Source of the DNA: a virus
Direction: 5' to 3' (one strand)
Length of the DNA: 64,000 nucleotides
IMG/VR virus record: IMGVR_UViG_3300032722_000004
Span: 1-64,000 of that record
Positions 1-64,000 of the stretch are shown here, one piece after another (the stretch's first letter is position 1; every line of letters begins with the position of its first letter). The notes under the pieces were generated by a model that was not told the origin of the DNA, ran no database searches, and worked only from the letters and a program-made list of their open reading frames with translations. A program made the position numbers and the translations under genes.

Positions 1-50
1 TTTTCCCTCTCAATTGCTCTGCTACATTAATCCCGTAGCAGACCCTAATA
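1..50 (-). other. Possible partial tRNA-like sequence at window edge
   Basis: Read on the minus strand, this stretch has a five-pair hairpin GCTAC/GTAGC with a loop containing GGG, like a D-arm, followed by AGAGC. It lies directly beside a tRNA and is cut by the window edge, so no anticodon can be read. It may equally be a tRNA remnant. Confidence 0.25.
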
Positions 51-51
51 T

Positions 52-127
52 TGGTGGAGACAACAGGACTCGAACCCGCCACCTACTGGATGCAAACCAG
101 TCGCTCTACCAGATGAGCTATGTCCCC
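52..127 (-). tRNA. tRNA-Ala(UGC)
   Basis: The gene folds as a complete cloverleaf with anticodon loop TTTGCAT (anticodon TGC) and T-loop TTCGAGT, and the CCA end is encoded. The acceptor stem GGGGACA/TGTCTCC carries the G3:U70 pair that identifies alanine tRNAs. It heads the minus-strand tRNA array. Confidence 0.9.
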
Positions 128-194
128 TTGTATTTCGTAAAAGTATTTAGTTTTCTACTATGACACAATTTTTATTCTGTGTCAAGTTATATTT

Positions 195-269
195 TGGCGT
201 CCCGAGAGAGAATCGAACTCCCATTCAGAGTTTAGAAGACTCTTGTCTTATCCATTAAACGACCGGGAC
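195..269 (-). tRNA. tRNA-Arg(UCU)
   Basis: Cloverleaf with acceptor GTCCCGG, anticodon stem AGAGT/ACTCT, loop CTTCTAA (anticodon TCT), T-loop TTCGATT, discriminator G and encoded CCA. It would read AGA codons, which are common in AT-rich phage genes. Confidence 0.9.
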
Positions 270-284
270 ATATATTGTACACAA

Positions 285-328
285 TGGCGCGAATAGGTTC
301 AGGCTCTAATCCGCTGAGCTATGGAGCC
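285..328 (-). pseudogene. Truncated tRNA remnant
   Basis: The minus strand begins like a tRNA (GGCTCCA, then a D-arm GCTCAGCGGATTAGAGC) but jumps straight to GAACCTATTCGCG and CCA. The anticodon arm and most of the T-arm are missing. The element is 44 nt, so it looks like an internally deleted tRNA. Confidence 0.6.
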
Positions 329-370
329 ATTAACTAATCTCTTATCGTTTTCTTATTCTATACTATCAAA

Positions 371-402
371 AGAAAAAGTCAAGGGTTCTGAACCCTTGAC
401 TT
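371..402 (-). terminator. Rho-independent terminator
   Basis: On the minus strand a long perfect hairpin, AAGTCAAGGGTT closing on AACCCTTGACTT, is followed by TTTCTTTT. It lies about 30 nt past the stop codon of the 114-residue coiled-coil gene. Confidence 0.8.
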
Positions 403-432
403 GATCATTCTCGATGATATTTTACAGTAGAA

Positions 433-777
433 TTAGGTTGGTTCCGAAGTTTGAATTTGAGCCGTTTGTGCTGCAAGATCAGAAGTATGTGCAATGATAA
501 TTTGCTTAAACTTTGCAATTTCAGCTTCCGCATCTGCAATTGCTCGGGCACCTTGATTAATTGTTTCTTGGTGCGCGTCTCGTGACTTTTTCAATGCATC
601 TTGTAACTGTGTTTTAAGTAAACTAACTTCTGCATTGGTTTCAATCGCAAGTTTTCGTGACCGTTCAAATAAAATCTTTGCGTCAGTCTCTACTTCCTCT
701 ACGAACGTATCTACTAGCTGAATTGCCTTTTTTTCTTCTGTTTTAGCTTCTGAAAAAATATTTAAAAAATTAGCCAT
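433..777 (-). CDS. Small coiled-coil protein of unknown function
   Basis: 114 residues, not recognised as a known family. It is rich in Ala, Lys, Glu and Gln with long heptad-like stretches from about residue 10 to 100, so it should be mostly alpha-helical coiled coil. There is no signal peptide or membrane segment. The start is set by a GGAG Shine-Dalgarno sequence, and a late-promoter octamer (GATAAATA) lies 19 nt upstream. A strong terminator follows, so it is probably a single-gene late transcript. Confidence 0.8.
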   Translation of the reverse strand: MANFLNIFSEAKTEEKKAIQLVDTFVEEVETDAKILFERSRKLAIETNAEVSLLKTQLQDALKKSRDAHQETINQGARAIADAEAEIAKFKQIIIAHTSDLAAQTAQIQTSEPT

Positions 778-796
778 AAGAGTCTCCTTACGTGAC

Positions 797-804
797 TATT
801 TATC
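797..804 (-). promoter_or_regulatory. T4-type late promoter (Shine-Dalgarno class)
   Basis: The minus strand reads GATAAATA, 19 nt before the ATG at 777, with GGAG between. It matches the T4 late consensus TATAAATA except at the first base. Confidence 0.6.
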
Positions 805-828
805 TTTGTTTGGTGCCGGCACCAAGGA

Positions 829-1341
829 TTAGTAGCTTTTGCCTTCAGCATAACGTTGTCTTCTAGTGTGTCTACCGTTACCTTTATTTTTGGCCTTATA
901 AGTAGGTGTTTGGCTATGACAATTGGGACATAGCAAACAAAGATTTTCTAATGCATTGTTATCACTATTACCGTCTTTATGTTCTAGTTCTAATGTTATA
1001 GGTTTAGAATTGTAATCACTGATTCCGCATTCTGTGCATTTATAACCAAATGTTTCTTTTAAGTATCGACGGATAGCACCTAACCCGGGTGCTTGGTTTT
1101 CATCTAACCACTGTTTAATTTTTAAAGAAAAAATGTGATCATTTTGACATTTATTATTACAATATTTGCCCTTACTAGAAATACTATTATTACAGTAAAC
1201 ACATATATTTGTATAAATTATTTTTCTTTTAGCATTATTACAGGCAGCAGAACAAGACGAATTGCAAAACAATCTATGACGATGTTCATATTTTAAAATC
1301 TGACTACAATGTATACACCGTTTAGGATCGATTGTATACAA
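829..1341 (-). CDS. HNH homing endonuclease with zinc-binding N-terminus
   Basis: 170 residues. The C-terminal half has an HNH nuclease core with the run LELEHKDGN...LCLLCPNCHSQ, where the two CxxC pairs bind structural zinc. The N-terminal 75 residues contain several further Cys pairs resembling zinc ribbons. The protein would nick or cut DNA and spread its own gene. It sits alone between tRNA genes, a usual place for such elements. No in-frame ATG exists, so translation probably begins at the TTG at 1341. A close relative lies at 8990-9487. Confidence 0.85.
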   Translation of the reverse strand: MYTIDPKRCIHCSQILKYEHRHRLFCNSSCSAACNNAKRKIIYTNICVYCNNSISSKGKYCNNKCQNDHIFSLKIKQWLDENQAPGLGAIRRYLKETFGYKCTECGISDYNSKPITLELEHKDGNSDNNALENLCLLCPNCHSQTPTYKAKNKGNGRHTRRQRYAEGKSY

Positions 1342-1377
1342 GTTTATCCGATCTTGCTTTTTTGCAGTGTTATTGCA

Positions 1378-1393
1378 GCGGATTATAATCCGC
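1378..1393. repeat. 16-bp perfect palindrome
   Basis: GCGGATTATAATCCGC is a perfect inverted repeat just upstream of the TTG-start HNH gene. It could be an operator or a hairpin in the 5' leader. The sequence gives no further hint. Confidence 0.5.
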
Positions 1394-1477
1394 CTATTCT
1401 GCTTTACTCATACTCATTTTTGAAACTTTCTATTAATTAATAATTATTTATCTTTCAAATATGAAAACGAGCAAAAA

Positions 1478-1552
1478 TGGTGCCCCAAGAGGGAATTGAA
1501 CCCCCTGCCTTCGACTTACAAGGTCGCTGCTCTACCGATGAGCTATAAGGGC
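1478..1552 (-). tRNA. tRNA-Thr(UGU)
   Basis: Cloverleaf with anticodon stem GCGAC/GTCGA, loop CTTGTAA (anticodon TGT), T-loop TTCAATT and encoded CCA. The acceptor stem has one T-T mismatch at pair 6:67 but is otherwise normal. Confidence 0.85.
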
Positions 1553-1626
1553 GTATTTTACGTATTTTTCGAATGAGCTATACCGGCATTATCATGTATA
1601 TATGCATGGTTCCATGCATGAAAATT

Positions 1627-1634
1627 TATAAATA
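1627..1634 (+). promoter_or_regulatory. T4-type late promoter
   Basis: Exact TATAAATA octamer 16 nt before the ATG at 1651, with an AGGAAAG ribosome-binding site between. Confidence 0.6.
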
Positions 1635-1650
1635 CGTAAAAGGAAAGCTA

Positions 1651-1998
1651 ATGAATATAAAACCTATTGTTGACAAAATAAATGATATCAACAAGACAAT
1701 AGCCATACTCATTACAAATTCTGTAGCCACAATGTGGTGTGCTTACCTTTTTGCTATTATAGCGTTTATCAGTTTACCCGAAGCTATTAAGGGTGGGGTC
1801 GCTACTCTGATAAGTTGGATAGCACAGACTTTCTTGCAGTTAGTTTTACTTAGTATAATTATGGTAGGTCAAGCGGTCTTAAATGAAAAAACAGAAAAAA
1901 GAGCAGACGAAGATCACGAAACTTTATTAAAAGAGTTACAGGAAATCAAAGCTATTCATTCTGATATTCATGAACTACTTAAGAAACACGATGAGTAG
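1651..1998 (+). CDS. Small two-helix membrane protein (DUF1003-like)
   Basis: 115 residues from the ATG at 1651, chosen because AGGAAAG precedes it; an upstream in-frame start at 1573 has no ribosome-binding site. Two hydrophobic helices (about residues 25-48 and 58-80), including the run WIAQTFLQLVLL and IIMVGQ, are followed by a charged helical tail. The motif resembles the DUF1003-type membrane family. A holin-like role is possible but not shown. It is one of the few plus-strand genes here. Confidence 0.7.
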   Translation: MNIKPIVDKINDINKTIAILITNSVATMWCAYLFAIIAFISLPEAIKGGVATLISWIAQTFLQLVLLSIIMVGQAVLNEKTEKRADEDHETLLKELQEIKAIHSDIHELLKKHDE

Positions 1999-1999
1999 T

Positions 2000-2045
2000 T
2001 CGGGCGGGAGTGACGATTCTTCACCCGCTCTTGCCGTCTCTAGAG
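2000..2045 (+). terminator. Possible terminator hairpin
   Basis: GCGGGAGTGA pairs with TCACCCGC (one bulged A) just past the stop of the membrane-protein gene. There is no convincing T-run, so the call is weak. Confidence 0.3.
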
Positions 2046-2168
2046 TACACTAGTCAACGCTGACAGCCTTGCTATTTATTGATCGTTTAACTACACTACC
2101 GAACTTAAATAATATAGAGTTAACCATGACCCTATGCGGAGTTATTTACGGCTCTCACCCCGTTAGAA

Positions 2169-2245
2169 TGGCTCCCCAGGTTCGGCTCGAACGAACGACA
2201 TTCGGATTAACAGTCCGACGCAACTACCAACTGTGCTACTAGGGA
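2169..2245 (-). tRNA. tRNA-Asn(GUU)
   Basis: Cloverleaf with anticodon stem TCGGA/TCCGA and loop CTGTTAA (anticodon GTT). Acceptor TCCCTAG pairs with CTGGGGA, the discriminator is G and CCA is encoded. Confidence 0.85.
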
Positions 2246-2285
2246 ATGATATTAAACACCATAAATTAGATTCTCATATTGATTA

Positions 2286-2293
2286 GATAAATA
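2286..2293 (+). promoter_or_regulatory. T4-type late promoter (leaderless class)
   Basis: GATAAATA ends 4 nt before the ATG at 2298. With T4 late geometry, transcription would start at or next to the start codon. Confidence 0.5.
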
Positions 2294-2297
2294 AATC

Positions 2298-3017
2298 ATG
2301 TTTCACATTATATACAAAACTACTAACACTGTCAACAACAAAATCTACGTGGGTTATCATTTTCAAGAAAGTGACCCCTTCGCATTTGATGGATATTTAG
2401 GTAGCGGTAAAGGTATCTTAAAGGCTATAAAGAAATACGGGCGATACAAATTTATACGAGAAACGCTACATGTGTTTACTACGGAACATGATGCGTTGTC
2501 TAAGGAAACTGAAATAGTTAATGAATCATTTATAATGAGGTCCGATGTCTACAATTTAGTACCGGGAGGAGGCAAACCTCCGTCACATAAAGGAAAGAAA
2601 AAAACCGAAAACCACAAAAAGAAAATAGGATGTTCACAAAAAGGGAAAGTTATATCTATAGCGCAACGAGATAAAACTAGCACGACGCTAACAGGGAGAA
2701 AAGTAGGACCACACTCTGTTGAGCGTAAGAAAAACATTGCTAACGCATTACTTGGTGTAAAACACACCGAAGAACGTAAACAGAAGATGAGCGATAATCA
2801 CGCTGACATGTCTGGGGCTAAAAACCCTATGTTCGGTAAAATTGGACCTGCAAATCCAAACTTCGGTAGAAAAGATTCAAGTACAGCAAAACTTCGAAAG
2901 AAGCAAGCCGCACTTGAATCTCAGGTTATTGTCGAGTGCCCGCATTGCAAAAAGATCGGTAAAAGATCAGGAATGCAAGTTTGGCATTTCGACCGCTGTC
3001 GCAAATTAAAAATATAG
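2298..3017 (+). CDS. GIY-YIG homing endonuclease with NUMOD3 repeats
   Basis: 239 residues. The N-terminal GIY-YIG nuclease core reads IIYKTTN...KIYVGYH followed by GYLGSGKGI. Lys/Arg-rich NUMOD3-like DNA-binding repeats fill the middle (about residues 95-190; motifs such as ERKQKMS and NPMFGKIGPANPNFG). A C-terminal zinc motif CPHCKK...H...C is shared with other endonucleases of this window (39611 and 51355). It is free-standing next to tRNA-Asn and overlaps convergently the 3' end of the HNH gene at 3006 by 12 bp. Confidence 0.88.
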   Translation: MFHIIYKTTNTVNNKIYVGYHFQESDPFAFDGYLGSGKGILKAIKKYGRYKFIRETLHVFTTEHDALSKETEIVNESFIMRSDVYNLVPGGGKPPSHKGKKKTENHKKKIGCSQKGKVISIAQRDKTSTTLTGRKVGPHSVERKKNIANALLGVKHTEERKQKMSDNHADMSGAKNPMFGKIGPANPNFGRKDSSTAKLRKKQAALESQVIVECPHCKKIGKRSGMQVWHFDRCRKLKI

Positions 3018-3569
3018 TCTAATTCTACTGTGTTTTGGAATACCGGACATCAAGTAATCCATTTGGTCAGCAAGGATGCTGCGGTTTTGGAGAACCAAAT
3101 GTTCATAATGTGACGGTTCGTACGGTACGTACAGCAACTCCATACCAGCCTGCTTCAACGTCTTACAACCCTTCTTTTGGTTACAAGGCTTACAAGCAGT
3201 TACGACGTTCATCCATTCATCTTCGCCACCAAGAAACCGCGGCTTGATGTGATCACGACTCAAGAATTGATGACTCGTGTGATGATCACCGCAATAGGCG
3301 CAGACGCTACGGTCACGAGCGAACAAAGTCTTGTTCGTCAGAATAACATGCGTGTGCTTCTTGAAGTCGAAACCAGTGCCCTTAATGGCGATGATACTCG
3401 GAGTTTCAAGATAGCTTTGGGTACCGTCATTTCTCGTGCCACCACGATAACGAGCAACTACCGAACCTAGCGACCAGGCCACAAGACCCTTCGCGTGATA
3501 AGAAATTGCATCGTCGTTAGATACCCAAGTTCGGGGAATACCCGAAACGTCCAAGGCTAGAATCGCCAT
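3006..3569 (-). CDS. HNH endonuclease, bacterial type
   Basis: 187 residues. An HNH domain (about residues 90-135) has zinc ligands CAYC and CKPC and a catalytic RDHIKPRFLGG...N motif of the common bacterial or phage HNH class. The N-terminal 80 residues are of unknown fold. A late promoter (GATAAATA) and GGAG site precede the ATG. It could be a homing enzyme or a phage DNA-processing nuclease. Confidence 0.8.
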   Translation of the reverse strand: MAILALDVSGIPRTWVSNDDAISYHAKGLVAWSLGSVVARYRGGTRNDGTQSYLETPSIIAIKGTGFDFKKHTHVILTNKTLFARDRSVCAYCGDHHTSHQFLSRDHIKPRFLGGEDEWMNVVTACKPCNQKKGCKTLKQAGMELLYVPYEPSHYEHLVLQNRSILADQMDYLMSGIPKHSRIRLYF

Positions 3570-3588
3570 AACTGCTCCTATTTTTCTG

Positions 3589-3596
3589 TATTTATC
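3589..3596 (-). promoter_or_regulatory. T4-type late promoter (Shine-Dalgarno class)
   Basis: Minus strand GATAAATA about 19 nt before the ATG at 3569, with GGAG between. Confidence 0.6.
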
Positions 3597-3707
3597 CTAT
3601 ATGTTCATTCTCTCTATTGAACCCTATGTTCAATCCTTGAAATTTCTTCAATTCATCTTATGAGTTAATATAACAAAATGGGCGAACGGCGTCAACCATT
3701 TTATAGA

Positions 3708-3881
3708 CTATTCGTTGAGAATACCTGATTCCCAATTTTCGGCGGCGGACTCTGCATAGTAGATTGACTTGTCCTTAAGATCGATTGTACGCTTAAGAAT
3801 TTCGTTTTCGTAGCAAAGCACTACATATCCATCTATGTCAGTGATGACCGCTCTGCGATTAGGTTTAGTATTAGTGTTCAT
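3708..3881 (-). CDS. Small hypothetical protein, 57 residues
   Basis: The reading frame runs from an ATG with AGGAG eight bases upstream to a TAG stop. The product begins MNTNTKPNRRAVITDIDGY and is acidic towards its end (ESAAENWESG). No family is recognised. Codon use is like that of neighbouring phage genes, and the clean ribosome-binding site makes a real gene likely. Confidence 0.65.
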   Translation of the reverse strand: MNTNTKPNRRAVITDIDGYVVLCYENEILKRTIDLKDKSIYYAESAAENWESGILNE

Positions 3882-3948
3882 GAGTTTCTCCTATATACTA
3901 TTTAAGTACCTAATTTAGGTAATTATTTTTCTATAGGTAAATCGTATT

Positions 3949-4023
3949 TGGTGCCTAGAACAGGATTGAACTGCCGGCCTTCGCTTTACGAAAGCGCTGC
4001 TATACCAATTCCGCCACCTAGGC
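3949..4023 (-). tRNA. tRNA-Thr(CGU), first copy
   Basis: Acceptor GCCTAGG/TCTAGGC, anticodon loop TTCGTAA (anticodon CGT), T-loop TTCAATC, encoded CCA. The anticodon arm is identical to that of the tRNA at 5778-5852, but the D-arm (GGTGGCGGAATTGGTA) resembles leucine tRNAs. The gene may be a recombinant. Confidence 0.75.
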
Positions 4024-4032
4024 ATATTTTAT

Positions 4033-4257
4033 TTAGGATTTAGGTCCGTATTTTTCCATAAGGGCCAGATAGTCGTCAAGAATAACTTGTGCCTTTTGGC
4101 AGGCACTAAAACTTTGTTCACATGCCGGAAGCTTTCCGCCAGCAGCAGAAAAACCGGCAAACCAATGCCTCAATCGCTTCATTTCTTCGACTGTATGCGA
4201 CACGTACAGCTTTGTATGCTTGTCCAAATCCTTTTCAAGCGCGGTCTTCTTAGTCAT
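4033..4257 (-). CDS. Small hypothetical protein, 74 residues
   Basis: Lys-rich, predicted helical, with two cysteines (CEQ...CQK). No recognised family. It lies between tRNA-Thr and the TilS-like gene on the same strand and is separated from the latter by 13 nt, so it is likely co-transcribed with it. Confidence 0.6.
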   Translation of the reverse strand: MTKKTALEKDLDKHTKLYVSHTVEEMKRLRHWFAGFSAAGGKLPACEQSFSACQKAQVILDDYLALMEKYGPKS

Positions 4258-4270
4258 TGTATTTTATCTT

Positions 4271-4948
4271 TCAATAGTTGTGAATTAACGCATTGAGCAT
4301 AGATTTCTCTAGATTTCTACGACTCATCAGTTGTGGAATGATTTCATTTCTCAACCAATTTCTTTCATGGTGATTGTCTTGATTAGTGATATCATCAATG
4401 AAGGGGATACCGCGCCGATTGCACTGTTCTAAAATAACAGACTTCGGAACCGTAAGAAATGGTTTGCATTTAAAAAATTCTAGGCTTTCGTCAAATCTAA
4501 ACTTAGCAAGTCCAAGATTCGAATGAGCGGCGCCCCGCATCAGGTCCAAAAACACTTGTTCGATATTGTCATTGAGGTGGTGTGCAGTTACCGCTACAAC
4601 CTCTTTACCAAGAGTTTTTCTGTAGTTACGCACAAACTCCCAACGCTGACTGCGGGCCTCTGCTTCAAGGTTGGAAGAATCTTTGAGATCCTTTCCGTAA
4701 CCAACGACAAAGTTACATTGAATCTGTTTATCCTGAATAAACTGCTGAATGAGTTCCTTGTCGAGATAATCGTTGTCTCGAATACCGTGCTGAAAATGAC
4801 AGACAGTAAAACCGATGCCTGCATTATTGCAGAAATCTAGCATGAACATACTGTCGGGTCCTCCTGATACCATCAGCAGGATTTCTCTACGATCTTGCGA
4901 ATACAGATTCACTAATTCTTGTTGAATCTTTTTCCATGCAACTGACAT
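4271..4948 (-). CDS. tilS: TilS-like tRNA(Ile)-lysidine synthetase (PP-loop ATPase domain)
   Basis: 225 residues, equal to the N-terminal catalytic domain of bacterial TilS; the usual C-terminal tRNA-binding domains are absent. The PP-loop SGGPDS is at residues 28-33, and the second family motif HHLNDNIEQVFLDLMRG follows near residue 125. TilS converts the wobble C of the CAU anticodon of tRNA-Ile2 to lysidine so that it reads AUA. AGAGG precedes the ATG. The next gene on the same strand, only 19 nt upstream, is a CAU tRNA, its likely substrate. Another PP-loop enzyme such as TtcA is less likely given the HHxND motif. Confidence 0.8.
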   Translation of the reverse strand: MSVAWKKIQQELVNLYSQDRREILLMVSGGPDSMFMLDFCNNAGIGFTVCHFQHGIRDNDYLDKELIQQFIQDKQIQCNFVVGYGKDLKDSSNLEAEARSQRWEFVRNYRKTLGKEVVAVTAHHLNDNIEQVFLDLMRGAAHSNLGLAKFRFDESLEFFKCKPFLTVPKSVILEQCNRRGIPFIDDITNQDNHHERNWLRNEIIPQLMSRRNLEKSMLNALIHNY

Positions 4949-4967
4949 TTGAGTACCTCTTAGATGA

Positions 4968-5044
4968 TGGTGCCCGCACTAGGATTTGAACCTAGGACCC
5001 CAGGTTTATGAGACCTGCGCTACTGACCACTGAGCTATACGGGC
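4968..5044 (-). tRNA. tRNA with CAU anticodon, probably tRNA-Ile2
   Basis: Full cloverleaf, acceptor GCCCGTA/TGCGGGC, anticodon stem CAGGT/ACCTG, loop CTCATAA, encoded CCA. A CAU anticodon can be Met or lysidine-modified Ile2. The adjacent tilS-like gene and the C4:G69 pair (a positive TilS determinant in E. coli) favour Ile2. Confidence 0.8.
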
Positions 5045-5084
5045 ATATTTCTTTAATTTTATCATAACAGATATAAAAAAATTG

Positions 5085-5722
5085 TCAACCGGGTTTTTTA
5101 TTTTCTTTATGGTTGCGACGAGTTAGACCTTTTCTATATCCTATAGGAATTTCGTCCAATGGCGAAATTGATTTGTTAATCACTCCGTTAGTTATTCTGA
5201 CTTTGTTTTTAGAGGCTAATGATCTTTTTCTGTTGGCTTCTTGGTGTTCAACTGAATCCGTATTTTTTGGTTTACCTTTATTCGCTAACCCGCCTTTTTA
5301 GCTCTTTCTCGCATGGCGTTCGTATAGGAACTATATTCTTCCTCCGTCATTCTGCTGACGTACTCTAAATAAGCTTTTTTGGCCAGAAGACTGCGTTCTT
5401 CTACTGTTGTTTTTTCTATCCTTGCCAGAGCGCCCTTAAGGGCGCTCTCTTTGGTAAACCCTCCCACTCCGCCCAATCTCATATTATAATTTGAATGTTC
5501 GTTAAAGTTTTCGGTTAGCTTTCGTTCTAAATCATATGCTTCCGTTCGGGTTTCGGATATTAAAAGAATTTCCTTTCGAAAATTTTCTTTTCCATATTTT
5601 GAAATTGCGTTTTTTATTGCAGTTCCGCTCCCGTAATACGAATCCATTGGCTTGTTGGTCTTATGAACTCCTATATAGGTTTTGCTGTTAACCAAATTAG
5701 TAATTCTATAAACAGTATACAT
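5085..5722 (-). pseudogene. GIY-YIG homing endonuclease with a -1 frameshift
   Basis: From the ATG at 5722 (preceded by GGAGAAA) a GIY-YIG core reads VYRITNLVNSKTYIGVH and SYYGSGTAI. The frame stops at 5285 after RAKKAG. One base shifted, the frame continues for about 65 codons to 5085 with KVRITNG and IPIGYRKGLTRR, the typical C-terminal DNA-binding tail of such enzymes. Adding one A to the A5 run at 5295-5299 restores a single frame. This may be a real mutation, slippage or a homopolymer sequencing error. Confidence 0.75.
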
Positions 5723-5777
5723 GCGAAATTTTCTCCGAATGTATTTAACATGTCGCAACCTAAACACTTAGATTTTT

Positions 5778-5852
5778 TGGTGCCCCATGACAGAATCGAA
5801 CTGCCGACCTTCGCTTTACGAAAGCGCTGCTATACCTCTTAGCTAATAGGGC
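5778..5852 (-). tRNA. tRNA-Thr(CGU), second copy
   Basis: Acceptor GCCCTAT/ATGGGGC, anticodon loop TTCGTAA (CGT), T-loop TTCGATT, encoded CCA. It shares the anticodon arm with the tRNA at 3949-4023 but has a different acceptor and D-arm. It ends two bases from the stop of the next gene. Confidence 0.8.
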
Positions 5853-5853
5853 G

Positions 5854-6237
5854 TTAGTTATTTACTGTGTTGTCGCCGTGAAACTGTCCGTATATACAAT
5901 GGATAAATTCGTGACCAACAAACTCTGGTTGGTAAGTCACGCTAGGATCCATCATGTGAATTGTGCATGTATCATAACTAGGAGGTTGCAGCAGGCTAAA
6001 TGCTACTACGTTAGTAGAATTTACTTTATGATCTGATGCCGTAGTACTCTTATTGAGATACCCTGCTACTACTCGGTTTAATTCCGAAGGTGATTTATAT
6101 GTAACTATCTTAATCGTAACTTCGTGCTTCTCGTACTGCTTTTGTTTAAAAGTATAACCATCAGCGCCAACTTGTGAACTTGAATTTGGCGTACATGCTG
6201 CTAACGCAAGCACAGCGATGCATAGTAATTTTTTCAT
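5854..6237 (-). CDS. Lipoprotein with HEXXH zinc-peptidase motif
   Basis: 127 residues. A signal peptide with lipobox LAAC (Cys at about residue 15) implies export and lipid anchoring. Near the C-terminus the run GHEFIHCIYGQFH contains HEFIH, the HEXXH signature of zinc metallopeptidases, plus a third nearby His. The protein is short for a peptidase, so activity is uncertain. GGAGG precedes the ATG, and a GATAAATA octamer sits 18 nt upstream. A role in envelope modification or lysis is possible but inferred. Confidence 0.75.
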   Translation of the reverse strand: MKKLLCIAVLALAACTPNSSSQVGADGYTFKQKQYEKHEVTIKIVTYKSPSELNRVVAGYLNKSTTASDHKVNSTNVVAFSLLQPPSYDTCTIHMMDPSVTYQPEFVGHEFIHCIYGQFHGDNTVNN

Positions 6238-6255
6238 AAGAGTATCCTCCCATAT

Positions 6256-6263
6256 TATTTATC
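6256..6263 (-). promoter_or_regulatory. T4-type late promoter (Shine-Dalgarno class)
   Basis: Minus strand GATAAATA, 18 nt before the ATG at 6237, with GGAGG between. Confidence 0.6.
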
Positions 6264-6265
6264 TA

Positions 6266-6301
6266 ATGATAAATATGAATATAATGATAAATATGAATAT
6301 G
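6266..6301 (+). repeat. 18-bp tandem duplication containing late promoter
   Basis: AATGATAAATATGAATAT occurs twice in tandem. Each copy holds GATAAATA followed by TGAAT, and the second copy runs into the ATG at 6299. In the first copy the equivalent triplet is ATA. The duplication places two promoter octamers in a row. Confidence 0.7.
6286..6293 (+). promoter_or_regulatory. T4-type late promoter (leaderless class)
   Basis: GATAAATA, spacer TGAAT (5 nt), ATG at 6299. No Shine-Dalgarno sequence lies before this ATG. Confidence 0.55.
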
Positions 6302-6862
6302 GACACTACAGATTTTCGTAAACTACTTAACCTATTTGAAGCACGTAATCCTAATTTGGAGTACGAGGACGAACCTAACGGTAAAAAGGTCATTGCTAGA
6401 CTTAAGAGCTATAATAGCCAAATATATACAAAGCTTGCACAAAAACTTGCAAGAATTGATGAATTGGAATCAGAAGTCAAATATCTTAAAGCTGCCGTAA
6501 AGGATGAAGCTAAAGAAAATGTGAGTGATTTGTTTGACGCAGAAGATGCCGTTCGCACTAGAGTTGTTGAGACTCTTAGCTTTATCTTTACGTTGACTAA
6601 GGATCCGGAAGAAACTAGAACTCCAAAGTACAAAGATATTTTAACTGAATTAGAGAAGCATCTAACACCTGAATTGATCGTAGTGTTAGAGGGGCTTAAA
6701 AAGCAAATGGTTACAGTGACTCAAAAAAGTCCTGCAATGTCAGTAAAGCCAATCAAAGAAGCTGTAGGAGATGTGTTCTCTCGACTAAAACAGACTATTT
6801 TGGGTTGGGCTAAAGATTACGATAGACAGCTTGATGCACTTAAAGCAGAAGCCGGTATGTAA
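6299..6862 (+). CDS. Hypothetical helical protein, 187 residues
   Basis: Start set at the ATG following the promoter octamer and 5-nt spacer (product begins MDTTDFRKLLNLFEARN). Residues 25-90 form a Lys/Glu-rich coiled coil, and the rest is also helical. A start such as RKLLNLFEA is common in T4-like phage structural or core proteins, but no family can be named. Confidence 0.7.
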   Translation: MDTTDFRKLLNLFEARNPNLEYEDEPNGKKVIARLKSYNSQIYTKLAQKLARIDELESEVKYLKAAVKDEAKENVSDLFDAEDAVRTRVVETLSFIFTLTKDPEETRTPKYKDILTELEKHLTPELIVVLEGLKKQMVTVTQKSPAMSVKPIKEAVGDVFSRLKQTILGWAKDYDRQLDALKAEAGM

Positions 6863-6868
6863 CTAATT

Positions 6869-6952
6869 TGGTAGGGGCGGAGGGAGTCGAACCCCCAATC
6901 CTTTCGGAAGCTGCTTTTGAGACAGCCGCGTAGACCATTCCGCCACGCCCCC
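6869..6952 (-). tRNA. tRNA-Leu(CAA)
   Basis: Class II tRNA with anticodon loop CTCAAAA (CAA), a long variable arm (CTTCCGAAAGG), T-loop TTCGACT and encoded CCA. Confidence 0.88.
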
Positions 6953-6998
6953 ACATCATTTATACCCTGGACAATTCCACCATCGGGGCATTATATAT

Positions 6999-7083
6999 TG
7001 GTGCGAGTAGAGGGAGTCGAACCCCCACGCCTTTCGGCGCTGGTACCTAAAACCAGTGCGTCTACCAATTCCGCCATACTCGC
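6999..7083 (-). tRNA. tRNA-Leu(UAG)
   Basis: Class II tRNA, acceptor GCGAGTA/TACTCGC, anticodon stem CTGGT/ACCAG, loop TTTAGGT (TAG), variable arm GCGCCGAAAGGCG, encoded CCA. The 46 nt between this and the previous tRNA (6953-6998) contain a fragment like a tRNA 5' half. Confidence 0.88.
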
Positions 7084-7222
7084 ATAAAACTTACTGGGGT
7101 TCCTCATTTTTAGAGACCGTCACCCCCTTAAAAGCTTACTAATAGCAGTATTGTGCTGCCTAGTTTCTCCTCAACCGTATATCTCATTCTGCAGGGCTTG
7201 CAATAATCACCTACAGTAAAAA

Positions 7223-7275
7223 TGGTGTCTCCCGGCGACTTGACGCCTTTAGCACGCTATGAACCTGAGGAGACA
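7223..7275 (-). tRNA. Mini tRNA-like element, 53 nt
   Basis: A perfect 7-bp acceptor TGTCTCC/GGAGACA, followed by CCA, encloses only about 36 nt. GGCG/CGCC with loop TCAAGT resembles a shortened T-arm, and GTGCTAA resembles an anticodon loop, but no full D-arm fits. It is either a deletion derivative or a reduced tRNA-like RNA. Confidence 0.45.
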
Positions 7276-7279
7276 TAAA

Positions 7280-7355
7280 TGGTGTTGCCCTTCGGTAATG
7301 ATCCGAAACCTCGAGATTTTCGGTCTCGCGTGCAGACCATCTACACTAGAGCAAC
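7280..7355 (-). tRNA. tRNA-Phe(GAA), divergent
   Basis: Acceptor GTTGCTC/GGGCAAC, anticodon stem CGAGA/TCTCG, loop CCGAAAA (anticodon GAA), encoded CCA. Two near-universal positions deviate: base 33 is C instead of U, and the T-loop is ATCATTA instead of TTCRANN. It may be decaying or non-functional. Confidence 0.6.
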
Positions 7356-7400
7356 ATGAATTCTGCGGACTTACGGTGTTCTTCACCCGCCGAGTTATTT

Positions 7401-7471
7401 TGGTGGAGACGGAGGGAATCGAACCCTCCCTGCTGAACTGCCAGCCCGGCGTTAAGCCCACTTACGTCCCC
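7401..7471 (-). tRNA. tRNA of uncertain type, short
   Basis: Acceptor GGGGACG/CGTCTCC, normal T-arm GAGGG/CCCTC with loop TTCGATT, encoded CCA. The central part is too short for standard D and anticodon arms. One reading is a class II tRNA lacking its D-arm, with loop CTTAACG (TAA, Leu) and variable stem GCTG/CAGC. Another is a degenerate alanine-like tRNA (G3:U70 is present). Confidence 0.5.
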
Positions 7472-7546
7472 ATAATCTCTCGGGTAGCTGCACACTACCC
7501 TTCCTCGTCAGAACCATTGTGCAGGGTACCAACGAGAGTATCCTCT
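7472..7546 (-). other. Spacer with hairpins
   Basis: This spacer lies past the Pth2 gene on the minus strand. It contains GAGAGGATACTCTC and GGGTAG/CTACCC hairpins, the latter with a 7-nt loop like a T-arm. Probably the remains of another tRNA or a processing signal. Confidence 0.3.
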
Positions 7547-7930
7547 CTACATGAATAGCTTCAAGGCTTTCAAATCTTCACCGATCAAGTCTTCTCGAAT
7601 AGGACCGAGTCCTAAACAAGTAACAGTCGGTTCGTTGAATACCGTGAACCCAGCGTCTTTAACTAACGAGACACCGCATACATTCTTGTATGCCTCTTGA
7701 ATCACTTCTAGTTCGGCTACCGTGTCAACAATAAGAGTGATCTTATACGCATGATCACTGTTCTTGTACTGGATTGCTTGAAGATTGCAGTCCGAAGAAA
7801 CCTCAAGACTAACTGCATTCCAATAAGCATGAAGGTATGCGTGACCTGCCATAGAAGCAAGCTTTCCGCGATTACCTTTCATCTTGTCTACGCTTTCTTT
7901 AGCGAAGATGCAGTACATTTTCAGTTTCAT
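7547..7930 (-). CDS. pth2: Pth2-type peptidyl-tRNA hydrolase
   Basis: 127 residues from the ATG at 7930, chosen because GAGGAAAT precedes it; a longer reading would run into the neighbouring tRNA. The family pattern is seen in order: MYCIFAKESVDKMKGNRGKL, then AGHAYLHAYWNA, then a lone beta-alpha region ending VKDAGFTVF and LGLGPIREDLIG. Pth2 releases tRNA from peptidyl-tRNA that drops off ribosomes. The family is typical of archaea and eukaryotes and is found in some bacteria and phages. Its place within the tRNA array suggests it keeps phage tRNAs in circulation. Confidence 0.8.
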   Translation of the reverse strand: MKLKMYCIFAKESVDKMKGNRGKLASMAGHAYLHAYWNAVSLEVSSDCNLQAIQYKNSDHAYKITLIVDTVAELEVIQEAYKNVCGVSLVKDAGFTVFNEPTVTCLGLGPIREDLIGEDLKALKLFM

Positions 7931-7948
7931 ATTTCCTCGCTGGTATGT

Positions 7949-8022
7949 TGGATGAGGGGCCAGGACTCGCACCTGGATCTTCTGATTCAGAGTCAAATAT
8001 CCTACTATTAGACGAACCCTCA
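7949..8022 (-). tRNA. tRNA-Gln(CUG)
   Basis: Starts TGAGGGT like other Gln tRNAs. Anticodon stem TTTGA/TCAGA, loop CTCTGAA (CTG), D-arm GTCTAATAGTAGGAT, CCA encoded. Acceptor pair 7:66 is a mismatch. Confidence 0.75.
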
Positions 8023-8030
8023 ATTAAATT

Positions 8031-8122
8031 TGGCGGAGAGTGAGGGATTTGAACCCCCGGTACTTATTTCTAAGTACGTCGGTTTTCGAGACCGCCACCT
8101 TCGGCCGCTCGGTCAACTCTCC
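8031..8122 (-). tRNA. tRNA-Ser(CGA)
   Basis: Class II tRNA, acceptor GGAGAGT/ACTCTCC, anticodon loop CTCGAAA (CGA), long variable arm GTACTTAGAAATAAGTAC, discriminator G, encoded CCA. Confidence 0.9.
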
Positions 8123-8131
8123 GTAGTTAAA

Positions 8132-8220
8132 TGGTCAGGGTAGCAGGATTCGAACCTGCGTGAACGATTCCGCCTCTCGTTTCCAAAACGAGCGCTCCGA
8201 CCTGGCTGAGCTATACCCTG
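8132..8220 (-). tRNA. tRNA-Pro(UGG) with enlarged variable region
   Basis: The C1:G72 pair typical of bacterial proline tRNAs, anticodon stem CTCGT/ACGAG, loop TTTGGAA (TGG), normal T-arm GCAGG/CCTGC, encoded CCA. Between the anticodon and T stems are about 16 nt instead of the usual 5, giving 89 nt in total, which is abnormal for Pro. Confidence 0.7.
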
Positions 8221-8226
8221 ATAATT

Positions 8227-8290
8227 TGGCCGTCAGGAAATTTTCTCTCCGGCAGTCACTAGTAAACTGCTACCGCTGCGGGACCTGACG
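8227..8290 (-). tRNA. tRNA-like element with CTA in the anticodon position
   Basis: Perfect 7-bp acceptor CGTCAGG/CCTGACG, then GCCA. A D-arm-like CCGCAGCGGTAGC and a stem GCAGT/ACTGC with loop TTACTAGTG are present. The T-arm position holds GGAGAGAAAATTTCC, without a TTC loop. At 64 nt it is too short for a normal tRNA. It could be decayed or a structured RNA. Confidence 0.4.
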
Positions 8291-8300
8291 ATAAACTGTC

Positions 8301-8364
8301 GCCCCTACTCTATCTTTCTCTCGATTACTTTCGGTGTTGGATACCAAACATACGTGATAGGGGC
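8301..8364 (-). tRNA. tRNA-like element without CCA
   Basis: Perfect acceptor-like helix GCCCCTA/TAGGGGC enclosing about 50 nt that include TTGG-TAT-CCAA, followed by GACA rather than CCA. No recognisable T-arm or anticodon arm. Function unknown. Confidence 0.35.
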
Positions 8365-8373
8365 ATAAACTTA

Positions 8374-8461
8374 TGGCGGAGCGTTAGAGATTCGAACTCT
8401 ATACCCGTAAGGTACCTTTCGCTTTCCAAGCGAAGACAGATCCTATCTGCTTACCCACTCC
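8374..8461 (-). tRNA. tRNA-Ser(GGA)
   Basis: Class II tRNA, acceptor GGAGTGG/ACGCTCC (pair 7:66 mismatched), anticodon stem TTCGC/GCGAA, loop TTGGAAA (GGA), variable arm with GGTACC/GGGTAT, T-loop TTCGAAT, discriminator G, encoded CCA. Confidence 0.82.
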
Positions 8462-8467
8462 GTATTA

Positions 8468-8521
8468 TGGTGGCCCTCAATCCTAATTATATAATCACCT
8501 AAGTGAGTTGATAGTCGGGGC
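8468..8521 (-). pseudogene. tRNA remnant, 54 nt
   Basis: Starts GCCCC and ends GGGC-CA-CCA, so four acceptor-like pairs and a CCA remain. The AT-rich interior (CTTAGGTGATTATATAATTAGG) does not fold as a cloverleaf. Probably a deleted tRNA. Confidence 0.4.
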
Positions 8522-8529
8522 ATAAACTT

Positions 8530-8622
8530 TGGTGTGCAATGCGCAATTTGGTGGGTCTAATTGGAATCGAACCCACGTCTGCTGCTTTGGAGACAGCGGT
8601 ACTACTATTGTACGAAGTGCGC
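8530..8622 (-). tRNA. tRNA-Trp(CCA) with expanded T-arm
   Basis: D-arm GTAC/GTAC, anticodon stem GCTGT/GCAGC, loop CTCCAAA (CCA). Acceptor GCGCACT pairs with ATTGCGC (one mismatch). The T stem GTGGG/CCCAC encloses about 16 nt instead of 7, beginning TTCGATT. CCA occurs both after CCCA at 8549 and at the 3' end at 8530, so the exact end is uncertain. Confidence 0.55.
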
Positions 8623-8633
8623 ATGATAAAGTC

Positions 8634-8738
8634 GTATTGGCTAGCGGAATCAAACCGCTTTTGGGGCACCCAAGTCCTATAGAGACGATTCGAACGTCAC
8701 ACCCTTTCCCACCAAGGAAAACCACCTAGGACCAATAC
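8634..8738 (-). tRNA. Composite tRNA-like element, 105 nt
   Basis: An outer perfect 7-bp helix GTATTGG/CCAATAC encloses an outer T-arm AGCGG/CCGCT (loop TTTGATT), a hairpin TTGGG-TGC-CCCAA, and an inner tRNA-like unit with helix GTCCTA/TAGGAC and its own T-arm GACG/CGTC (loop TTCGAAT). The inner unit lacks a D-arm. No CCA follows. It looks like one tRNA inserted into another. Confidence 0.45.
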
Positions 8739-8744
8739 TATAAA

Positions 8745-8821
8745 TGGCGCAATCAGAGGGATTCGAACCCCCAACCCTCAGATTCGTAGTCTGATGCTCT
8801 CATCCGTTGAGCTATGACTGC
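8745..8821 (-). tRNA. tRNA-Arg(ACG)
   Basis: Acceptor GCAGTCA/TGATTGC, anticodon stem TCAGA/TCTGA, loop CTACGAA (ACG, wobble A presumably deaminated to inosine by the host), T-loop TTCGAAT, encoded CCA. Confidence 0.9.
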
Positions 8822-8841
8822 ATACTTTAATATGCTATATT

Positions 8842-8918
8842 TGGCGAATCCTGACAGATTTGAACTGCCGACCCTCGCGTCCGAAGCGCGATGCTCTAGT
8901 CCGCTGAGCTAAGGATCC
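8842..8918 (-). tRNA. tRNA-Arg(UCG)
   Basis: Acceptor GGATCCT/AGGATTC, anticodon stem TCGCG/CGCGA, loop CTTCGGA (TCG), T-loop TTCAAAT, encoded CCA. Confidence 0.88.
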
Positions 8919-8924
8919 GTAATA

Positions 8925-8999
8925 TGGTGCCGACGAAGGGGATTGAACCCTTGACCTCAGTCTTACCAAGACTGCGCACTACCACTGTGCTACGTCGGC
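8925..8999 (-). tRNA. tRNA-Thr(GGU)
   Basis: Acceptor GCCGACG/CGTCGGC, anticodon stem CAGTC/GACTG, loop TTGGTAA (GGT), encoded CCA. Its first ten bases overlap the 3' end of the HNH gene upstream. Confidence 0.88.
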
Positions 9000-9487
9000 T
9001 TATTTTTGTACCGGTGCGTTCGACCATTTCCCCTGTTTTTTCCTTTAAAGGAATCAGTTTGACTATGACAGTTTGGACAAAGCAACCTTAAATTATCTAT
9101 ATGATTGTTATTAGGATTACCATCTGAATGATCACATTCTAGTGTGATTGGGAGATCGTTCCATTGCTCTAATTTACACCACTGACATTTGGCTCCATGC
9201 AACGCTATTAAAGTTCGGCGCGCCCATGCCGGAAAACCCATGCTATCAAATGCACCGGTTATCAACCAATTTTTAATTTTTTCAGCAGACTGGTATTCTG
9301 CTTGACATTTATTAGAACAAAACTTTTGCTTGACGCCACATTGTTTCTCGCATTTCAAACACGAAGGTATATTTGTTCGGGCTCTACCTCTACTAATAGA
9401 GTATCTTCCGCCTTCCCGATGAACACTTTTATGTCCATTCAATTGACGGAACGTTTCAAACTCTTTACCGCAGTGACATACGTGCAT
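8990..9487 (-). CDS. HNH homing endonuclease with zinc-binding N-terminus
   Basis: 165 residues, a paralogue of the protein at 829-1341. The N-terminus begins MHVCHCGKEFETFRQLNGH, a C2H2-like zinc finger, then further CxxC pairs. The C-terminal HNH core is LECDHSDGN...LRLLCPNCHSQ. AGGACA precedes the ATG, and a late promoter lies about 20 nt upstream. The coding region ends inside tRNA-Thr(GGU), so the element inserted tightly against a tRNA. Confidence 0.88.
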   Translation of the reverse strand: MHVCHCGKEFETFRQLNGHKSVHREGGRYSISRGRARTNIPSCLKCEKQCGVKQKFCSNKCQAEYQSAEKIKNWLITGAFDSMGFPAWARRTLIALHGAKCQWCKLEQWNDLPITLECDHSDGNPNNNHIDNLRLLCPNCHSQTDSFKGKNRGNGRTHRYKNKPT

Positions 9488-9507
9488 AAGCTTTGTCCTA
9501 GCTCAGT

Positions 9508-9515
9508 TATTTATG
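9508..9515 (-). promoter_or_regulatory. T4-type late promoter (Shine-Dalgarno class)
   Basis: Minus strand CATAAATA about 20 nt before the ATG at 9487. Confidence 0.55.
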
Positions 9516-9558
9516 CCTATTAATAGGTATGTTGTATGAGCTAACACGGCATATAATT

Positions 9559-9632
9559 TGGCTGTCCCCCAAGGACTCGAACCTCGATAATCCGCACCAA
9601 AAACGGATGTCTTACCATTAGACGAAGGGACA
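9559..9632 (-). tRNA. tRNA-Gln(UUG)
   Basis: Starts TGTCCCT like Gln tRNAs. Anticodon stem TCCGT/GCGGA, loop TTTTGGT (TTG), T-loop TTCGAGT, encoded CCA. Confidence 0.85.
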
Positions 9633-9738
9633 ATAATACTTGATATTTATATACGAATACTATGATTATAAGAAAACACATTGACGTGTTGCTTCAACGA
9701 GGTTCGTAGCCCAGTGACTGTGTTTAAGTCCTATGTTT

Positions 9739-9948
9739 TCATATAATAATAGTTAGCTTTTTATTGACAAGCGAGGATATGTTGTCCAGCATTTCGGACT
9801 GCCCCACTTGCGAAGGGTCACAATGCCCTTCACTGAAAGTTTTTACTTTCTGCGTTACCTCCGCAGATTTCATCCCTAACACCGCCCGTTCATTTTTTAA
9901 AGTGCTTTGCAGCCTCGTTCCGACTTGCACTTGTGTTAGGTCTTTCAT
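9739..9948 (-). CDS. Doubtful small reading frame, 69 residues
   Basis: A Lys/Val/Ser-rich frame (begins MKDLTQVQVGTRLQS) with no proper ribosome-binding site. An opposing frame covers the same DNA. It lies just past a terminator in a 680-bp stretch without clear genes. It may be real, but the evidence is weak. Confidence 0.3.
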   Translation of the reverse strand: MKDLTQVQVGTRLQSTLKNERAVLGMKSAEVTQKVKTFSEGHCDPSQVGQSEMLDNISSLVNKKLTIII

Positions 9949-9981
9949 CCTAACTGTCAGAGATTCTTGCCTCCAACTAAT

Positions 9982-10013
9982 AAAAAACCCTGAAAATCTT
10001 TCGATTCCCAGGG
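9982..10013 (-). terminator. Rho-independent terminator
   Basis: Minus-strand hairpin CCCTG/CAGGG with inner AATC-GAAA-GATT, followed by TTTTTTATT. It would end transcripts coming from the small frame at 10047-10187. Confidence 0.7.
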
Positions 10014-10046
10014 ACCAAATAAACTAGTTTTATATGAACTGTTTAT

Positions 10047-10187
10047 CTAATCCCGGAACCCTTCTCTTAGATTAAAGGTACCGCGAATGCTTGTAGGGTA
10101 TACCGCATCCGCAACGACGCACAATGAGGCTAATTGGCCCCAGAGTTGGTTATGCTGCTTCATCGATATGTTACAAGTGTTGTTCAT
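10047..10187 (-). CDS. Small hypothetical protein, 46 residues
   Basis: Frame from ATG (begins MNNTCNISMKQHNQLWGQL) to TAG, directly followed by a terminator on the same strand. It has an octamer-like ACTAAATA eight bases before the start but no Shine-Dalgarno sequence. No family recognised. Confidence 0.4.
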   Translation of the reverse strand: MNNTCNISMKQHNQLWGQLASLCVVADAVYPTSIRGTFNLREGFRD

Positions 10188-10315
10188 ATTAAACTTATTT
10201 AGTCCTGGTTAATAATACGTTAATTTTAACTTCGGTTTTTTCAAACTTTCGTTTCAATCAACTCTACAGTCTTATTTATACATCTTCTAAAAACAGTTGT
10301 CAAGCCTTTTTTGCA

Positions 10316-10323
10316 TATAAATA
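10316..10323 (+). promoter_or_regulatory. T4-type late promoter (leaderless class)
   Basis: Exact consensus TATAAATA, spacer CGATT (5 nt), ATG at 10329, with no Shine-Dalgarno sequence between. Confidence 0.6.
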
Positions 10324-10328
10324 CGATT

Positions 10329-10880
10329 ATGAATTTCGATGCATTTTCTCACGGACAGATTCAAAGTAAACTTTGGCTCTGCAATGAACTTGAACCCTAC
10401 GTCCCTAAAAGCGCAAAAGTTGCTATCTTAGGTAGTTGGTACAACGTACTATCATTTATGCTTCTTACACGCAATCCTAATTTATATCAACATATTTTGG
10501 GCATTGATATAGATGCAAGCACGAAGCCTATTGCAGACAGAATCACCGATGCTTGGTGTATCGACTCGACTGTCACTAACATCATTGCTGACGCCAGTAC
10601 GTATGATTTAGCTTCTTTCGATATTGTTGTCAACTGTTCACCTGAACATATGTCCACAAATGAATGGTTTGAAAATTTGGATTACGGAAAACTTGTATGT
10701 ATTCAATCTAGTGATGTAACCATTGACAATGATGATATTTGGAAGTGCGTCAATCCTAATGAGTCATTAGATGCCTTAACAAAAAAATACCCTCTATCAA
10801 AGTATCTTTTTTCGGGGACGAAAGAAATTAGATACTCCGACGGAGGGTATAATCGTTTTATGCTAATCGGTATTAAGTAA
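10329..10880 (+). CDS. SAM-dependent methyltransferase-like protein
   Basis: 183 residues from the ATG five bases after a perfect late promoter. A Rossmann-like pattern is visible: KVAILGSWYNVL near residue 35 (motif I position, although the usual GxGxG is reduced to GSW), then GIDIDAS (acidic end of strand 2) and FDIVVNCSPEHM (motif IV position). The substrate is unknown. The family occurs in T4-like marine phages, and an inactive methyltransferase fold is also possible. It converges with the next gene, overlapping by 8 bp. Confidence 0.6.
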   Translation: MNFDAFSHGQIQSKLWLCNELEPYVPKSAKVAILGSWYNVLSFMLLTRNPNLYQHILGIDIDASTKPIADRITDAWCIDSTVTNIIADASTYDLASFDIVVNCSPEHMSTNEWFENLDYGKLVCIQSSDVTIDNDDIWKCVNPNESLDALTKKYPLSKYLFSGTKEIRYSDGGYNRFMLIGIK

Positions 10881-11349
10881 TCTTACCAATAGCGGCTATC
10901 GCAGCAGCAATTTTCACAATTGCTGATTTTGCCTTAACATTTATGCCGCCGTTTGTTAGCAGACTCGAATAATAATTGATTAATTTTTCGTGCTGCATAG
11001 CGATGGCTGCTGCAAAAGCATATGCGTTGTGATTTGGTTGATTCCAATCATTGGTCAATCCACCAGTATATTGAGGATATGACATGCATGTCGCTTCCAT
11101 AACTAGAAGCACTGCTACTTTCTTTGCTATTTCTCTTTCGTCGGATCCGAAAAGTGGACCATTCATAGAAATTTCAAATGCCAAACCACCATTAGCAGTT
11201 GCGGTAGCAGCAGCAAGAGCACAACCGTGAACAGTTATTTCATCTAACTGTGCTACCGCATCATCTATGGAGTATTGTAGCGTTTCAGCCACAGATTCCG
11301 CATATTCCGGAATAGTACCCTTTACGTCATCAATCCAATTTCGAGTCAT
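10873..11349 (-). CDS. Hypothetical helical Ala-rich protein, 158 residues
   Basis: Mostly alpha-helical, with Ala-rich segments in the middle and at the C-terminus. No family recognised and no signal peptide. Its ATG overlaps the TAA of the zinc-finger/XRE gene by one base, so the two are translationally coupled even though their base composition differs. Confidence 0.6.
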   Translation of the reverse strand: MTRNWIDDVKGTIPEYAESVAETLQYSIDDAVAQLDEITVHGCALAAATATANGGLAFEISMNGPLFGSDEREIAKKVAVLLVMEATCMSYPQYTGGLTNDWNQPNHNAYAFAAAIAMQHEKLINYYSSLLTNGGINVKAKSAIVKIAAAIAAIGKIT

Positions 11350-11807
11350 TATTTTCCTAAAGCAGGGCAGTATAGTCGTAGTTGATCTTTTCCTTCACCC
11401 GGGGCATCGGCAGCCAGCAGGGCGCAGGCGTTGTGGCGGACAAGATGATCCGAATAGTCACCCACACCCTTTCCCCCATCCTTCTCCCAACGAGAGGCTG
11501 TCTCAGCCGTGATACCCATCGTCTCGGCAAATTCCTTTTGCGTCATGTCCAAAGCACGGCGCAGCAGACGCATATCACCCGCGTTCAGTTTGATCGGCAG
11601 CAGGCAACGAGCCACAGCCACCGTCCGCACTAGACCCCGCATGTCCGGGATCATGGTCATCTCGTCCGCACATCCAGCGCAGCGACGCACGTGGACGGTG
11701 TTTTTCAGGCACACCTCAATTCCGCCGACATCCTCCAGGTGCTCCGGGAGGATGTACTCCTCATAGTGGCCATTGCCACATTCCGTGCATGTCGTCGTAG
11801 TGTTCAT
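11349..11807 (-). CDS. Zinc-finger/XRE transcriptional regulator (MqsA/YgiT-like)
   Basis: 152 residues. The N-terminus has zinc-ligand pairs CTEC and CAGC (about residues 8-50) as in YgiT-type fingers. An XRE helix-turn-helix follows (about residues 78-115; RRALDMTQKEFAETMGITAE, then TASRWE). This is the layout of MqsA-type antitoxins and related repressors. No mRNA-interferase toxin gene is adjacent, so a regulator role is more likely than a toxin-antitoxin pair. The gene is about 63-65% G+C in sampled 60-base lines, against 37% just next to it, indicating recent transfer from a GC-rich bacterium. Confidence 0.75.
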   Translation of the reverse strand: MNTTTTCTECGNGHYEEYILPEHLEDVGGIEVCLKNTVHVRRCAGCADEMTMIPDMRGLVRTVAVARCLLPIKLNAGDMRLLRRALDMTQKEFAETMGITAETASRWEKDGGKGVGDYSDHLVRHNACALLAADAPGEGKDQLRLYCPALGK

Positions 11808-11813
11808 TTTCTT

Positions 11814-11894
11814 TTACCAGCCCAGCCCGTAATTACCTTGCATGTCCTGACCAACCGTGTAGTTGCCTGCTGGAAGATGCTCATGCAAATCCAT
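11814..11894 (-). pseudogene. C-terminal gene fragment
   Basis: A short frame (ends GNYTVGQDMQGNYGLGW) stays open upstream to about 11969 without a start codon, reading SFYLKSGTNWRVTSKDAMD. It looks like the truncated end of a phage gene, left beside the GC-rich insertion. Confidence 0.4.
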
Positions 11895-12021
11895 CGCATC
11901 CTTAGAAGTAACGCGCCAATTCGTGCCCGATTTTAAATAAAATGAAATAGCTTTTCTCCATCATAAATGTCTGATTGACATATCTATAATATAGTAGCAT
12001 CAAACCATTGTCAATAACAAA

Positions 12022-12095
12022 GATAAATAAAAATGTAGTTCACGGATGTCTCGACAATATCCCAACTACTCTAACGCTATCAAGGAGCAAGCACC
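12022..12095 (+). ncRNA. Structured late leader, copy A
   Basis: GATAAATA is followed by ATGTAGTTC, an outer stem GTAGTT/AACTAC (12035-12040 with 12064-12069), an inner stem GGAT/ATCC, then CTCTAA and an AAGGAG site before ATG at 12096. It matches the leader at 51286-51354 in order and in key sequences, with changes that keep the inner stem paired. Downstream there is only a 13-codon frame, so the original gene seems to have been lost. Confidence 0.6.
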
Positions 12096-12110
12096 ATGCT
12101 ACAAATTTAT

Positions 12111-12326
12111 TTATCTATTGCGAACAGCAGTATTTAAATTAGATATGTCAGTTTTTTGGCGGCGATAATGCCTCTGCATTAGGCCCAACTCAGACTGAAC
12201 ATTAGCTACTGTCTCTGCTAGTCTACGAATCTTTGATTCAAGTAGCTCGATTTGTTTTTCAACCGTAATGGGTTGAATGTGATCTACCTTCGTAGAAGAA
12301 GCCTCACTCTTATACATCTTTGACAT
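12111..12326 (-). CDS. Small coiled-coil protein, 71 residues
   Basis: Begins MSKMYKSEASSTKVDHIQ. Residues 20-65 are a heptad-patterned Leu/Ile coiled coil (KQIELLESKIRRLAETVANV). AGGAAC precedes the ATG. No family recognised. Confidence 0.65.
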   Translation of the reverse strand: MSKMYKSEASSTKVDHIQPITVEKQIELLESKIRRLAETVANVQSELGLMQRHYRRQKTDISNLNTAVRNR

Positions 12327-12349
12327 TTTAGTTCCTTATTTTACTTGTG

Positions 12350-13246
12350 TCAATTGCGGGTTAACCCGTTTAACTTGAAGTTAACAAATCCTACGATGTG
12401 GTCTGCTACATTTATATTGCAATATCGTTCGAAGCCCTCAAAGCCTGGAGCTGAGTTTGCTTCACAAACTTTAAATCCGTTTTCATCAAACAAGAGGTCT
12501 ATCCCTGCAATTTGCAATCCGCAAACTCTAGCAGTCTCTCTCGCAATGTATTCAATTTCGTCGGTGACCTCAAATGTTTCACCGTGACCACCATTTGAAA
12601 TATTAGCACGGAAGTCACCGACTGGAGCAATACGTTTCATTGCCCCAATCACCTTGCCGCCCACAACAAACACTCTGAGGTCTTCACCTGGGCGGTGTCC
12701 TACGTATTCTTGTACTATTAAGGTTTTTGCACTTTTTAGACTATCAGTGAAGTCCATAAGCTTTTTGAAATCTTTTTTTCTTTCACATAGATATACACCT
12801 TCACCATAGCTTCCACTAATCACTTTTACTATGCAAGGCCAACCAATATTTCTATCTACAATATCAACTTCAACTGGAAACCTAACTAGCATCGTATTTG
12901 GAATTGGAATTCCATTGCTCACTAGTAATTGTGATGTTCTAAGTTTATCTTTAGCAATCTCAATTCCCTCAGAGGAATTTACACAAGGTGTTCCTTCTTC
13001 TTCAAACTGTCTGATCAAAGCCCTTGCAAACTCATTTGTACCTGATCCAGTTCTAGTCAACAAAAGTTTGGGTTTCTCAAGGGTCAATCCATTGTAATTT
13101 ATACCAGTTTCTATACCTTGCCTAACAACTAAATCAAAGTTTTCTGGATTGGCAAACTGTACGTTTATACCTTGGTTGGCAAAACTTTCTAGGAGACGAG
13201 CATTCTCATAATCCTTTTCTCTTTTGGTCAAAATTACTACAGACAT
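12350..13246 (-). CDS. rimK: RimK-family ATP-grasp ligase
   Basis: 298 residues from the ATG at 13246 (MSVVILTKREKDY), preferred over one 13 codons upstream because it fits the family start. ATP-grasp features are seen in order: PCIVKVISGSYGEGVYL (nucleotide-binding loop), QEYV...GEDLRVFVVGGKVIGAMKR, and the metal-binding end GIDLLFDENGFKVCEANSAPGF. RimK adds glutamates to the C-terminus of ribosomal protein S6. Relatives make other amide bonds, such as in tetrahydrosarcinapterin synthesis or Lys biosynthesis. A phage copy might modify host ribosomes or a phage protein, but the substrate is not evident. Confidence 0.8.
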   Translation of the reverse strand: MSVVILTKREKDYENARLLESFANQGINVQFANPENFDLVVRQGIETGINYNGLTLEKPKLLLTRTGSGTNEFARALIRQFEEEGTPCVNSSEGIEIAKDKLRTSQLLVSNGIPIPNTMLVRFPVEVDIVDRNIGWPCIVKVISGSYGEGVYLCERKKDFKKLMDFTDSLKSAKTLIVQEYVGHRPGEDLRVFVVGGKVIGAMKRIAPVGDFRANISNGGHGETFEVTDEIEYIARETARVCGLQIAGIDLLFDENGFKVCEANSAPGFEGFERYCNINVADHIVGFVNFKLNGLTRN

Positions 13247-13273
13247 ACTGAATCTTTCATACTGTGTATATTT

Positions 13274-13306
13274 ATGACATTTCATATTTCATATTTCATA
13301 TTTCAC
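13274..13306. repeat. Short tandem repeat CATATTT
   Basis: TTCATATTTCATATTTCATATTTCA, about three and a half units, upstream of the RimK-like gene. Possibly a slippage-prone microsatellite. Confidence 0.5.
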
Positions 13307-13445
13307 GTCGTATTTAAGAATAAGATAACAAATTAGAGGATGATCATTAGTCATAAATTCAATGTTGTACCCATCAAACTTTTTTTGATACGGCAGGTGT
13401 TTGATTCCCGATTCTCGTATTGCCTTATTAATTTGATGGAAAACC
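13289..13445 (-). pseudogene. Startless reading-frame fragment
   Basis: About 51 open codons with coding-like sequence (HQINKAIRESGIKHLPYQKK, ending LILKYDVKYEI) between two stops, with no start codon. Weak resemblance to the protein just upstream (SAIHKALERNEF...LLKYDFRI) suggests a decayed tandem paralogue. Confidence 0.3.
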
Positions 13446-13463
13446 TAGGTTGGTACGAAAATT

Positions 13464-13790
13464 TTACAGGTCTTCATCTTCATCAATCCAATCTGCTTCA
13501 TCGTAATCTAGTGTTTTGGCTCGTTTATCGTATTCTTTGTAGAGAGGTTCGTTGGGCGTCATGATTCGAAAATCGTATTTCAATAGGGCAAATACAACTT
13601 CCTGCTTATCGAGCATATCACACACTACCCATGGATTACCGCATCCTCCTGTCGTAGTTTTAAAAGGAGTATGTTGGAATTCATTGCGCTCTAGTGCCTT
13701 ATGTATTGCACTACCGTAGAGAAAGATGATGCGGGTTTCCTCTTCTTTTTTTATGCGAAGCTTGTCCGCGGTTGTTAGTTTTTCAGATAT
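13464..13790 (-). CDS. Hypothetical protein with no canonical start codon
   Basis: About 108 codons, clearly coding-like (KLRIKKEEETRIIFLYGSAI, then GNPWVVCDMLDKQEVVF, acidic end DYDEADWIDEDEDL). The frame opens after a TGA inside the peroxiredoxin gene and holds no ATG, GTG or TTG until residue 60. The natural-looking start SEKLTTADKLR is preceded by ATA. Either AUA is used, the start mutated from ATG, or translation is coupled to the overlapping upstream gene. Function unknown. Confidence 0.5.
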   Translation of the reverse strand: MSEKLTTADKLRIKKEEETRIIFLYGSAIHKALERNEFQHTPFKTTTGGCGNPWVVCDMLDKQEVVFALLKYDFRIMTPNEPLYKEYDKRAKTLDYDEADWIDEDEDL

Positions 13791-14308
13791 ACGAGGATGT
13801 TTTCAGGTGAAGATTCACCGTAGGGATCCGTATCGCAATTGTGTTCGATGCCAGGTTCAATAAACCACTTTTCAATGCGTCCATTGTCAACGATTACCGC
13901 ATATCGCCAAGAACGAACACCGAAACCCAAATTATCCTTAGCAACAAGCATGTTCATCTTGCTAGTGAATTCACCAGAACCATCCGGAATAACCTTAACG
14001 TTCTTTAGATTTTGGTCTTGAGCCCACTTGTTCATGACGAACGAATCGTTCACTGACAAGCAGTAGATTTCGTCAATACCCAAATCCTTAAATTGTTGAT
14101 AGTTATTTTCAAAACCCGGAAGTTGGTAAGTAGAGCAAGTAGGGGTAAATGCTCCAGGCAGCGCAAATAGCACAACTCGCTTTCCTGCGAAATAGTCAAA
14201 TGAAGTTACTTCTTGCCAGCGATATGGATTGGGTCCTTCGATACTATCGTCACGAACCCGAGTCTTAAAGACTACGCTAGGGACTAGCGTAGGAAGGTCA
14301 GCACTCAT
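13775..14308 (-). CDS. Peroxiredoxin (Prx5/AhpE-like, thioredoxin fold)
   Basis: 177 residues from the ATG at 14308, set by AAAGGAGA. The peroxidatic cysteine lies in PGAFTPTCSTYQLPG (Cys58) with the conserved TxxC context of Prx5. The family reduces hydroperoxides using glutaredoxin or glutathione, or thioredoxin. A later Cys (EHNCDTDPYG) may be the resolving one. A phage glutaredoxin is encoded at 27700 and could be its partner. It probably protects the infected cell or phage enzymes such as RNR from oxidation. Confidence 0.88.
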   Translation of the reverse strand: MSADLPTLVPSVVFKTRVRDDSIEGPNPYRWQEVTSFDYFAGKRVVLFALPGAFTPTCSTYQLPGFENNYQQFKDLGIDEIYCLSVNDSFVMNKWAQDQNLKNVKVIPDGSGEFTSKMNMLVAKDNLGFGVRSWRYAVIVDNGRIEKWFIEPGIEHNCDTDPYGESSPENILVYLKN

Positions 14309-14358
14309 AATGTCTCCTTTATAATAATGACATATACTACAACTTAATGCAGTATATG

Positions 14359-14664
14359 TCAATTATTATGGGACAGCAGGTCTTCCTTAGTCATAGTAAA
14401 ACGAGATTTAACCCAAGCATCACGCATGACTTGCAGCCGTTGACCAACTTCCTTGCCAGGCTTCATACCAGTTTCCAGCAGGTCTTGTCCTTTAATCGGA
14501 AAGATCGGAGGAACATAGCATTCGGCATAGTCGGGACTTTGATCTTGCAGCAGAGCCCAAGAAACTGCCCAATCACGTCGAACACCGTCAACCAGACGCA
14601 GTTGAAAAACACGGGAAGTGAATTCCTCGTGCAGCGATTTCAGTTCTTGTGTGATCATGTCCAT
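14359..14664 (-). CDS. Small protein resembling C-terminal end of CCA-adding enzyme
   Basis: 101 residues. The segment PPIFPIKGQDLLETGMKPGK and VGQRLQVMRDAWVKSRF follows the pattern of the tail domain of bacterial tRNA nucleotidyltransferases (typically PxFPLxGxDLLxLGxxPGPxxGxxL). The catalytic polymerase head is absent. It may be a stand-alone tRNA-binding domain kept by the phage, or a gene remnant. Most phage tRNAs here already encode CCA. The match is by pattern only. Confidence 0.45.
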   Translation of the reverse strand: MDMITQELKSLHEEFTSRVFQLRLVDGVRRDWAVSWALLQDQSPDYAECYVPPIFPIKGQDLLETGMKPGKEVGQRLQVMRDAWVKSRFTMTKEDLLSHNN

Positions 14665-14713
14665 AAGTCACATTATTATAAGGTGTATACGGAGTCAAGA
14701 TATATTTTAAGAG

Positions 14714-14790
14714 TGGCGGGCCCGACAGGATTTGAACCTGCAATCTTGAGCTTTAGAGACTCTTGTGAAACCATTCAGCCTCAGGCGCGC
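14714..14790 (-). tRNA. tRNA with CUA anticodon (possible amber suppressor)
   Basis: T-arm GCAGG/CCTGT with loop TTCAAAT, encoded CCA, anticodon arm GAGT/GCTC with loop CTCTAAA, so positions 34-36 read CTA, pairing with UAG. The acceptor stem has two or more mismatches (GCGCGCC against CGGGCCC). The anticodon arm resembles that of tRNA-Arg(UCU) at 195 with one base removed. It may be a suppressor or a decaying tRNA. Confidence 0.55.
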
Positions 14791-14840
14791 ATAACTCTTA
14801 TGTAACGAATAATACGATAATATACGCTGAATGTCAAGCC

Positions 14841-16304
14841 TTAAGCAATTATTCCTTGAACTACTTTACCTGCAGTATCAGTTAAACGGAAATCTCTACC
14901 TTGATAATGGTATGTAAGTTGTTTGTGATCAATTCCTAAAAGATATAACACAGTAGCATTTAAATCGTGAACTTCTACTGGATTTTCCACAACATTATAA
15001 GAGAAATCATCTGATTTGCCGTATTCGATGCCAGGTTTTGTTCCGCCTCCGGCCATCCACATCGTAAAGTTTCCTCCGTGATGGTCACGCCCGCAGTTTG
15101 GATTTATTCCTCCTTGCGCGTATACAGTTCTACCGAATTCACCCTTCCAAGTTACAAGAGTATCATCTAGAAGTCCTCGCTGCTTTAAATCCGTCACCAA
15201 AGCAGCAGATGGCTGATCTACTGCCCAACAGTCACTAGGATGTCGGCGGGCAATACCATTATGGTGATCCCATCCAACTTGAATTAGGTTGACATACTTA
15301 ACACCGCGTTCAATAAGACGACGTGTTAATAGGCAATTGCGAGCAAAGCTACCTGGTTGATGAACCTGAGGACCATACATATCGAGTATATATTGTGGTT
15401 CATCAGATAGATCAGTTACCTCAGGTACAGAATCTTGCATACGATATGCCATTTCATATTGAGCAATTTTGGCTAAGACTTCTGGGTCATCGGTCGTCTG
15501 ATACTGATAGCGCGATAATTCACCGATAAGATCAATTTGACTTCTTCGTTCTTCACGACTAATGCCATCTGGATTGCTTACATAAAGAACAGGAGAATTA
15601 CCAGAACGAAATTCAACACCTTGGTGATTAGAGGGCAAAAATCCTGCTGACCAAGTAGCCTGAGTAGCGCCAACCCCTGCTGATTGGAACTGAGATTTCA
15701 TGACTACATATGAAGGGAGATTAGAGTTATCAGTCCCTAATGCATAATTAACCCATGCTCCAGCGGCAGGGCGGCCCGCTAATTGAAACCCAGTATGCAT
15801 GAGAATGTCTGCTGGATCGTGATTAACTTGGGGAGTCCATATAGAATGAATGAAGGTTAGATCATCTGATATAGACCCTATATGTGGCATTAGGTCTGAA
15901 ACCCAACGACCACATTGACCATATTGTTTATATGGAGCAATAGGACCCATAAGAGGGAAAGAAGTTTGTCCATTAGACATTGATGATATTTTGCCATGAC
16001 CCTTTACAGAAGGTGGAATTTCTTGCCCATGGCGCTTGATAACTTCTGGCTTATAATCAAAAGTATCAATTTGGGATACTGCTCCTTTCATGTGAATGTC
16101 AATTACACGCTTTGCTCTTGCTGGAAATTGACCTGTAGTTAACTTACCTAAATCTGGGCCAGTCTCGCTGGAAGGTGCAGCACTGGCTGCTTGTGATTTG
16201 GTAGCACCTAATAATTCGGCGCCGGCTATCACACCCAATCCCATACTCGTGCCTAAAAGTGACCGGCGGGCAAAATTTATTAATTCATTTGGATCATTAT
16301 TCAT
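14841..16304 (-). CDS. DUF1501 family exported protein (planctomycete type)
   Basis: 487 residues. A twin-arginine-like signal (FARRSLLGTSMG, then a hydrophobic segment ending ATKSQAASA) starts the protein. The body follows the DUF1501 pattern: RAKRVIDIHMKGAVSQIDTF, then YGQCGRWVSDLMPHIG, later RPAAGAWVNYALGT, WDHHNG and CGRDHHGGNFTMWMAGGG. The family is distantly related to alkaline phosphatases and sulfatases. Its reaction is not established. It is translated 11 nt after the PSCyt1/DUF1553 gene, with AGAGGAAT before the ATG, the usual operon order in Planctomycetes and related bacteria. It appears full length and intact. Confidence 0.9.
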   Translation of the reverse strand: MNNDPNELINFARRSLLGTSMGLGVIAGAELLGATKSQAASAAPSSETGPDLGKLTTGQFPARAKRVIDIHMKGAVSQIDTFDYKPEVIKRHGQEIPPSVKGHGKISSMSNGQTSFPLMGPIAPYKQYGQCGRWVSDLMPHIGSISDDLTFIHSIWTPQVNHDPADILMHTGFQLAGRPAAGAWVNYALGTDNSNLPSYVVMKSQFQSAGVGATQATWSAGFLPSNHQGVEFRSGNSPVLYVSNPDGISREERRSQIDLIGELSRYQYQTTDDPEVLAKIAQYEMAYRMQDSVPEVTDLSDEPQYILDMYGPQVHQPGSFARNCLLTRRLIERGVKYVNLIQVGWDHHNGIARRHPSDCWAVDQPSAALVTDLKQRGLLDDTLVTWKGEFGRTVYAQGGINPNCGRDHHGGNFTMWMAGGGTKPGIEYGKSDDFSYNVVENPVEVHDLNATVLYLLGIDHKQLTYHYQGRDFRLTDTAGKVVQGIIA

Positions 16305-16315
16305 GTTTATTCCTC

Positions 16316-19300
16316 TTAGTGCAAAGTATATGCGTCTGGGGTATTCATGACGCTTGCAGTGACCATAGTCATTGCTGCGAGTTGGGCCGGATCAATCGAA
16401 GTATCGGTAGGAGAAACCCCCATAGAAAGTATCTTTTTTACTTCATCAGGGGAATTCTGCATTCTGCTAATTTCAGCAACACGATATTTCCTCAATACTG
16501 ATAGTTCATTATCATTTGGATGGCGCCGAACAGCCAAACGGAACATCGTTATCAGTTGTTGATCTTGATTTGCAGAAGACTTGATTGCTCTTTCAGATAG
16601 CTTACGATAAGCTTCCATAAATTGAACGTCATTCAACATAACCAATGATTGCAGAGGTGTAGTTGACACTGGACGTAGAACTTGTGCATTGTAGCGATCT
16701 GGCATGTCAAACGGTACTAAGTTGGCTACTGGTGAGTTCCGCTTTATATAGGTATACATAGATCGTCTGTGCATTTGATCATCCGGTTCATTTGTAGGAT
16801 AAATAACCGCACCTTGCGCTACACCATCCCAAATTGCATCTGGAGCATATGGGAATACTGCATCTCCGCCCACTTTCTTAAGTAACAGACCAGAGGCAGC
16901 TAATGCATTATCACGAATAACTTCTGCTGGCATTCTAAAACGTGGTCCTCGTTCTAGAAGAAAATTTCGTGGATCTTTTTCTAATGCGTCATGCGTAATA
17001 TTAGAATTTTGACGATAAGTTGCAGACATAACTATTAGTTTTTGTATGTGCTTTATATCCCAACCAGACCTAATAAACTCTACGGCTAGGTAATCAAGTA
17101 GTTCCGAATGAGTTGGATTAGTTCCTTGTGTACCAAAATCATCTACCGTTTGAACTATACCAGTACCGAAATGATTTTGCCATATGCGGTTTACATAAAC
17201 CCTAGCAACGAGCGGATTTTTCGGATCAAACATCCATTCAGTTAGTCCCAAACGGTCTCTAGGTAAAGTTTCGTTCCATGCAAATACTCGGTTCGGTGCC
17301 TGAGGTTTTACTTCTTGTAGATAGCTGTTATAGACCCCACGATCTAACACGAAGTTTTTACGAGGAATAGCCTGATCTCCTGCAACCATGACACGATAGA
17401 TCGGAGTTTCTATGCGTTGTTCAGCAAGTCGTGCATCTGTCATCTCTTGCCAGGCTCGTTGAACCGCAGGATCCAGTTCAGCCATAATTAACTTCATATC
17501 AGATATTGCTTGCTGTGCCGGAACTTGTTTAAGTAGTGCAGGATCCTGCAGATAAGTAATTTCCGTAGGAGTCAATGCCCGTGTAATCACACGTAGCTCA
17601 TCAATGGCGCCGTCTACTAATTCCGGTCTATTAAAGTTAACTCCAGCAGACAACCCAAAATAACTCACAAACTGACTGTTTCCGCCGCGCGGAAATGCGC
17701 TACGTGTTAAGTGGTCATGATCAATTTGAGCTTTTTGTTCTACACCATCAAAATATAGATGCATACCAGCCGCTTTGGAGTTACCGTCATAAGTAGAAGT
17801 TATATGAACCCAACGACCTGTGGGAACATCTTGAATCGTAGAAATTCTAAGCATGTCGGTTGGAGCTTGGTGAGTAATAGAATATGCCATTTTATTATTA
17901 GACATGGTTAATTCATAACCAAGCCCTTCAATGCCGCCGTTGTTATAAATTATAGATGCAGACGGTCCTAATGGACGAGTATTGTCGTAATATGGTTTCT
18001 TTGGAAGCTTCAACCAAAAATCTAATGTGTATGGTTGAGTTCTTTCAAACATACCTACACTTTTGTCCGCAGCAAAAACTGAATCTTTTAGTTGAATTCC
18101 CTGTCCCTTGTGACCGGAAACAAACTTTACATTACTTACAAATCCACGCTTTTCACCCTGAATCCCTGCATCTGTCCACAACAGTGAATCTTCATGAATC
18201 CATTGTGGAAGTTGACGTTTCATGATACGTTGTGGGTCTCCTAAACGATCATCAGTAAATCCGGATGCTACAAGCTGTTCCATAGCCCAATCGATTTCAT
18301 GAGAAGCTATTCTCGGAAGATTAGGGTCCGCCTTCATTGCAGCAATGTCTCCGTCCATACCGCCGAATCGTGAGCGGCGAAGGGGTGCTTTTTTAGGGTC
18401 CTTTATATCTGAAGACTTGATGGTTTTAGGAGACATAGAATCATCTTTAGGTGTCATACTAGGAGTTGGTTTACCGACCTTTACATCTGCAAGAATTTTA
18501 TTTTGTAATATGGCAGTAACTTGAGCCGCAGTTAATCCGGGAAAGTTATTTTTTTGATTAGGTAGAGGTTCACCAGGTGCCGTTGGTTGCGGATCTAGGT
18601 ACAGTTCATCAAATGAATCTTTGTACCCTGCATCTAATGGATAATAGGCTTGTGTGTCTGCTTGAATAGATGATTGTATAAATGTTGTTCGGTTTGTGTC
18701 TAATGCTATTTTATTGATCTGCGCAGATTGTAAAGCAACTTGATAAGCTTGTTCTTTAGCTACTGTAATTGCATGGGCGGCCTCAAGTCTTTTTGATTGC
18801 AGCGGAGTCGGCCATTCGATTGTGGCGCCGCCGGGTGTACCACGAGAACCGGATCCTTGTCCTCGCTCGTCCATCTGATTAAAGAATCCAGCTAATGAAT
18901 AGTAATCTGATTGGGCAATCACATCATATTTGTGATTGTGGCATTTGGCGCACCCAACGGTTAGACCCAAAAAGTCTTTACCTATTAATTCTGTTCTTTC
19001 TTGGACATAATTAGTTCTAAATTCTTCATCAATTGATCCGCCCTCTGAATCTTGACGACCTTCTTTAAGGAAGGCACTTGCAAGTAATTGCTCACGAGTC
19101 GGATGACCATTATTAAGTTTATCGCCGGCAAGCTGCCAGGTCACAAACTCATCATAAGGCATGTTGCGTTTAAACGCATTGATGACCCAATCACGATACG
19201 GGAAACTGATTCCTCGTTCCCCGTCATTTAGTCCTCCGCGGCTGTCTGCATACCGAGCAACATCCATCCAAATATTTGTTTGGCGTTCTGCATACTCGGT

Positions 19301-19987
19301 AGATGATAAAAGATGATCTACTATCTTCTCGTAAGCATTAGGAGAGGTGTCATTGATAAATGCATCTACTTCTTGAAGCGAGGGAGGAAGTCCAGTTAGG
19401 TCTAGATAAACACGATTTATAAGCGTTTCTTTGTCCGCTTCCGCAGAAGGAGATAACCCTTCTGTAGCTAATTTGGCATAGATATATCGATCAATGGCGT
19501 TGACAGCTTGCTTGTCCCATTTAGTTCTTTCTGGCTTTACTACTGTCGGTGTTATGTATGCCCAGTGTTGTTTATAGTGAGCACCTTGTTCAATCCATCG
19601 CTTTATAATTGCGATTTCATGTGCAGACAGGGTTTTATGAGAATCTTTAGGTGGCATTCTGTAGTCTGCATCAGTCGAAGTAATGCGTTTAAATGCCTCG
19701 CTTTTACTAGGATTACCCGGAACAAAAGCGTGTTTGGTTTTGTCTTCTGGTATGGAATCGTAAGCGGCTTTTTGTATGTCTAACCGTAGACCAGCCTTCT
19801 GTGTTCCTTGCCCGTGACAAGCAAAGCAATTTTGTGACAAAATCGGACGAACGTCCCAATTGTAGTCAGGATTGTTTGGAATATTTTCTGCGTTTGCAGT
19901 TTGTTGTCTAGATGTAAAGCAAGCTGTGAGTGTGAGTGTGGAAACTATAGCGGTAACTGCTAGTAAAATAGCCTTCGCGTGCTTCAT
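16316..19987 (-). CDS. PSCyt1/DUF1549/LamG/DUF1553 lipoprotein (planctomycete cytochrome-like)
   Basis: 1223 residues, intact. A lipoprotein signal ends LTAC (Cys23). A PSCyt1 domain with one c-type heme site C54-FA-C57-H58 and the trailing motif YRMPPKDSHK follows. DUF1549 (about residues 160-375) contains RYIYAKLATEGLSPS and the CAKCHNHKYD motif near residue 347. A LamG-like domain spans about 640-800, and DUF1553 (about 885-1190) contains DRLGLTEWMFDPKNPLVARV and VNRIWQNHFGTGIV. Such proteins abound in Planctomycetes, Verrucomicrobia and some Bacteroidetes, next to DUF1501 genes, with a proposed but unproven role in surface sugar degradation. Heme attachment would need host cytochrome c maturation. 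AGGACA precedes the ATG. Confidence 0.92.
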   Translation of the reverse strand: MKHAKAILLAVTAIVSTLTLTACFTSRQQTANAENIPNNPDYNWDVRPILSQNCFACHGQGTQKAGLRLDIQKAAYDSIPEDKTKHAFVPGNPSKSEAFKRITSTDADYRMPPKDSHKTLSAHEIAIIKRWIEQGAHYKQHWAYITPTVVKPERTKWDKQAVNAIDRYIYAKLATEGLSPSAEADKETLINRVYLDLTGLPPSLQEVDAFINDTSPNAYEKIVDHLLSSTEYAERQTNIWMDVARYADSRGGLNDGERGISFPYRDWVINAFKRNMPYDEFVTWQLAGDKLNNGHPTREQLLASAFLKEGRQDSEGGSIDEEFRTNYVQERTELIGKDFLGLTVGCAKCHNHKYDVIAQSDYYSLAGFFNQMDERGQGSGSRGTPGGATIEWPTPLQSKRLEAAHAITVAKEQAYQVALQSAQINKIALDTNRTTFIQSSIQADTQAYYPLDAGYKDSFDELYLDPQPTAPGEPLPNQKNNFPGLTAAQVTAILQNKILADVKVGKPTPSMTPKDDSMSPKTIKSSDIKDPKKAPLRRSRFGGMDGDIAAMKADPNLPRIASHEIDWAMEQLVASGFTDDRLGDPQRIMKRQLPQWIHEDSLLWTDAGIQGEKRGFVSNVKFVSGHKGQGIQLKDSVFAADKSVGMFERTQPYTLDFWLKLPKKPYYDNTRPLGPSASIIYNNGGIEGLGYELTMSNNKMAYSITHQAPTDMLRISTIQDVPTGRWVHITSTYDGNSKAAGMHLYFDGVEQKAQIDHDHLTRSAFPRGGNSQFVSYFGLSAGVNFNRPELVDGAIDELRVITRALTPTEITYLQDPALLKQVPAQQAISDMKLIMAELDPAVQRAWQEMTDARLAEQRIETPIYRVMVAGDQAIPRKNFVLDRGVYNSYLQEVKPQAPNRVFAWNETLPRDRLGLTEWMFDPKNPLVARVYVNRIWQNHFGTGIVQTVDDFGTQGTNPTHSELLDYLAVEFIRSGWDIKHIQKLIVMSATYRQNSNITHDALEKDPRNFLLERGPRFRMPAEVIRDNALAASGLLLKKVGGDAVFPYAPDAIWDGVAQGAVIYPTNEPDDQMHRRSMYTYIKRNSPVANLVPFDMPDRYNAQVLRPVSTTPLQSLVMLNDVQFMEAYRKLSERAIKSSANQDQQLITMFRLAVRRHPNDNELSVLRKYRVAEISRMQNSPDEVKKILSMGVSPTDTSIDPAQLAAMTMVTASVMNTPDAYTLH

Positions 19988-20051
19988 TTTTTTATGTCCT
20001 AAATGGCAATAATCCTCTTATTGTCAAGTATTTAGCACATATTATGTATAA

Positions 20052-20336
20052 CTAGTTCTTTTGGAAAGACTTACAGAAATCTTCTGGTGTCTGAGCGATC
20101 ACAATAAAGTTATCATGATCTTCTGAGTTCTTGACCACGTAAGACCCGTCCGGGCGCAAGTAAACCGAAGGAACTCCTGGTGGGCATGGATTAGCTAGCT
20201 TGTAATCAGCAGGGATTGAAGGATCGCTTGATGTATCAGAGCCTTGCTGAACAAACGAACCGCTAGCGGGTTTATTACACCCCGCTAGCGCCACGATAGA
20301 AGCAAGCCCGATAATCATCGATAGCATGCGGGCCAT
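20052..20336 (-). CDS. Small lipoprotein, 94 residues
   Basis: Signal peptide with lipobox LAGC (Cys20), then a Ser/Pro/Asp-rich mature part with two further Cys (NPCPPG, DFCKSF) that could form a disulfide in the periplasm. The ATG begins one base after the TAG of the SPFH gene, so the two are co-translated and may work together. Family not recognised. Confidence 0.75.
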   Translation of the reverse strand: MARMLSMIIGLASIVALAGCNKPASGSFVQQGSDTSSDPSIPADYKLANPCPPGVPSVYLRPDGSYVVKNSEDHDNFIVIAQTPEDFCKSFQKN

Positions 20337-20337
20337 A

Positions 20338-21186
20338 CTAGTTACCCTTCATCAGATTGCCGATGATCGGGATTTCAGCCCCAGCGCCAACATAAGTCGG
20401 CATCTTACCACCAGTTTCCTTCCAGGCTTCAATCGCACGAAGCTTGACGAGTTCTGGGCTAGCCTTAATCGATTGAGCAAGCAGTGCGTTAGCATCAGCT
20501 TCACCCTTAGCCTTAGCAACCGCAGAGCGAGCATTGGCTTCAACCGTGATCACGTTAGCCTCAGCAGCCTTAGCTTGCTGTTCGTTAGCGATACGTTGGT
20601 TGATTTGATCGTGAATCGATTGGGGCATACGAATAGTATTCGCCCAAGTCAGACGCTCGATGTTCAGACCGTAAGGCTTGAAGTGAGCAGCGACTTCAAC
20701 CTGCACCTTATCCAACAGTTCCTTCTTCTTAGGACCGAAGATTTCATCGACCGCATAGGCAGAAGCAATGTCGTTCAGATCGTTACGAATTTCGTTACGA
20801 ATTTGATTTTCGACAAGACCTTCGGCAGTAGAGCGGAACTTCTGATAAAGAACCGGAGCCTTGCTAGAGTCAACCGAATAGCTTACAGCAATGTCGGCAC
20901 CCATATTCAGACCTTGCTTGTCATTGAACGTAAATTCTTCGTTGACAGCCTTGCCTTCATTCTTAGAAGCGGTGTAGATATATTGCTGAGTATAAACCGG
21001 AAACTCGATAATTTGAGTTCCCATTGGGGTAAAATACGTACCGACACCTAGAACATTAGGGTCAACACCAGAACCTGAACCATATTGATTAACCTTAAGG
21101 CCAACATATCCGGGTTGCACTTGACCACATGCAGCAAGAGCCGCAGCGGCAGCACCGACGATAAGAACCGTCTTAATGTTATTCAT
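20338..21186 (-). CDS. SPFH/band-7 (prohibitin-like) lipoprotein
   Basis: 282 residues from the ATG at 21186 with AGGAC upstream. Lipobox LAACG (Cys20) replaces the usual N-terminal membrane helix. An SPFH domain (about 25-200) includes PGYVGLKVNQYG, DIAVSYSVD and IRNEIRNDL. A coiled coil with Ala/Glu repeats follows (about 200-250, NEQQAKAAEANVITVEANAR). SPFH proteins form ring or cage assemblies on membranes and modulate proteases such as FtsH. A phage copy could protect phage membrane proteins or superinfected envelopes, but this is inference. Confidence 0.85.
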   Translation of the reverse strand: MNNIKTVLIVGAAAAALAACGQVQPGYVGLKVNQYGSGSGVDPNVLGVGTYFTPMGTQIIEFPVYTQQYIYTASKNEGKAVNEEFTFNDKQGLNMGADIAVSYSVDSSKAPVLYQKFRSTAEGLVENQIRNEIRNDLNDIASAYAVDEIFGPKKKELLDKVQVEVAAHFKPYGLNIERLTWANTIRMPQSIHDQINQRIANEQQAKAAEANVITVEANARSAVAKAKGEADANALLAQSIKASPELVKLRAIEAWKETGGKMPTYVGAGAEIPIIGNLMKGN

Positions 21187-21193
21187 AGTTTGA

Positions 21194-21441
21194 TTAGTCC
21201 TTTGATTGAGGTTGTTTGATAATATTGAACACAAATTCAATGATTAGTGTTGCGGTAAGAATCACAACGAGCATGGTTCCCAGCAGTGCGCCGAAGATCG
21301 CGAAGTCGTTGTGAATGTTAATCATCCAGGGCATGATAGCACGGAACCAAATAAGAGGAACCATAACATAAGAGGAACCATAACTACTGCAAAACCCTTG
21401 ATGAACTCGATTAGAAAACCATATACTGATTTCTTATTCAC
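21194..21441 (-). pseudogene. Small membrane protein gene split by a 17-bp tandem duplication
   Basis: From a GTG at 21441 with AAGAGG upstream the frame reads NKKSVYGFLIEFIKGFAVVM and then stops at 21322. Deleting one copy of the perfect 17-bp tandem repeat (21351-21367 and 21368-21384) restores a 76-residue frame that continues VPLIWFRAIMPWMINIHNDF and FGALLGTMLVVILTATLIIE to 21194, a two-helix membrane protein. It lies 8 nt before the SPFH gene on the same strand. Confidence 0.75.
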
Positions 21442-21514
21442 AGGTAGCCTCTTAGTTTCGTACAGAGCCTTCTCTGTATCGATAACTACAATTTATCAGC
21501 GACTAGACGTAAAG

Positions 21515-21826
21515 TCAATCGTCTTTGTACCCAAAATCGACACCATCAATAAATTTTTTCTCCTGCATAGTTATTTCATTGAAAAACTTACGAGGATTTC
21601 CACACATCATACAATTTGGATCTCCGCAATTCAAAGAATGCATTTTTGCGTACCGATGCATTTTGTTAGGATCAGGATTCATTCCATGTGATTTTGCGAT
21701 ACTGTATTGTTTCTTGGCTGCGGTGTTCGCCGCTGCTCTACGTTTAGATTTCTTAAGTCTGCTTTCGGAATCACTCACGATTGGTTGGCCTTGATTTAGG
21801 GTTATGTGGATTTTTTTGTTTAGCAA
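21515..21826 (-). CDS. Small hypothetical protein with Cys cluster, 103 residues
   Basis: Basic N-terminal half (RLKKSKRRAAANTAAKKQY) and a possible zinc knuckle NCGDPNCMMCGNPRK near residues 67-80, which could bind nucleic acid. Similar Cys-plus-NPRKFF tails occur in small T4-like phage proteins. The start lies inside the preceding small gene (56-bp overlap). Confidence 0.65.
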   Translation of the reverse strand: MLNKKIHITLNQGQPIVSDSESRLKKSKRRAAANTAAKKQYSIAKSHGMNPDPNKMHRYAKMHSLNCGDPNCMMCGNPRKFFNEITMQEKKFIDGVDFGYKDD

Positions 21827-21932
21827 GTGTTTCTTGCTGCTGCTGCGGAGACCAACCCATCGTCCGTAACTTACCTTGCATTAATATTTGATTTAACAGC
21901 TTTCGTCCGGCGCCCATATTGTTTAGATTCAT
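21771..21932 (-). CDS. Small hypothetical protein, 53 residues
   Basis: Begins MNLNNMGAGRKLLNQILMQG and continues with a Gln run (SPQQQQETLAK). GAGAGG lies upstream of the ATG, and a late promoter AATAAATA sits 18 nt before it. Overlaps the next gene in another frame. Family unknown. Confidence 0.6.
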   Translation of the reverse strand: MNLNNMGAGRKLLNQILMQGKLRTMGWSPQQQQETLAKQKNPHNPKSRPTNRE

Positions 21933-21950
21933 GTCAGCCACCTCTCAAGC

Positions 21951-21958
21951 TATTTATT
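21951..21958 (-). promoter_or_regulatory. T4-type late promoter (Shine-Dalgarno class)
   Basis: Minus strand AATAAATA, 18 nt before the ATG at 21932, with GAGAGG between. Confidence 0.5.
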
Positions 21959-21962
21959 GCGC

Positions 21963-21999
21963 AAAATACAGGTGCTATTGAAATAACACCTGTATTTTT
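21963..21999 (-). terminator. Rho-independent terminator
   Basis: Hairpin AAATACAGGTGTTATT/AATAGCACCTGTATTT (one mismatch) directly after the nuclease stop codon, ending in TTTT. Confidence 0.75.
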
Positions 22000-22000
22000 G

Positions 22001-22837
22001 TTAGTCTACACTCGCACTTGGTCCACATGCTGCCTTCTTAGAAGCAGTCAGTTTACCAAAATCAACCGGCCATTCTTTTCCTACCGGAAGTTCCTGAGCA
22101 TTCTTAGGTAATGCTACAATTACACCTGATTCCTTTTCAATAGCGGCAATAGATGTACGATACTTAGTTAGATCGTTTCCTAAATTAGGATACGGAGCCG
22201 TATGAGGGAAATACCAACCTGCTACCATTCCAGTTTGATCATCAATGACAATCTTGTAGAACGCATGAGGCACAACGACGCCGGACCCAATCTTTTTATC
22301 TCCAGCTGCATAGATTGCTCCGGAAATTGCGGTGAATGGACGGTTCTGTTGGAACGCCCAACCACGAAAGGAAGTTTCTAACAATTTCCAAATCCCGCGA
22401 TTGAGAGAAGGAGCCTGAGGTGTCATATTAGTCATTAGAAATGACTCATACTCAACTTGTTGATTCCAACTTTGGTCGCCGTCGGGCGCCATGTGGCCCT
22501 TATCGTAACCGGAGCCTGCATAGTCGTTAGGCGTTGCTCCGCCTGCTATAGATGGGTCAGCGGTAAATGCATTTGATCGCACAACACAACCTAACGCAGC
22601 TTGCGGAGTAAGTGTCCACTCTACGTATTCTGGTATTTTTGAACTAGCGTCATACCCAACCAGATATGCCTGACGGCATATAGATTGAACTGGTTTAGTG
22701 CTTTGCGGCGGTCCAAAAGGTGCATGTACTGAACAACTCGCAATAGGCAAAGGTGCGCGAGGTGTAAATGCGTAGCTTGTATCATAAAGACATAGAGATA
22801 TTAGCAGTATTGATACTACTGCAAAAAACTTTTTCAT
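22001..22837 (-). CDS. Secreted DNA/RNA non-specific endonuclease (NUC1 family)
   Basis: 278 residues from the ATG at 22837; the ATG two codons upstream lies too close to the AAGGAG site. A Sec signal peptide (KKFFAVVSILLISLCLYDTS, cleavage near YAFT) starts the protein. The nuclease core has the DRGH-type motif as GYDKGHMAPDGDQSW, then TNMTPQAPSLNRGIW, with the metal-binding Asn in this segment. Enzymes of this family cut DNA and RNA without sequence preference. Export means it acts in the periplasm or outside, perhaps on competing phage DNA or released host DNA. A late promoter and its own terminator bracket the gene. Confidence 0.88.
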   Translation of the reverse strand: MKKFFAVVSILLISLCLYDTSYAFTPRAPLPIASCSVHAPFGPPQSTKPVQSICRQAYLVGYDASSKIPEYVEWTLTPQAALGCVVRSNAFTADPSIAGGATPNDYAGSGYDKGHMAPDGDQSWNQQVEYESFLMTNMTPQAPSLNRGIWKLLETSFRGWAFQQNRPFTAISGAIYAAGDKKIGSGVVVPHAFYKIVIDDQTGMVAGWYFPHTAPYPNLGNDLTKYRTSIAAIEKESGVIVALPKNAQELPVGKEWPVDFGKLTASKKAACGPSASVD

Positions 22838-22861
22838 AAACATACTCCTTATATGTGAGTA

Positions 22862-22869
22862 TATTTATG
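22862..22869 (-). promoter_or_regulatory. T4-type late promoter (Shine-Dalgarno class)
   Basis: Minus strand CATAAATA, 24 nt before the ATG at 22837, with AAGGAG between. Confidence 0.5.
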
Positions 22870-22888
22870 TTAACTATTTAAATAATAA

Positions 22889-23059
22889 CTATTGATGAAG
22901 GTTGGCAATTGCTGTGCAGCACCCAATGCCCATACAGAGCGAGAAGATAATAGCAGCCATACCTAGTCTATTCCAAAAAAGAATTGTTGGATTCTTACTT
23001 TCGGTAGTAGAACCATCAAAATCCATAGTCTTGTGCTCACAGTCACATTCGTCACACAT
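22889..23059 (-). CDS. Small membrane protein with Cys-rich N-terminus, 56 residues
   Basis: Begins MCDECDCEHKTMDFDG, then one transmembrane helix (LGMAAIIFSLCMGIGCCTA). GGAGAT precedes the ATG. The four N-terminal Cys/His could hold a metal. No family recognised. Confidence 0.6.
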   Translation of the reverse strand: MCDECDCEHKTMDFDGSTTESKNPTILFWNRLGMAAIIFSLCMGIGCCTAIANLHQ

Positions 23060-23071
23060 GTTAAATCTCCG

Positions 23072-23176
23072 TTACATTAGTGTGCGGTGAAATACTAAGG
23101 ATACCATCAGATGGAGTCCAAAATAAATTATACCAAGGATTCCGACTCCAAATGCAAATCGATCAACGTTCAGCAT
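23072..23176 (-). CDS. Tiny membrane protein, 34 residues
   Basis: Begins MLNVDRFAFGVGILGIIYFG, a single transmembrane helix with a short basic end. GAGGA lies upstream of the ATG, within the end of the preceding gene (14-bp overlap). Function unknown. Confidence 0.5.
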   Translation of the reverse strand: MLNVDRFAFGVGILGIIYFGLHLMVSLVFHRTLM

Positions 23177-23576
23177 TAGCCAATTCCTCACACGTACCAT
23201 ACTTAACGCCCATTTTGTAGTCCAAAAATTCCCAATCATAGTAACTGAAACCCTGGTTGTCACTGTAGCAACCGTTGGCGTCAGCGAGGTAACGCATCAT
23301 ATCCAACTGAGTAGCATGAGGGAAATAGGTACGAAGAAGTTCGATATCCTTGTTGAGTCGGGCTACCGCTGCTAGCTTAGCCTTGCGATCCTGCTCCATT
23401 TGGTTTTCCAAATCAATTACTAGAGCGTCCCAGCTGTTTCGGAAATCATTGAGATTTGCAAATTGAGCAAGTTCGGCGCGCGGGCGGAATCCGTTAACGT
23501 CCTTAAACAGATCCGAATACACGGAACCTTCCCGAGTTTCAGGAAACATGTTGTCGATGTCAGATAGAGTAAGCAC
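23163..23576 (-). CDS. Hypothetical protein, 137 residues
   Basis: Acidic, mostly helical. It has a coiled-coil middle (about residues 50-85, ENQMEQDRKAKLAAVARLNK) and an aromatic C-terminal part (DNQGFSYYDWEFLDYKMG). No family recognised; it lies in a run of small minus-strand genes. Confidence 0.65.
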   Translation of the reverse strand: MLTLSDIDNMFPETREGSVYSDLFKDVNGFRPRAELAQFANLNDFRNSWDALVIDLENQMEQDRKAKLAAVARLNKDIELLRTYFPHATQLDMMRYLADANGCYSDNQGFSYYDWEFLDYKMGVKYGTCEELANAER

Positions 23577-23657
23577 GTCGATATCTCCTCAATTGATTAT
23601 TTCTTACAATAAACTCACGAAAAGATTATGTCAACCGTAAAATTACCAAACGATATT

Positions 23658-23864
23658 TTAGTTGGAAATTTCCTTGTGGGATTTTATAGCTGACATAGCA
23701 TGATCCAATCCGGAAAGTATATCAAGCAGCACCATTTTTTCAGCTTGGTTAGGTGCATTGCGCCAAATAACAGTTACCTCTTCGTGTATCTTTTTAAGTT
23801 TCTTTTCAGAATCTTTAATTCGAGCAGATCGAGATTTAGTACGTGATCGAGGTTTAACAACCAT
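23658..23864 (-). CDS. Small basic protein, 68 residues
   Basis: Strongly basic N-terminus (KPRSRTKSRSARIKDSEKKL) then a helix, so nucleic-acid binding is possible. Its start overlaps the stop of the next gene upstream by one base, indicating coupling. Confidence 0.6.
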   Translation of the reverse strand: MVVKPRSRTKSRSARIKDSEKKLKKIHEEVTVIWRNAPNQAEKMVLLDILSGLDHAMSAIKSHKEISN

Positions 23865-24136
23865 TATCGAACCTCACCGGTCTTAAACCAGGTAAGCACG
23901 TCTTCCTTCTTCTTGCTGTAATACGTGACACCGGTGCATCCAGAAGACATAGTTCTGTTGTGCAGAGAAGTCTTGAACAGAGTACCCTTCCATGCGGGAC
24001 CGCCGGCAGACTTCCATCGGGCACGGTCGAACTTAAGTTCGCCTACGATTTCTCCGTCATTTTTAATGACGAACGTATGAAAGCGTTCGTTGGGGAGGTC
24101 ATGAAACCCGTTCTTGACCTTAGCGAGTGTCCACAT
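23864..24136 (-). CDS. Hypothetical protein, 90 residues
   Basis: Small alpha/beta protein rich in aromatic and basic residues (HTFVIKNDGEIVGELKFDRA). No family recognised. Translationally coupled with the downstream 68-residue gene. Confidence 0.6.
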   Translation of the reverse strand: MWTLAKVKNGFHDLPNERFHTFVIKNDGEIVGELKFDRARWKSAGGPAWKGTLFKTSLHNRTMSSGCTGVTYYSKKKEDVLTWFKTGEVR

Positions 24137-24193
24137 GATTGTACTCCGTTGTTATACGTAAATAACAAACATGAACTATGATGTCAAACTATT

Positions 24194-27121
24194 TTATTTG
24201 ACCCAACAATCACAGTTACAAGCAGTAACCTGCGCAATTGCATCGGGTATAGAAGGAGTGGCCGGAAGCAACGTAGTACTAGTGTAATTTGGATCTAAAT
24301 TCGGTGGCAAATTATTAGGGTCATATGCGGGCGCCGGAGCGATGATGACTATTTCGCTGCTCGGCGGAGTAACGACTGGGCCAGCAGGAACGACAGTGCC
24401 GGCAACCGGATTTGGATTACAATTTAGAATCTGAGTAATATCGCCGGGTGCTGATCCTGAAATCTGTTGAAACCCTTCTGAAGACGTATAAATCCCTGCA
24501 GGTTTAGGCGTTATGGTATTACCAGTGTCGTCTATATTAGAAGGCCATGCAGGGAACGTATATTCAGTACCGCAACTTGGAATACCATTAACTGCATTCG
24601 ATGTTGTTCCGTTTGTAGTGAGCGCAATTTGATTTGGAAGAACATCTGCAATACTATTATCCAAATCAATACCAACTTGCTGCAAGCGGGCTTGATTTCT
24701 TTCTTGGCGCAGTAGCGCTACTAGGCTTTGACCACCGACCGTAGACAAGTCCGAAATTGCTTCTAATGTCTGTGCTGCCATATGAGGGCGAGTGTCTAGT
24801 GCCATCTGAGGTAGCGAATCTACAAAGGACGATTGTGTGCTAGGATATGCGTTTAAGAAAAAGTCTTTAGGGACCGATACAGGAGGTGCATAAGTGTATC
24901 GAGTTCGCTGTTCTCTTGCTAGTTGGGTTCCTAAAATGTTCCAGTACGCATTCAGGTGTTGTGCAGCATCTGGTTTGTTTACTAAGATAGAAGCTATTTC
25001 CGCATTAGCCTGATCGATATATCCCTGAACTACCGCATTCATTGGATTCGGCCAACCAGTTGTTCCGGCTGGTGTATTAGTTCCACCCGATGTACTAGTA
25101 GGTGGGCATTCGATTGTTACGGTAGGAATAGACGTGGAGTCCGGACCGGATGATGTTAGTGTTACTGATGTTACTCTCCCGTACCCTGTATTAACGTGAT
25201 CTACTGACTGTGCAAACTCACCGGTTTCGACAGTGGCTACTGCGGTTCCGCCGTTAGACAGTGTTATTGTAGGCACAGGTGCATCACCGCGAATATATCC
25301 ACCACCTGGATGAGTGAGCGTTACTCCGGTAACATGATAGTATGTAGTGAGTGGGCCCGGAGGACCAACAGTATATGTAGTATATTGAACTGTTACTATA
25401 GCCGGATCCCATGTAACAGCTAAAAATAATCCGCGATATATTGCAGCCAAGTTATCAGTTTGTGCTTCTTGAATTCGCTGTTCTATGAGTTGCCATGGGT
25501 AAGGGAGGCCCGACATGCATCCAAAAAAGTCTGAAAGCGTGAGCGATCCACTAGGGCCGCTGCCTAGCGCCTGAACACTAGTCGCAAAATCTATCTGCGT
25601 CTGATCCGTAGGTTTACTGGTGCCATTGACTAAATTTAGATTAGATGTATTTTCAATACCCTTAACTACTTTAGCGAATTTTTGTATGTCAACATTTTGA
25701 ATGTTTCTAATTTGTCTCATCGTATATGAGAATGCGCCTGCGGCTAATGCCTGATCGTATGGAATAATGTCCTGCAGGTATGAGGCGAATCCTTTAGGAA
25801 GCTCCGTATAATTTTCAGGATTAGATGCTTTATCAAAAATAGGAGGCTTACCACTAGGAATGATTGTTCCTACATATTCTTGTAGAGCAGGAGTGTCTAG
25901 TGCATCATTGACGCCGCCATTTTGATAAATGAGGTAGTAAGTTTTGCTGTTGGTTGTTCCTGCGATAGCATTATAGATTGGAACAGTTAATGCTGAATAG
26001 CTGATAGGGAACAACATCTTTAGATTTAGTAGATCCGCTAAGGAGTTTAGTCCTTGTGTCACGCATTGTAGAGGTGCCAAAACATGGGCTAAATTTTCAC
26101 CTGTTATGATTAAAAATGCACCATAGATTTTCTGTTCTAGTGCCTTAGATACATTTGGTGTTACTCCACCCGTAATGTCAGATATTTCCTTAGTGGTTAA
26201 TCCTGCAGCCAAAAGAGCCAAAGACAAATCTTGCGTGACTGCTGAATTTTTACCTATTGTTCTGAGTAGGTTGGATGGTAAACCAAACGTCTCGATCTGT
26301 TTTAGGTCTATAGCCTTTCCTAAATTTTCTAGATCAGTACCAAAATCCTTAGTGGAAAGATTTACACCAGATATATCAGCACTCATGAGGTCATCCATGT
26401 TGCTGTATGTTCCGTCTAAGAAGGTATTTGAGTTTACAACCGTACTGATCGTTTGATTTGAAGTACCGGCTGCTGAAACTGCACTAGAAAATGATGCACA
26501 AAATTCTTTATATTCCGGAGTAGTTGTGTTTACAGTAGTACCATTACAGTTAAATTCATTCCATGCCTGCAATGCATGAAGTCTAATATATCCCCATTGC
26601 GTGATCGAATTGTTAGGATTAGTTGTATTATAAGGGTACCATGTTGCATTTTGTTGTTGATCTACAACACCATACCCCTCAAGCGGATCTCCTATTGAAT
26701 TACTATAGTTACCATAACCAGATGTAGCAGGGCCAGGAAGAACTGCACTTCCTGTGGTCTGTAAACCGTATGCTTGTGCAGCATTAGTCCACACACCAGC
26801 AGGATCCGTTACAGTATATGTAGGTGGCATCGAGTTGCCTAGAGCAGGAATAGTGTCAGCACCAATAGATATAAGATTGTTATATGTTGTCGTAGTTAAC
26901 GTTGTTCCCGGAAACCAACCGCGAACATATCCGTCATTTATTGCCCACGTGAGTAGATGCAGTACTGTATTATTCAGTATACTACCAAATGCGTATCCGG
27001 CATTAGTCCTACTGATTCCCATATAAGATTGTGCTACTGGATTGATGACGAAGCCGGCGTTAGCTAGCAGCGATCCCAGTACATTAACACCTAAGGGACT
27101 TTGTTTTCCTGAATCAGCCAT
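24194..27121 (-). CDS. Large putative virion structural protein, 975 residues
   Basis: Begins MADSGKQSPLGVNVLGSLLA. Rich in Asn, Thr, Ser and Gly, with a glycine- and proline-rich C-terminal third and a Cys-containing end CNCDCWVK. No catalytic motif is evident. It is followed within 10 nt by the PAAR tip gene, so a baseplate, spike-associated or adhesin role is likely. Similar large proteins next to PAAR genes occur in T4-like aquatic phages. Confidence 0.65.
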   Translation of the reverse strand: MADSGKQSPLGVNVLGSLLANAGFVINPVAQSYMGISRTNAGYAFGSILNNTVLHLLTWAINDGYVRGWFPGTTLTTTTYNNLISIGADTIPALGNSMPPTYTVTDPAGVWTNAAQAYGLQTTGSAVLPGPATSGYGNYSNSIGDPLEGYGVVDQQQNATWYPYNTTNPNNSITQWGYIRLHALQAWNEFNCNGTTVNTTTPEYKEFCASFSSAVSAAGTSNQTISTVVNSNTFLDGTYSNMDDLMSADISGVNLSTKDFGTDLENLGKAIDLKQIETFGLPSNLLRTIGKNSAVTQDLSLALLAAGLTTKEISDITGGVTPNVSKALEQKIYGAFLIITGENLAHVLAPLQCVTQGLNSLADLLNLKMLFPISYSALTVPIYNAIAGTTNSKTYYLIYQNGGVNDALDTPALQEYVGTIIPSGKPPIFDKASNPENYTELPKGFASYLQDIIPYDQALAAGAFSYTMRQIRNIQNVDIQKFAKVVKGIENTSNLNLVNGTSKPTDQTQIDFATSVQALGSGPSGSLTLSDFFGCMSGLPYPWQLIEQRIQEAQTDNLAAIYRGLFLAVTWDPAIVTVQYTTYTVGPPGPLTTYYHVTGVTLTHPGGGYIRGDAPVPTITLSNGGTAVATVETGEFAQSVDHVNTGYGRVTSVTLTSSGPDSTSIPTVTIECPPTSTSGGTNTPAGTTGWPNPMNAVVQGYIDQANAEIASILVNKPDAAQHLNAYWNILGTQLAREQRTRYTYAPPVSVPKDFFLNAYPSTQSSFVDSLPQMALDTRPHMAAQTLEAISDLSTVGGQSLVALLRQERNQARLQQVGIDLDNSIADVLPNQIALTTNGTTSNAVNGIPSCGTEYTFPAWPSNIDDTGNTITPKPAGIYTSSEGFQQISGSAPGDITQILNCNPNPVAGTVVPAGPVVTPPSSEIVIIAPAPAYDPNNLPPNLDPNYTSTTLLPATPSIPDAIAQVTACNCDCWVK

Positions 27122-27129
27122 TTTTTATC

Positions 27130-27399
27130 CTAAGGCACAAACACGTCAGGACTACCCTGATTGACTTTGTGACCACATGTAGTCCCAGAACCTACACGAA
27201 GGACCGCGACACCATCAGCAAATACGCTAGGACTACCTTCAGTAGTCTTAGAGGCATTATGCTTACCTCCGCCAGGGTGAGGAGTGATGTCGCTGACATG
27301 CAAACCAACAGCAATTCCGTTCGCAAACACGGTACTGGCCCCGCGAACTATCTTACCATTAGCTTCCGTCGTATCGTTTTTTCTGGATAGCTTTGCCAT
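27130..27399 (-). CDS. PAAR-domain spike-tip protein
   Basis: 89 residues with two PAAR-like units: GASTVFANGIAVGLHVSDIT with H-P-GGG-H, then GSPSVFADGVAVLRVGSGT, CGHKVNQGSPDVFV. PAAR proteins form a sharpened zinc-containing cone on the tip of the tail spike (T4 gp5.4) that pierces the outer membrane. A His/Cys set consistent with zinc binding is present. It sits in a tight run with neighbours on both sides. Confidence 0.88.
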   Translation of the reverse strand: MAKLSRKNDTTEANGKIVRGASTVFANGIAVGLHVSDITPHPGGGKHNASKTTEGSPSVFADGVAVLRVGSGTTCGHKVNQGSPDVFVP

Positions 27400-27698
27400 T
27401 AGCCCGTGATAAACTTCTTTTTAGGTACTACTAGACCAGTCGTTGCTTCCACATACTTTTCAGTAATAGTGGCATCAGTCTTGCATACTAGTGAGTAGCT
27501 GCTATTATTTAGTCTAGGATCAGACTTCGTATCTGAAGTAAACATGGATTGAATGAGTCCCATACCTTGCGGACCAGGTGCGACTGATACCGGATTGTGA
27601 ATGATCAATTCATCACCGTCCATACCCAAATACGTTGCGATCATTTCTTCGCCGCTGTGCATCTTGAACGAGTACACTTCGTTTTCTTCAAACTTCAT
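27399..27698 (-). CDS. Hypothetical T4-like protein, 99 residues
   Basis: Small beta-rich protein (YSFKMHSGEEMIATYLGMD, DELIIHNPVSV) with an Sm-like look to its N-terminal half. No known function. Start and stop nearly touch the PAAR and glutaredoxin genes, so it belongs to the same transcript. Confidence 0.6.
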   Translation of the reverse strand: MKFEENEVYSFKMHSGEEMIATYLGMDGDELIIHNPVSVAPGPQGMGLIQSMFTSDTKSDPRLNNSSYSLVCKTDATITEKYVEATTGLVVPKKKFITG

Positions 27699-27699
27699 A

Positions 27700-27933
27700 T
27701 TACACTGACTCCGCTAAAAACTTAGCTTGTAGCTCGCGGAAGCCGCCGACATACGCTCCGTCTAAAAAGATTTGCGGAACAGTGCGAGCGTTTGGAATTG
27801 CCTCAAGCAAATCTTCTATTGCGTATCCTGACCCGATCTTACGTTCTTCATATTCGATTCCCTTAGAATCCAATAGAGCCTTTGCTTGCACACAGTAGGT
27901 GCAATTTTCCTTTGACCAAATTAATGCCTTCAT
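27700..27933 (-). CDS. nrdC: Glutaredoxin
   Basis: 77 residues. Thioredoxin-fold glutaredoxin with active site C11-TY-C14, the TVPQIF cis-proline loop and the GGFRELQ glutathione-site helix. It supplies electrons to ribonucleotide reductase and possibly to the phage peroxiredoxin. GGAGAAG precedes the ATG, and nrdB lies 9 nt upstream on the same strand. Confidence 0.92.
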   Translation of the reverse strand: MKALIWSKENCTYCVQAKALLDSKGIEYEERKIGSGYAIEDLLEAIPNARTVPQIFLDGAYVGGFRELQAKFLAESV

Positions 27934-27942
27934 TTCTTCTCC

Positions 27943-29043
27943 TTAAATATTGGGTAGTTCATCGTAATTTAGGTCATGTGACATGATTCCGACTACGTAA
28001 TTAGTACTTTCTGACTCTTGCAGCGCCGTTTGTTTCTTACTAGTATCCATGTGTTTGTTGAACCATGGAATAGGAGTGGACTTTGGAGCCGGATTCCAAT
28101 ACTTAATACCAATCTGCTTCAATGCATCTACAGCATTGTAATCCACAAAATCTATCATGATTCGTTCGTTAAGACCTATAACCGGGCCCTTCTTGAACAG
28201 ATATCCGGCCCATTCCTTTTCTTCACGTATAACATCTTCATAAATCTTACGGACTTCTGCTTCGCATTCATTTTTTGCTCGCAAAAATCGAGGATCTTCT
28301 TTGATCACTTGGTTAATCATCCAGGCAGTCCACTCTTTGTGCAGTAACTCATCTTGTAAAATAAGACTGATGATGTTGCCATTACCCATAAAGATTTTGT
28401 TTTCTACCATCGCAAGTGACGTAGCAAATGAAACCATAAATCGAAAAGCCTCAAGTGCATAAGATGCATGTAGCGCTAGCCAAATAGCATTAATGTGTTC
28501 TTCCTCAGAAACATCAATACCGCATTCTTTCTTACAATTTAATAGATGTAAACGATCATAGTATTCACCTACACTTGCAGCCATATCGATGATTTCTCTA
28601 GTATCGTGAACGGTGTTGAAAACTTCCTTAGGGACGTTATAGATGTTACGAATAATGTGTGAATACGCCCGAGAATGAATATTTGTTTCAAAAAAGGACC
28701 AATTGGACATGATTGCTTCTAGTTCCGGAATAGAACATGCTGGCGTAAACACCTGCGCAGGTGCTCGGCCTTGTATACTATCTAAGGCTGTCTGTCTCAA
28801 TAGGTTACTAGTAAACATATGTGCTACTGTCTCGCTAGCATCTTTCATGTCATTGGCATCTTTAGTCAAACTGATTTCTTCTGAAATCCAAAAGAAGCCG
28901 CGGGCAGTTTGCTCTATTTTTGCTAGCTTATTATATTTTACTTCCTCAAATCGTTGGATGGTTACGGGACCTGCTGGATCCAGGAACATCTTGCGATGCA
29001 GGTAGTCTGTCTTGGTATTGAGATTGTATTGCGCTTTACTCAT
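27943..29043 (-). CDS. nrdB: Ribonucleotide reductase class Ia small subunit
   Basis: 366 residues from the ATG at 29043 (MSKAQYNLNTKTD). Features of the di-iron radical subunit are present: the WISEEISL region, FFETNIHSRAYSHIIRNIY (Glu and His ligands), YALEAFRFMVSFATSLAM and LILQDELLHKEWTAWM (EXXH ligand). With NrdA it makes dNDPs from NDPs for phage DNA synthesis. It ends NYDELPNI, an R2-type tail that docks to R1. Gene order nrdA, HNH, exported protein, nrdB, glutaredoxin. Confidence 0.93.
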   Translation of the reverse strand: MSKAQYNLNTKTDYLHRKMFLDPAGPVTIQRFEEVKYNKLAKIEQTARGFFWISEEISLTKDANDMKDASETVAHMFTSNLLRQTALDSIQGRAPAQVFTPACSIPELEAIMSNWSFFETNIHSRAYSHIIRNIYNVPKEVFNTVHDTREIIDMAASVGEYYDRLHLLNCKKECGIDVSEEEHINAIWLALHASYALEAFRFMVSFATSLAMVENKIFMGNGNIISLILQDELLHKEWTAWMINQVIKEDPRFLRAKNECEAEVRKIYEDVIREEKEWAGYLFKKGPVIGLNERIMIDFVDYNAVDALKQIGIKYWNPAPKSTPIPWFNKHMDTSKKQTALQESESTNYVVGIMSHDLNYDELPNI

Positions 29044-29044
29044 A

Positions 29045-29629
29045 TTATTTTTTAGATCCAATGTTAGCCGGAGCATTACCACCAACCGGATATGTCACAC
29101 CTTCTGCGGCCTGGGTAAATCCAATCTGGCCAGGTTTAACATGATCGTTAGTCCAAGGACTTTCCATGATAGGTCCATAACACGAAGCCAACTTTACTCC
29201 ATTGACTTTTTGTGCTTGGATCTCGCATGGAAAACTCCACATATTGCTCATACCGGTTGTAGGCGTTGTGCCAATAATGAAGCTTCTAAATTGTGCAGGT
29301 GCCACCGCCCAAGTGGGTTGTTGTGGATAACTGGTCTGGGCTGGAATGCCAAACAAACTCCAAATTTTACCTGGACCAGGAGCATCACATGACCCATTCA
29401 TCAGGTTTAGGTTGGCCGCAGCATCACCGTGAAGTATTGGACATGCTGCCATGCCTTCTTTGAATGTTTTGCCATTGACCTTCATGGTTTTACCTGTTGG
29501 CGTAGTTGGACTTGCGGCACATAGAGCATAGTCAATATTTTTACAGACATGCAGTGGCTCAGCTAAAACTGCGCCGGCGCCGACGGCGAATAATACTAAT
29601 GCTGTTGCTACGATATTTTTAAATTTCAT
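29045..29629 (-). CDS. Exported protein of unknown function, 194 residues
   Basis: Start at the ATG at 29629 after AAAGGAAAA. A clear Sec signal peptide (KFKNIVATALVLFAVGAGAV, cleavage LAEP) is followed by a mature domain with about six Cys, likely disulfide-bonded in the periplasm. No family recognised. It lies immediately before nrdB with almost no spacing. Confidence 0.7.
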   Translation of the reverse strand: MKFKNIVATALVLFAVGAGAVLAEPLHVCKNIDYALCAASPTTPTGKTMKVNGKTFKEGMAACPILHGDAAANLNLMNGSCDAPGPGKIWSLFGIPAQTSYPQQPTWAVAPAQFRSFIIGTTPTTGMSNMWSFPCEIQAQKVNGVKLASCYGPIMESPWTNDHVKPGQIGFTQAAEGVTYPVGGNAPANIGSKK

Positions 29630-29683
29630 TTTTTTTCCTTTAGTTCTTTCCATTCTAAATCTTCTATAGGAACCCAACCGTTC

Positions 29684-30551
29684 CTAAAGTTTGTCTTTCA
29701 TCTTTGCGTGATACTTCTTCATTGCTTCGCTATGTTGTTCGCACCACTCTTTTGTCCCACTACGGCCGCTCATTGCTTTGCTTTGATTCTTTTTATGCTC
29801 TTCTGTTTTATTAATACCTTTAGTAGTCTTCTTTACGTACGGAGCAATGCTTTCGCTGTAGGTGTATTTAATCTGCTTTCCTTTACAACTCGGTATCTTG
29901 TGTTGGAATCCAACCACTTCTAAAATATTTTACCATATTCATATACGGTCCTATAACTTTGCTTTCATTAATATAACTCTTATCGTTCACTAATGTATAT
30001 AACTTACAGTACGAGGGTTTATTGTTTTCTACCCAAACATTGTAAATCGTTTCTGCTTGTTTCCAAACAGATTTAGAATAATCTGTTGCTCTTGGATGAT
30101 TCCAGGGCTTAACACCAGAACATGGATTTTTTTCACCCGTCATTCGGGTAGACATTGATTTTAATGTGTCGTCCGAAAAGTTGACTTTATTTTTATAGCC
30201 TGTCATACCCTTGTTCCATGGTCCGTTTAGTTTTGCCGGGTTATTAGGACCGCGCATATATTCGGAATATTGTCTCTTTAACCAGCCATATGACTTGTTG
30301 TTTCTCTGTTGTTCACTATTTGATGATAGCATAAACATAGCGGCCTTTACCAGTCGTATATTGTTAGGATACAGTTTAACTAATAACAGATGACACAAAT
30401 AATGTTCTTCAGGAGTCAATGATACTAAGTTAGATGCGTCATCGGTTCCACCAAGACATTTAGGAACAATATGATGCTTCTCGCTATATCCTTCTAGTAT
30501 TCTACTCTGTCCTCTACTTACTAATGTATTGTATATTTTTTCATAGTTCAT
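29684..30551 (-). pseudogene. HNH homing endonuclease with a frameshift near its 3' end
   Basis: The ATG at 30551 has AGGAGA and a late promoter. The HNH core is EKHHIVPKCLGGTDDASNL followed by EEHYLCHLLLVKLYP. The frame stops at 29883 after IPTQDTEL. One base shifted, it continues KGKQIKYTYSE and ends with a NUMOD3-like tail (NKTEEHKKNQSKAMSGRSG) at 29684. Removing the T in TTGTAAAGG joins them. It lies between nrdA and the exported-protein gene. Confidence 0.75.
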
Positions 30552-30569
30552 GTAAATCTCCTGTAAACT

Positions 30570-30577
30570 TATTTATC
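30570..30577 (-). promoter_or_regulatory. T4-type late promoter (Shine-Dalgarno class)
   Basis: Minus strand GATAAATA, 18 nt before the ATG at 30551. Confidence 0.55.
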
Positions 30578-30607
30578 ATAGTTTACAGAAAACTTATAGT
30601 TTACATG

Positions 30608-31696
30608 CTATAACTTACAACTCTCGCAGGAATCTTCATCTTCAAAAAAGTCTATAGGCATAAGAGGTGCATCGTCGGCTTCTTCTTTAGAACCTTGTTT
30701 ACACACGAGGCTATAATAAAGCGTCTTGAGACCGAACTTATGTGCTAGCATCAAATTTTTAGCAATTAGCGTAGTTGGTATCTTGCGATCAGGGAAATGT
30801 GCTGGATTATAGAACGTATCAGTTGAAATTGATTGATCCATGTATGCAGCAAGAACAGCAGAGGTCTTAAGATACTCGACGCAATCAACCTGATCCCACA
30901 TCAACTGATAATTCTTTCTGACCTTAATATTATGATATTCTGGGACAACTTGCACGAAGGATCCCGCTTTTGATTCCTTAACAGAAATCAAACTCATTGG
31001 TAGTGCAATACCATTAGTTGAATTAATGGCAACAGATGAAGATTCAACCGGAGCAATGGCACCAACTGTGCTGTTTCGCACACCATACTCTTTCATTTCA
31101 AATCGTAGTGATTCCCAATCAAGCTCAGGATTAAAGTCTGCTAGCTCGTTTACACCATTGGCTCTAAGTTCCCAGGGAAAGATTCCTTGACCATAGCGGG
31201 TCTTGTCAGAGTCAATGCACTTTCCACGCTCTTTTGCCAATTCTACATTTGCTTCCATGAGGTAGTAAGTCTGGTGTTCTGCCCAACTCTTTACGTCCTG
31301 TAGTGCATCTGAGTCTCCGTACTTATATCCGCGCTTAGCGTGCCAGTATGCGAGATTAGTTACACCGATACCGATTGGACGAATCTCGTCATTCGATAAC
31401 TTAGACTGAATAGAAAGGAAGTCTTGATAATCCAAAATGTTATTCAGACTTCTTAGTAGAATACGACATGCTCGGCGCATATCTTCTGGGTTACGGAACG
31501 CACCCCAATTAATACTCCCTAAGGTACACAGCGCAATTCGGCCGGCCTCATCATCTAGTCTCTTGAATGACTTTGTAGGTAGTAGGATCTCGCAGTTATG
31601 AACTAATATGTTATTAGCAAAGAAACATTCTGTTTCAGGCACAGATAAGTCATATACATCGGTTGGTTCTACTTTAATTTTTTTAATTTTAATCAT
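30608..31696 (-). CDS. nrdA: Split NrdA, C-terminal part: intein C-fragment plus R1 C-terminal extein
   Basis: 362 residues. Residues 1-34 are an intein C-terminal fragment (MIKIKKIKVEPTDVYDLSV..., ending FFANNILVHN) with the terminal Asn34, followed by Cys35 as first extein residue. The extein CEILLPTKSF continues the R1 barrel and ends with the redox-active tail DSCESCKL. After trans-splicing with the 32662-34317 product, the mature NrdA would be 445 + 328 = 773 residues, close to E. coli (761) and T4 (754). The ATG overlaps the stop of the homing endonuclease gene (ATGA), so translation is coupled to it. Confidence 0.9.
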   Translation of the reverse strand: MIKIKKIKVEPTDVYDLSVPETECFFANNILVHNCEILLPTKSFKRLDDEAGRIALCTLGSINWGAFRNPEDMRRACRILLRSLNNILDYQDFLSIQSKLSNDEIRPIGIGVTNLAYWHAKRGYKYGDSDALQDVKSWAEHQTYYLMEANVELAKERGKCIDSDKTRYGQGIFPWELRANGVNELADFNPELDWESLRFEMKEYGVRNSTVGAIAPVESSSVAINSTNGIALPMSLISVKESKAGSFVQVVPEYHNIKVRKNYQLMWDQVDCVEYLKTSAVLAAYMDQSISTDTFYNPAHFPDRKIPTTLIAKNLMLAHKFGLKTLYYSLVCKQGSKEEADDAPLMPIDFFEDEDSCESCKL

Positions 31697-32628
31697 ATTT
31701 TTATTCTTCCTAATACATAATTTGGATTATGTTTACAAAATTCTTCTTCGTCTGTGACTCTTACATTTTGTACGCCGTTGTTGTACCATCGATGTTTTTT
31801 TGAGTGTTCTGCTGCAACCCGTCGTTGCTCTGCGCTTCTATGATATGGATTATATTTGATGTTTAGATTCAAGTTCTTATTCGTTTCGTTTATTAGATTT
31901 TCTAAAGATCCAAACTTTTTGCCTATCCACGCCAATGAAATTTTCTTAAACTCTACAAATTCTTTTTTCATATTATCCTGCAATAAGTGTAACTTCAAGT
32001 AACCCTCTTGACAAGATTCAGACACACATTTCCACATTCTTTCTCTTCGATCCTGAGTTAATTCCTTAAAGTTAGTATTTTTAGAACCAGACATATCTCT
32101 TGCAGACTTTCCAGGAACGCCTTTACTATGATGAACCCATTCCCCTGATAAAACTTTAGGGTGATCTACGGAGACTGATCCTATTTTTTCTCTAGTCACA
32201 GCATCGACAACAGGCATCTTTCCTTTTCTTGCCTTACTAATACATTCATTGCCTAGTAGTCTTAAGTGTTCCATTTCTTTAAGAAACTTTTCATCAACAT
32301 CTGACAAATTAATTTGTCGTTTGTGGTTGCCTGTCGCTTTTACAAAAAAGAATTGCAGGGCAGAACCAGCAGAGTATTCATAACGAGTTCCTTTATAAAT
32401 CTCATACAAGTAGTAATGAGCCATTAAGTGTTCGGAAAAAGTCAATAGAATTAAATTCTCCGCGCTATCTGGATTACCGTCTAGATGCCCGTTTGGTCCT
32501 GTTCTCTTTCTGTTCTTGTACAAGAAATCAGGAACGATATGGTGTCGTTCATAATATGTTCCTTGATTTCTCATTCTGTTTTCTTTTCTTGCGTTGTCAA
32601 TTATAGTCTTATAAAGTTCTTTATACAT
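31693..32628 (-). CDS. Free-standing HNH homing endonuclease inside the fractured nrdA
   Basis: 311 residues. HNH core RHHIVPDFLYKNRKRTG...GNPDSAENLILLTFSEHLMAH, then a Lys-rich DNA-binding part and a C-terminal segment EHSKKHRWYNNGVQNVRV, a motif frequent in phage homing enzymes. It has its own late promoter (CATAAATA at 32646) and GGAG site in the 33-bp gap after the N-half gene. Position between the two intein halves matches the described fractured-gene arrangement, where the endonuclease is coded separately. Confidence 0.88.
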   Translation of the reverse strand: MYKELYKTIIDNARKENRMRNQGTYYERHHIVPDFLYKNRKRTGPNGHLDGNPDSAENLILLTFSEHLMAHYYLYEIYKGTRYEYSAGSALQFFFVKATGNHKRQINLSDVDEKFLKEMEHLRLLGNECISKARKGKMPVVDAVTREKIGSVSVDHPKVLSGEWVHHSKGVPGKSARDMSGSKNTNFKELTQDRRERMWKCVSESCQEGYLKLHLLQDNMKKEFVEFKKISLAWIGKKFGSLENLINETNKNLNLNIKYNPYHRSAEQRRVAAEHSKKHRWYNNGVQNVRVTDEEEFCKHNPNYVLGRIKI

Positions 32629-32645
32629 ATGAATTTCTCCATATG

Positions 32646-32653
32646 TATTTATG
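32646..32653 (-). promoter_or_regulatory. T4-type late promoter (Shine-Dalgarno class)
   Basis: Minus strand CATAAATA, 17 nt before the ATG at 32628, with GGAGAAA between. It would express the endonuclease and NrdA C-half late. Confidence 0.55.
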
Positions 32654-32661
32654 TTCGGGAA

Positions 32662-34317
32662 TCAAATTTCAACACATAACTCGTCAGTTTCAACTAATTC
32701 ATCGGCTCTTACATAACCTCTATTCTTAGTAAAAACACGATGGTCTCCTGTGCATCTCAATACATTACCGTTTTCATCTTCAATTTCATACAGTTCGGTG
32801 ACTGTTTTAGTTTTAATTGCCGCAGAAATATTTTCCCAGGAAACTTCACCATTCTTAAAACTTTTAATCTTTGAAGTAGTTAAATTACCTAATTCAAATC
32901 TTTCCACAGCACTAGAAACAGACATTTGTTCTGTGTTGCCGTTTTCGTGCAAGAAAGTTACTTGTGTTTCACCGGTTACACAGCAAAGGTTAGATTGATA
33001 TATAGTATGGTACTCAGGATCGAACGGGCCTTGCTTCATAACATTGTCGATAAAGACCAAATAGATGCGGCCAGTGTCTGTGCGTTCCTTTAGTATGCCT
33101 CCCTTAAACACTTCTTCAGCACTCATTGTCTTCTTACGAAGGTCTTTACGTTTCTCGTACTTTACATAAAGTTCTTCAAACTTTGCTGTGTTCTTATAGA
33201 ACGCTTCATATAAATCTGGAACTTCATTTGGATCAAAGAAGGTGATGTTTTCCTTATTCTTGAATCGGCGCCAGAAGAATGCACTGAGAACAACGCCATA
33301 ATCCATATGACGAACACGGGTTTCTTCGGTTCCCTGATTATTCTTTAATACAATTAGGTCATCGAATTGGTGATGCCAGATAGGATAAAAGACAGTGGCG
33401 GATGCGTTTCTGATTCCTCCCTGAGAACACGAACGGAGGTCTCCGAACCATTTCTTTAGAAAAGGAATCATACCGGTATGCATGATTTCTCCGCCGCGAA
33501 TTGGCGAACCTAATGAACGCAATCTTCCTATCTCTAGTCCAATACCAGCACGCTTGCTCGCATACTTTGCCATCATCTCTCCGGAAGCAAAGATGCTATC
33601 TAGATCATCGTCGCTACGAATAAGAACGCAGCTACTAAATTGTTTAGTAGGAGTGCCAAGGCCAGCAAGCACAGGAGTAGCAAGAGTAAAAAGCCCATCA
33701 CTCGCAGCATTATAATATTCCTTAATATATCGCATTCTGGCTGTATTAGGTTCTTCGCTGTGAAAAACCGTCGCGGCGGCGATCATGTATCTAACTTGTG
33801 GAGTTTCGTAGATTTCTTTAGTTGCTCTGTTGCGAACTAGATACTTTTCTACTAATTGTTCAATCGCCGCATATGAATATTGCTCATCCTTTTCATGGTC
33901 AAGCATTTCATTCATTTTATTCCAATCGTCTTCCGTATACCAATCAAGCAGTTCAGATGTATACAGCCCTACTTCTACGTTCTTCTTTACTATCTCATAA
34001 AGATGCGGCGGCTGAAATTGTCCATATACGTCTTTGCGCAACATAGACAGTCTTTGCTTACCTGCCACAAATTGGTAATTGGTATGACCAACGTCCGGAT
34101 TAGATTCAATATCAATTAGGTCTACTATTGCGCGCAGGGTTAGCTCGTCAATTTCTCTAGTAGTAATGCCATCAAAAAAATGAGGAGAAGCTTTGATTTC
34201 AATCATCGATTGGCTAATGTCAGCGATGCCGCTACAAATTTTAGCGATTTGCGACTGCCACTTTTCTAGTTGTAGGGGTTCGATTATTCCTGATCTTTTT
34301 GTTACATTAATTGTCAT
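32662..34317 (-). CDS. nrdA: Split NrdA, N-terminal part: R1 N-terminal extein plus intein N-fragment
   Basis: 551 residues. Residues 1-445 are class Ia R1: an ATP-cone-like N-terminus (TKRSGIIEPLQLEKWQSQI), FTLATPVLAGLGT, SSCVLI (active-site Cys), RAGIGLEIGRLRSLGSPIRG, and end YQSNLC. Residue 446 onward is an intein N-fragment of 106 residues: Cys1 in CVTGETQV, block B motif VLRCTGDHRVFT and end GYVRADELVETDELCVEI. The junction QSNLC/CEILLPT lies at the redox cysteine equivalent to E. coli Cys462. Its ATG overlaps the upstream gene by 4 bp. Confidence 0.92.
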   Translation of the reverse strand: MTINVTKRSGIIEPLQLEKWQSQIAKICSGIADISQSMIEIKASPHFFDGITTREIDELTLRAIVDLIDIESNPDVGHTNYQFVAGKQRLSMLRKDVYGQFQPPHLYEIVKKNVEVGLYTSELLDWYTEDDWNKMNEMLDHEKDEQYSYAAIEQLVEKYLVRNRATKEIYETPQVRYMIAAATVFHSEEPNTARMRYIKEYYNAASDGLFTLATPVLAGLGTPTKQFSSCVLIRSDDDLDSIFASGEMMAKYASKRAGIGLEIGRLRSLGSPIRGGEIMHTGMIPFLKKWFGDLRSCSQGGIRNASATVFYPIWHHQFDDLIVLKNNQGTEETRVRHMDYGVVLSAFFWRRFKNKENITFFDPNEVPDLYEAFYKNTAKFEELYVKYEKRKDLRKKTMSAEEVFKGGILKERTDTGRIYLVFIDNVMKQGPFDPEYHTIYQSNLCCVTGETQVTFLHENGNTEQMSVSSAVERFELGNLTTSKIKSFKNGEVSWENISAAIKTKTVTELYEIEDENGNVLRCTGDHRVFTKNRGYVRADELVETDELCVEI

Positions 34318-34757
34318 TGCTTGCCTATCTTCTGTGTCAATGGATCTATGTTGATATGTTTCTTTATGTCGAACGACGCAAGATCAGTATTTAACACTGT
34401 ATCTATACCACCATTCATAACATATTTTGCGTTATCAACCAGAACTAATATGACATCTTTGTCATTATCACTTATTCCTTCAACAAAGTCAATGTCTTGT
34501 ACGCCCAATAACACAAGAGTATAAATCATGCCCAATGCACGACCATATAGACAGTAAGTATTCACGTTGAGTAGTTCCCATGGATTAGGCCAGTCTTCTA
34601 TGTCATCTGGATGAAGATAATGGGCACTAATAGGTGCCCATTGCCAAAACTTATCAACCTCGACGCAGATTGTTTGCAAATCTTTGTCCTTAAGGATTTC
34701 TCTAAGTTCATGCCACGCCTTGAGGCGTAAATAGTAATCCTGTAAAAATATGTTCAT
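34314..34757 (-). CDS. Hypothetical protein, 147 residues, duplicated
   Basis: Begins MNIFLQDYYLRLKAWHELRE, with conserved Trp-rich YLHPDDIEDWPNPWELLN near residue 47. The N-terminal 80 residues are about half identical to the upstream neighbour at 34758-35027. No known function. Overlaps the nrdA start by 4 bp, so it may be cotranslated with it. Confidence 0.65.
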   Translation of the reverse strand: MNIFLQDYYLRLKAWHELREILKDKDLQTICVEVDKFWQWAPISAHYLHPDDIEDWPNPWELLNVNTYCLYGRALGMIYTLVLLGVQDIDFVEGISDNDKDVILVLVDNAKYVMNGGIDTVLNTDLASFDIKKHINIDPLTQKIGKQ

Positions 34758-35027
34758 TTATTGTATTATACACCGAAACGAGAACGCAAATTGCATACCC
34801 AAACCCCTGGCAATTTGGCAATAATTGTTATCATTCAGTAATTCCCACGGACCGGGCCAATTATCAATATCATCTGGATGAAGATAATAATTAACCAAAG
34901 GTGCGTACTGCCACCATTTGTCTATTTCTAAACACTTAGTGGCAATATCTTTGTTTTCGAGGGATTGCCTGAGTTCGTACCAACTCTTTAGTCTTGTTTC
35001 GTATTCTAATTGAAAAACATTAATCAC
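34758..35027 (-). CDS. Truncated paralogue of downstream gene, 89 residues
   Basis: Frame from GTG (begins INVFQLEYETRLKSWYELRQ). It keeps the shared YLHPDDIDNWPGPWELLND block, then diverges into AFSFRCIIQ and stops exactly before the ATG of the full-length paralogue. It looks like a tandem duplication whose first copy lost its 3' half. Confidence 0.6.
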   Translation of the reverse strand: MINVFQLEYETRLKSWYELRQSLENKDIATKCLEIDKWWQYAPLVNYYLHPDDIDNWPGPWELLNDNNYCQIARGLGMQFAFSFRCIIQ

Positions 35028-35073
35028 ATTGTACTTATCATTTTTAATAAATGTTTAATAAAATACAATGTGA
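35025..35073. repeat. Inverted repeat between fibre and duplicated gene
   Basis: CACATTGTA and TACAATGTG form a perfect 9-bp inverted repeat about 30 bp apart, flanking an AT-rich stretch and touching the GTG start. Possible operator or hairpin. Confidence 0.4.
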
Positions 35074-35078
35074 CCTTT

Positions 35079-38000
35079 TTAGAATCTACCAACAGCAACT
35101 TCAATAATACCTTCAGTACCTGTAAAGTTTTCTAATGACTTACCGATAATAGTACCTGCACGTGCTTCATTATTAGCAACTGCACGACCATTTGTACCTG
35201 CAACCATTAAGTCACCCTTACTTACCGGACCCATTACTAAACATGGTACACGACCTTGTAGCGCAATGTTAACAACATGTTCACCTTGACATTCGCTATT
35301 CATAGTGTAAGCCGGGGCAGTTGTTACTACACCTGCTACACGTGTACTATCAAATGTATTAGCTAATGTCACTTCATATTCACCACCAAATACTAATACT
35401 GTACCCGGAGCATATTCTGCATCACTAACATATTTTTCTGCCAAGTCAGAATAAGTTGCGGCTAATTTTGAACCTGCACTTAATGACCAGTTACCAGTGA
35501 TAGTACCTGATGTAGTGTTTGCACCTGTACTTAATGTAGTTAATGCACCAAGTGTATTAATATTGTTCTGAGTGTTACCCATCACAGTTGTTGCTTGTGA
35601 AACTGCGCCGGTTACGTTTGCACCAGTAATTGCAGTTAAACCACTACCAGTACCGTTTGTTAATAGATAACTTGCTGCCGCAGTACCACCTAAATATGCA
35701 GAATTATTTGCGTTAGCAACAGTACCTGATACGTTAGCACCTGCTACCGCGTTTGCTGTTGTTGCGTATGTAGCAAGACCAACTTCACCACTTACGTTAG
35801 CACCTGCTACTGAGTTAGCAGTCGTTGCATACGCTACTGCACCGGTTACGTTTGCACCTGCTACTGAGTTAGCTGTACCTGCATATTGCGAGTTCAAGTT
35901 AGCAACTTGTGTTGTGCTTGATACAGCGAACGGTGCAGTACCTGTTGCTATGTTTGAGATTAATTGCGGAGCAGTTACGTTTGCAGTTGCAAGTACTTGT
36001 GCGGTACCTAAGTTACCAACGTTCGCGTAGCCGGTTGCGTTTAATGTGCCAGAAACATTGACACCTGTCCCGGTTACTACAACAACATTCGCATTACCTG
36101 CACTACTAAAGTTTATGTTACCATCAGCTGATGGAATGTTTATGTTTGAGTTACCATTAGCATGAGAACCAGTAAAGTAATTAGCGCTTACTAAATTACC
36201 ACCAGATATATTACCAGAATTGATATTACCGTTTACAATCAGTGAGGTCAACGAACCAACTGATGTGATGTTTGGTTGTGCATTCGTCGTTACTGTGCCT
36301 GCGGTAGTTGCAGATGTTGCGGCGCCACTCAGTGTGCCTACGAATCCGGTTGCTGTAATGTATCCATTAGCCAAATTAGCATAGAAATTGGCATTTGATG
36401 CATGTGTATAGTTACCATTTGCGATTGATGATATGAATGGAATATAATAAGTACCAGTTGATGCTGAATTGCTAAGAACTGCGGCCGCATTGGTCGCGCT
36501 ACCTACTGTACCAGTTACATTTGCACCTTGAATACTAGACAGTGCATTACCGTTACCGCTGAAATAATTGGCACTTACTAAATTACCACCAGATATATTA
36601 CCAGAATTGATGTTACCAGTTACAATCAGCGAGGTCAACGAACCAACTGAAGTAATGTTTGGTTGTGCGTTAGTAGTTAACGTACCTGTAACAGACGTGA
36701 ACACTGCATTGTTTGCACCAATATTACCGGTATTAGCATTTCCAGTAACAGTAAGTGCTCCAGTTGTTTTGTTAAAGGTGAGACCGCTGTTTGCAGCAAA
36801 GCTACCCGAATCGTTAAACAATACTTGTGTATTAGAGCCCGGAGCAAGGGTTAAGCTAGTTACAGTTTGCCATGCTGCGCCGCCGGCGCCGTTAGAGACA
36901 AGTAGCTGATTAGCTGATCCACCGGATAATGTTAGATTGCTTGCTGGTCCTAAGTTTACGGGACCAGCAACAGTTAACCCTGTAAGAGTACCTAATGAGG
37001 TAATATTTCCTTGAGCAGCAGTAGTGACATTACCGGTAATGTTTCCTGCAGATACGTTTCCTACTGTTAATGTTCCGGTAATGTTTGCTCCAGTACTGGT
37101 AATTACCATTACATTGGAAACACCAGCAACACTCATCGTAATGTTGCTATTGGCACCTACAGCAATATTACTATTACCGTTAACAATAGAAGTTCCCCCT
37201 GAAACGGTAATGTTACTTAACAGTCCGCCGTCTCCTTGGAAGTAATTAGCTTTTGCTAAGTTTCCTAAGTTTGCATTAGCTGAAGTTAAATTACCGGCAA
37301 CCGTTGCATAACCTGCGATGTTTGCACCAGTTGAGGTCACTGTTAATTGAGATGTAGCATTACCTGCAACATAAATGTTGACGTTGCTGTTGGCAGTGAT
37401 AGTAACGTTAGAATTACCAGATGCGAGAGGACCAATCAAGTTTGCAGCTTGAACATTACCAGCGGCGTTAATTGTTCCATTTCCAAATTGAGTATTGGCC
37501 GATGCGTTTCCTACTGTTAAGTTAGCTAAAGTACCAACTGAAGTGATATTTGGTTGTGCATTCGTCGTTACTGTACCCGCAGTAGTTGCAGTAGTTGCAG
37601 TCGATGCGCTCGAAACCGTACCAGTAACATTAGCGCCAGCAATAGCTGACAGACCACTACCATTACCGGTAAATACACCAGTGTTTGCAGTGATGTTAGG
37701 CGCAGTTATTGTACCGTTAACATTTAGCCCTGTTAAAGTGCCAACCGATGTAATATTTGGTTGTGCATTTGTTGTTACTGTGCCTGCTGTAGTGGCCGCA
37801 CCACTTAATGTACCTACGAAAGTAGTAGCAGAAAGTGCACCATTTGCAAAATTAGCACTAAATGCACTATTAGATGCGTGCGCATAATTGCCGTTAGCAG
37901 TAGATGATATGAATGCTGGGTAATAAGTACCAGTTGTTTGTACGTTGTTTAATACTGCGGACGCATTAGTTGCAGACGTAGCCGAAGAAACTGTACCTGA

Positions 38001-39614
38001 AACATTCGCCCCTGCTACTGCGTTAGCAGTGGTAGCATATGCGACTGCACCAGACACATTAGCTCCTGCTACTGAGTTAGCAGTGGTAGCATATGCGACT
38101 GCACCTGTGACATTGGCTCCAGGAATTCCAGTCAATCCATTAGCGTTACCCGTGAACACTCCTGTATTAGCAGTGAAGTTGGGAGCCGTAACAGTTCCAT
38201 TAACACTTAAGCTAGAGAGAGTACCAACTGATGTGATGTTTGGTTGTGCATTAGTTGTCACTGTACCTGCTGTAGTTGCAGATGTAGCAGAGCCACTAAG
38301 TGTGCCTACAAAACCAGTTGCTGTGATATAGCCATTGGATAGATTTGCGCTGAAATTAGCATTTGATGCGTGTGTATAGTTACCATTTGCGATTGATGAT
38401 ATGAATGGAATATAATAAGTACCAGTTGAGGCTGAGTTACTAAGAACTGCGGCTGCATTGGTTGCGCTACCTACTGTACCTGAAACGTTGGCTCCGGCTA
38501 CCGAGTTAGCAGTTGTAGCATATGCGACTGCACCGGTTACATTGGCGCCGGCAATAGATGATAGACCGCTACCATTACCTGTAAACACCCCTGTATTAGC
38601 AGTGAAGTTGGGAGCCGTAACAGTTCCATTAACACTTAAGCTAGAGAGAGTACCAACTGATGTGATGTTCGGTTGTGCAGCAGTAGTTAATGTTCCGGTT
38701 AAATAATTAGCGAAAACACTATTGGCGCCGTCGAGATTACCGGCAGTAATATTTCCAGTAACACCTAAGGTACCAGATATATTAGCTCCGGTCGACGTAA
38801 CCGTAAATGTTGTGTTGCCATTTACCGCTGTAACTACGTTTCCACCTGAAGTAGCGATATTGGTATAGCTAGCACCATTAACAATTTTAGGTCCGGGTGC
38901 AGTAATTACACCAGTAAGATAGTATCCATTTCCGCTAAAGAAATTTGCAGTTACGGTATTACCTAAATTAGCATTAGCTGCATTAACATTTCCAGAAAAA
39001 TTACCAGTAGCTGCGCCCACTGTACCTGAGTTTGCATAAACATTGCCAGCAGAAACATTAGAAATTACTGATAGGTTCGCTGTAAAGTAACCATTTCCCG
39101 CATTAACATTTGATACATTCGCATTGCCTGAATTAGCATAGATGTTACCAGTAGAAAATAGATTTCCTGCAGACACATTACCAGTAGCAGAAAATGAAGT
39201 AGATGTGAAGGAATTGTTAGCTACAATGTCGTTTGCCGTGATAGTTTGTGCAGCAGTAATATTATTAATGTTAGCAACATCATATGGTAAATCTACTAGA
39301 AGAATGTCTGTAGATTTAGTTACTGTTGCAAGGCCTCCTGATTTACCGGAGTTATTTGACCCGTTGATACCGACGGCTAATGTAGTGCTGGTTACCTGAA
39401 CACAGGCAATATTAGCTGATACTACCACATTTCCTGTAGGAGAGTTGACAGTAATTCCAGCGCCCTGAGATTTATTTACAGATAAAACTGATTGAGATTG
39501 TAGCGTGTCAAACAGTTGACTAAAGTTATTCTGGGTTTTTTGAAATGCAATACGAATTGCATCCGCATTTGGATCGTCTGGAAAAGTACCAAAATCTATG
39601 TTCTGTTGACTCAT
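35079..39614 (-). CDS. Long tail fibre / appendage protein with repeat body
   Basis: 1511 residues from the ATG at 39614 ([20 protein letters not shown]), with AAAGGT upstream. The body is built of Asn/Thr/Gly/Ser-rich beta-type repeats such as [20 protein letters not shown] and [12 protein letters not shown], several nearly identical at DNA level. The C-terminal 120 residues ([20 protein letters not shown]...[10 protein letters not shown]) match the end of the fibre at 61792-63891, a shared tip or chaperone-like domain. It probably mediates host attachment. Confidence 0.8.
36250..38700. repeat. Internal long imperfect repeats in fibre gene
   Basis: Blocks of 150-200 bp around 36260-36490, 37540-37940 and 38220-38470 are nearly the same sequence, and the block recurs in the second fibre gene around 62400-62650. 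These repeats are likely substrates for recombination and fibre length variation. Confidence 0.75.
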
Positions 39615-40195
39615 ACTATTACCTTTTGTAGGTGTTTGCAATTATCCATGTGATATCGCTTCATGTTTGAACTTCCTCCGGAAGTATTGCAATGTGGACA
39701 ATTAAGGATATATTGTGATTTGTATCTCATACCAAGCTTTGACCTAGAATTAGCCAATCTGCGTTCCGTAGTATGAGGAGTTGTATTTTTACCTAACATC
39801 GACAGTCTACGTTGTTCATTAGATTTAACCGTGTGTTTTTTTCCTGTCATTCCCATAGCCTTTCCCTTGGAAGAGGCTACTCGTTTTGCTATCGTTTCTT
39901 GTGATTGTTTGACACCAGATGCACCATCACCACCATCATCAGTTTGGTTCCTAAGTATACCTGTGCCCAAATCAATGCGCCCATACCAACGAATCATTCT
40001 TCGTTCAAGTGTCAAAGCACCCAAGTTGGTCAACCCGGATTCCAAAATTATAATTTTTCGCTTATCCTGCGGTGGATGTACGGTATCAGACCTACTATGG
40101 TTCCATGCTCGGTCGCCCTTACCTTTACCGACGTAATAAGGCGTCCCGTCGCTGCGAAGATATGCATATACGTAAAAGGATAACGGGTCATTCAT
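39611..40195 (-). CDS. GIY-YIG homing endonuclease
   Basis: 194 residues. GIY-YIG core [20 protein letters not shown], catalytic Arg (RAWNH) and Glu ([11 protein letters not shown]) in place, NUMOD3-like middle ([17 protein letters not shown]) and C-terminal zinc motif CPHCNTSGG...H...C. Its stop overlaps the fibre start region by 4 bp, so the element sits directly before the fibre gene. Confidence 0.88.
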
Positions 40196-40201
40196 GATAT
40201 G

Positions 40202-40209
40202 TATTTATC
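40202..40209 (-). promoter_or_regulatory. T4-type late promoter (leaderless class)
   Basis: Minus strand GATAAATA, 6 nt before the ATG at 40195; no Shine-Dalgarno sequence. Confidence 0.5.
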
Positions 40210-40233
40210 GTTTTAGATTATAAACTCCCTATC

Positions 40234-40267
40234 CAAAAAAATAGCCGGGAACAAACCCGGCTATTTC
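40234..40267 (-). terminator. Rho-independent terminator
   Basis: AATAGCCGGG-TTTGTT-CCCGGCTATT followed by TTTTT on the minus strand, 16 bp past the 837-residue gene. The strongest terminator in the window. Confidence 0.9.
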
Positions 40268-40282
40268 AATTTGTCATAATGA

Positions 40283-42796
40283 TTACTTTTTGATTCCTGC
40301 TAACTTAGCCCAATCATTGATAGATTCGTTTATGTCGTGATACTTAGTGCGACCCTTTTGATTAGCAATAACTGGAATAGTAGTTTGACCGGTTGACTTC
40401 TGCTTGTTTAGCCCGCCAGAGATGACTTTGGTCATGAAATCTATGTCCTGCTCGAATGTAGTATCTGCTACGTTGCCGCCGGCATCATTTGCCCACTCAG
40501 TGAGGTCGTCGTCGCCGCCGCGTGGATCGTCTGGGTGCCTACGAGGGAATCTAGGATCCTCGTCGTCGTCTTCTTCCTCTTCTTCGTCATCGTAGCTTTC
40601 TTGTACGCGTTCGTCTTCTTCACCTTCTTCTTCGTCTTGACCAACGTCTGACGATGCTACCGATGAATTGGCTTCAGCATTGCCTTGAGTATCATTAGTT
40701 GAATTAGCCGAACCGTTATCCGGTGCATTATCTTCTGCGACTTCAAACTCCATTTGATCTTCAGATTCTACTTCTCCGATTTGTCTCATAGGAGGTGCAT
40801 CGCATTCGCATTCTGCTTGACCACATGCATCGCATCCACTATCTTCATCTTCGTCTGCGTAGTCTTCAGAAGATCCTTCATGGCCTCCCGAATGAACTCC
40901 TGATAACTTCTTCATGAGTGAAAGCATATCATCATGGTCATCTACTACTTCAATGTCCCCTGGAGTGTTGACTTCACTTGATGGTGCAACACTGAATCCT
41001 CTTACTGGTTCAGAAACTTCTTCTCCACCAAAGATACCAAGACCTGCATTCTTTACGAACGCAAGAAGATGTTCTGCTTCTGCATCCTGTGCAGTGATAG
41101 TTACGGAGTCAGGTGCATTTTGATTGCCCTTAGAAATAGAAACTGAAAGACCCTCGTTGAGTAAATCGTTTAGTTGCTTATCCAAAGCCTCAAATGCAAA
41201 GTCAGATTCATGCATTGGTGCATCATAATTCGAACGATCCTTAAAAGTTCTTCCACCTAACTTAAAGCTAGAACCTTTTGGTGTTCTTGCAAGAGCCGCA
41301 GTGAAAGCATTGCCTTCATCCATATCGTCTTCAGGAAGAGCCTTTGATGCCATACCAGGCACTGTTGCAGCCGGTGTAGATTCAATCGGCATGTCTAGTG
41401 CGCTTTCATACATTCCTTGACCATGACACTCATCGAGTCCCTCTTTGTATCCATCATGATATGCTCTGCACTCTTCCATATCATCATAGTTTTTACCTGC
41501 GTAAGCATGGCCTCTAAGACCATGTGATTTGCCCTCGAGGCGGGCGGCCGAGATTCTATTGCTCATGCTTTCCTTCACTTCTTTTCTGTTATCTCTAGTA
41601 ATTGGTGTGCAACCTTGTTTGGTAATTTTTTCTCCAGCTGTCGCAGCTTTGAATGACCTATATAAGGAACCTTTTGGTCCAAAATAATCACCTTTTGCGT
41701 TCTTTTTATCAATGTCAGTTAATGCTTTATCCCTATAGGAATTTAAAGTATTAGCACTTAATTCATTGACTGTTTTCTTCTTGAATTTATCTTTTTGAAG
41801 TGCTGATTTTTCATCAGAAGCATCTTTTTCAGCTTTATCTAAATCTAGAAAATCTGGTTTAGCCTTCTTACCTTCTAGTGTAGTTGGACTGCGGCCAGCA
41901 CCTAAGCCAGCACCTCGTGTGTCAATACCCTGAGTTGAAGCAAAATCAGCCTCACCCAACTTTTTGCCAGATGCTGCTGCCTTTTGGAACTTTTCTTTGC
42001 CGTACTTCTTACGACCGATTGATGCTGCTACTGCGCCAGGGTCTCTTGCACCGGACTTAGCTGCGGCCTTTTCAACCTTTTCAAAACCCATATACTTTTC
42101 ATCAAGTTGGTCTTCTTCAACTGAGTCCTTCTTCCATCCGCTCTTTGCACGAATAGCGAAGTTTAATTCTTGTTGCTTAGTGTATTCAGGTGAACCTTTC
42201 TTGTGCGGTCCTGACTTGTGTAATGCAGCTAGTTGCTTTTCCAATTCAGCCTTAGTTTTACCAGCGAACATACCCTTCTTGGCTGGGTTTACCTTTGTGT
42301 TGCCAGCCCATTTTTCGTCAAGATCATCTTCTTGCATAGTCTGTTGTCCTTGTTGCATTTGATTTGGATTAGGCTTACCTGCGGCTGATGTGCCAGACTG
42401 TTGTCCTTGTTGCATTTGATTTGGATTAGGCTTACCTGCGGCTGATGTGCCAGACTGTTGTCCTGATTGACCTGGCTGAGTAGGAACTACTATTTGTGCC
42501 TGAGCCGGACCCAATTGGCTTAATGCTTGTTGCAATGCTTTACCGCTAGGTGACGTATCTGTGATGTTTAGAAAACCCGCACCAGTCTGTTGAGTTCCAC
42601 CTTGCTTGTTTACTACAGGAATTGGCTTTTGCCCGGGCGCAAGAGTCTCGCTCAATTGCTCAAACATTCCTTTAAGTGTGGTAGGTGCCTTTTTTGCAGC
42701 AGACTCCTTAAGTACTTTCTTCTTTGGTGCAGTGTTCACTTTTTCTGGAATTGCTTTAGCTTCCAATTGGGTCATTTTATCTAATAAATTTTTCAT
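40283..42796 (-). CDS. Large acidic repeat-containing structural protein, 837 residues
   Basis: Begins MKNLLDKMTQLEAKAIPEKV. Low-complexity and mostly disordered: a 19-residue unit (GQQSGTSAAGKPNPNQMQQ) occurs twice in tandem at about residues 112-150; Lys/Ala-rich middle; four Cys in CDACGQAECEC that could bind zinc; and a very acidic stretch (DEEEGEEDER, EEEEEDDDEDPRF). Proteins of this kind occur with head and tail genes of T4-like aquatic phages and may be head-associated. Function unknown. Confidence 0.65.
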   Translation of the reverse strand: MKNLLDKMTQLEAKAIPEKVNTAPKKKVLKESAAKKAPTTLKGMFEQLSETLAPGQKPIPVVNKQGGTQQTGAGFLNITDTSPSGKALQQALSQLGPAQAQIVVPTQPGQSGQQSGTSAAGKPNPNQMQQGQQSGTSAAGKPNPNQMQQGQQTMQEDDLDEKWAGNTKVNPAKKGMFAGKTKAELEKQLAALHKSGPHKKGSPEYTKQQELNFAIRAKSGWKKDSVEEDQLDEKYMGFEKVEKAAAKSGARDPGAVAASIGRKKYGKEKFQKAAASGKKLGEADFASTQGIDTRGAGLGAGRSPTTLEGKKAKPDFLDLDKAEKDASDEKSALQKDKFKKKTVNELSANTLNSYRDKALTDIDKKNAKGDYFGPKGSLYRSFKAATAGEKITKQGCTPITRDNRKEVKESMSNRISAARLEGKSHGLRGHAYAGKNYDDMEECRAYHDGYKEGLDECHGQGMYESALDMPIESTPAATVPGMASKALPEDDMDEGNAFTAALARTPKGSSFKLGGRTFKDRSNYDAPMHESDFAFEALDKQLNDLLNEGLSVSISKGNQNAPDSVTITAQDAEAEHLLAFVKNAGLGIFGGEEVSEPVRGFSVAPSSEVNTPGDIEVVDDHDDMLSLMKKLSGVHSGGHEGSSEDYADEDEDSGCDACGQAECECDAPPMRQIGEVESEDQMEFEVAEDNAPDNGSANSTNDTQGNAEANSSVASSDVGQDEEEGEEDERVQESYDDEEEEEDDDEDPRFPRRHPDDPRGGDDDLTEWANDAGGNVADTTFEQDIDFMTKVISGGLNKQKSTGQTTIPVIANQKGRTKYHDINESINDWAKLAGIKK
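42339..42457. repeat. 57-bp direct tandem repeat
   Basis: Two exact in-frame copies of a 57-bp unit (starting CTGTTGTCCTTGTTGCATTT on the plus strand) encode the 19-residue repeat of the acidic protein. Confidence 0.85.
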
Positions 42797-42799
42797 GGG

Positions 42800-43423
42800 C
42801 TATCCTTTTGCACCAGTTGAAGGCTTCGCAGGTCTAGTAATCTTAGTCATAGGACTTTCTTTGCCCATAGAAGCAAATTGAGTTTCTGGCTTGAACGGAT
42901 CATATGAATTAGGAGTCTTTGTTCCGGAATAAGGAATGTCAAGTTTTGAATCTTTTGCTTGATCTTTGATGCTGTCTAGATAAGAATTGCCATATGCTTT
43001 GGCTGCTTCTTTTGCACCAGGTTGTTCTTCTAGTTCTAGGTGATTTAGTACCGGACTATGATCTGCTTCGTTTGCATAGCCTTCGGCTTCACTATTGATG
43101 CTGTCATCAAATGCTGTACCTACTACACGAACATAATTGATGTTGTGACCCAATAACTGTGCGATTTGCTGGATCATCGTTTCAGTAGCAGGATATCTGA
43201 ATTCTGCTTTAATGACGTGTACTGGTTGGTTAGTGATCCCTACGAAACCATATGGGTCTTTTTGAATTGGTGTGGACACTGGATCTGAAATCTTTATCGG
43301 ATCAAACTTTTTTAGATTGAACTTAAAGAGTTCTAGGAAATTCTTGTCAACTTCACCAGCGATCTTGATCGTGTAGTTGTAAGTATATACACTTTCCGCA
43401 ATGAATTGTTTTAATGAGCGCAT
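42800..43423 (-). CDS. Hypothetical phage protein, 207 residues
   Basis: Begins MRSLKQFIAESVYTYNYTIK. The N-terminal half is an alpha/beta domain (residues 10-115), and the C-terminal half is Ser/Lys/Pro-rich and disordered. The RSLKQFIAE-type start is common to structural genes of T4-like phages. It lies 3 nt before the acidic 837-residue gene, so they are cotranscribed. Confidence 0.65.
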   Translation of the reverse strand: MRSLKQFIAESVYTYNYTIKIAGEVDKNFLELFKFNLKKFDPIKISDPVSTPIQKDPYGFVGITNQPVHVIKAEFRYPATETMIQQIAQLLGHNINYVRVVGTAFDDSINSEAEGYANEADHSPVLNHLELEEQPGAKEAAKAYGNSYLDSIKDQAKDSKLDIPYSGTKTPNSYDPFKPETQFASMGKESPMTKITRPAKPSTGAKG

Positions 43424-43450
43424 GTGGATCCTTGCAATTAGCTTATATTA

Positions 43451-43458
43451 TATTTATC
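43451..43458 (-). promoter_or_regulatory. T4-type late promoter (Shine-Dalgarno class)
   Basis: Minus strand GATAAATA, about 27 nt before the ATG at 43423, with AAGGA between. Confidence 0.5.
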
Positions 43459-43494
43459 ATTTGTTTGTCGATTTTTAACGAATCGACACTATGA

Positions 43495-43929
43495 CTACCA
43501 AGCTCGGCAAGACCAATAACGAGCCTTCCACTTTGGACCCGGATTTTCACAGTGATGTCTGGCACGAAAACTCTTGCGATGGCCTGGACTATTTTTCTTT
43601 ATGCGCATATTTTTGTCACCAAAGTTGACCTTTACAACTTTGCCGTTCGGTTTGCGAACATATACCTTTGATTTCTTAACATCACCTTGCATAGGCTTGT
43701 TTAATGGGACAGTACGCCCTTGATACTTTGCTTCATCTAGCTGCTTTTTAGCATCAATTAGGATTCTAATAGCTTGTTCGTCTATATGAATGACTACGCC
43801 ATCGTCTAAAACTTCACTGATCGTGGTTTCAATAACCTGATCACCTAATTCGATTTCCAAAACATCGCCCTCAGAGGGTTCAGCCCAAATATCTTCTAAT
43901 AATTCAATTATTTCTCTAATGTCGCTCAT
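43495..43929 (-). CDS. Conserved phage protein, 144 residues
   Basis: N-terminal acidic half (ELLEDIWAEPSEGDVLEIEL) and strongly basic C-terminal half with VYVRKPNGKVVKVNFGDKNM, then RIKKNSPGHRKSFRARHHC and KARYWSCRAW. The latter resembles a short domain seen in many T4-like phages near head genes; its function is unknown. No Shine-Dalgarno sequence is present: the ATG follows the late octamer by 5 nt. Confidence 0.7.
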   Translation of the reverse strand: MSDIREIIELLEDIWAEPSEGDVLEIELGDQVIETTISEVLDDGVVIHIDEQAIRILIDAKKQLDEAKYQGRTVPLNKPMQGDVKKSKVYVRKPNGKVVKVNFGDKNMRIKKNSPGHRKSFRARHHCENPGPKWKARYWSCRAW

Positions 43930-43934
43930 AATAC

Positions 43935-43942
43935 TATTTATT
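43935..43942 (-). promoter_or_regulatory. T4-type late promoter (leaderless class)
   Basis: Minus strand AATAAATA, spacer GTATT (5 nt), ATG at 43929. Confidence 0.55.
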
Positions 43943-43946
43943 CTTG

Positions 43947-44432
43947 TTACTCATTTTTTTTCGGATTAAGCATCTTAAGCAACTCGTTGCGGTCGAGTGA
44001 TTTCCCTTCTCCTAACGGAGTACTTTCTATTTCTTCATTTTTGGATTGAACCTTTTGATCCAGTTGCGCTTTCTTAAGCTGAATGTCCAGCATCTTTAGT
44101 TTTTTATTTATTTTGGCTGTCTTAGCAGTAATTGCATGTCCAAGAAAACTGCTAGCTGCGTTGAATATTTCCGAACTGAATCTGGATTCAACTTGCATAC
44201 CTAAATCGACAAGATCCTTATAGCTAGATTTTGCCATATCAGCAAGTTCATCCATCTCCTCATCAGCGGCCTCTAAACCTTTAACCAGCGGTAAGGCTGC
44301 TTCAATTTTATCTAAATTTGTAAGTGCAGATTCGGTTACTTCTTGTGTATTTTCTGGTAAGGAGGCGTCATCATACGAGTCTGGCTCGTTGGATTTGGAT
44401 GATAACTCAAATAGTTCTTCAAGTTTTTTCAT
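43947..44432 (-). CDS. Helical protein, possible small terminase-like (gp16)
   Basis: 161 residues, all alpha-helical, with coiled-coil segments at about 40-75 and 105-135. The arrangement (acidic N-terminus, central helical hairpin, variable tail) resembles T4-like small terminase subunits, and a virion-assembly gene (gp4) is next to it. Sequence similarity is too weak to be sure. It could equally be another assembly factor. Confidence 0.4.
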   Translation of the reverse strand: MKKLEELFELSSKSNEPDSYDDASLPENTQEVTESALTNLDKIEAALPLVKGLEAADEEMDELADMAKSSYKDLVDLGMQVESRFSSEIFNAASSFLGHAITAKTAKINKKLKMLDIQLKKAQLDQKVQSKNEEIESTPLGEGKSLDRNELLKMLNPKKNE

Positions 44433-44437
44433 GCAAG

Positions 44438-44445
44438 TATTTATT
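44438..44445 (-). promoter_or_regulatory. T4-type late promoter (leaderless class)
   Basis: Minus strand AATAAATA, spacer CTTGC (5 nt), ATG at 44432. Confidence 0.55.
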
Positions 44446-44879
44446 TACTTGCGCCCATTATAGAACAAATCCTCTTCCGTAATTACGCGAAAGGCAAACC
44501 CTTGCGACTGGCAGTAGGCCTTGGCCGCGGCCCACTTAGCATGATTCACTGCAACTGCGGCTCTATCTCTAGCACTTGCTGTCCTGCTTTCAATCAGACT
44601 TTGCTTCTTTGGTTTGATTTCTACTACTTCAGCAATCTTTTTACCAAATTTGTTTTCATACACTACGAAAAAATCAGGAATATAGTTGGATGGTTTTCCT
44701 GTTAATGGATTACGATATGGAATCGACATTGATTCACTTGCCCAAGCAAGCACATTTTTGTTACTGTCGCAAAAGGTCATGAACGTCATTTCCCAGCCTG
44801 ATCTATATCTAGGTGCGTGTTTACCTATATATTTCTCAGGGTTTTTGGGAGTGTATATGCCGTTTGCCCATTTACCCAT
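44445..44879 (-). CDS. gp4: Head completion protein, T4 gp4-like
   Basis: 144 residues. Conserved features are YRSGWEMTFMTFCDSN, then WASESMSIPYRNPLTGKPSN, YIPDFFVVYEN and a later EIKPKKQ. This is the pattern of T4 gp4 (gp50/65), which joins heads to tails and has a nuclease-like core (D...E-x-K: PDFFV...EIKPK). Short spacing to neighbours on both sides indicates one late operon. Confidence 0.8.
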   Translation of the reverse strand: MGKWANGIYTPKNPEKYIGKHAPRYRSGWEMTFMTFCDSNKNVLAWASESMSIPYRNPLTGKPSNYIPDFFVVYENKFGKKIAEVVEIKPKKQSLIESRTASARDRAAVAVNHAKWAAAKAYCQSQGFAFRVITEEDLFYNGRK

Positions 44880-44880
44880 A

Positions 44881-45240
44881 TCATTGCACTACATTGCGCT
44901 GTACTGCTTCGTTTGGTTTTGGAATATTTCCGACGCCATACAAAGAATTATTTGACTTAAATGTATTCAAATAATAACAAAGAATAGTGTTCATCTGTAG
45001 ATTATTAGGGGCGCCCTGAACAATCTCTAACAAGTCCATAACGTTATAATTTCCAGTTTGCGCGATTCTAAACAGAATAGTTGTCATGTTAGATGCAATG
45101 TCTGCGTTGTTTGACTTGCCCTTAAAATATGAATACACTATATCGTAGTCAGCCGCATTTATAGTCAACTGCTTATTATAGAAGTTGTCATAAATGCGAA
45201 TAGTTTGATCTACTTGATCTATCGATGAAATGCTTGCCAT
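44881..45240 (-). CDS. Conserved T4-like virion-associated protein, 119 residues
   Basis: Helical protein beginning MASISSIDQVDQTIRIYDNF, with ILFRIAQTGNYNVMDLL in the middle. It lies between tail-tube-like and gp4-like genes, so a role in tail or neck assembly is likely. No enzymatic motif. Confidence 0.65.
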   Translation of the reverse strand: MASISSIDQVDQTIRIYDNFYNKQLTINAADYDIVYSYFKGKSNNADIASNMTTILFRIAQTGNYNVMDLLEIVQGAPNNLQMNTILCYYLNTFKSNNSLYGVGNIPKPNEAVQRNVVQ

Positions 45241-45245
45241 ATTAG

Positions 45246-45253
45246 TATTTATG
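45246..45253 (-). promoter_or_regulatory. T4-type late promoter (leaderless class)
   Basis: Minus strand CATAAATA, spacer CTAAT (5 nt), ATG at 45240. Confidence 0.55.
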
Positions 45254-45260
45254 CTGTAAA

Positions 45261-46439
45261 TTAACTATTGTTTTGAGTTCCGGCTGTTCTGCTTCCTGTT
45301 ATAGCAGAGGTCACTGCACCAATGACAGGTGATGCTGCTAATCCGGCAGGACCTGGAGTTGATCTTGCAGTTGGGAAGTTGAATAATGTGTTTCTAGTAT
45401 TTGGTGTGTTTTGTACTGAGTTCACTAACATAGTGTTCAATTCAGTTTTAGCAGTGAGCGCAAGGTTGGTATTTTTAAACGTGTTGTACGCTGTTCCAGC
45501 AGCCATAATAGCACCAATTGGGTTACCCTCGTTTAGTGAATTTACAAACCCTCCTGCTGCATCCACTAATACGCCTTGTCCGAAAATAGTGCCCTGAGAA
45601 CCTGGCTTAGCAATAGGACTCAGAGTAGTATCATAGTTTGCGGGATCACCGAAGGAAGTTACAATGTTACCTGGAGTTCTGCCATCCATTCCACCGTTAT
45701 TATACAACACCGTCTCATAATCGACTGTCATTCTGTTAGCCATTGTGCCGGCACCCTCGGCGTAATTGTACGAGTCGTGTGAGAAATTCGTGATTATAGG
45801 ATTAATTAGGGTATATGCAGTATACTTGTGTTGATCAAACCCGAACACGGTTATGCGCTTGAAGAAGGGAACCTTTTTGTTTGCTTGCACGTCCGTAGGG
45901 GTTCCGCCAGTGCCGCCCACAAGACCCCAATCATATGTTGCAGCGGGGCTATTTTGATAGATATTTCTGTCATTATATGCTGCATCACGCGGGCCATTTG
46001 CTCCGGGCGGACTACCCGGGTCGCCAGCTAATACCGATCCGGATCTAGCACCGTCGTTGTAATAATAAACGTAATATGCTTCCCACATTTTGTTAACTTG
46101 ATTTGCAGTATCATCGTGGAAAGTAATTTCTATAGGTTCGTACTTGATTTTAGTTTGAATTATTCTCTTTCTGTTGTATTGATTCATCTGATAAGTACTG
46201 AAAGAGAATGATGGTAATTTAACCTCTTTTACTAATAGACCATAATTGGTCTGAGATCCAGGAAAGTACACCGCCGGATTAATTTCAAAATATGTATGAA
46301 AAAGGAACTTTAGTTTAGGAGCATTTTGATATGCATTTGTCCTAAACGTTTTTGATGCGTGTGTATAGTCTCTAAGGTAGTCGCTGCCGAAGAAGGCTCC
46401 GGCAGCGTCCTGTAGTAAATCTTGAATAAATCCAGTCAT
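45261..46439 (-). CDS. Tail-tube-fold baseplate/tail protein (gp19/gp54-like)
   Basis: 392 residues. The N-terminal 200 residues show the tube-protein pattern: FLFHTYFEINPAVYF, VKEVKLPSFSFSTYQMNQYN, IKYEPIEITFHDDT and MWEAYYVYYYND, with a further match VFGFDQHKYTAYTLINPIIT. In T4 the related gp54 and gp48 start and connect the tube on the baseplate. The C-terminal 180 residues are Gly/Ala/Asn-rich. Located just past the tube gene. Confidence 0.75.
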   Translation of the reverse strand: MTGFIQDLLQDAAGAFFGSDYLRDYTHASKTFRTNAYQNAPKLKFLFHTYFEINPAVYFPGSQTNYGLLVKEVKLPSFSFSTYQMNQYNRKRIIQTKIKYEPIEITFHDDTANQVNKMWEAYYVYYYNDGARSGSVLAGDPGSPPGANGPRDAAYNDRNIYQNSPAATYDWGLVGGTGGTPTDVQANKKVPFFKRITVFGFDQHKYTAYTLINPIITNFSHDSYNYAEGAGTMANRMTVDYETVLYNNGGMDGRTPGNIVTSFGDPANYDTTLSPIAKPGSQGTIFGQGVLVDAAGGFVNSLNEGNPIGAIMAAGTAYNTFKNTNLALTAKTELNTMLVNSVQNTPNTRNTLFNFPTARSTPGPAGLAASPVIGAVTSAITGSRTAGTQNNS

Positions 46440-46454
46440 ACTGTATGACCTTTA

Positions 46455-47099
46455 TTAAGTAGTTCCACCGATACCTGTTACAGAACCAGTTGTACCTGAT
46501 AGTGGGCGGACTACAGGTGTTCCAACACCAGAACCAAGCGGAGACTGAATTGCGTTGTCGAAACGAATAGTAAGTGCGATAGTTACCGGTTCATTTGTTC
46601 CGTAGTTCAATGTGTTGTAGTTTACAGTTTGAACGAAGCAACCATAAAGCTCCCAGGTCTCAAGAACTTGCGGAGTAGCAGTACCGTTACCACCATCGAG
46701 AATTTCGATGTTAGTTTGGAACTTGTAGTCTTGACCGGTAGCCGCAGATGCTTGTTCAACAAAGTCCATTTGCTTTTGCACTTGTTGACCTACTGCCTTA
46801 GAAACACTGCCTGAAGCGTCATCACGAATGTTGATCGAGATTGTTTGCCACTGATGCTTGCCAGCTAGATATAGGGTTGAGTTATATACTGGAAGAGTGA
46901 TTTCTTGAAACGTAACGTTTGGACGAGAGCAATCTACTACTTGCTTAGTCAAACTCAGTCCTGCTGTTGACCCAACCCCGAAGTTCAAGAAATTGACACG
47001 AAATCTGAACTGTAGTTTAGGCATCAACAGGCCTTGATTGCCACCAGCATTATCAGACGCTACGGTCATATTGAACAATGATTGTGAGGCTGTTGCCAT
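46455..47099 (-). CDS. gp19: Tail tube protein, T4 gp19-like
   Basis: 214 residues. Pattern FRFRVNFLNFG..., VVDCSRPNVTFQEITLPVYN, WQTISINIRDD, then LETWELYGCFVQTVNYN and VTIALTIRFDNAIQ, as in T4-like tube proteins that stack into the inner tube. AGGAGA precedes the ATG, with a late promoter 22 nt upstream. Directly follows the sheath gene, as in T4. Confidence 0.9.
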   Translation of the reverse strand: MATASQSLFNMTVASDNAGGNQGLLMPKLQFRFRVNFLNFGVGSTAGLSLTKQVVDCSRPNVTFQEITLPVYNSTLYLAGKHQWQTISINIRDDASGSVSKAVGQQVQKQMDFVEQASAATGQDYKFQTNIEILDGGNGTATPQVLETWELYGCFVQTVNYNTLNYGTNEPVTIALTIRFDNAIQSPLGSGVGTPVVRPLSGTTGSVTGIGGTT

Positions 47100-47121
47100 T
47101 TTTGTATTCTCCTGTTATAAG

Positions 47122-47129
47122 TATTTATC
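47122..47129 (-). promoter_or_regulatory. T4-type late promoter (Shine-Dalgarno class)
   Basis: Minus strand GATAAATA, 22 nt before the ATG at 47099, with AGGAG between. Confidence 0.6.
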
Positions 47130-47135
47130 TTTTTA

Positions 47136-47163
47136 AAGTGGGTGCCCTAAAGCACCCACTTTA
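47136..47163 (-). terminator. Hairpin between sheath and tube genes
   Basis: AAAGTGGGTGC and GCACCCACTTT form a perfect 11-bp stem just after the sheath stop. The T-run is only three bases on either strand, so it may attenuate or protect the mRNA end rather than terminate fully. Confidence 0.6.
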
Positions 47164-47169
47164 ACTATA

Positions 47170-50100
47170 TTATGAGCTAGCATTGTTACCCAATGCACCA
47201 GTATTAAGAACGCGAACTGGGATATAAATGAATTCTGCTGCTTTCACCGGCTCAATCGCACAGTCTACCCAAAGTTCATTTCTGTCGATTCTTGCTGGTG
47301 TGTTGTTTGACAAATCACATACAACCAAATAATCGTATACACCGCGCTTTGCTACTAGGTCTACAAACAGGGTTTGAATGACACCAGAGATTTGCTGTCT
47401 AGTGATACTATCGTTTGGTTCGAATACGAATGGTCTTGCTGCCACTGTCAATTGACGACGAATGTATCCAATAAGTCTTGCTACGTTAACTCTATCAAGT
47501 GCAGAATTTGATGCATAGCTAGTTTTATTACCGTAGTTTAGCAATCCATTTCCAGTGAAGAATACCAGTGGGTTGATTTGATTAGAATATAGAACGTCAC
47601 GAATTCCGACTCTAGAATTCTTAACTACTACAAATTCACCCGTCATTGCACTAACGTATCCGATGTTGGTAGCGTTGTCTATGATACCACGACGCGTACC
47701 TGCTGGAGCAAACCATGGATAAGAAACACTATCACTACGTAAGAATGTTCTGATCATCATGTGCGATGCAGGAACTGCAACAAGATTGCCGCTCAAGTCA
47801 GAAGTGATACCTGATGGATAGAACAGACCCAAATAAGTATCACGAGTTACAAGACCGTCTTCACCAGTTGACGTTGCGTTGGCAGCATTAGTTGCCCATG
47901 CTTGAATTAAGGTAGCATCATCTGCTAGTCTCATCGGCGTATCACCGATGATGAATCCAGTGTCTCCTCTATCGTTATTGAGAACAACCATGTTAGGTTG
48001 TAGTTCAGGATAGTTCGGAGTTGCAATCAAGGTGAATGCGTTATCTTCGTCACGAATTGCAGTATTTGTGTCGATTGCCTCACGCATTGCCTTAACAACC
48101 ATTGCTCTTTGTGCCTTGCGGCCCATATACGGAGCACCGTTTGTTTGCAACCCGGATTCTGTTACCCAGGCATCAGTTTGATTGGGAATATTTGCTCCTG
48201 GGAATCTGTTATTGTTAAAGTAGTTAGAACGGAATTGCTTTACATTATATCCCGAACGACGAGTATTGAACAATAACATACCTACTGGATATAAAGTAGG
48301 ATCTGGTGCATCCAAATCAAGATAGTTGCTAGTCAACAATGACTTGATCGTTGGAATAGGATCATTAACCGGGCTAACGTATTGTGTAGTGGCCCAACGT
48401 GCATCTGCAAACAGAACACCAGTTGAACTGGTCTGATCAGTATTATCTAATCTTACCCATTGATCTACGCCATTTACGCTTTCCCAACGATTTATAAGAG
48501 GATAATTCTCTAGATCACTAGTGTCGATCCAAATATCACCATATGCAAGGGCCTGACCGCTTGATTGCAGCATTGGTTCTGAAGCACTTATAAGTGGTCC
48601 GTTAGGGTCGGTCATGTTTGATCCTGATGGAAGAGGAAGACCTGAACTGCTGTATGATGCATTTCTATAGCCCTTCCATCCAGTAGTAGTATTTACCATA
48701 ATATCTACTTGATCTACTACACTATAAAACCAATTTGTTAGATCAGCAGGAGCCGCAGTTGGTGCGCCTTCGTTTGCAGTCATGTAAAATTGTATCCAAT
48801 TTGACAATTCAACCATGTAGTTTGCGGCGCCGGAGCCTGCATAGTAAGAAACTTTAGTGACTGCTCCTGTTGAAGTTTCTTCAACTCTTACAGTCAAGTC
48901 ATTTCCTGATGGAGTAATTCCACCAGTACCAGTACCACCTAATTGGCTACCTGGGAATGTTACTAAGTCTCCTACAGTATAACCAGTTCCTGGATTTGCA
49001 AAAGAAATAGGATTTACTTGATAATTTTGGAAGTTATTAGTAACGCTAATTGACAAATCGGTTCCTACGCCAGTAGTATATGTTGGTGTAGGTGTCATCA
49101 ATGGTGATACAAACGGACCAACTTTGACTCCTTCAGTATAACTTACAACAAATCCAGCGTCACTCATTAAACCGTTTGGTTGGAATGTACTAGTGTCAAA
49201 GTCATTTACTACGATCACGCCACCCTCAGTGTGAGTCAATTGAATTTCTCCAGTATCCAATAACATAGCTGTTGTATATGGAATAGCAGCAGTCGTCCAA
49301 GCAGTTACAAAGTCAAGCGCTGTAGCGTTATCTGCGACACTAAGCGTATAAGGTGCTGACAATCCGTTTGATCCTGGAATTGAAACATACACATGACTAG
49401 TATATGGGCCATTAGTAAATGTAGGATCTTGCATAGAACCAGTAATTACAGTTGGACCAGATGTAAGTCTTTCCCAATAATAAATTGGACCTGCTTGATA
49501 ACCAGGAACGCCTGAAGTATTGATGATATCAGCATCATAGTTGTATTGCGCATAGACCGTTCCAGCTGGAATGTTTTTTCCACCAGTTGAATCTAATGAA
49601 TTGATCGCAGCAACGTCGCTAGTAGCGAATGATACAGTTTTAGAAGACCAAACTGCCTGTGTGCTGTCCCATTGTGATATTACTGGATTGAATCCAGTGC
49701 CAGCAGATCCAATCTTGATCCAAACTGATCCAGTTGGGCTCGGGAAAAGTTGACCTTGTTGCCATAATGGCTGCTGTGCAGATGTACCATAGGCAACATT
49801 CGGTTGGAAATAATTACCTGCGGTAATGCCCAAGGAGGTAAGCATTGTGCCGGTACCTGAAATATTAATGTAAAACGGAACGCTGTTATTAGGAGCCTGT
49901 CCAGTTTGTGTAGAGAAAAGTTGAAGATTTCCGCCTACAACACTTGCTGACAAATACGGACGCTGTAAAGCATTAATAGCTGATGCTAGACCAAAAACAG
50001 TAGTCTGTCCAGTAATAGTATAAACGGGACCATTCGCTCCGTTTGCAGGGCCACCCATCGCAATGCTGATAGAATCACCTGAATTCAACGTTGGTAGTGA

Positions 50101-50796
50101 ATTGCTACCTTGAACCGTAGGAACCGAAGCGAACCAAGCAGACGTTCCGATTGCCACCCATTGATTAAATGAGTTCTTATAGAAGAATTGTTTAGCATTG
50201 TTTGCAGAAGGATATGTGTAATTAGGAATTGCGATCACCGCGTAATCACCCACTGAACCCAAGCTTTGAATTGGATATCCAGCAGATACTAGCGTAATAT
50301 CGCTAATTTCAATCGGAGATTGAATTTCAAATTGCCCAGTAGTAGAATTAAATTCGTAAATGCCCCAAGTGGTGTTAGTAGTATCTAACCAATAAGTTCC
50401 GTCAGCTGGATTTCCAGTAGGACGACCAGTCTGTCCTACTAGACTTGCGAGGTCGATATCTGCTCTTAGGCAGTAAATTAAGTTAGATACACCTAGTGCA
50501 GAATATGCAGCTAGCAAACCATATTCATTGAGTTCGTATCCTTGAATAGGAGTACCATTCGAAGTCGTATAGAAGAATGGATTACCATATAGAGTTACAA
50601 GATCACGTTGACTAGTGATTTGAAATAGCGTGTTTGCGTTTGCTGCTGTGGTTCCGACTGCTACAGAAGTAGAAGTAGGATCAGCTTTGTTTGCTGCGGT
50701 CGCGAGCAAAACAAAAGGAATTGTACCGAGCGGGGCCGGAAGATATTGAGATTGATCAATGATCGTTACTTCTACACCTGGAGAAACTAGTGTCAT
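47170..50796 (-). CDS. gp18: Contractile tail sheath protein, T4 gp18-like, enlarged
   Basis: 1208 residues from the ATG at 50796 (AAAGGAAA upstream). The N-terminal sheath pattern MTLVSPGVEVTIIDQSQYLP and FVLLATAANKADPT is followed by VNLIYCLRADIDL. The C-terminal third has the conserved sheath end: GYVSAMTGEFVVVKNSRVGI, RDVLYSNQINPLVFFTGNG, then ARLIGYIRRQLTVAARPFVFE and ELWVDCAIEPVKAAEFIYIP. T4 gp18 has 659 residues, so about 550 extra residues, mostly beta-rich and Gly/Ser/Thr-rich, are inserted between and would decorate the tail surface. Confidence 0.9.
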   Translation of the reverse strand: MTLVSPGVEVTIIDQSQYLPAPLGTIPFVLLATAANKADPTSTSVAVGTTAANANTLFQITSQRDLVTLYGNPFFYTTSNGTPIQGYELNEYGLLAAYSALGVSNLIYCLRADIDLASLVGQTGRPTGNPADGTYWLDTTNTTWGIYEFNSTTGQFEIQSPIEISDITLVSAGYPIQSLGSVGDYAVIAIPNYTYPSANNAKQFFYKNSFNQWVAIGTSAWFASVPTVQGSNSLPTLNSGDSISIAMGGPANGANGPVYTITGQTTVFGLASAINALQRPYLSASVVGGNLQLFSTQTGQAPNNSVPFYINISGTGTMLTSLGITAGNYFQPNVAYGTSAQQPLWQQGQLFPSPTGSVWIKIGSAGTGFNPVISQWDSTQAVWSSKTVSFATSDVAAINSLDSTGGKNIPAGTVYAQYNYDADIINTSGVPGYQAGPIYYWERLTSGPTVITGSMQDPTFTNGPYTSHVYVSIPGSNGLSAPYTLSVADNATALDFVTAWTTAAIPYTTAMLLDTGEIQLTHTEGGVIVVNDFDTSTFQPNGLMSDAGFVVSYTEGVKVGPFVSPLMTPTPTYTTGVGTDLSISVTNNFQNYQVNPISFANPGTGYTVGDLVTFPGSQLGGTGTGGITPSGNDLTVRVEETSTGAVTKVSYYAGSGAANYMVELSNWIQFYMTANEGAPTAAPADLTNWFYSVVDQVDIMVNTTTGWKGYRNASYSSSGLPLPSGSNMTDPNGPLISASEPMLQSSGQALAYGDIWIDTSDLENYPLINRWESVNGVDQWVRLDNTDQTSSTGVLFADARWATTQYVSPVNDPIPTIKSLLTSNYLDLDAPDPTLYPVGMLLFNTRRSGYNVKQFRSNYFNNNRFPGANIPNQTDAWVTESGLQTNGAPYMGRKAQRAMVVKAMREAIDTNTAIRDEDNAFTLIATPNYPELQPNMVVLNNDRGDTGFIIGDTPMRLADDATLIQAWATNAANATSTGEDGLVTRDTYLGLFYPSGITSDLSGNLVAVPASHMMIRTFLRSDSVSYPWFAPAGTRRGIIDNATNIGYVSAMTGEFVVVKNSRVGIRDVLYSNQINPLVFFTGNGLLNYGNKTSYASNSALDRVNVARLIGYIRRQLTVAARPFVFEPNDSITRQQISGVIQTLFVDLVAKRGVYDYLVVCDLSNNTPARIDRNELWVDCAIEPVKAAEFIYIPVRVLNTGALGNNASS

Positions 50797-50937
50797 ATTA
50801 TTTTTCCTTTGTATAATTATGAGGTTTACCACCTGTCCCCTAATGCTAGTAACACTAGGTTTCTAACACTTATTTAGCGTAGGATTAAAAAATCCTTGGT
50901 TAGACGCACCTTCGAAGGTTTTTTGATAAGTATTAGT

Positions 50938-51294
50938 ATGCTGAAAAGACCCATCTGTAAGACCTGTAATAAGAACTACTGTGCCGTCAACTACAAGAAG
51001 AACGGAGTGACGCATTACCGTAGTATTTGTGATGGGTGTGGAAAGAACAAGCCTAAAAAGAAGGCACAGGTTCATACTTGGGAGAAGGCTGGATACAAGA
51101 AAAAATCCACTTGCGACCTATGCGGATTTAAAGTAGTTTATCCCAGCCAAACAACGGTGTTCCACATTGACGGGGACTTAACTAATGTATCGTTCAATAA
51201 TTTAAGGACGATATGTTTGAATTGCGTTGAAGTAGTGAAGCGCAAAGAAGTCACTTGGAAACGCGGAGATTTGACAGTAGATTGGTATAAATAA
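50938..51294 (+). CDS. HNH-like zinc protein, 118 residues
   Basis: Start at the ATG at 50938 (MLKRPICKTCNKNYCAVNYK). Cys pairs CKTC, CDGC, CDLC and CLNC, with FHIDGDLTNVSFNNLRTICL resembling the HNH core (H...N...) but without a clear first catalytic His. Similar proteins are widespread in T4-like phages. It may be a nuclease or a zinc-binding regulator. Confidence 0.65.
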   Translation: MLKRPICKTCNKNYCAVNYKKNGVTHYRSICDGCGKNKPKKKAQVHTWEKAGYKKKSTCDLCGFKVVYPSQTTVFHIDGDLTNVSFNNLRTICLNCVEVVKRKEVTWKRGDLTVDWYK

Positions 51295-51354
51295 AGATGT
51301 AGTTCGCGGGACGGCAATCCCCAACTACTCTAATACTGTCAAGGAGTATCAGCA
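51286..51354 (+). ncRNA. Structured late leader, copy B
   Basis: TATAAATA, then ATGTAGTTC, outer stem GTAGTT/AACTAC (51299-51304 with 51323-51328), inner stem GGGA/TCCC, loop CGGCAA, then CTCTAA and AAGGAG before the ATG at 51355. The outer stem is identical to copy A, and the inner stem differs in a pair-preserving way. Precedes an HNH gene. Confidence 0.65.
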
Positions 51355-51931
51355 ATGTCTATTTATAGAAAAACCAACTACCGCAAAATATACGAAGACC
51401 ACAATGGTCCCATCCCCGTAGATGAGGATGGGAGAACCTATGAAATACACCATCTTAGATGGGAATAGAAAAAACAACGATCCTAACAATCTGATTGCCG
51501 TCTCTATACAAGATCACTACGACATACATTATTCCCAAGGAGACTGGGGTGCGTGTATTAGAATAGCCCAAAGAATGAGTGTGTCCCCTAGCAAAATATC
51601 CGAATTGTCAAGCCTTCACAATAAGAAAAGACTAGAGAACGGAACACACCTCTTTTTAGATAGTGAGTTTCAACGAAGCATGGTGAGAAGACAAATAGCA
51701 GACGGAAAAAGTGCCCTAGTCGGAGGAAAGCTACAAAGGGAATTAGTAGCTAGTGGAAAACACCATCTATTATCCGGAGACATACAACGAAGATCAGCAA
51801 AACAACGCACGGACGAAGGTACTCATCAATGCGTTGTAAAGACAACCTGTCCGCACTGCGGTAAAGAAGGAACAAAGTTAATATTAGCTAGATGGCATTT
51901 TGATAACTGTAAGTCTAACCCTAACCGTTGA
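51355..51931 (+). pseudogene. HNH homing endonuclease with a one-base frameshift
   Basis: The first frame reads MSIYRKTNYRKIYEDHNGPI and DEDGRTYEIHHL, then meets a stop at 51466. One base further the frame continues DGNRKNNDPNNLIAVSIQDH and YDIHYSQGDWGACIRIAQRM to a C-terminal zinc motif CPHCGKEGT...H...C at 51931. Together they make a full HNH (EIHHLDGN...N...H). The shift lies at CTT-AGA-TGG (around 51456). It converges with the kinase gene, overlapping by 11 bp. Confidence 0.8.
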
Positions 51932-52556
51932 TTATTGATTCAATCTGCTGATGCAGACTGTCAATCGTGCCATTATTATCTATCTGGCAATCATATTCTA
52001 GACCAACGCTACTGTATTCGCTAGCATGAACTTCATATTCCTTCTCTAGGATGAGCTTAAGATGATTGCGTTCTTCTTCATCCGTCGAGTTGTTGAACTT
52101 AGCAGCGAACTGTTCCCATATGTAGGTGCCGCCGCGATTAGTTCTCATAGTGATTCCGCCTGCTGACTGGATAGCATTAATCTCATTTGGGAACCTGCAG
52201 TCAGTGATGACGATATCATCCTTTGTAACTAGGAGCCGATTCTCGACTGAAGCTACCCAGATGTCATTGTGAAAGCTTTTCCTACAAACATCTGTCCCCC
52301 ATTGCTGAAGAATCCAACGAGGAGTTAGATTTGGAATACCTAGTCTGTCAGCCCACCATTGGTCAACAGTCTCTCTCCATTCTCTGCTTGTTTTGGTAGA
52401 GCCTTCAAGGAGTTCTCTATCCCAGTTGAAGACTGCTGATACAGCATCTTTAAGAGTTCCAGCAAAGCTCATGCGTTTGAATCCATGAACGGTGCACAGA
52501 TAGTCTGCTGCGGTATCCTTGCCGGATCCGATCTTGCCTGTAATTCCTATGATCAT
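51921..52556 (-). CDS. gp1: Deoxynucleoside monophosphate kinase, T4 gp1-like
   Basis: 211 residues. Walker A GITGKIGSGKDTAADYL at the N-terminus, then KRMSFAGTLKDAVSAVF, LQQWGTDVCRK and a Walker B-like DDIVITDCRFPNE. T4 gp1 phosphorylates dGMP, dTMP and 5-hydroxymethyl-dCMP. The substrate range here is unknown. It feeds dNTPs to phage replication with the RNR genes. Confidence 0.88.
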   Translation of the reverse strand: MIIGITGKIGSGKDTAADYLCTVHGFKRMSFAGTLKDAVSAVFNWDRELLEGSTKTSREWRETVDQWWADRLGIPNLTPRWILQQWGTDVCRKSFHNDIWVASVENRLLVTKDDIVITDCRFPNEINAIQSAGGITMRTNRGGTYIWEQFAAKFNNSTDEEERNHLKLILEKEYEVHASEYSSVGLEYDCQIDNNGTIDSLHQQIESIING

Positions 52557-52587
52557 TTAATTATAATAGCACAGTAGCTATAGAATG

Positions 52588-52935
52588 TCAATCGGTTTGA
52601 TCTATCCACCACTGAATAGCTTCGTCGGAGTATCCCAATAATTTACCCAATTTGATGTCATACTCCCTGCCTCTATCTGAAGAAGATATAAGTTTTAATA
52701 TCTCTTCCCCTCGCCATTCTTCACCGGGCAAAGTGATAACATAATCTCCGTTTTGGTCTTTTGCAATAAGTTTGATACGACCTTGCTGTATTAACTTATC
52801 CGCTTTTTCCTTGAATCCGGGAGAGGCGTCAATCAATGCAGCCGGCTTTGTACCAGCAAGCATCAACTCAAGTTCCCGACCATGGTGAGGAGCACGGTAT
52901 GGTTCACTTGGAGAAAATATTTCAGCAATTCTCAT
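52588..52935 (-). CDS. Hypothetical phage protein, 115 residues
   Basis: Begins MRIAEIFSPSEPYRAPHHGR. Mixed alpha/beta with GRELELMLAGTKPAALID. A start of the MxIxEIF type is common in genes near phage neck proteins. It abuts the neck gene (1-nt gap), so is in the same operon. Function unknown. Confidence 0.65.
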   Translation of the reverse strand: MRIAEIFSPSEPYRAPHHGRELELMLAGTKPAALIDASPGFKEKADKLIQQGRIKLIAKDQNGDYVITLPGEEWRGEEILKLISSSDRGREYDIKLGKLLGYSDEAIQWWIDQTD

Positions 52936-52936
52936 G

Positions 52937-53722
52937 TTAACCTTGAATCCATGTCAGGGGTTGTGAATAATCCACATACTTCTTGAGTTCAGTTAGCAGT
53001 CGTTCCATATCAGCCTTTGACTCTGCTTTCATAGCAGTACCGTTTAGGGTAGTTCCTCCACCTGGACCCACAACGGTGCTAAACTTTTCACGAGCTTCAC
53101 CCATGATACCTTTAAGCACCGCAAGCATGAAGTCTCCGATCCAAACGCCGGCGCCCGGATCTTGTAAAAGAACAGCTTCTGGGCGTTGTATGTCAGCCCA
53201 AATAAGAATGCGTTCACCCGTACCTTTAAAATCACGAGTAATACGTAGGACCTTTGTTACCGGATCAAATGTGTATGTCAAGTATCCACCGAACATACGT
53301 GCTGCTAGCTCAACGTATCCTGCATAGAAGTCATACGTCGCCATGCCGCCCGTATAGTTGTAATTCAACAAATACGTATTGAGAATTGCGCTTGAGAATG
53401 GATCGAACGAAGATGACGATGGCCCTGTTTCTAAACCCACTGTTCTACGATACAAACAGCGCACGTTGATAAAGTCACTGGGTAGTGTATACGTGTCTAC
53501 GTTTTTGATTACCGTCATCAGAGTATATGACTCTTGGGTCGCGTTTTGCGCACGTTGACGATAAGTTTTGATCGTATAGTTGTACGCAGCCTCATAGTGC
53601 TGCGGATCAATTTCTAGGTCGATTATATCTCCGCCTAAACGCAGTCTGATATTTTCAAAGAACGCTTCTTTGATTTCTTCAAGATTGTAGTTTGTCGGTG
53701 TTGATAGAATGCTTGCGGTCAT
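52937..53722 (-). CDS. gp13: Neck protein, T4 gp13-like
   Basis: 261 residues. Features include LEIDPQHYEAAYNYTIKTYR near residue 40, YTLPSDFINVRCLYRR and a late WIGDFMLAVLKGIMGEAREK helix, as in the neck protein of T4-like aquatic phages. It seals the head portal and binds the tail. AGGAAA precedes the ATG, and a late promoter lies 19 nt upstream. gp14- and gp15-like genes are on the opposite strand at 56-59 kb. Confidence 0.7.
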   Translation of the reverse strand: MTASILSTPTNYNLEEIKEAFFENIRLRLGGDIIDLEIDPQHYEAAYNYTIKTYRQRAQNATQESYTLMTVIKNVDTYTLPSDFINVRCLYRRTVGLETGPSSSSFDPFSSAILNTYLLNYNYTGGMATYDFYAGYVELAARMFGGYLTYTFDPVTKVLRITRDFKGTGERILIWADIQRPEAVLLQDPGAGVWIGDFMLAVLKGIMGEAREKFSTVVGPGGGTTLNGTAMKAESKADMERLLTELKKYVDYSQPLTWIQG

Positions 53723-53741
53723 GTGCGTTTCCTGTTGATAG

Positions 53742-53749
53742 TATTTATC
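53742..53749 (-). promoter_or_regulatory. T4-type late promoter (Shine-Dalgarno class)
   Basis: Minus strand GATAAATA, 19 nt before the ATG at 53722, with AGGAA between. Confidence 0.6.
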
Positions 53750-53770
53750 AGGAAACGCATACCGCAGCTC

Positions 53771-54016
53771 CTATTCAAACATAAAAGCGTCTTCTGGCTT
53801 ATATTTTTCTTCTAAAACAGTAGCAATGGATTCAAGTTCGTTAATCAACTTTTCATTCAGAGTAAAGTAGCCTGATTGTAGATCAAACAAAACCTTATAC
53901 TTTGATAGATCCTTAGCAAATTCGCTCCTACGAATGTCATAGATGTTTTCCTCAAACCATTTCATTCGTTTAGCTACTACGATGGCTCGTAGGTTCAGAT
54001 GATCATCTTCAACCAT
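53771..54016 (-). CDS. Hypothetical helical protein, 81 residues
   Basis: Start taken at the ATG at 54016 (MVEDDHLNLRAIVVAKRMKW). A GTG just upstream, overlapping the MazG-like stop codon, is an alternative. Helical and charged, ends PEDAFMFE. Sits right after the MazG-like gene, so probably co-transcribed. Confidence 0.55.
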   Translation of the reverse strand: MVEDDHLNLRAIVVAKRMKWFEENIYDIRRSEFAKDLSKYKVLFDLQSGYFTLNEKLINELESIATVLEEKYKPEDAFMFE

Positions 54017-54032
54017 TGCACTGCTTTCTGTG

Positions 54033-54482
54033 TTACAGATCACCGACTTGACGATTTTCGCTATAGAACGGATCAAATTCTCCGCCTGGATAGCGAGATT
54101 CTAGCTTGTTGACGTTCTCTACGATAACATCATTTGGGTCAAGACCAAGAGCGCGACACGCATTTACCCAATACCAGATAACGTCCCCTAGCTCACGCTT
54201 CATGTGGAATACGTTTTCTTCGGTAAGAGGCTTTCCTTGAAAGAGAAGCTTCTTTAGGATTTCTTGGAATTCACCTGCTTCACTGCCCAGACCTAGTCCC
54301 GAAGTGATTAGAAGCGGGACGTTAATGTTTGGGCCATTCTGCATTTCACCATTAGGGCCATAGTCTTCGAAGTTTTGATCCAGTTGGGCTAGACGCCGCT
54401 GAAACTCCTGCAGATCATTGCTTTCTTTGCTAGTTACAGCTTGTACAAAGTCCTTGTACTTGTTTAGGTCAATATTTTTCAT
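54033..54482 (-). CDS. mazG: MazG-like nucleotide pyrophosphohydrolase
   Basis: 149 residues. The all-alpha NTP-PPase metal site is visible as GSEAGEFQEILKKLLFQG, then HMKRELGDVIWYWVNAC, giving the ExxE and ExxD ligand pairs, and a closing KLESRYPGGEFDP. Such phage enzymes hydrolyse dNTPs or may lower ppGpp-type alarmones during infection. Substrate unknown here. Confidence 0.88.
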   Translation of the reverse strand: MKNIDLNKYKDFVQAVTSKESNDLQEFQRRLAQLDQNFEDYGPNGEMQNGPNINVPLLITSGLGLGSEAGEFQEILKKLLFQGKPLTEENVFHMKRELGDVIWYWVNACRALGLDPNDVIVENVNKLESRYPGGEFDPFYSENRQVGDL

Positions 54483-54491
54483 CTTTTTTCC

Positions 54492-55739
54492 TTAATAAAC
54501 TTTCAAAATAATCATCTTGTCGTTGAAGCGACCATTCGGGCACGTAGCGACAGCCTTGATGTCCTTGAAGAACTTGCGTGCAGCTGGACGACTGCCCATC
54601 ACAGCTTTGAGTTGCTCAGCCGGCTTGCGAACAGTCTTAACTTCACTGTCCTTTATGTCAAACCCGAGCAGAGTGTTGCCCTTCACAGACAGCACCTGAC
54701 TGTAGTTATCGGCCACATAGTGATGCAGCTTTCGCTTTGCAGTGTCGTACACCCAGGCTTCGGTGCACCCATGAAGCTTAGAAGGATGCAGACTGGTCAG
54801 ATCAACCTTTGTGGCCTCATCCTTCAAGGTTTTGAGATACTTAAGCTTCGCAACGATCTTTTCAATCGGAACAGGCTTGCGGGTCCGAACACCAGTAGCT
54901 TTAGTGGCTTTCTTAATAGCGATATACGCATTCAGATCATTGATGATTTGATCAATCATCTTGACGATGTTGCGAACTTGCATCTTAGAGAAGCGAGCGT
55001 AGCCTTCGACAAGTTGCTTGTCCCTACCATCCTGCAGATCGACGTATTCGGCACGAAGACGTTCCCAAGGCTTAATCAGCGTCGGAATATGTTGCGGAAG
55101 AACTTTGCGTTCGTCCAATTCTTTTTGGACTACCTTGTCCATACTAAACTCTTTGGGGCAGCCAGCAGCGATGAAGGAATCATACATACCTTCAATCTCA
55201 GCAGCAGCTTCGCTAGCACGCTCACGCATGATTTCTTGAACGTTTTGACGAGCGGGCTTGGCAGCAGATTCTTGTTCTGCTTTCTTTTCAGCATCTACGA
55301 TCTGCTTACCCTTCTTCACAGCTTCATCAATCATACGACGAGTGTGTTCTGTAACTGGATACAGCTTGTCACCGGTACCAGGCAAAGCTTCCCAGTATTC
55401 TGCATGGGTCTTGTTGTAGTCCGGCATTCCTTGCCGAAGAAGCTTGCAGTTAATAGCGACACCAAAACCGATACTTTGAGTCTTTGCAGCACGAATATCA
55501 TTAACGTTATACTTATTATCCTTCATCCAAGCCCAAACATCGGGAAGAAGGTCAACCAACTTGTAATTTTCGTAGAAGAAGTCACGGGCCTTAAGTCGAT
55601 TGAGGTGATAAACTTCACCGGACCAGGATTCCCAACCATCAAAGCTAGGACCAACAACCTTAGCTCCGCGCTTTACACGAGGGGCAGCTTTGACTGTCTT
55701 CTTAGTCCTACGAACAGTAGTCGTTTTAGCGCGAGCCAT
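54492..55739 (-). CDS. Hypothetical phage protein, 415 residues
   Basis: Basic N-terminus (MARAKTTTVRRTKKTVKAAP) and a helical, Lys-rich body. The middle is a coiled coil (about 140-200). The C-terminal region (LHGCTEAWVYDTAKRKLHHY, KGNTLLGFDIKDSE) is beta-rich. The basic tail suggests DNA or RNA binding. Clear CGGAGAT before the ATG. No family recognised. Codon bias towards C-ending codons is stronger than in neighbours. Confidence 0.65.
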   Translation of the reverse strand: MARAKTTTVRRTKKTVKAAPRVKRGAKVVGPSFDGWESWSGEVYHLNRLKARDFFYENYKLVDLLPDVWAWMKDNKYNVNDIRAAKTQSIGFGVAINCKLLRQGMPDYNKTHAEYWEALPGTGDKLYPVTEHTRRMIDEAVKKGKQIVDAEKKAEQESAAKPARQNVQEIMRERASEAAAEIEGMYDSFIAAGCPKEFSMDKVVQKELDERKVLPQHIPTLIKPWERLRAEYVDLQDGRDKQLVEGYARFSKMQVRNIVKMIDQIINDLNAYIAIKKATKATGVRTRKPVPIEKIVAKLKYLKTLKDEATKVDLTSLHPSKLHGCTEAWVYDTAKRKLHHYVADNYSQVLSVKGNTLLGFDIKDSEVKTVRKPAEQLKAVMGSRPAARKFFKDIKAVATCPNGRFNDKMIILKVY

Positions 55740-55789
55740 TGGATATCTCCGTTGTCGATTGTTTGATTATATATCAGTTGAAGTAGGAG

Positions 55790-56161
55790 TCAACCGATAT
55801 TAGCCATTTTCTTTTGTGTGAGTTCTCGGTGTTTTTCTTCGGTCATGCTTTGGTCGTTTAGATACCAATACCGAGTTCCATCCGCATCTTCAACCGCCGG
55901 GCCGTCTTCTCGGTGAAGTTGCCCGTTAAGATACCAATACCGAGTTCCGTTCGCATCTTCAACCGCCGGGCCGTCTTCTCGGTGAAGTTGCCCGTTAAGA
56001 TACCAATACCGAGTTCCGTTCGCATCTTCAACCGCCGGGCCGCCTTCTCGGTGCCACTGCCCGTTTAGACACCACTCCCGATTTCCGAATACGTCCACGT
56101 TAATAGTATACCCCTTAAGGATATACCACATCATTTGTTCATCAGATATCGGAGGTAGCAT
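55790..56161 (-). CDS. Tandem-repeat (MORN-like) protein, 123 residues
   Basis: About three and a half 23-residue repeats of the form GTRYWYLNGQLHREDGPAVE, encoded by nearly identical 69-bp units (55860-56050). Such W-Y-LNGxxHREDGPA repeats form small beta hairpins and are common in phage and bacterial proteins of unknown role. Near identity of the units points to recent expansion. Confidence 0.7.
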   Translation of the reverse strand: MLPPISDEQMMWYILKGYTINVDVFGNREWCLNGQWHREGGPAVEDANGTRYWYLNGQLHREDGPAVEDANGTRYWYLNGQLHREDGPAVEDADGTRYWYLNDQSMTEEKHRELTQKKMANIG

Positions 56162-56190
56162 GTCTGCTCTTTTAGGCTTTCTAGCCTATG

Positions 56191-56454
56191 TTAGATACTC
56201 GGTTTATCTCGATTGTTAGCCATTTCCTTGGCTTCTTCGGCCCGTCGGACCTTAGCTTCTTCGGCACTCATGACCTGAGTTTGAGAGGCACGAACTTCTG
56301 CAAGTTCTTCTGCACTTAATCGTCCCATTACGTCGGTCAGAGCCATTTGGAGATAAGAAACAGTTCCTTCCCAGCCTTCAGGTTTATTAATTTGCAAGCT
56401 CATGATTTGACCGTCAATTTGCTTTACGTACTCTTGATTCTTGTTCATCGTATT
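56191..56454 (-). CDS. Hypothetical helical protein, 87 residues
   Basis: Start at the ATG at 56454 (MNKNQEYVKQIDGQIMSLQ), set by AGGAAAT. C-terminal half Glu/Ala/Arg-rich coiled coil (SAEELAEVRASQTQVMSAEE). Unknown function. Confidence 0.6.
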   Translation of the reverse strand, partial: NTMNKNQEYVKQIDGQIMSLQINKPEGWEGTVSYLQMALTDVMGRLSAEELAEVRASQTQVMSAEEAKVRRAEEAKEMANNRDKPSI

Positions 56455-56523
56455 TCCTATTGAGTGAATGTTCAACTTAGCAGGGTACTGTAGACTTGTC
56501 AACATTTTTATCGTAGACCCGAC

Positions 56524-56531
56524 GATAAATA
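56524..56531 (+). promoter_or_regulatory. T4-type late promoter (leaderless class)
   Basis: GATAAATA, spacer AAGAT (5 nt), ATG at 56537. No Shine-Dalgarno sequence before the gp14-like gene. Confidence 0.6.
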
Positions 56532-56536
56532 AAGAT

Positions 56537-58249
56537 ATGCCACGACTTAGTTTATACCGCCCGAATAAGCAGAACGATTATAGGTTCTTAGACCGCACGA
56601 TTTCAGAAATGTTAACGGTCGGCGGAACAGACCTGTATATCCATAAATATGCAGGAGTCACGAATCAAGGACCTTCTATAGATTACACGCAGCCGCAGTA
56701 TGTAGATCCTGATCCGACTCAAATTCAGGATCTACTGTTTTTGGAAAACAGAGATAGAAAATACGACTCAAACATATATCGCCTGCGAGGGCACTATAAT
56801 GTGCAGAATCTGGATTTTGATCTAAGTCAATTTGGACTTTTTCTGAATAACGACATCATTTTTATCACAGTTCACTATAACGATATGATTGACATAATCG
56901 GTCGTAAACTGATGGTAGGAGATGTGTTGGAGTTGCCGCACTTGCTGGACTATAATCCTCTCAACGAAGCTATCCCTACTGCACTGAAACGTTTCATGCA
57001 AATAACAGATGCTAACTATGCAAGTGAAGGGTTTTCGCAAACATGGTTCCCGCATCTTTGGCGAATTAAGTGCGAGCCTCTAGTGAACTCTGAAGAATTT
57101 GCTGATATTCTTAACGCTCCAATTCAACAGGATAATTATTTAGGGGACTTTGATCCTACTAAAACCTATCCGCCGGGATATACCGTTACCTACGGCGGTG
57201 TTGTTTATCAATCAACAACCGATGTTCCCGTCGGTACAACACCACCAAATGCAGCATACTGGGAAGTTGTGTCAGACGGCAGTTTGGCAGATATTCTATC
57301 AACGTACAACAAAAATATTGCAATCAATGATGCCGCTTTAAAGGAAGCAGAGCGCTTGCTTCCAAAATCAGGACACGATACCAGCAATCTTTATATCGTA
57401 CCTACTTATGGTACGTATGAGTCTAATGGAACGTTGTCCGATAAAATTAACCAACCTGCTCCGCCTATCAATCTTGCAGTAGACTTAAATAATACGCCAG
57501 TAGCATATGGATCAGTCGTGATGATACGTGATCCTCGCTATAGAAATGCAGCGGCCGGAATTAAAGTTTCCAAAGAAGTAATGCAAAGTATTTGGGACAT
57601 GACCGCGGATATGGTCGGAATAGAAAAAATAGATTCGTTTGTTCAGGCACAATTGCAAGTGGTGGAGGTAGCTCCTCAAAGAACGGCGGGAGGATCAGGA
57701 TCTGTCGAATCAGATAAATTACTCACTATTGAATCCTTAGGTATGGCGTATGGCCCGTACGGTACTGCTGATAACACATATGCTACAGCAGACCAGGATC
57801 CTACTGCAACCGGATTTATCGGCGATATAACCATAAACATGGACTATCGTGCAGACTGTATTCCAGGTTATCAATATATCACTCGTTCTACACCTAGATC
57901 GTTCGGATATACGATGGGTTATTTGATAGGAGACGGCACTGCACCAAACGGTGAAGCGACTGGCGCCGGCATTTCGTTCCCGCAAAATCCACAAGTCGGG
58001 GAATACTTCTTACGTATCGACTACTTACCGCAACTTCTATATCGTTGGGACGGAGTAATGTGGGTTAGAATCTCCGAAAATGTTCGAACACAAACCGGAT
58101 TCGAATCTAACGCAAACCAATCGTTGCTGTCAAGCTTTATTAATGATACCAATGAAATTTATGTAAATAATGAAGGGAAGCGTGTGCCAGAAGCGCAGCC
58201 TCTATCTTCAATTTTACAATTGACTCCCGACGTACCACCACCAGAATAA
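56537..58249 (+). CDS. gp14: Neck protein, T4 gp14-like
   Basis: 570 residues from the ATG at 56537 (MPRLSLYRPNKQNDYRFLDR). Conserved segments include VGGTDLYIHKYAG, IQDLLFLENRDRKYDSNIYR, LDFDLSQFGLFLNNDIIFIT and GFSQTWFPHLWRIKCEPLV. A short insertion around residues 205-250 (YPPGYTVTYGGVVYQST...PPNAAYWEVV) resembles a carbohydrate-binding module type 5/12, unusual for a neck protein. The late octamer lies 5 nt before the start. Operon with gp15-like and Nudix genes. Confidence 0.8.
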   Translation: MPRLSLYRPNKQNDYRFLDRTISEMLTVGGTDLYIHKYAGVTNQGPSIDYTQPQYVDPDPTQIQDLLFLENRDRKYDSNIYRLRGHYNVQNLDFDLSQFGLFLNNDIIFITVHYNDMIDIIGRKLMVGDVLELPHLLDYNPLNEAIPTALKRFMQITDANYASEGFSQTWFPHLWRIKCEPLVNSEEFADILNAPIQQDNYLGDFDPTKTYPPGYTVTYGGVVYQSTTDVPVGTTPPNAAYWEVVSDGSLADILSTYNKNIAINDAALKEAERLLPKSGHDTSNLYIVPTYGTYESNGTLSDKINQPAPPINLAVDLNNTPVAYGSVVMIRDPRYRNAAAGIKVSKEVMQSIWDMTADMVGIEKIDSFVQAQLQVVEVAPQRTAGGSGSVESDKLLTIESLGMAYGPYGTADNTYATADQDPTATGFIGDITINMDYRADCIPGYQYITRSTPRSFGYTMGYLIGDGTAPNGEATGAGISFPQNPQVGEYFLRIDYLPQLLYRWDGVMWVRISENVRTQTGFESNANQSLLSSFINDTNEIYVNNEGKRVPEAQPLSSILQLTPDVPPPE

Positions 58250-58260
58250 TGAGATGTTAA

Positions 58261-59637
58261 GTGGCTGAATTCTTCTACGACAATCAAATCCGACGTTATC
58301 TAATCCAATTTGCTAAGATTTTTAGTTCTTGGAACGTCACTAAAGGAAAAGATCCTAACGGTAACAATATTATCGTTAGAATACCTGTCATGTACGGGGA
58401 TAGTAGCCGACAAGCTGCTACCATTATCGCCAACAACAGTGCGAGCAATCTACCTACGGCGCCGCTAATTACATATTATATCAGTGGATTAGAGTATAAT
58501 CAAAAGTGGACTCAGGATCCCACGTTTGTTGATAGATTGAATGTGAGACAGCGTGCATATAATCAAGAAACCCAGACATATGACACTACGCAAGGACAAG
58601 CATTTACGATTGAGCGCTTGATGCCAGTGCCGTATACTCTAAGAATAACTGTTGACTTTTGGACTACCAACTATCAGCAGAAACTAGAAATCATCGAACA
58701 GCTGGGGACACTATTCAATCCTGCTCTTGAAATTCAAAGCACTGATAACTTTATAGACTGGACTTCGTTGTCATCTGTGTTCCAAGACGGACTTACATTC
58801 ACTAGTCGTTCTATTCCTCAAGGTACAGGTAATCCTATCGACATCATGACTTGGAAGTTCTATATGCCTGTTTGGCTCTCGACTGCTGCTAAACTCAAGA
58901 AGATGGGAGTCATTCAAAAAATTATAGCATCTATCTATCAAGGTACTGCATTACAAGATGTTCAGGATGAAGACCTTCTATTGGGTACTAGACAAAAAAT
59001 TACGCCATATGGCTATAAGTTATTATTAATAGGCAATCAACTGCAACTTCTTCCGGCAGATGAGGCATTCTTTCCTAGTAATTCAGACCTTGAACAACCA
59101 ATCAGTCCTAACACCGACTTGTATTGGTCTAGTTTACTAAATGTATACGGTACGGTAGTGCCGGGTATCTCGCAAATTTGGCTACAGAACCCATATATGG
59201 AAAATGACATTGTGGGGACTATCGTACCTAATCCAACGGATGACAGATTCTTGATCTATAATATTGATCCGGATACACTACCTCAAAACACAATGCCACC
59301 AGTAGATAGTGTTATCAATCCATTACTAACTGGTCCTAATGCCGGGCTTCCGGGACCTACTACAAATAAAAGATATTTAATCGTTGAACATATCGGTCAT
59401 ACCGGTGACAGCACTATTGCTTGGGGAAATTTAGTAGCCAATGCAAATGACATCATCGAATATGATGCTGAAACGGGACAATGGTTTGTTGCATTTGATA
59501 GCCAAGCTTCTTCTGGTGTAGAATTTGTGACCAATCTAACCACAAACGTTCAGTATCGTTATGTAAACACTCAGGGAATGTGGATTAAATCTGTGGAGGG
59601 TTGGTATGATCAGGGTGACTATTCGATAGTCATTTAA
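58261..59637 (+). CDS. gp15: Tail sheath stabiliser / completion protein, T4 gp15-like
   Basis: 458 residues from GTG at 58261 (GAGATG upstream). Begins AEFFYDNQIRRYLIQFAKIF. Family segments VRIPVMYGDSSRQAATII, NVRQRAYNQETQTYD, PYTLRITVDFWTTNYQQKLE and DWTSLSSVFQDGLTFTSRS match the tail-terminator that caps the contracted sheath. T4 gp15 has 272 residues; here about 180 further residues form an extra C-terminal domain. Confidence 0.82.
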   Translation: MAEFFYDNQIRRYLIQFAKIFSSWNVTKGKDPNGNNIIVRIPVMYGDSSRQAATIIANNSASNLPTAPLITYYISGLEYNQKWTQDPTFVDRLNVRQRAYNQETQTYDTTQGQAFTIERLMPVPYTLRITVDFWTTNYQQKLEIIEQLGTLFNPALEIQSTDNFIDWTSLSSVFQDGLTFTSRSIPQGTGNPIDIMTWKFYMPVWLSTAAKLKKMGVIQKIIASIYQGTALQDVQDEDLLLGTRQKITPYGYKLLLIGNQLQLLPADEAFFPSNSDLEQPISPNTDLYWSSLLNVYGTVVPGISQIWLQNPYMENDIVGTIVPNPTDDRFLIYNIDPDTLPQNTMPPVDSVINPLLTGPNAGLPGPTTNKRYLIVEHIGHTGDSTIAWGNLVANANDIIEYDAETGQWFVAFDSQASSGVEFVTNLTTNVQYRYVNTQGMWIKSVEGWYDQGDYSIVI

Positions 59638-59656
59638 TATATCACCGATATATCAG

Positions 59657-59664
59657 ATTAAATA
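59657..59664 (+). promoter_or_regulatory. T4-type late promoter (leaderless class)
   Basis: ATTAAATA (one mismatch to TATAAATA in the second position group), spacer CCAAT (5 nt), ATG at 59670. Confidence 0.45.
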
Positions 59665-59669
59665 CCAAT

Positions 59670-60077
59670 ATGACAATTATTCAAGCAGCAGGTGTGTTTT
59701 TCTACAGCACCTCTACTAATAGATACCTGTATCTATTGAGAGCCGACCAAAAAAATCCTACATGGAGTATACCGGGCGGAAAAATAGAAAAAACTGAAAC
59801 CCTGTATGAAGGGATCCAACGAGAATGTACTGAAGAAATAGGAATGTTTAATCCATTATGGAAGCTCATTCCAATTCAAAAATTTGTGAATAACTCATTC
59901 ACATATAATACATTTTTTTGTGAAGTTACAGAAGAATTTATTCCGGTGTTGAACGACGAACACGTGGGATATGCTTGGGTTAAAGAAGGACAGTACCCTA
60001 AACCATTACATCCTGGTTTATTTTCTACTGTCAATATTGATATCGTTAATGAAAAACTAAGATCGCTTGAAAAATAA
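59670..60077 (+). CDS. Nudix hydrolase
   Basis: 135 residues. A full Nudix box GKIEKTETLYEGIQRECTEE-IG at residues 37-58 fits GX5EX7REUXEEXGU. The domain starts right at the N-terminus (AAGVFFYS) with SIPGGK before the box. Nudix enzymes hydrolyse nucleoside diphosphate-X compounds (T4 NudE acts on ADP-ribose and Ap3A). The substrate here is unknown. No Shine-Dalgarno sequence; the start follows a late-promoter-like octamer by 5 nt. Confidence 0.9.
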   Translation: MTIIQAAGVFFYSTSTNRYLYLLRADQKNPTWSIPGGKIEKTETLYEGIQRECTEEIGMFNPLWKLIPIQKFVNNSFTYNTFFCEVTEEFIPVLNDEHVGYAWVKEGQYPKPLHPGLFSTVNIDIVNEKLRSLEK

Positions 60078-60398
60078 TTAGTGCATACCTAATAATTTGC
60101 CCAGTACTGGCCAACCCATTGCTCCTGCCAGTACACTTGCTCCCATAATCATCCATTTCCACTTTTCTAAAGCGGTGATTTTGGTTGCCATTTCTTTGTG
60201 AGCCTTAACATTTTCAATTTGATATTCTTTAATAAGCGTTTGAGTATCTTCTATGTGCTTATCTATATGAGTGCGAAGGTCCTTCAAGTCAGTTTTCAAA
60301 TCACTGACTTTTTCATCAATGTTTTTGTACTTTACCTGAAGGACCGCAACTTCGGTTTCGGTCTGATTTAATTGCTCAACTGAAGTTTGAATCGCCAT
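60078..60398 (-). CDS. Coiled-coil protein with C-terminal membrane helix
   Basis: 106 residues. A long coiled coil (about 5-80, EVAVLQVKYKNIDEKVSDL) is followed by Trp-anchored hydrophobic helix KWMIMGASVLAGAMGWPVLG. This layout resembles haemolysin XhlA-type holin-associated proteins, so a lysis role is possible. It converges with the Nudix gene without a gap. Confidence 0.65.
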   Translation of the reverse strand: MAIQTSVEQLNQTETEVAVLQVKYKNIDEKVSDLKTDLKDLRTHIDKHIEDTQTLIKEYQIENVKAHKEMATKITALEKWKWMIMGASVLAGAMGWPVLGKLLGMH

Positions 60399-60411
60399 AG
60401 TATTCTACGCC

Positions 60412-61680
60412 TTACGCTGCGCCGATAGTCACGATTGGGTAAGGTTGAGCATTTGCTGTATTTGCGTCTGCTGCCGCTGCACTATTGAACGTTGCATATG
60501 CAGGGTTTGCATTTTCTAGAACGATGTTGCCGGTAGCAGTAGTTCCTGAAGTGGAACTGAATAGTTCCGCAGTGTGATCGCTCAAGCTTTGAACATTAAC
60601 AGTTGAACTATTTGCATAAGTTGCAGTAATAGTCATTGTGTTTGGTGTTAGAGCAGTATTAGCAAGATTAGCAGTATATGCTGCACCCACGATACCAGTT
60701 GTAGTGCCCTTTACCAAATACTTTTGCTTGCCCTTTTGACGCACAATGTATCCTGCTTCTGGAAGAACCTGAACGAATGGGTCTCCGTAACCAGTTGGAC
60801 CACTTGAGTTATTAGCTGAAACGGCACTCAACACAACACGATTTTGAACTGCATTTCCAGTTACGCTAACGTTTGAAGTTAGTGCCTGCACCGCGCCGCC
60901 TGGTGTAGTAGAAACAGTGAATGCTGCTGCGTTAGCGATAGTTTTGACAAAGTAAGTTGTACCTGCAGTTAGGTTACCGAAGGATGCGTCAAATACCACC
61001 GGAGTATTTACAGTAAGTGTTTGAGCATTACCTGAAGTACCTATAACGTTACCTGTTGCAGTAGTGTTAGCAACAGCTACCGTTAGATTGCCGTTAGTTG
61101 AGGTCGTAGTTCCTAAAAGTTGTTGTGATCCATCAGCCCAAATTGCGTAAAGAATAGTACCAGTTGCAACGTTTGCAAAATCAGTACCTAATCCTACAAC
61201 CACATTGCTTGACGTGGAAGCAAACTCAGTACCAGTGCCGTTTACACCAAATCCTACATTACATAGAACTTGATTACCGTAAAGAGCAGTATTTCCACCT
61301 ACTACTGAGTAAGTGTTTGCATTAGTTGCAGGCCATTGTGATCCGGTTGGATTGTTGAAATACATGTCAACTGGAGCAACAGTAGTCGAAACAGAACCCG
61401 AAGCAGTGCTTAGTGGAACTTGTGCATTAGTTGGATTAGCATTAAGCGGTGTTGCAGAAACAGTGAAGGTGCTATTGTTTCCTGCATTCAATATGCTAAG
61501 AATCCAATATAGCTTTCCGGCAGTAAGTCCACCGATGCTAGATGCAGTTACGAACGGCATACCTGCAATAATACCTAGCGTGGTGAAATTTGCTGAAGTT
61601 GTTACGACGTTGGTCGTAGTAGTTGTGTTTGTGATAGTTACGACTGCTTGTGCCTTCGCAATCTTTAGAGGACGTCCCAT
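60412..61680 (-). CDS. Putative virion structural protein, 422 residues
   Basis: Begins MGRPLKIAKAQAVVTITNTT. Thr/Asn/Gly/Ala-rich beta repeats (VFDASFGNLTAGTTYFVKTI; LTAGKLYWILSIL) typical of head-decoration or fibre proteins. The segment IVRQKGKQKYLVKGTTTGIV is basic. AAAGGAGA lies before the ATG, with a structured leader upstream. Probably an abundant late structural protein. Confidence 0.65.
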   Translation of the reverse strand: MGRPLKIAKAQAVVTITNTTTTTNVVTTSANFTTLGIIAGMPFVTASSIGGLTAGKLYWILSILNAGNNSTFTVSATPLNANPTNAQVPLSTASGSVSTTVAPVDMYFNNPTGSQWPATNANTYSVVGGNTALYGNQVLCNVGFGVNGTGTEFASTSSNVVVGLGTDFANVATGTILYAIWADGSQQLLGTTTSTNGNLTVAVANTTATGNVIGTSGNAQTLTVNTPVVFDASFGNLTAGTTYFVKTIANAAAFTVSTTPGGAVQALTSNVSVTGNAVQNRVVLSAVSANNSSGPTGYGDPFVQVLPEAGYIVRQKGKQKYLVKGTTTGIVGAAYTANLANTALTPNTMTITATYANSSTVNVQSLSDHTAELFSSTSGTTATGNIVLENANPAYATFNSAAAADANTANAQPYPIVTIGAA

Positions 61681-61759
61681 TTGTTTTCTCCTTTATGTGT
61701 GGGTTCTAGCCACTACGCGGTGGGTAACCGCGTAAACTCTCAACAGAGTGTTCTTTCTA
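61681..61759 (-). promoter_or_regulatory. Long 5' leader with GC-rich hairpin
   Basis: A late octamer GATAAATA (61760-61767) precedes a 79-nt leader containing ACGCGG-TTACCCA-CCGCGT, a strong 6-bp hairpin with a 7-nt loop, and an AAAGGAG site. Stable leaders of this kind can stabilise abundant mRNAs. Confidence 0.5.
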
Positions 61760-61791
61760 TATTTATCATAAGGTTAAAAAAATAGGAGATG

Positions 61792-63891
61792 TTATAGTCT
61801 ACCTACTGCTACTTCGATCACACCGAAGAGACCGTCGAAGTCTTCTAGAGACTTACCTATAACTGTGCCCATAGACGGAGAAGATGACGCCATTGCGCGT
61901 CCATATCCCGCACTTACTAGCATGTCACCTTTTCTAATAGAACCCGTAACTTTACATGGCACACGTCCTTGTAGTGCAATTGGAACCGCAGGTGCTGCAC
62001 ATATTTCATGCATGGCAAATGCAGGATTAGTAGAAACTACTCCCGCGACCCTACTTGTTTCGGGGGAGGCTACAGTTACTTCTGCTGTTCCCCCAAACTG
62101 TAATACGGTGCCGGGTTCATATGTGCTAATATCAGCGGTATAGTATTCTGCTAAGTCAGCGTAAGTTGATTGTAGTTTTGATCCGCTAGACAGGGACCAA
62201 TTACCTGTGATTGTTCCGGCAGTTGTGTTTGCTCCAGTAGTAAGCGCGGTTGCTCCTACCGTTCCGGTATACGTAGGCAAATATGAGGCGACGTTTGAGT
62301 TGCTATATGCGCCATCAAAACTAATTGCTACGCCATTGGCATAATAATAATTATCAGTCTTAATTCCGCCCGTTGTTACGTTTGCAGTAACGGAGACTGC
62401 GGACAGCGTACCAACTGATGTGATGTTTGGTTGTGCATTAGTTGTCACTGTACCTGCTGTAGTTGCAGATGTAGCAGAACCACTAAGTGTTCCTACAAAA
62501 CCAGTAGCAGTGATGTATCCATTAGCTAGGTTAGCGAAGAAGTTGGCATTTGATGCGTGTGTATAATTGCCATTCGCAGTAGACGAGATGAATGGAATAT
62601 AATAAGTACCAGTTGATGCTGAATTATTAAGGACTGCGGCTGCATTCGTAGCACTAGTTGCAGAAGAAACTGTACCAGAAACATTGCCGCCTGCCACTGC
62701 GTTTGCTGTCGTAGCATATGTGGCTAGACCTACCGCGCCTGAAACATTGGCGCCTGCCACTGCGTTTGCTGTAGTTGCGTATGCGACTGCACCCGATACG
62801 TTTGCACCTTGAATGTTAGATAGGTTGTTGCCGGCACCATAATGGTTTCCAATTATATTTGCACCACTTATGTTTCCAGTAACTGTTAATGATGTTAGTG
62901 TACCAACTGATGTGATATTTGGTTGTGCGTTAGTTGTTACCGTACCTGCGGTACCTGCGGTTGCAGAATTTAAGTTTGCTACTTGAGTAGTCGATGTAAC
63001 TGTAAATGGTGCAGTTCCGGTAGTTACATTTGACACAAATCTAGTAGATGTAACAATACCGTTGGAGTTGAGATTACCTACGTTTGCGTCACCATTAAGA
63101 GATAAAACCTTACCTGTGTAATCATAAACTAAGTTTGCATCTCCAGTTATCACGCTGCTGGCATTATATTGAATTGAAGTGTTTGAACCGCCAGCTGCTG
63201 CGGTTCCGCTACCCGAAGAAATAATAGCAGTTGCAATAGCGTTGGGAGAATTGGTGTAAGTTAATCCAGTTCCATTAACTCCAGTAGTTAAACCTGCATC
63301 AGTATACAAGGATACGTTACCAGACGAAGGGAAATCACTCGCAAGCTTAACATAAAATGTGTTACCATTAACATTGGCATTAGCAACACCGTTAACACCA
63401 CTAATAGTAACCTGCAAGTCATTTGTGTATGGAGTAGTATTTGCTACTGTCATGACAACAGGAGTATCATTGCTTAGAGCCACGATGTTGGTATAAAGTG
63501 AACCTTTTGGTGTCCAAGAAAGATTACCTAAACCATCAGTGCTTAACACATAACCAATAGCTCCGCCGGTAATTTTTACATTTGATATACTACCAAAATT
63601 TAAAGTGCCACCAGAAGACCCACCTGTGTTTACCCAACTACTTCCATTGTACGCTAGTACCTGTCCAGCAGTTGGAGAAGTAATTAAAAGGTTCCCAACC
63701 ACGCCATCAATTTGACTGAAGGCTATTTTCGAATAGCCAGTAAGAACTTCAATGTTTTCGTTAGGAGTAGTTTTACCTACAAACAAACGTTTATTATCTG
63801 TGGCCCAACCAAATTCACCTTCATCTAGTTGCGGTAGATCAACTAGGTTACCTGTACGAACTTGAAGTTTTGAAATTTGTAAAATCGACAT
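61792..63891 (-). CDS. Second tail fibre / appendage protein
   Basis: 699 residues from the ATG at 63891 (MSILQISKLQVRTGNLVDLP); a TTG six codons upstream is less likely. The N-terminal 60 residues (EGEFGWATDNKRLFVGK) resemble phage fibre attachment regions. The middle repeats [13 protein letters not shown]-type units shared with the first fibre, and the C-terminal 120 residues (LAEYYTADISTYEPGTVLQF...GVIEVAVGRL) are clearly homologous to its end. Probably a host-contact fibre. Confidence 0.8.
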   Translation of the reverse strand: MSILQISKLQVRTGNLVDLPQLDEGEFGWATDNKRLFVGKTTPNENIEVLTGYSKIAFSQIDGVVGNLLITSPTAGQVLAYNGSSWVNTGGSSGGTLNFGSISNVKITGGAIGYVLSTDGLGNLSWTPKGSLYTNIVALSNDTPVVMTVANTTPYTNDLQVTISGVNGVANANVNGNTFYVKLASDFPSSGNVSLYTDAGLTTGVNGTGLTYTNSPNAIATAIISSGSGTAAAGGSNTSIQYNASSVITGDANLVYDYTGKVLSLNGDANVGNLNSNGIVTSTRFVSNVTTGTAPFTVTSTTQVANLNSATAGTAGTVTTNAQPNITSVGTLTSLTVTGNISGANIIGNHYGAGNNLSNIQGANVSGAVAYATTANAVAGANVSGAVGLATYATTANAVAGGNVSGTVSSATSATNAAAVLNNSASTGTYYIPFISSTANGNYTHASNANFFANLANGYITATGFVGTLSGSATSATTAGTVTTNAQPNITSVGTLSAVSVTANVTTGGIKTDNYYYANGVAISFDGAYSNSNVASYLPTYTGTVGATALTTGANTTAGTITGNWSLSSGSKLQSTYADLAEYYTADISTYEPGTVLQFGGTAEVTVASPETSRVAGVVSTNPAFAMHEICAAPAVPIALQGRVPCKVTGSIRKGDMLVSAGYGRAMASSSPSMGTVIGKSLEDFDGLFGVIEVAVGRL

Positions 63892-63929
63892 AAGAGTATT
63901 TTCACCCAACTGGTATATACTCTTATTTA
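63892..63929 (-). promoter_or_regulatory. Hairpin immediately before fibre start
   Basis: TAAGAGTAT and ATACTCTTA form a 9-bp inverted repeat ending at the start codon of the fibre, with CTAAATA just upstream. It could hide the start codon and control translation. Confidence 0.4.
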
Positions 63930-63951
63930 GTCTTTACATATTAGAATTCCG

Positions 63952-64000
63952 CTAAAGGAATTTAGTGTAGTACTGTTCTACTCGTTTCCACCACAAGTCA
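63952..64000 (-). CDS. C-terminal end of a gene cut by the window edge
   Basis: The minus strand is open from the window edge to a TAG at 63952, ending DLWWKRVEQYYTKFL. Probably the last residues of the next structural gene. Too short to identify. Confidence 0.4.
   Translation of the reverse strand, partial: DLWWKRVEQYYTKFL

Follow-up and report, generated by a model that had tools for sequence, protein, structure and literature searches.

Two stretches of a 64,000-nt viral sequence (the window, positions 1 to 64,000 of IMG/VR record IMGVR_UViG_3300032722_000004) resemble one another closely, raising the questions of what this repeat is, which of its strands folds as RNA and what role it could play ahead of a nuclease gene. 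The initial annotation described the repeats as structured leaders of late mRNAs that share several sequence blocks and differ in their inner stems. Both were present, with the inner stems changed as described: the pattern ATGTAGTTC-N-AACTACTCTAA was matched exactly at 12033-12074 and 51297-51333, no third site was found in the window, and 0 of 100 dinucleotide shuffles contained a match. The parts of the two copies, as interpreted below, are:

12022-12029, plus strand: sense late octamer GATAAATA of copy 1, from the sequence
12035-12095, minus strand: predicted antisense structured RNA of copy 1 (59 bits, covariance model R1)
12096-12137, plus strand: remnant of 13 codons where the copy 1 nuclease gene is expected, from the sequence
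12108-12115, minus strand: mirrored late octamer GATAAATA of copy 1, proposed antisense promoter, from the sequence
51286-51293, plus strand: sense late-promoter octamer TATAAATA of copy 2, from sequence, spacing and comparison with the empty site
51299-51353, minus strand: core of the predicted antisense structured RNA of copy 2, 5′ end near 51353 (89.6 bits, model R1)
51341-51346, plus strand: Shine-Dalgarno sequence AAGGAG of the copy 2 nuclease gene, from sequence and alignment
51355-51931, plus strand: HNH homing endonuclease gene of copy 2, frameshifted, from the sequence and an intact allele in contig L365
51360-51367, minus strand: mirrored late octamer TATAAATA in the first codons of the copy 2 nuclease gene, proposed antisense late promoter, from the sequence

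In copy 2 the sense octamer lies 5 nt ahead of the structured element and forms the left boundary of an inserted cassette. Hairpin 1 (51330-51352) consists of the stems CUGA/UUAG and UACU/AGUA, hairpin 2 (51299-51328) of the outer stem GUAGUU/AACUAC and an inner stem, and the complement of the Shine-Dalgarno sequence falls within hairpin 1. The predicted fold energy is -18.1 kcal/mol for the antisense strand and -14.3 kcal/mol for the sense strand. An HNH gene does follow this copy, as initially proposed, but it is frameshifted (its first 37 amino acids are read from 51355 and those that follow in the frame of 51422-51931); an intact version of 189 amino acids is found on the allelic contig L365. 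The frameshifted sequence recurs at 100% identity in contigs L362 and L364, which makes a simple assembly error unlikely. Copy 1, which had been called orphaned, is followed by the 13-codon remnant alone; its hairpin 1 is degenerate (GUGC in place of CUGA), hairpin 2 is intact (12035-12069), and its mirrored octamer has departed from the canonical spacing. Copy 1 is neighboured by minus-strand ORFs for a RimK-like ATP-grasp ligase (12350-13285), a redoxin/AhpC-TSA protein (13775-14362) and an HTH protein (11349-11807).

The repeats proved to be members of a larger family. While the two copies reported initially are the only ones in the window, the complete 175,742-base viral record holds five matches to covariance model R1 (12022-12111, 51286-51367, 104690-104771, 115505-115583 and 172135-172215), and 12 other viral records hold between 1 and 13 copies each. 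At least ~206 distinct copies were collected, with up to 13 per genome, and the stems were conserved among them. Pattern searches of IMG/VR matched at least 120 contigs using the outer stem, CTCTAA and AAGGAG, and again at least 120 when the outer stem was ignored; the pattern with all three blocks had no match among 84,980 GTDB genomes. A broader pattern, TGTAGTTC-N-AACTAC, was too noisy in viral contigs and was dropped. The AUG-UAG start-stop element that had been noted in both window copies occurs in 39 of the 206 collected copies, where the position is mostly GTG, and was set aside as incidental.

Among cultured phages, a single copy was found in each of two. That of Pseudoalteromonas phage vB_Psh_XG4 scores 41.5 bits with R1, a model built without it, and 49 bits with R2, of which it is part; that of Variovorax phage V45v66 is absent from R2 and scores 58 bits with it. 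No copy was detected by model searches of T4, Aeh1, RaK2, S-PM2 and several cyanophages, and blastn of the leader and consensus against cultured phages returned nothing useful. No close cultured relative of the source phage was found; its tail sheath is most similar, at 31-34% identity, to those of Agrobacterium phage Atu_ph07, Sinorhizobium phage Phosso and the PA5oct group. The same window contains a cluster of 20 tRNA genes (52-9632, minus strand). None of the 4227 Rfam models matched the repeat and its stems show strong compensatory change, bearing out the suggestion of a previously unnamed RNA element; as judged by these searches and alignments, the repeats represent a structured RNA family that is widespread and had not been catalogued before.

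To establish which strand is folded, pairing was examined in 127 model-aligned matches (96 distinct). Read as antisense, 98.9% of cells pair over 19 pairs, with double (compensatory) changes at 15 of the 19, in an alignment that was itself fitted to the antisense structure and with which separate MAFFT alignments and a neutral test agree. Not one of 500 shuffles matched the observed pairing, nor did slides of the alignment approach it. The cells that are not Watson-Crick were strongly asymmetric, with 186 G.U against 1 A.C across 18 pairs read antisense, and 91 against 1 after removal of a single near-invariant G.U pair. The same asymmetry holds for the outer stem in copies selected without an outer-stem condition, where compensated forms include GTGAGT/ACTCAC, GTAGGT/ACCTAC, GTGTAT/ATACAC, GTCCCT/AGGGAC and others: each non-Watson-Crick cell is A.C on the sense strand, equivalent to U.G antisense, and the reverse was never seen. 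In a neutral test allowing either strand, the outer stem paired on the antisense strand only in 21 copies and on the sense strand only in 0.

For a set of 61 copies, aligned with MAFFT independently in each orientation, RNAalifold gave a consistent picture and predicted 10 pairs at -11.8 kcal/mol for the sense strand and 19 pairs at -19.5 kcal/mol for the antisense strand. The additional pairs include a CUGA/UUAG stem, formed with the near-invariant G.U pair from the CTAA and TCAG blocks that are unpaired in the sense fold; this stem pairs fully on the antisense strand only. In the vB_Psh_XG4 copy most pairs have changed, with the structure and the near-invariant G.U pair retained. Because G.U greatly exceeds A.C on the antisense strand, because 98.9% of cells pair there and because the changes are compensatory, the sequences show the folded strand to be the one antisense to the downstream nuclease gene, with two tandem hairpins of ~55 nt. 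The pairing that had been reported as kept despite sequence change is indeed conserved, but the conserved pairs belong to the opposite strand.

The elements flanking the structure were then considered. Within the window, 9 of the 14 minus-strand sites of the octamer [GT]ATAAATA have a gene start no more than 80 nt further on, where 0.9 would be expected, mostly at 6-27 nt, and we therefore read the octamer, by analogy with T4, as the probable late promoter of the source phage. Cassettes follow the order sense late promoter, RNA, nuclease gene. Among 122 copies chosen regardless of the hexamer, TAAATA was found in all 122 and was separated from the element by 5 nt in 108, while the mirrored hexamer TATTTA, which sits within codons 2-5 of the nuclease gene, was found in 118 against an expectation of ~3%. 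The spacing AGC-N5-TATTTA was kept in 101 of 120 copies, with the position of the ATG floating within N5. As the distance to CAGC is constant for TATTTA and variable for the start codon, the hexamer is spread over all three reading frames (138/15/14), and the nuclease proteins start with MxIY, MIF or MYL following its frame. This distribution at a set distance from CAGC argues that the constraint acts on nucleic acid and not on protein. At the sequence level, then, an opposed late hexamer lies at a fixed distance within the 5′ end of the nuclease gene. In T4, the late-promoter octamer ends at position -6; applied to the N5 spacing, this rule makes +1 coincide with the G that opens the antisense structure. 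The mismatch pattern, the CUGA/UUAG stem and the fixed-distance mirrored hexamer all point to an antisense transcript, and the original description of a folded 5′ leader of a late mRNA is not supported.

The ORFs downstream of the RNA encode homing nucleases by Pfam and PHROG comparison, and an ORF of at least 120 amino acids follows 141 of 155 complete copies. Their N-terminal regions fall into three groups without mutual matches: 63 SegE-like GLKYLGKT proteins, 37 HNH proteins and 36 YVYAYLRxDGTPYYIGKG GIY-YIG proteins. By this comparison, the same RNA precedes nucleases of no fewer than three unrelated families, two of them GIY-YIG-like and one HNH. Around 60 relatives contain the neighbour genes of copy 2 and lack the cassette, and comparison with these empty sites places the junctions of the insertion cleanly at the sense octamer and the nuclease stop codon; the gene is thus present in some alleles and missing from close relatives. 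At this one site the window and L365 carry the HNH gene while L417 and L429 carry a SegE-like gene, with the same RNA ahead, an exchange of nucleases at a single position. Copies within one genome are nearly all distinct from one another. The downstream nuclease genes and empty alleles bear out the earlier view that the element travels with homing genes.

Further arrangements were seen around such genes. In L352 (~1514-1590) a weak copy of the RNA precedes a nuclease-like gene of another, diverged family that contains repeats; its start codon seems to have shifted upstream of CAGC. In L397 a minus-strand nuclease gene (from ~7270 downwards) has a GIY-YIG domain after the same RNA element, fused in frame to a 132-aa ORF corresponding to window 50896-51294. 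Strong outward-facing sigma-70-like promoters are enriched just beyond the left boundary of many cassettes, as if these inserted just upstream of early promoters; the one flanking copy 1 (12014-11986, minus strand) scores 11 of 12. Elsewhere in the window (30608-34317, minus strand) the NrdA large subunit is split over two ORFs, each with half of an intein splicing domain, on either side of an unrelated 311-aa ORF (31693-32628) with no Pfam match, corresponding to the 'fractured gene' split-intein arrangement.

The reading that we favour, with moderate confidence, is that the element serves as regulatory head to a mobile homing-endonuclease cassette, in which an antisense RNA lies over the nuclease ribosome binding site in the manner of IS10 RNA-OUT. 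In large phages with the T4-type late promoter TATAAATA, the sense late promoter would drive the nuclease gene, and an opposed late promoter in codons 2-5 would fire to produce a short RNA from the conserved G of GCUGA. This RNA would fold as two tandem hairpins and probably end in the U-rich stretch past hairpin 2; a scan called no intrinsic terminator there, the U-rich tail being weak as a terminator. By position it would be the complement of the nuclease leader, taking in the Shine-Dalgarno sequence and what follows as far as the start codon, and the covarying antisense-strand structure does span the Shine-Dalgarno sequence. Pairing with the mRNA would most likely reduce translation of the nuclease late in infection. 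Some observations count against this reading: the distant copies in vB_Psh_XG4 and V45v66 retain the RNA and lack the N5 antisense hexamer; copies within one genome differ no more than copies across genomes and thus gave no sign of selection for copy-specific pairing or loops; and TATTTA may instead pair with TAAATA of the sense promoter.

IS10 RNA-OUT lowers translation of the transposase. The resemblance to IS10/Tn10 lies in an inward promoter for a nuclease-type gene (pIN), an outward promoter near the 5′ end of that gene (pOUT) and a short structured antisense RNA across the ribosome binding site, the transcript in the present case being predicted from sequence. Unlike IS10, the cassettes described here are those of phage homing endonucleases, with late phage promoters, two hairpins, unrelated nuclease families and a repression that we infer; since the downstream genes encode homing endonucleases and not a transposase, the system would be IS10-like in its working and not a member of the IS10 family. 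Free-standing T4-type Seg and Mob genes likewise encode GIY-YIG and HNH nucleases between phage genes, with empty alleles in relatives. Seven such T4 genes are promoter-less cassettes and others have ordinary middle or late promoters (PMC2988022), whereas here several nuclease families share one conserved RNA cassette. In HEARO and omega RNA (IscB-type), too, a structured RNA and an HNH nuclease gene are linked within mobile DNA; the present RNA differs in having no Rfam match, an antisense orientation and small GIY-YIG or HNH homing nucleases. No description of such a combination of antisense RNA and nuclease was found in the open-access literature. The sequences are those of a new RNA family that, on this analysis, appears to work like a known kind.

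A possible, if unlikely, variant is that this portable antisense RNA cassette, swapped among unrelated GIY-YIG and HNH nucleases, is a new class of phage small RNA, which acts in trans among the many copies of one genome or between coinfecting phages as a copy-number or superinfection control of selfish nucleases.

We consider it improbable that the antisense late promoter and structured leader instead serve to restore late transcription of a left-hand gene cut from its own promoter, thereby protecting the cassette from deletion. In 106 of 151 cases the gene on the left is oriented leftward and starts at a median distance of 45 nt, and in T4 neighbour-gene promoters are embedded in free-standing endonuclease genes, where they are thought to favour retention (PMC2988022). 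However, the mirrored hexamer and the hairpin are retained to the same degree where the left gene points right (hexamer kept in 68 of 72 leftward and 32 of 35 rightward cases), arguing against a role solely for neighbours. Moreover, 36 of the 106 leftward neighbours have a late hexamer of their own no more than 70 nt from the boundary, where sigma-70-like promoters are also enriched, and copy 2 was inserted between convergent 3′ ends with no neighbour in need, the 3′ end of its HNH gene overlapping that of a convergent kinase gene (51921-52556, minus strand).

Sequestration of the ribosome binding site within the sense mRNA likewise appears improbable. Here UAAAUA-UAUUUA pairing in read-through early or middle transcripts would close a three-way junction over the ribosome binding site, while late transcripts, starting within the junction, would escape. 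TAAATA and TATTTA are perfectly complementary in 195 of 206 copies, a promoter was found directly upstream of the structure, and T4 gene e, I-TevI and Aeh1 mobE are known to be controlled in this way (PMC3014915, PMC2988022). The leaders of these genes and of segB likewise combine a late promoter, an RNA structure and an endonuclease ribosome binding site, but their structure is in the sense mRNA; model R2 matched neither T4 nor Aeh1. In the present family the covarying stems follow antisense pairing rules, no conserved sense structure pairing the Shine-Dalgarno sequence or AUG was found, and covariation was absent from the bases beside the hexamers and beyond the core. Deviations in the ORF hexamer were without compensation in the promoter, the predicted closing stem had a mean probability of only ~0.5, and exposure of the Shine-Dalgarno sequence and AUG differed by only ~0.04 between read-through and late transcripts.

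Least probable is a trans-acting small RNA that has a phage or host function of its own, such as letting coinfecting cassettes interfere with one another, and that the nuclease merely accompanies as a hitchhiker: the conserved bulged Gs and near-invariant G.U pair suggest recognition by something, and vB_Psh_XG4 and V45v66, though distant, keep the structure despite loss of the N5 antisense hexamer, but the 141 of 155 complete copies that precede a long ORF and the lack of an abundant nuclease-free class among the collected copies speak against it.

Phages carry many selfish endonucleases that need to be expressed harmlessly, for which work on T4 invokes sense-strand RNA structures and autorepression. 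The antisense RNA favoured here, over the ribosome binding sites of unrelated nucleases, suggests a shared brake carried by the mobile cassette itself. The strand assignment also illustrates that G.U bookkeeping across covarying stems can tell the transcribed strand from sequence alone. If confirmed, the cassette would be a regulatory part of general use that phage mobile genes can exchange, the RNA would serve as a marker for nuclease cassettes, and its presence would explain why unrelated nucleases start with M-x-I-Y, M-Y-L or M-I-F.
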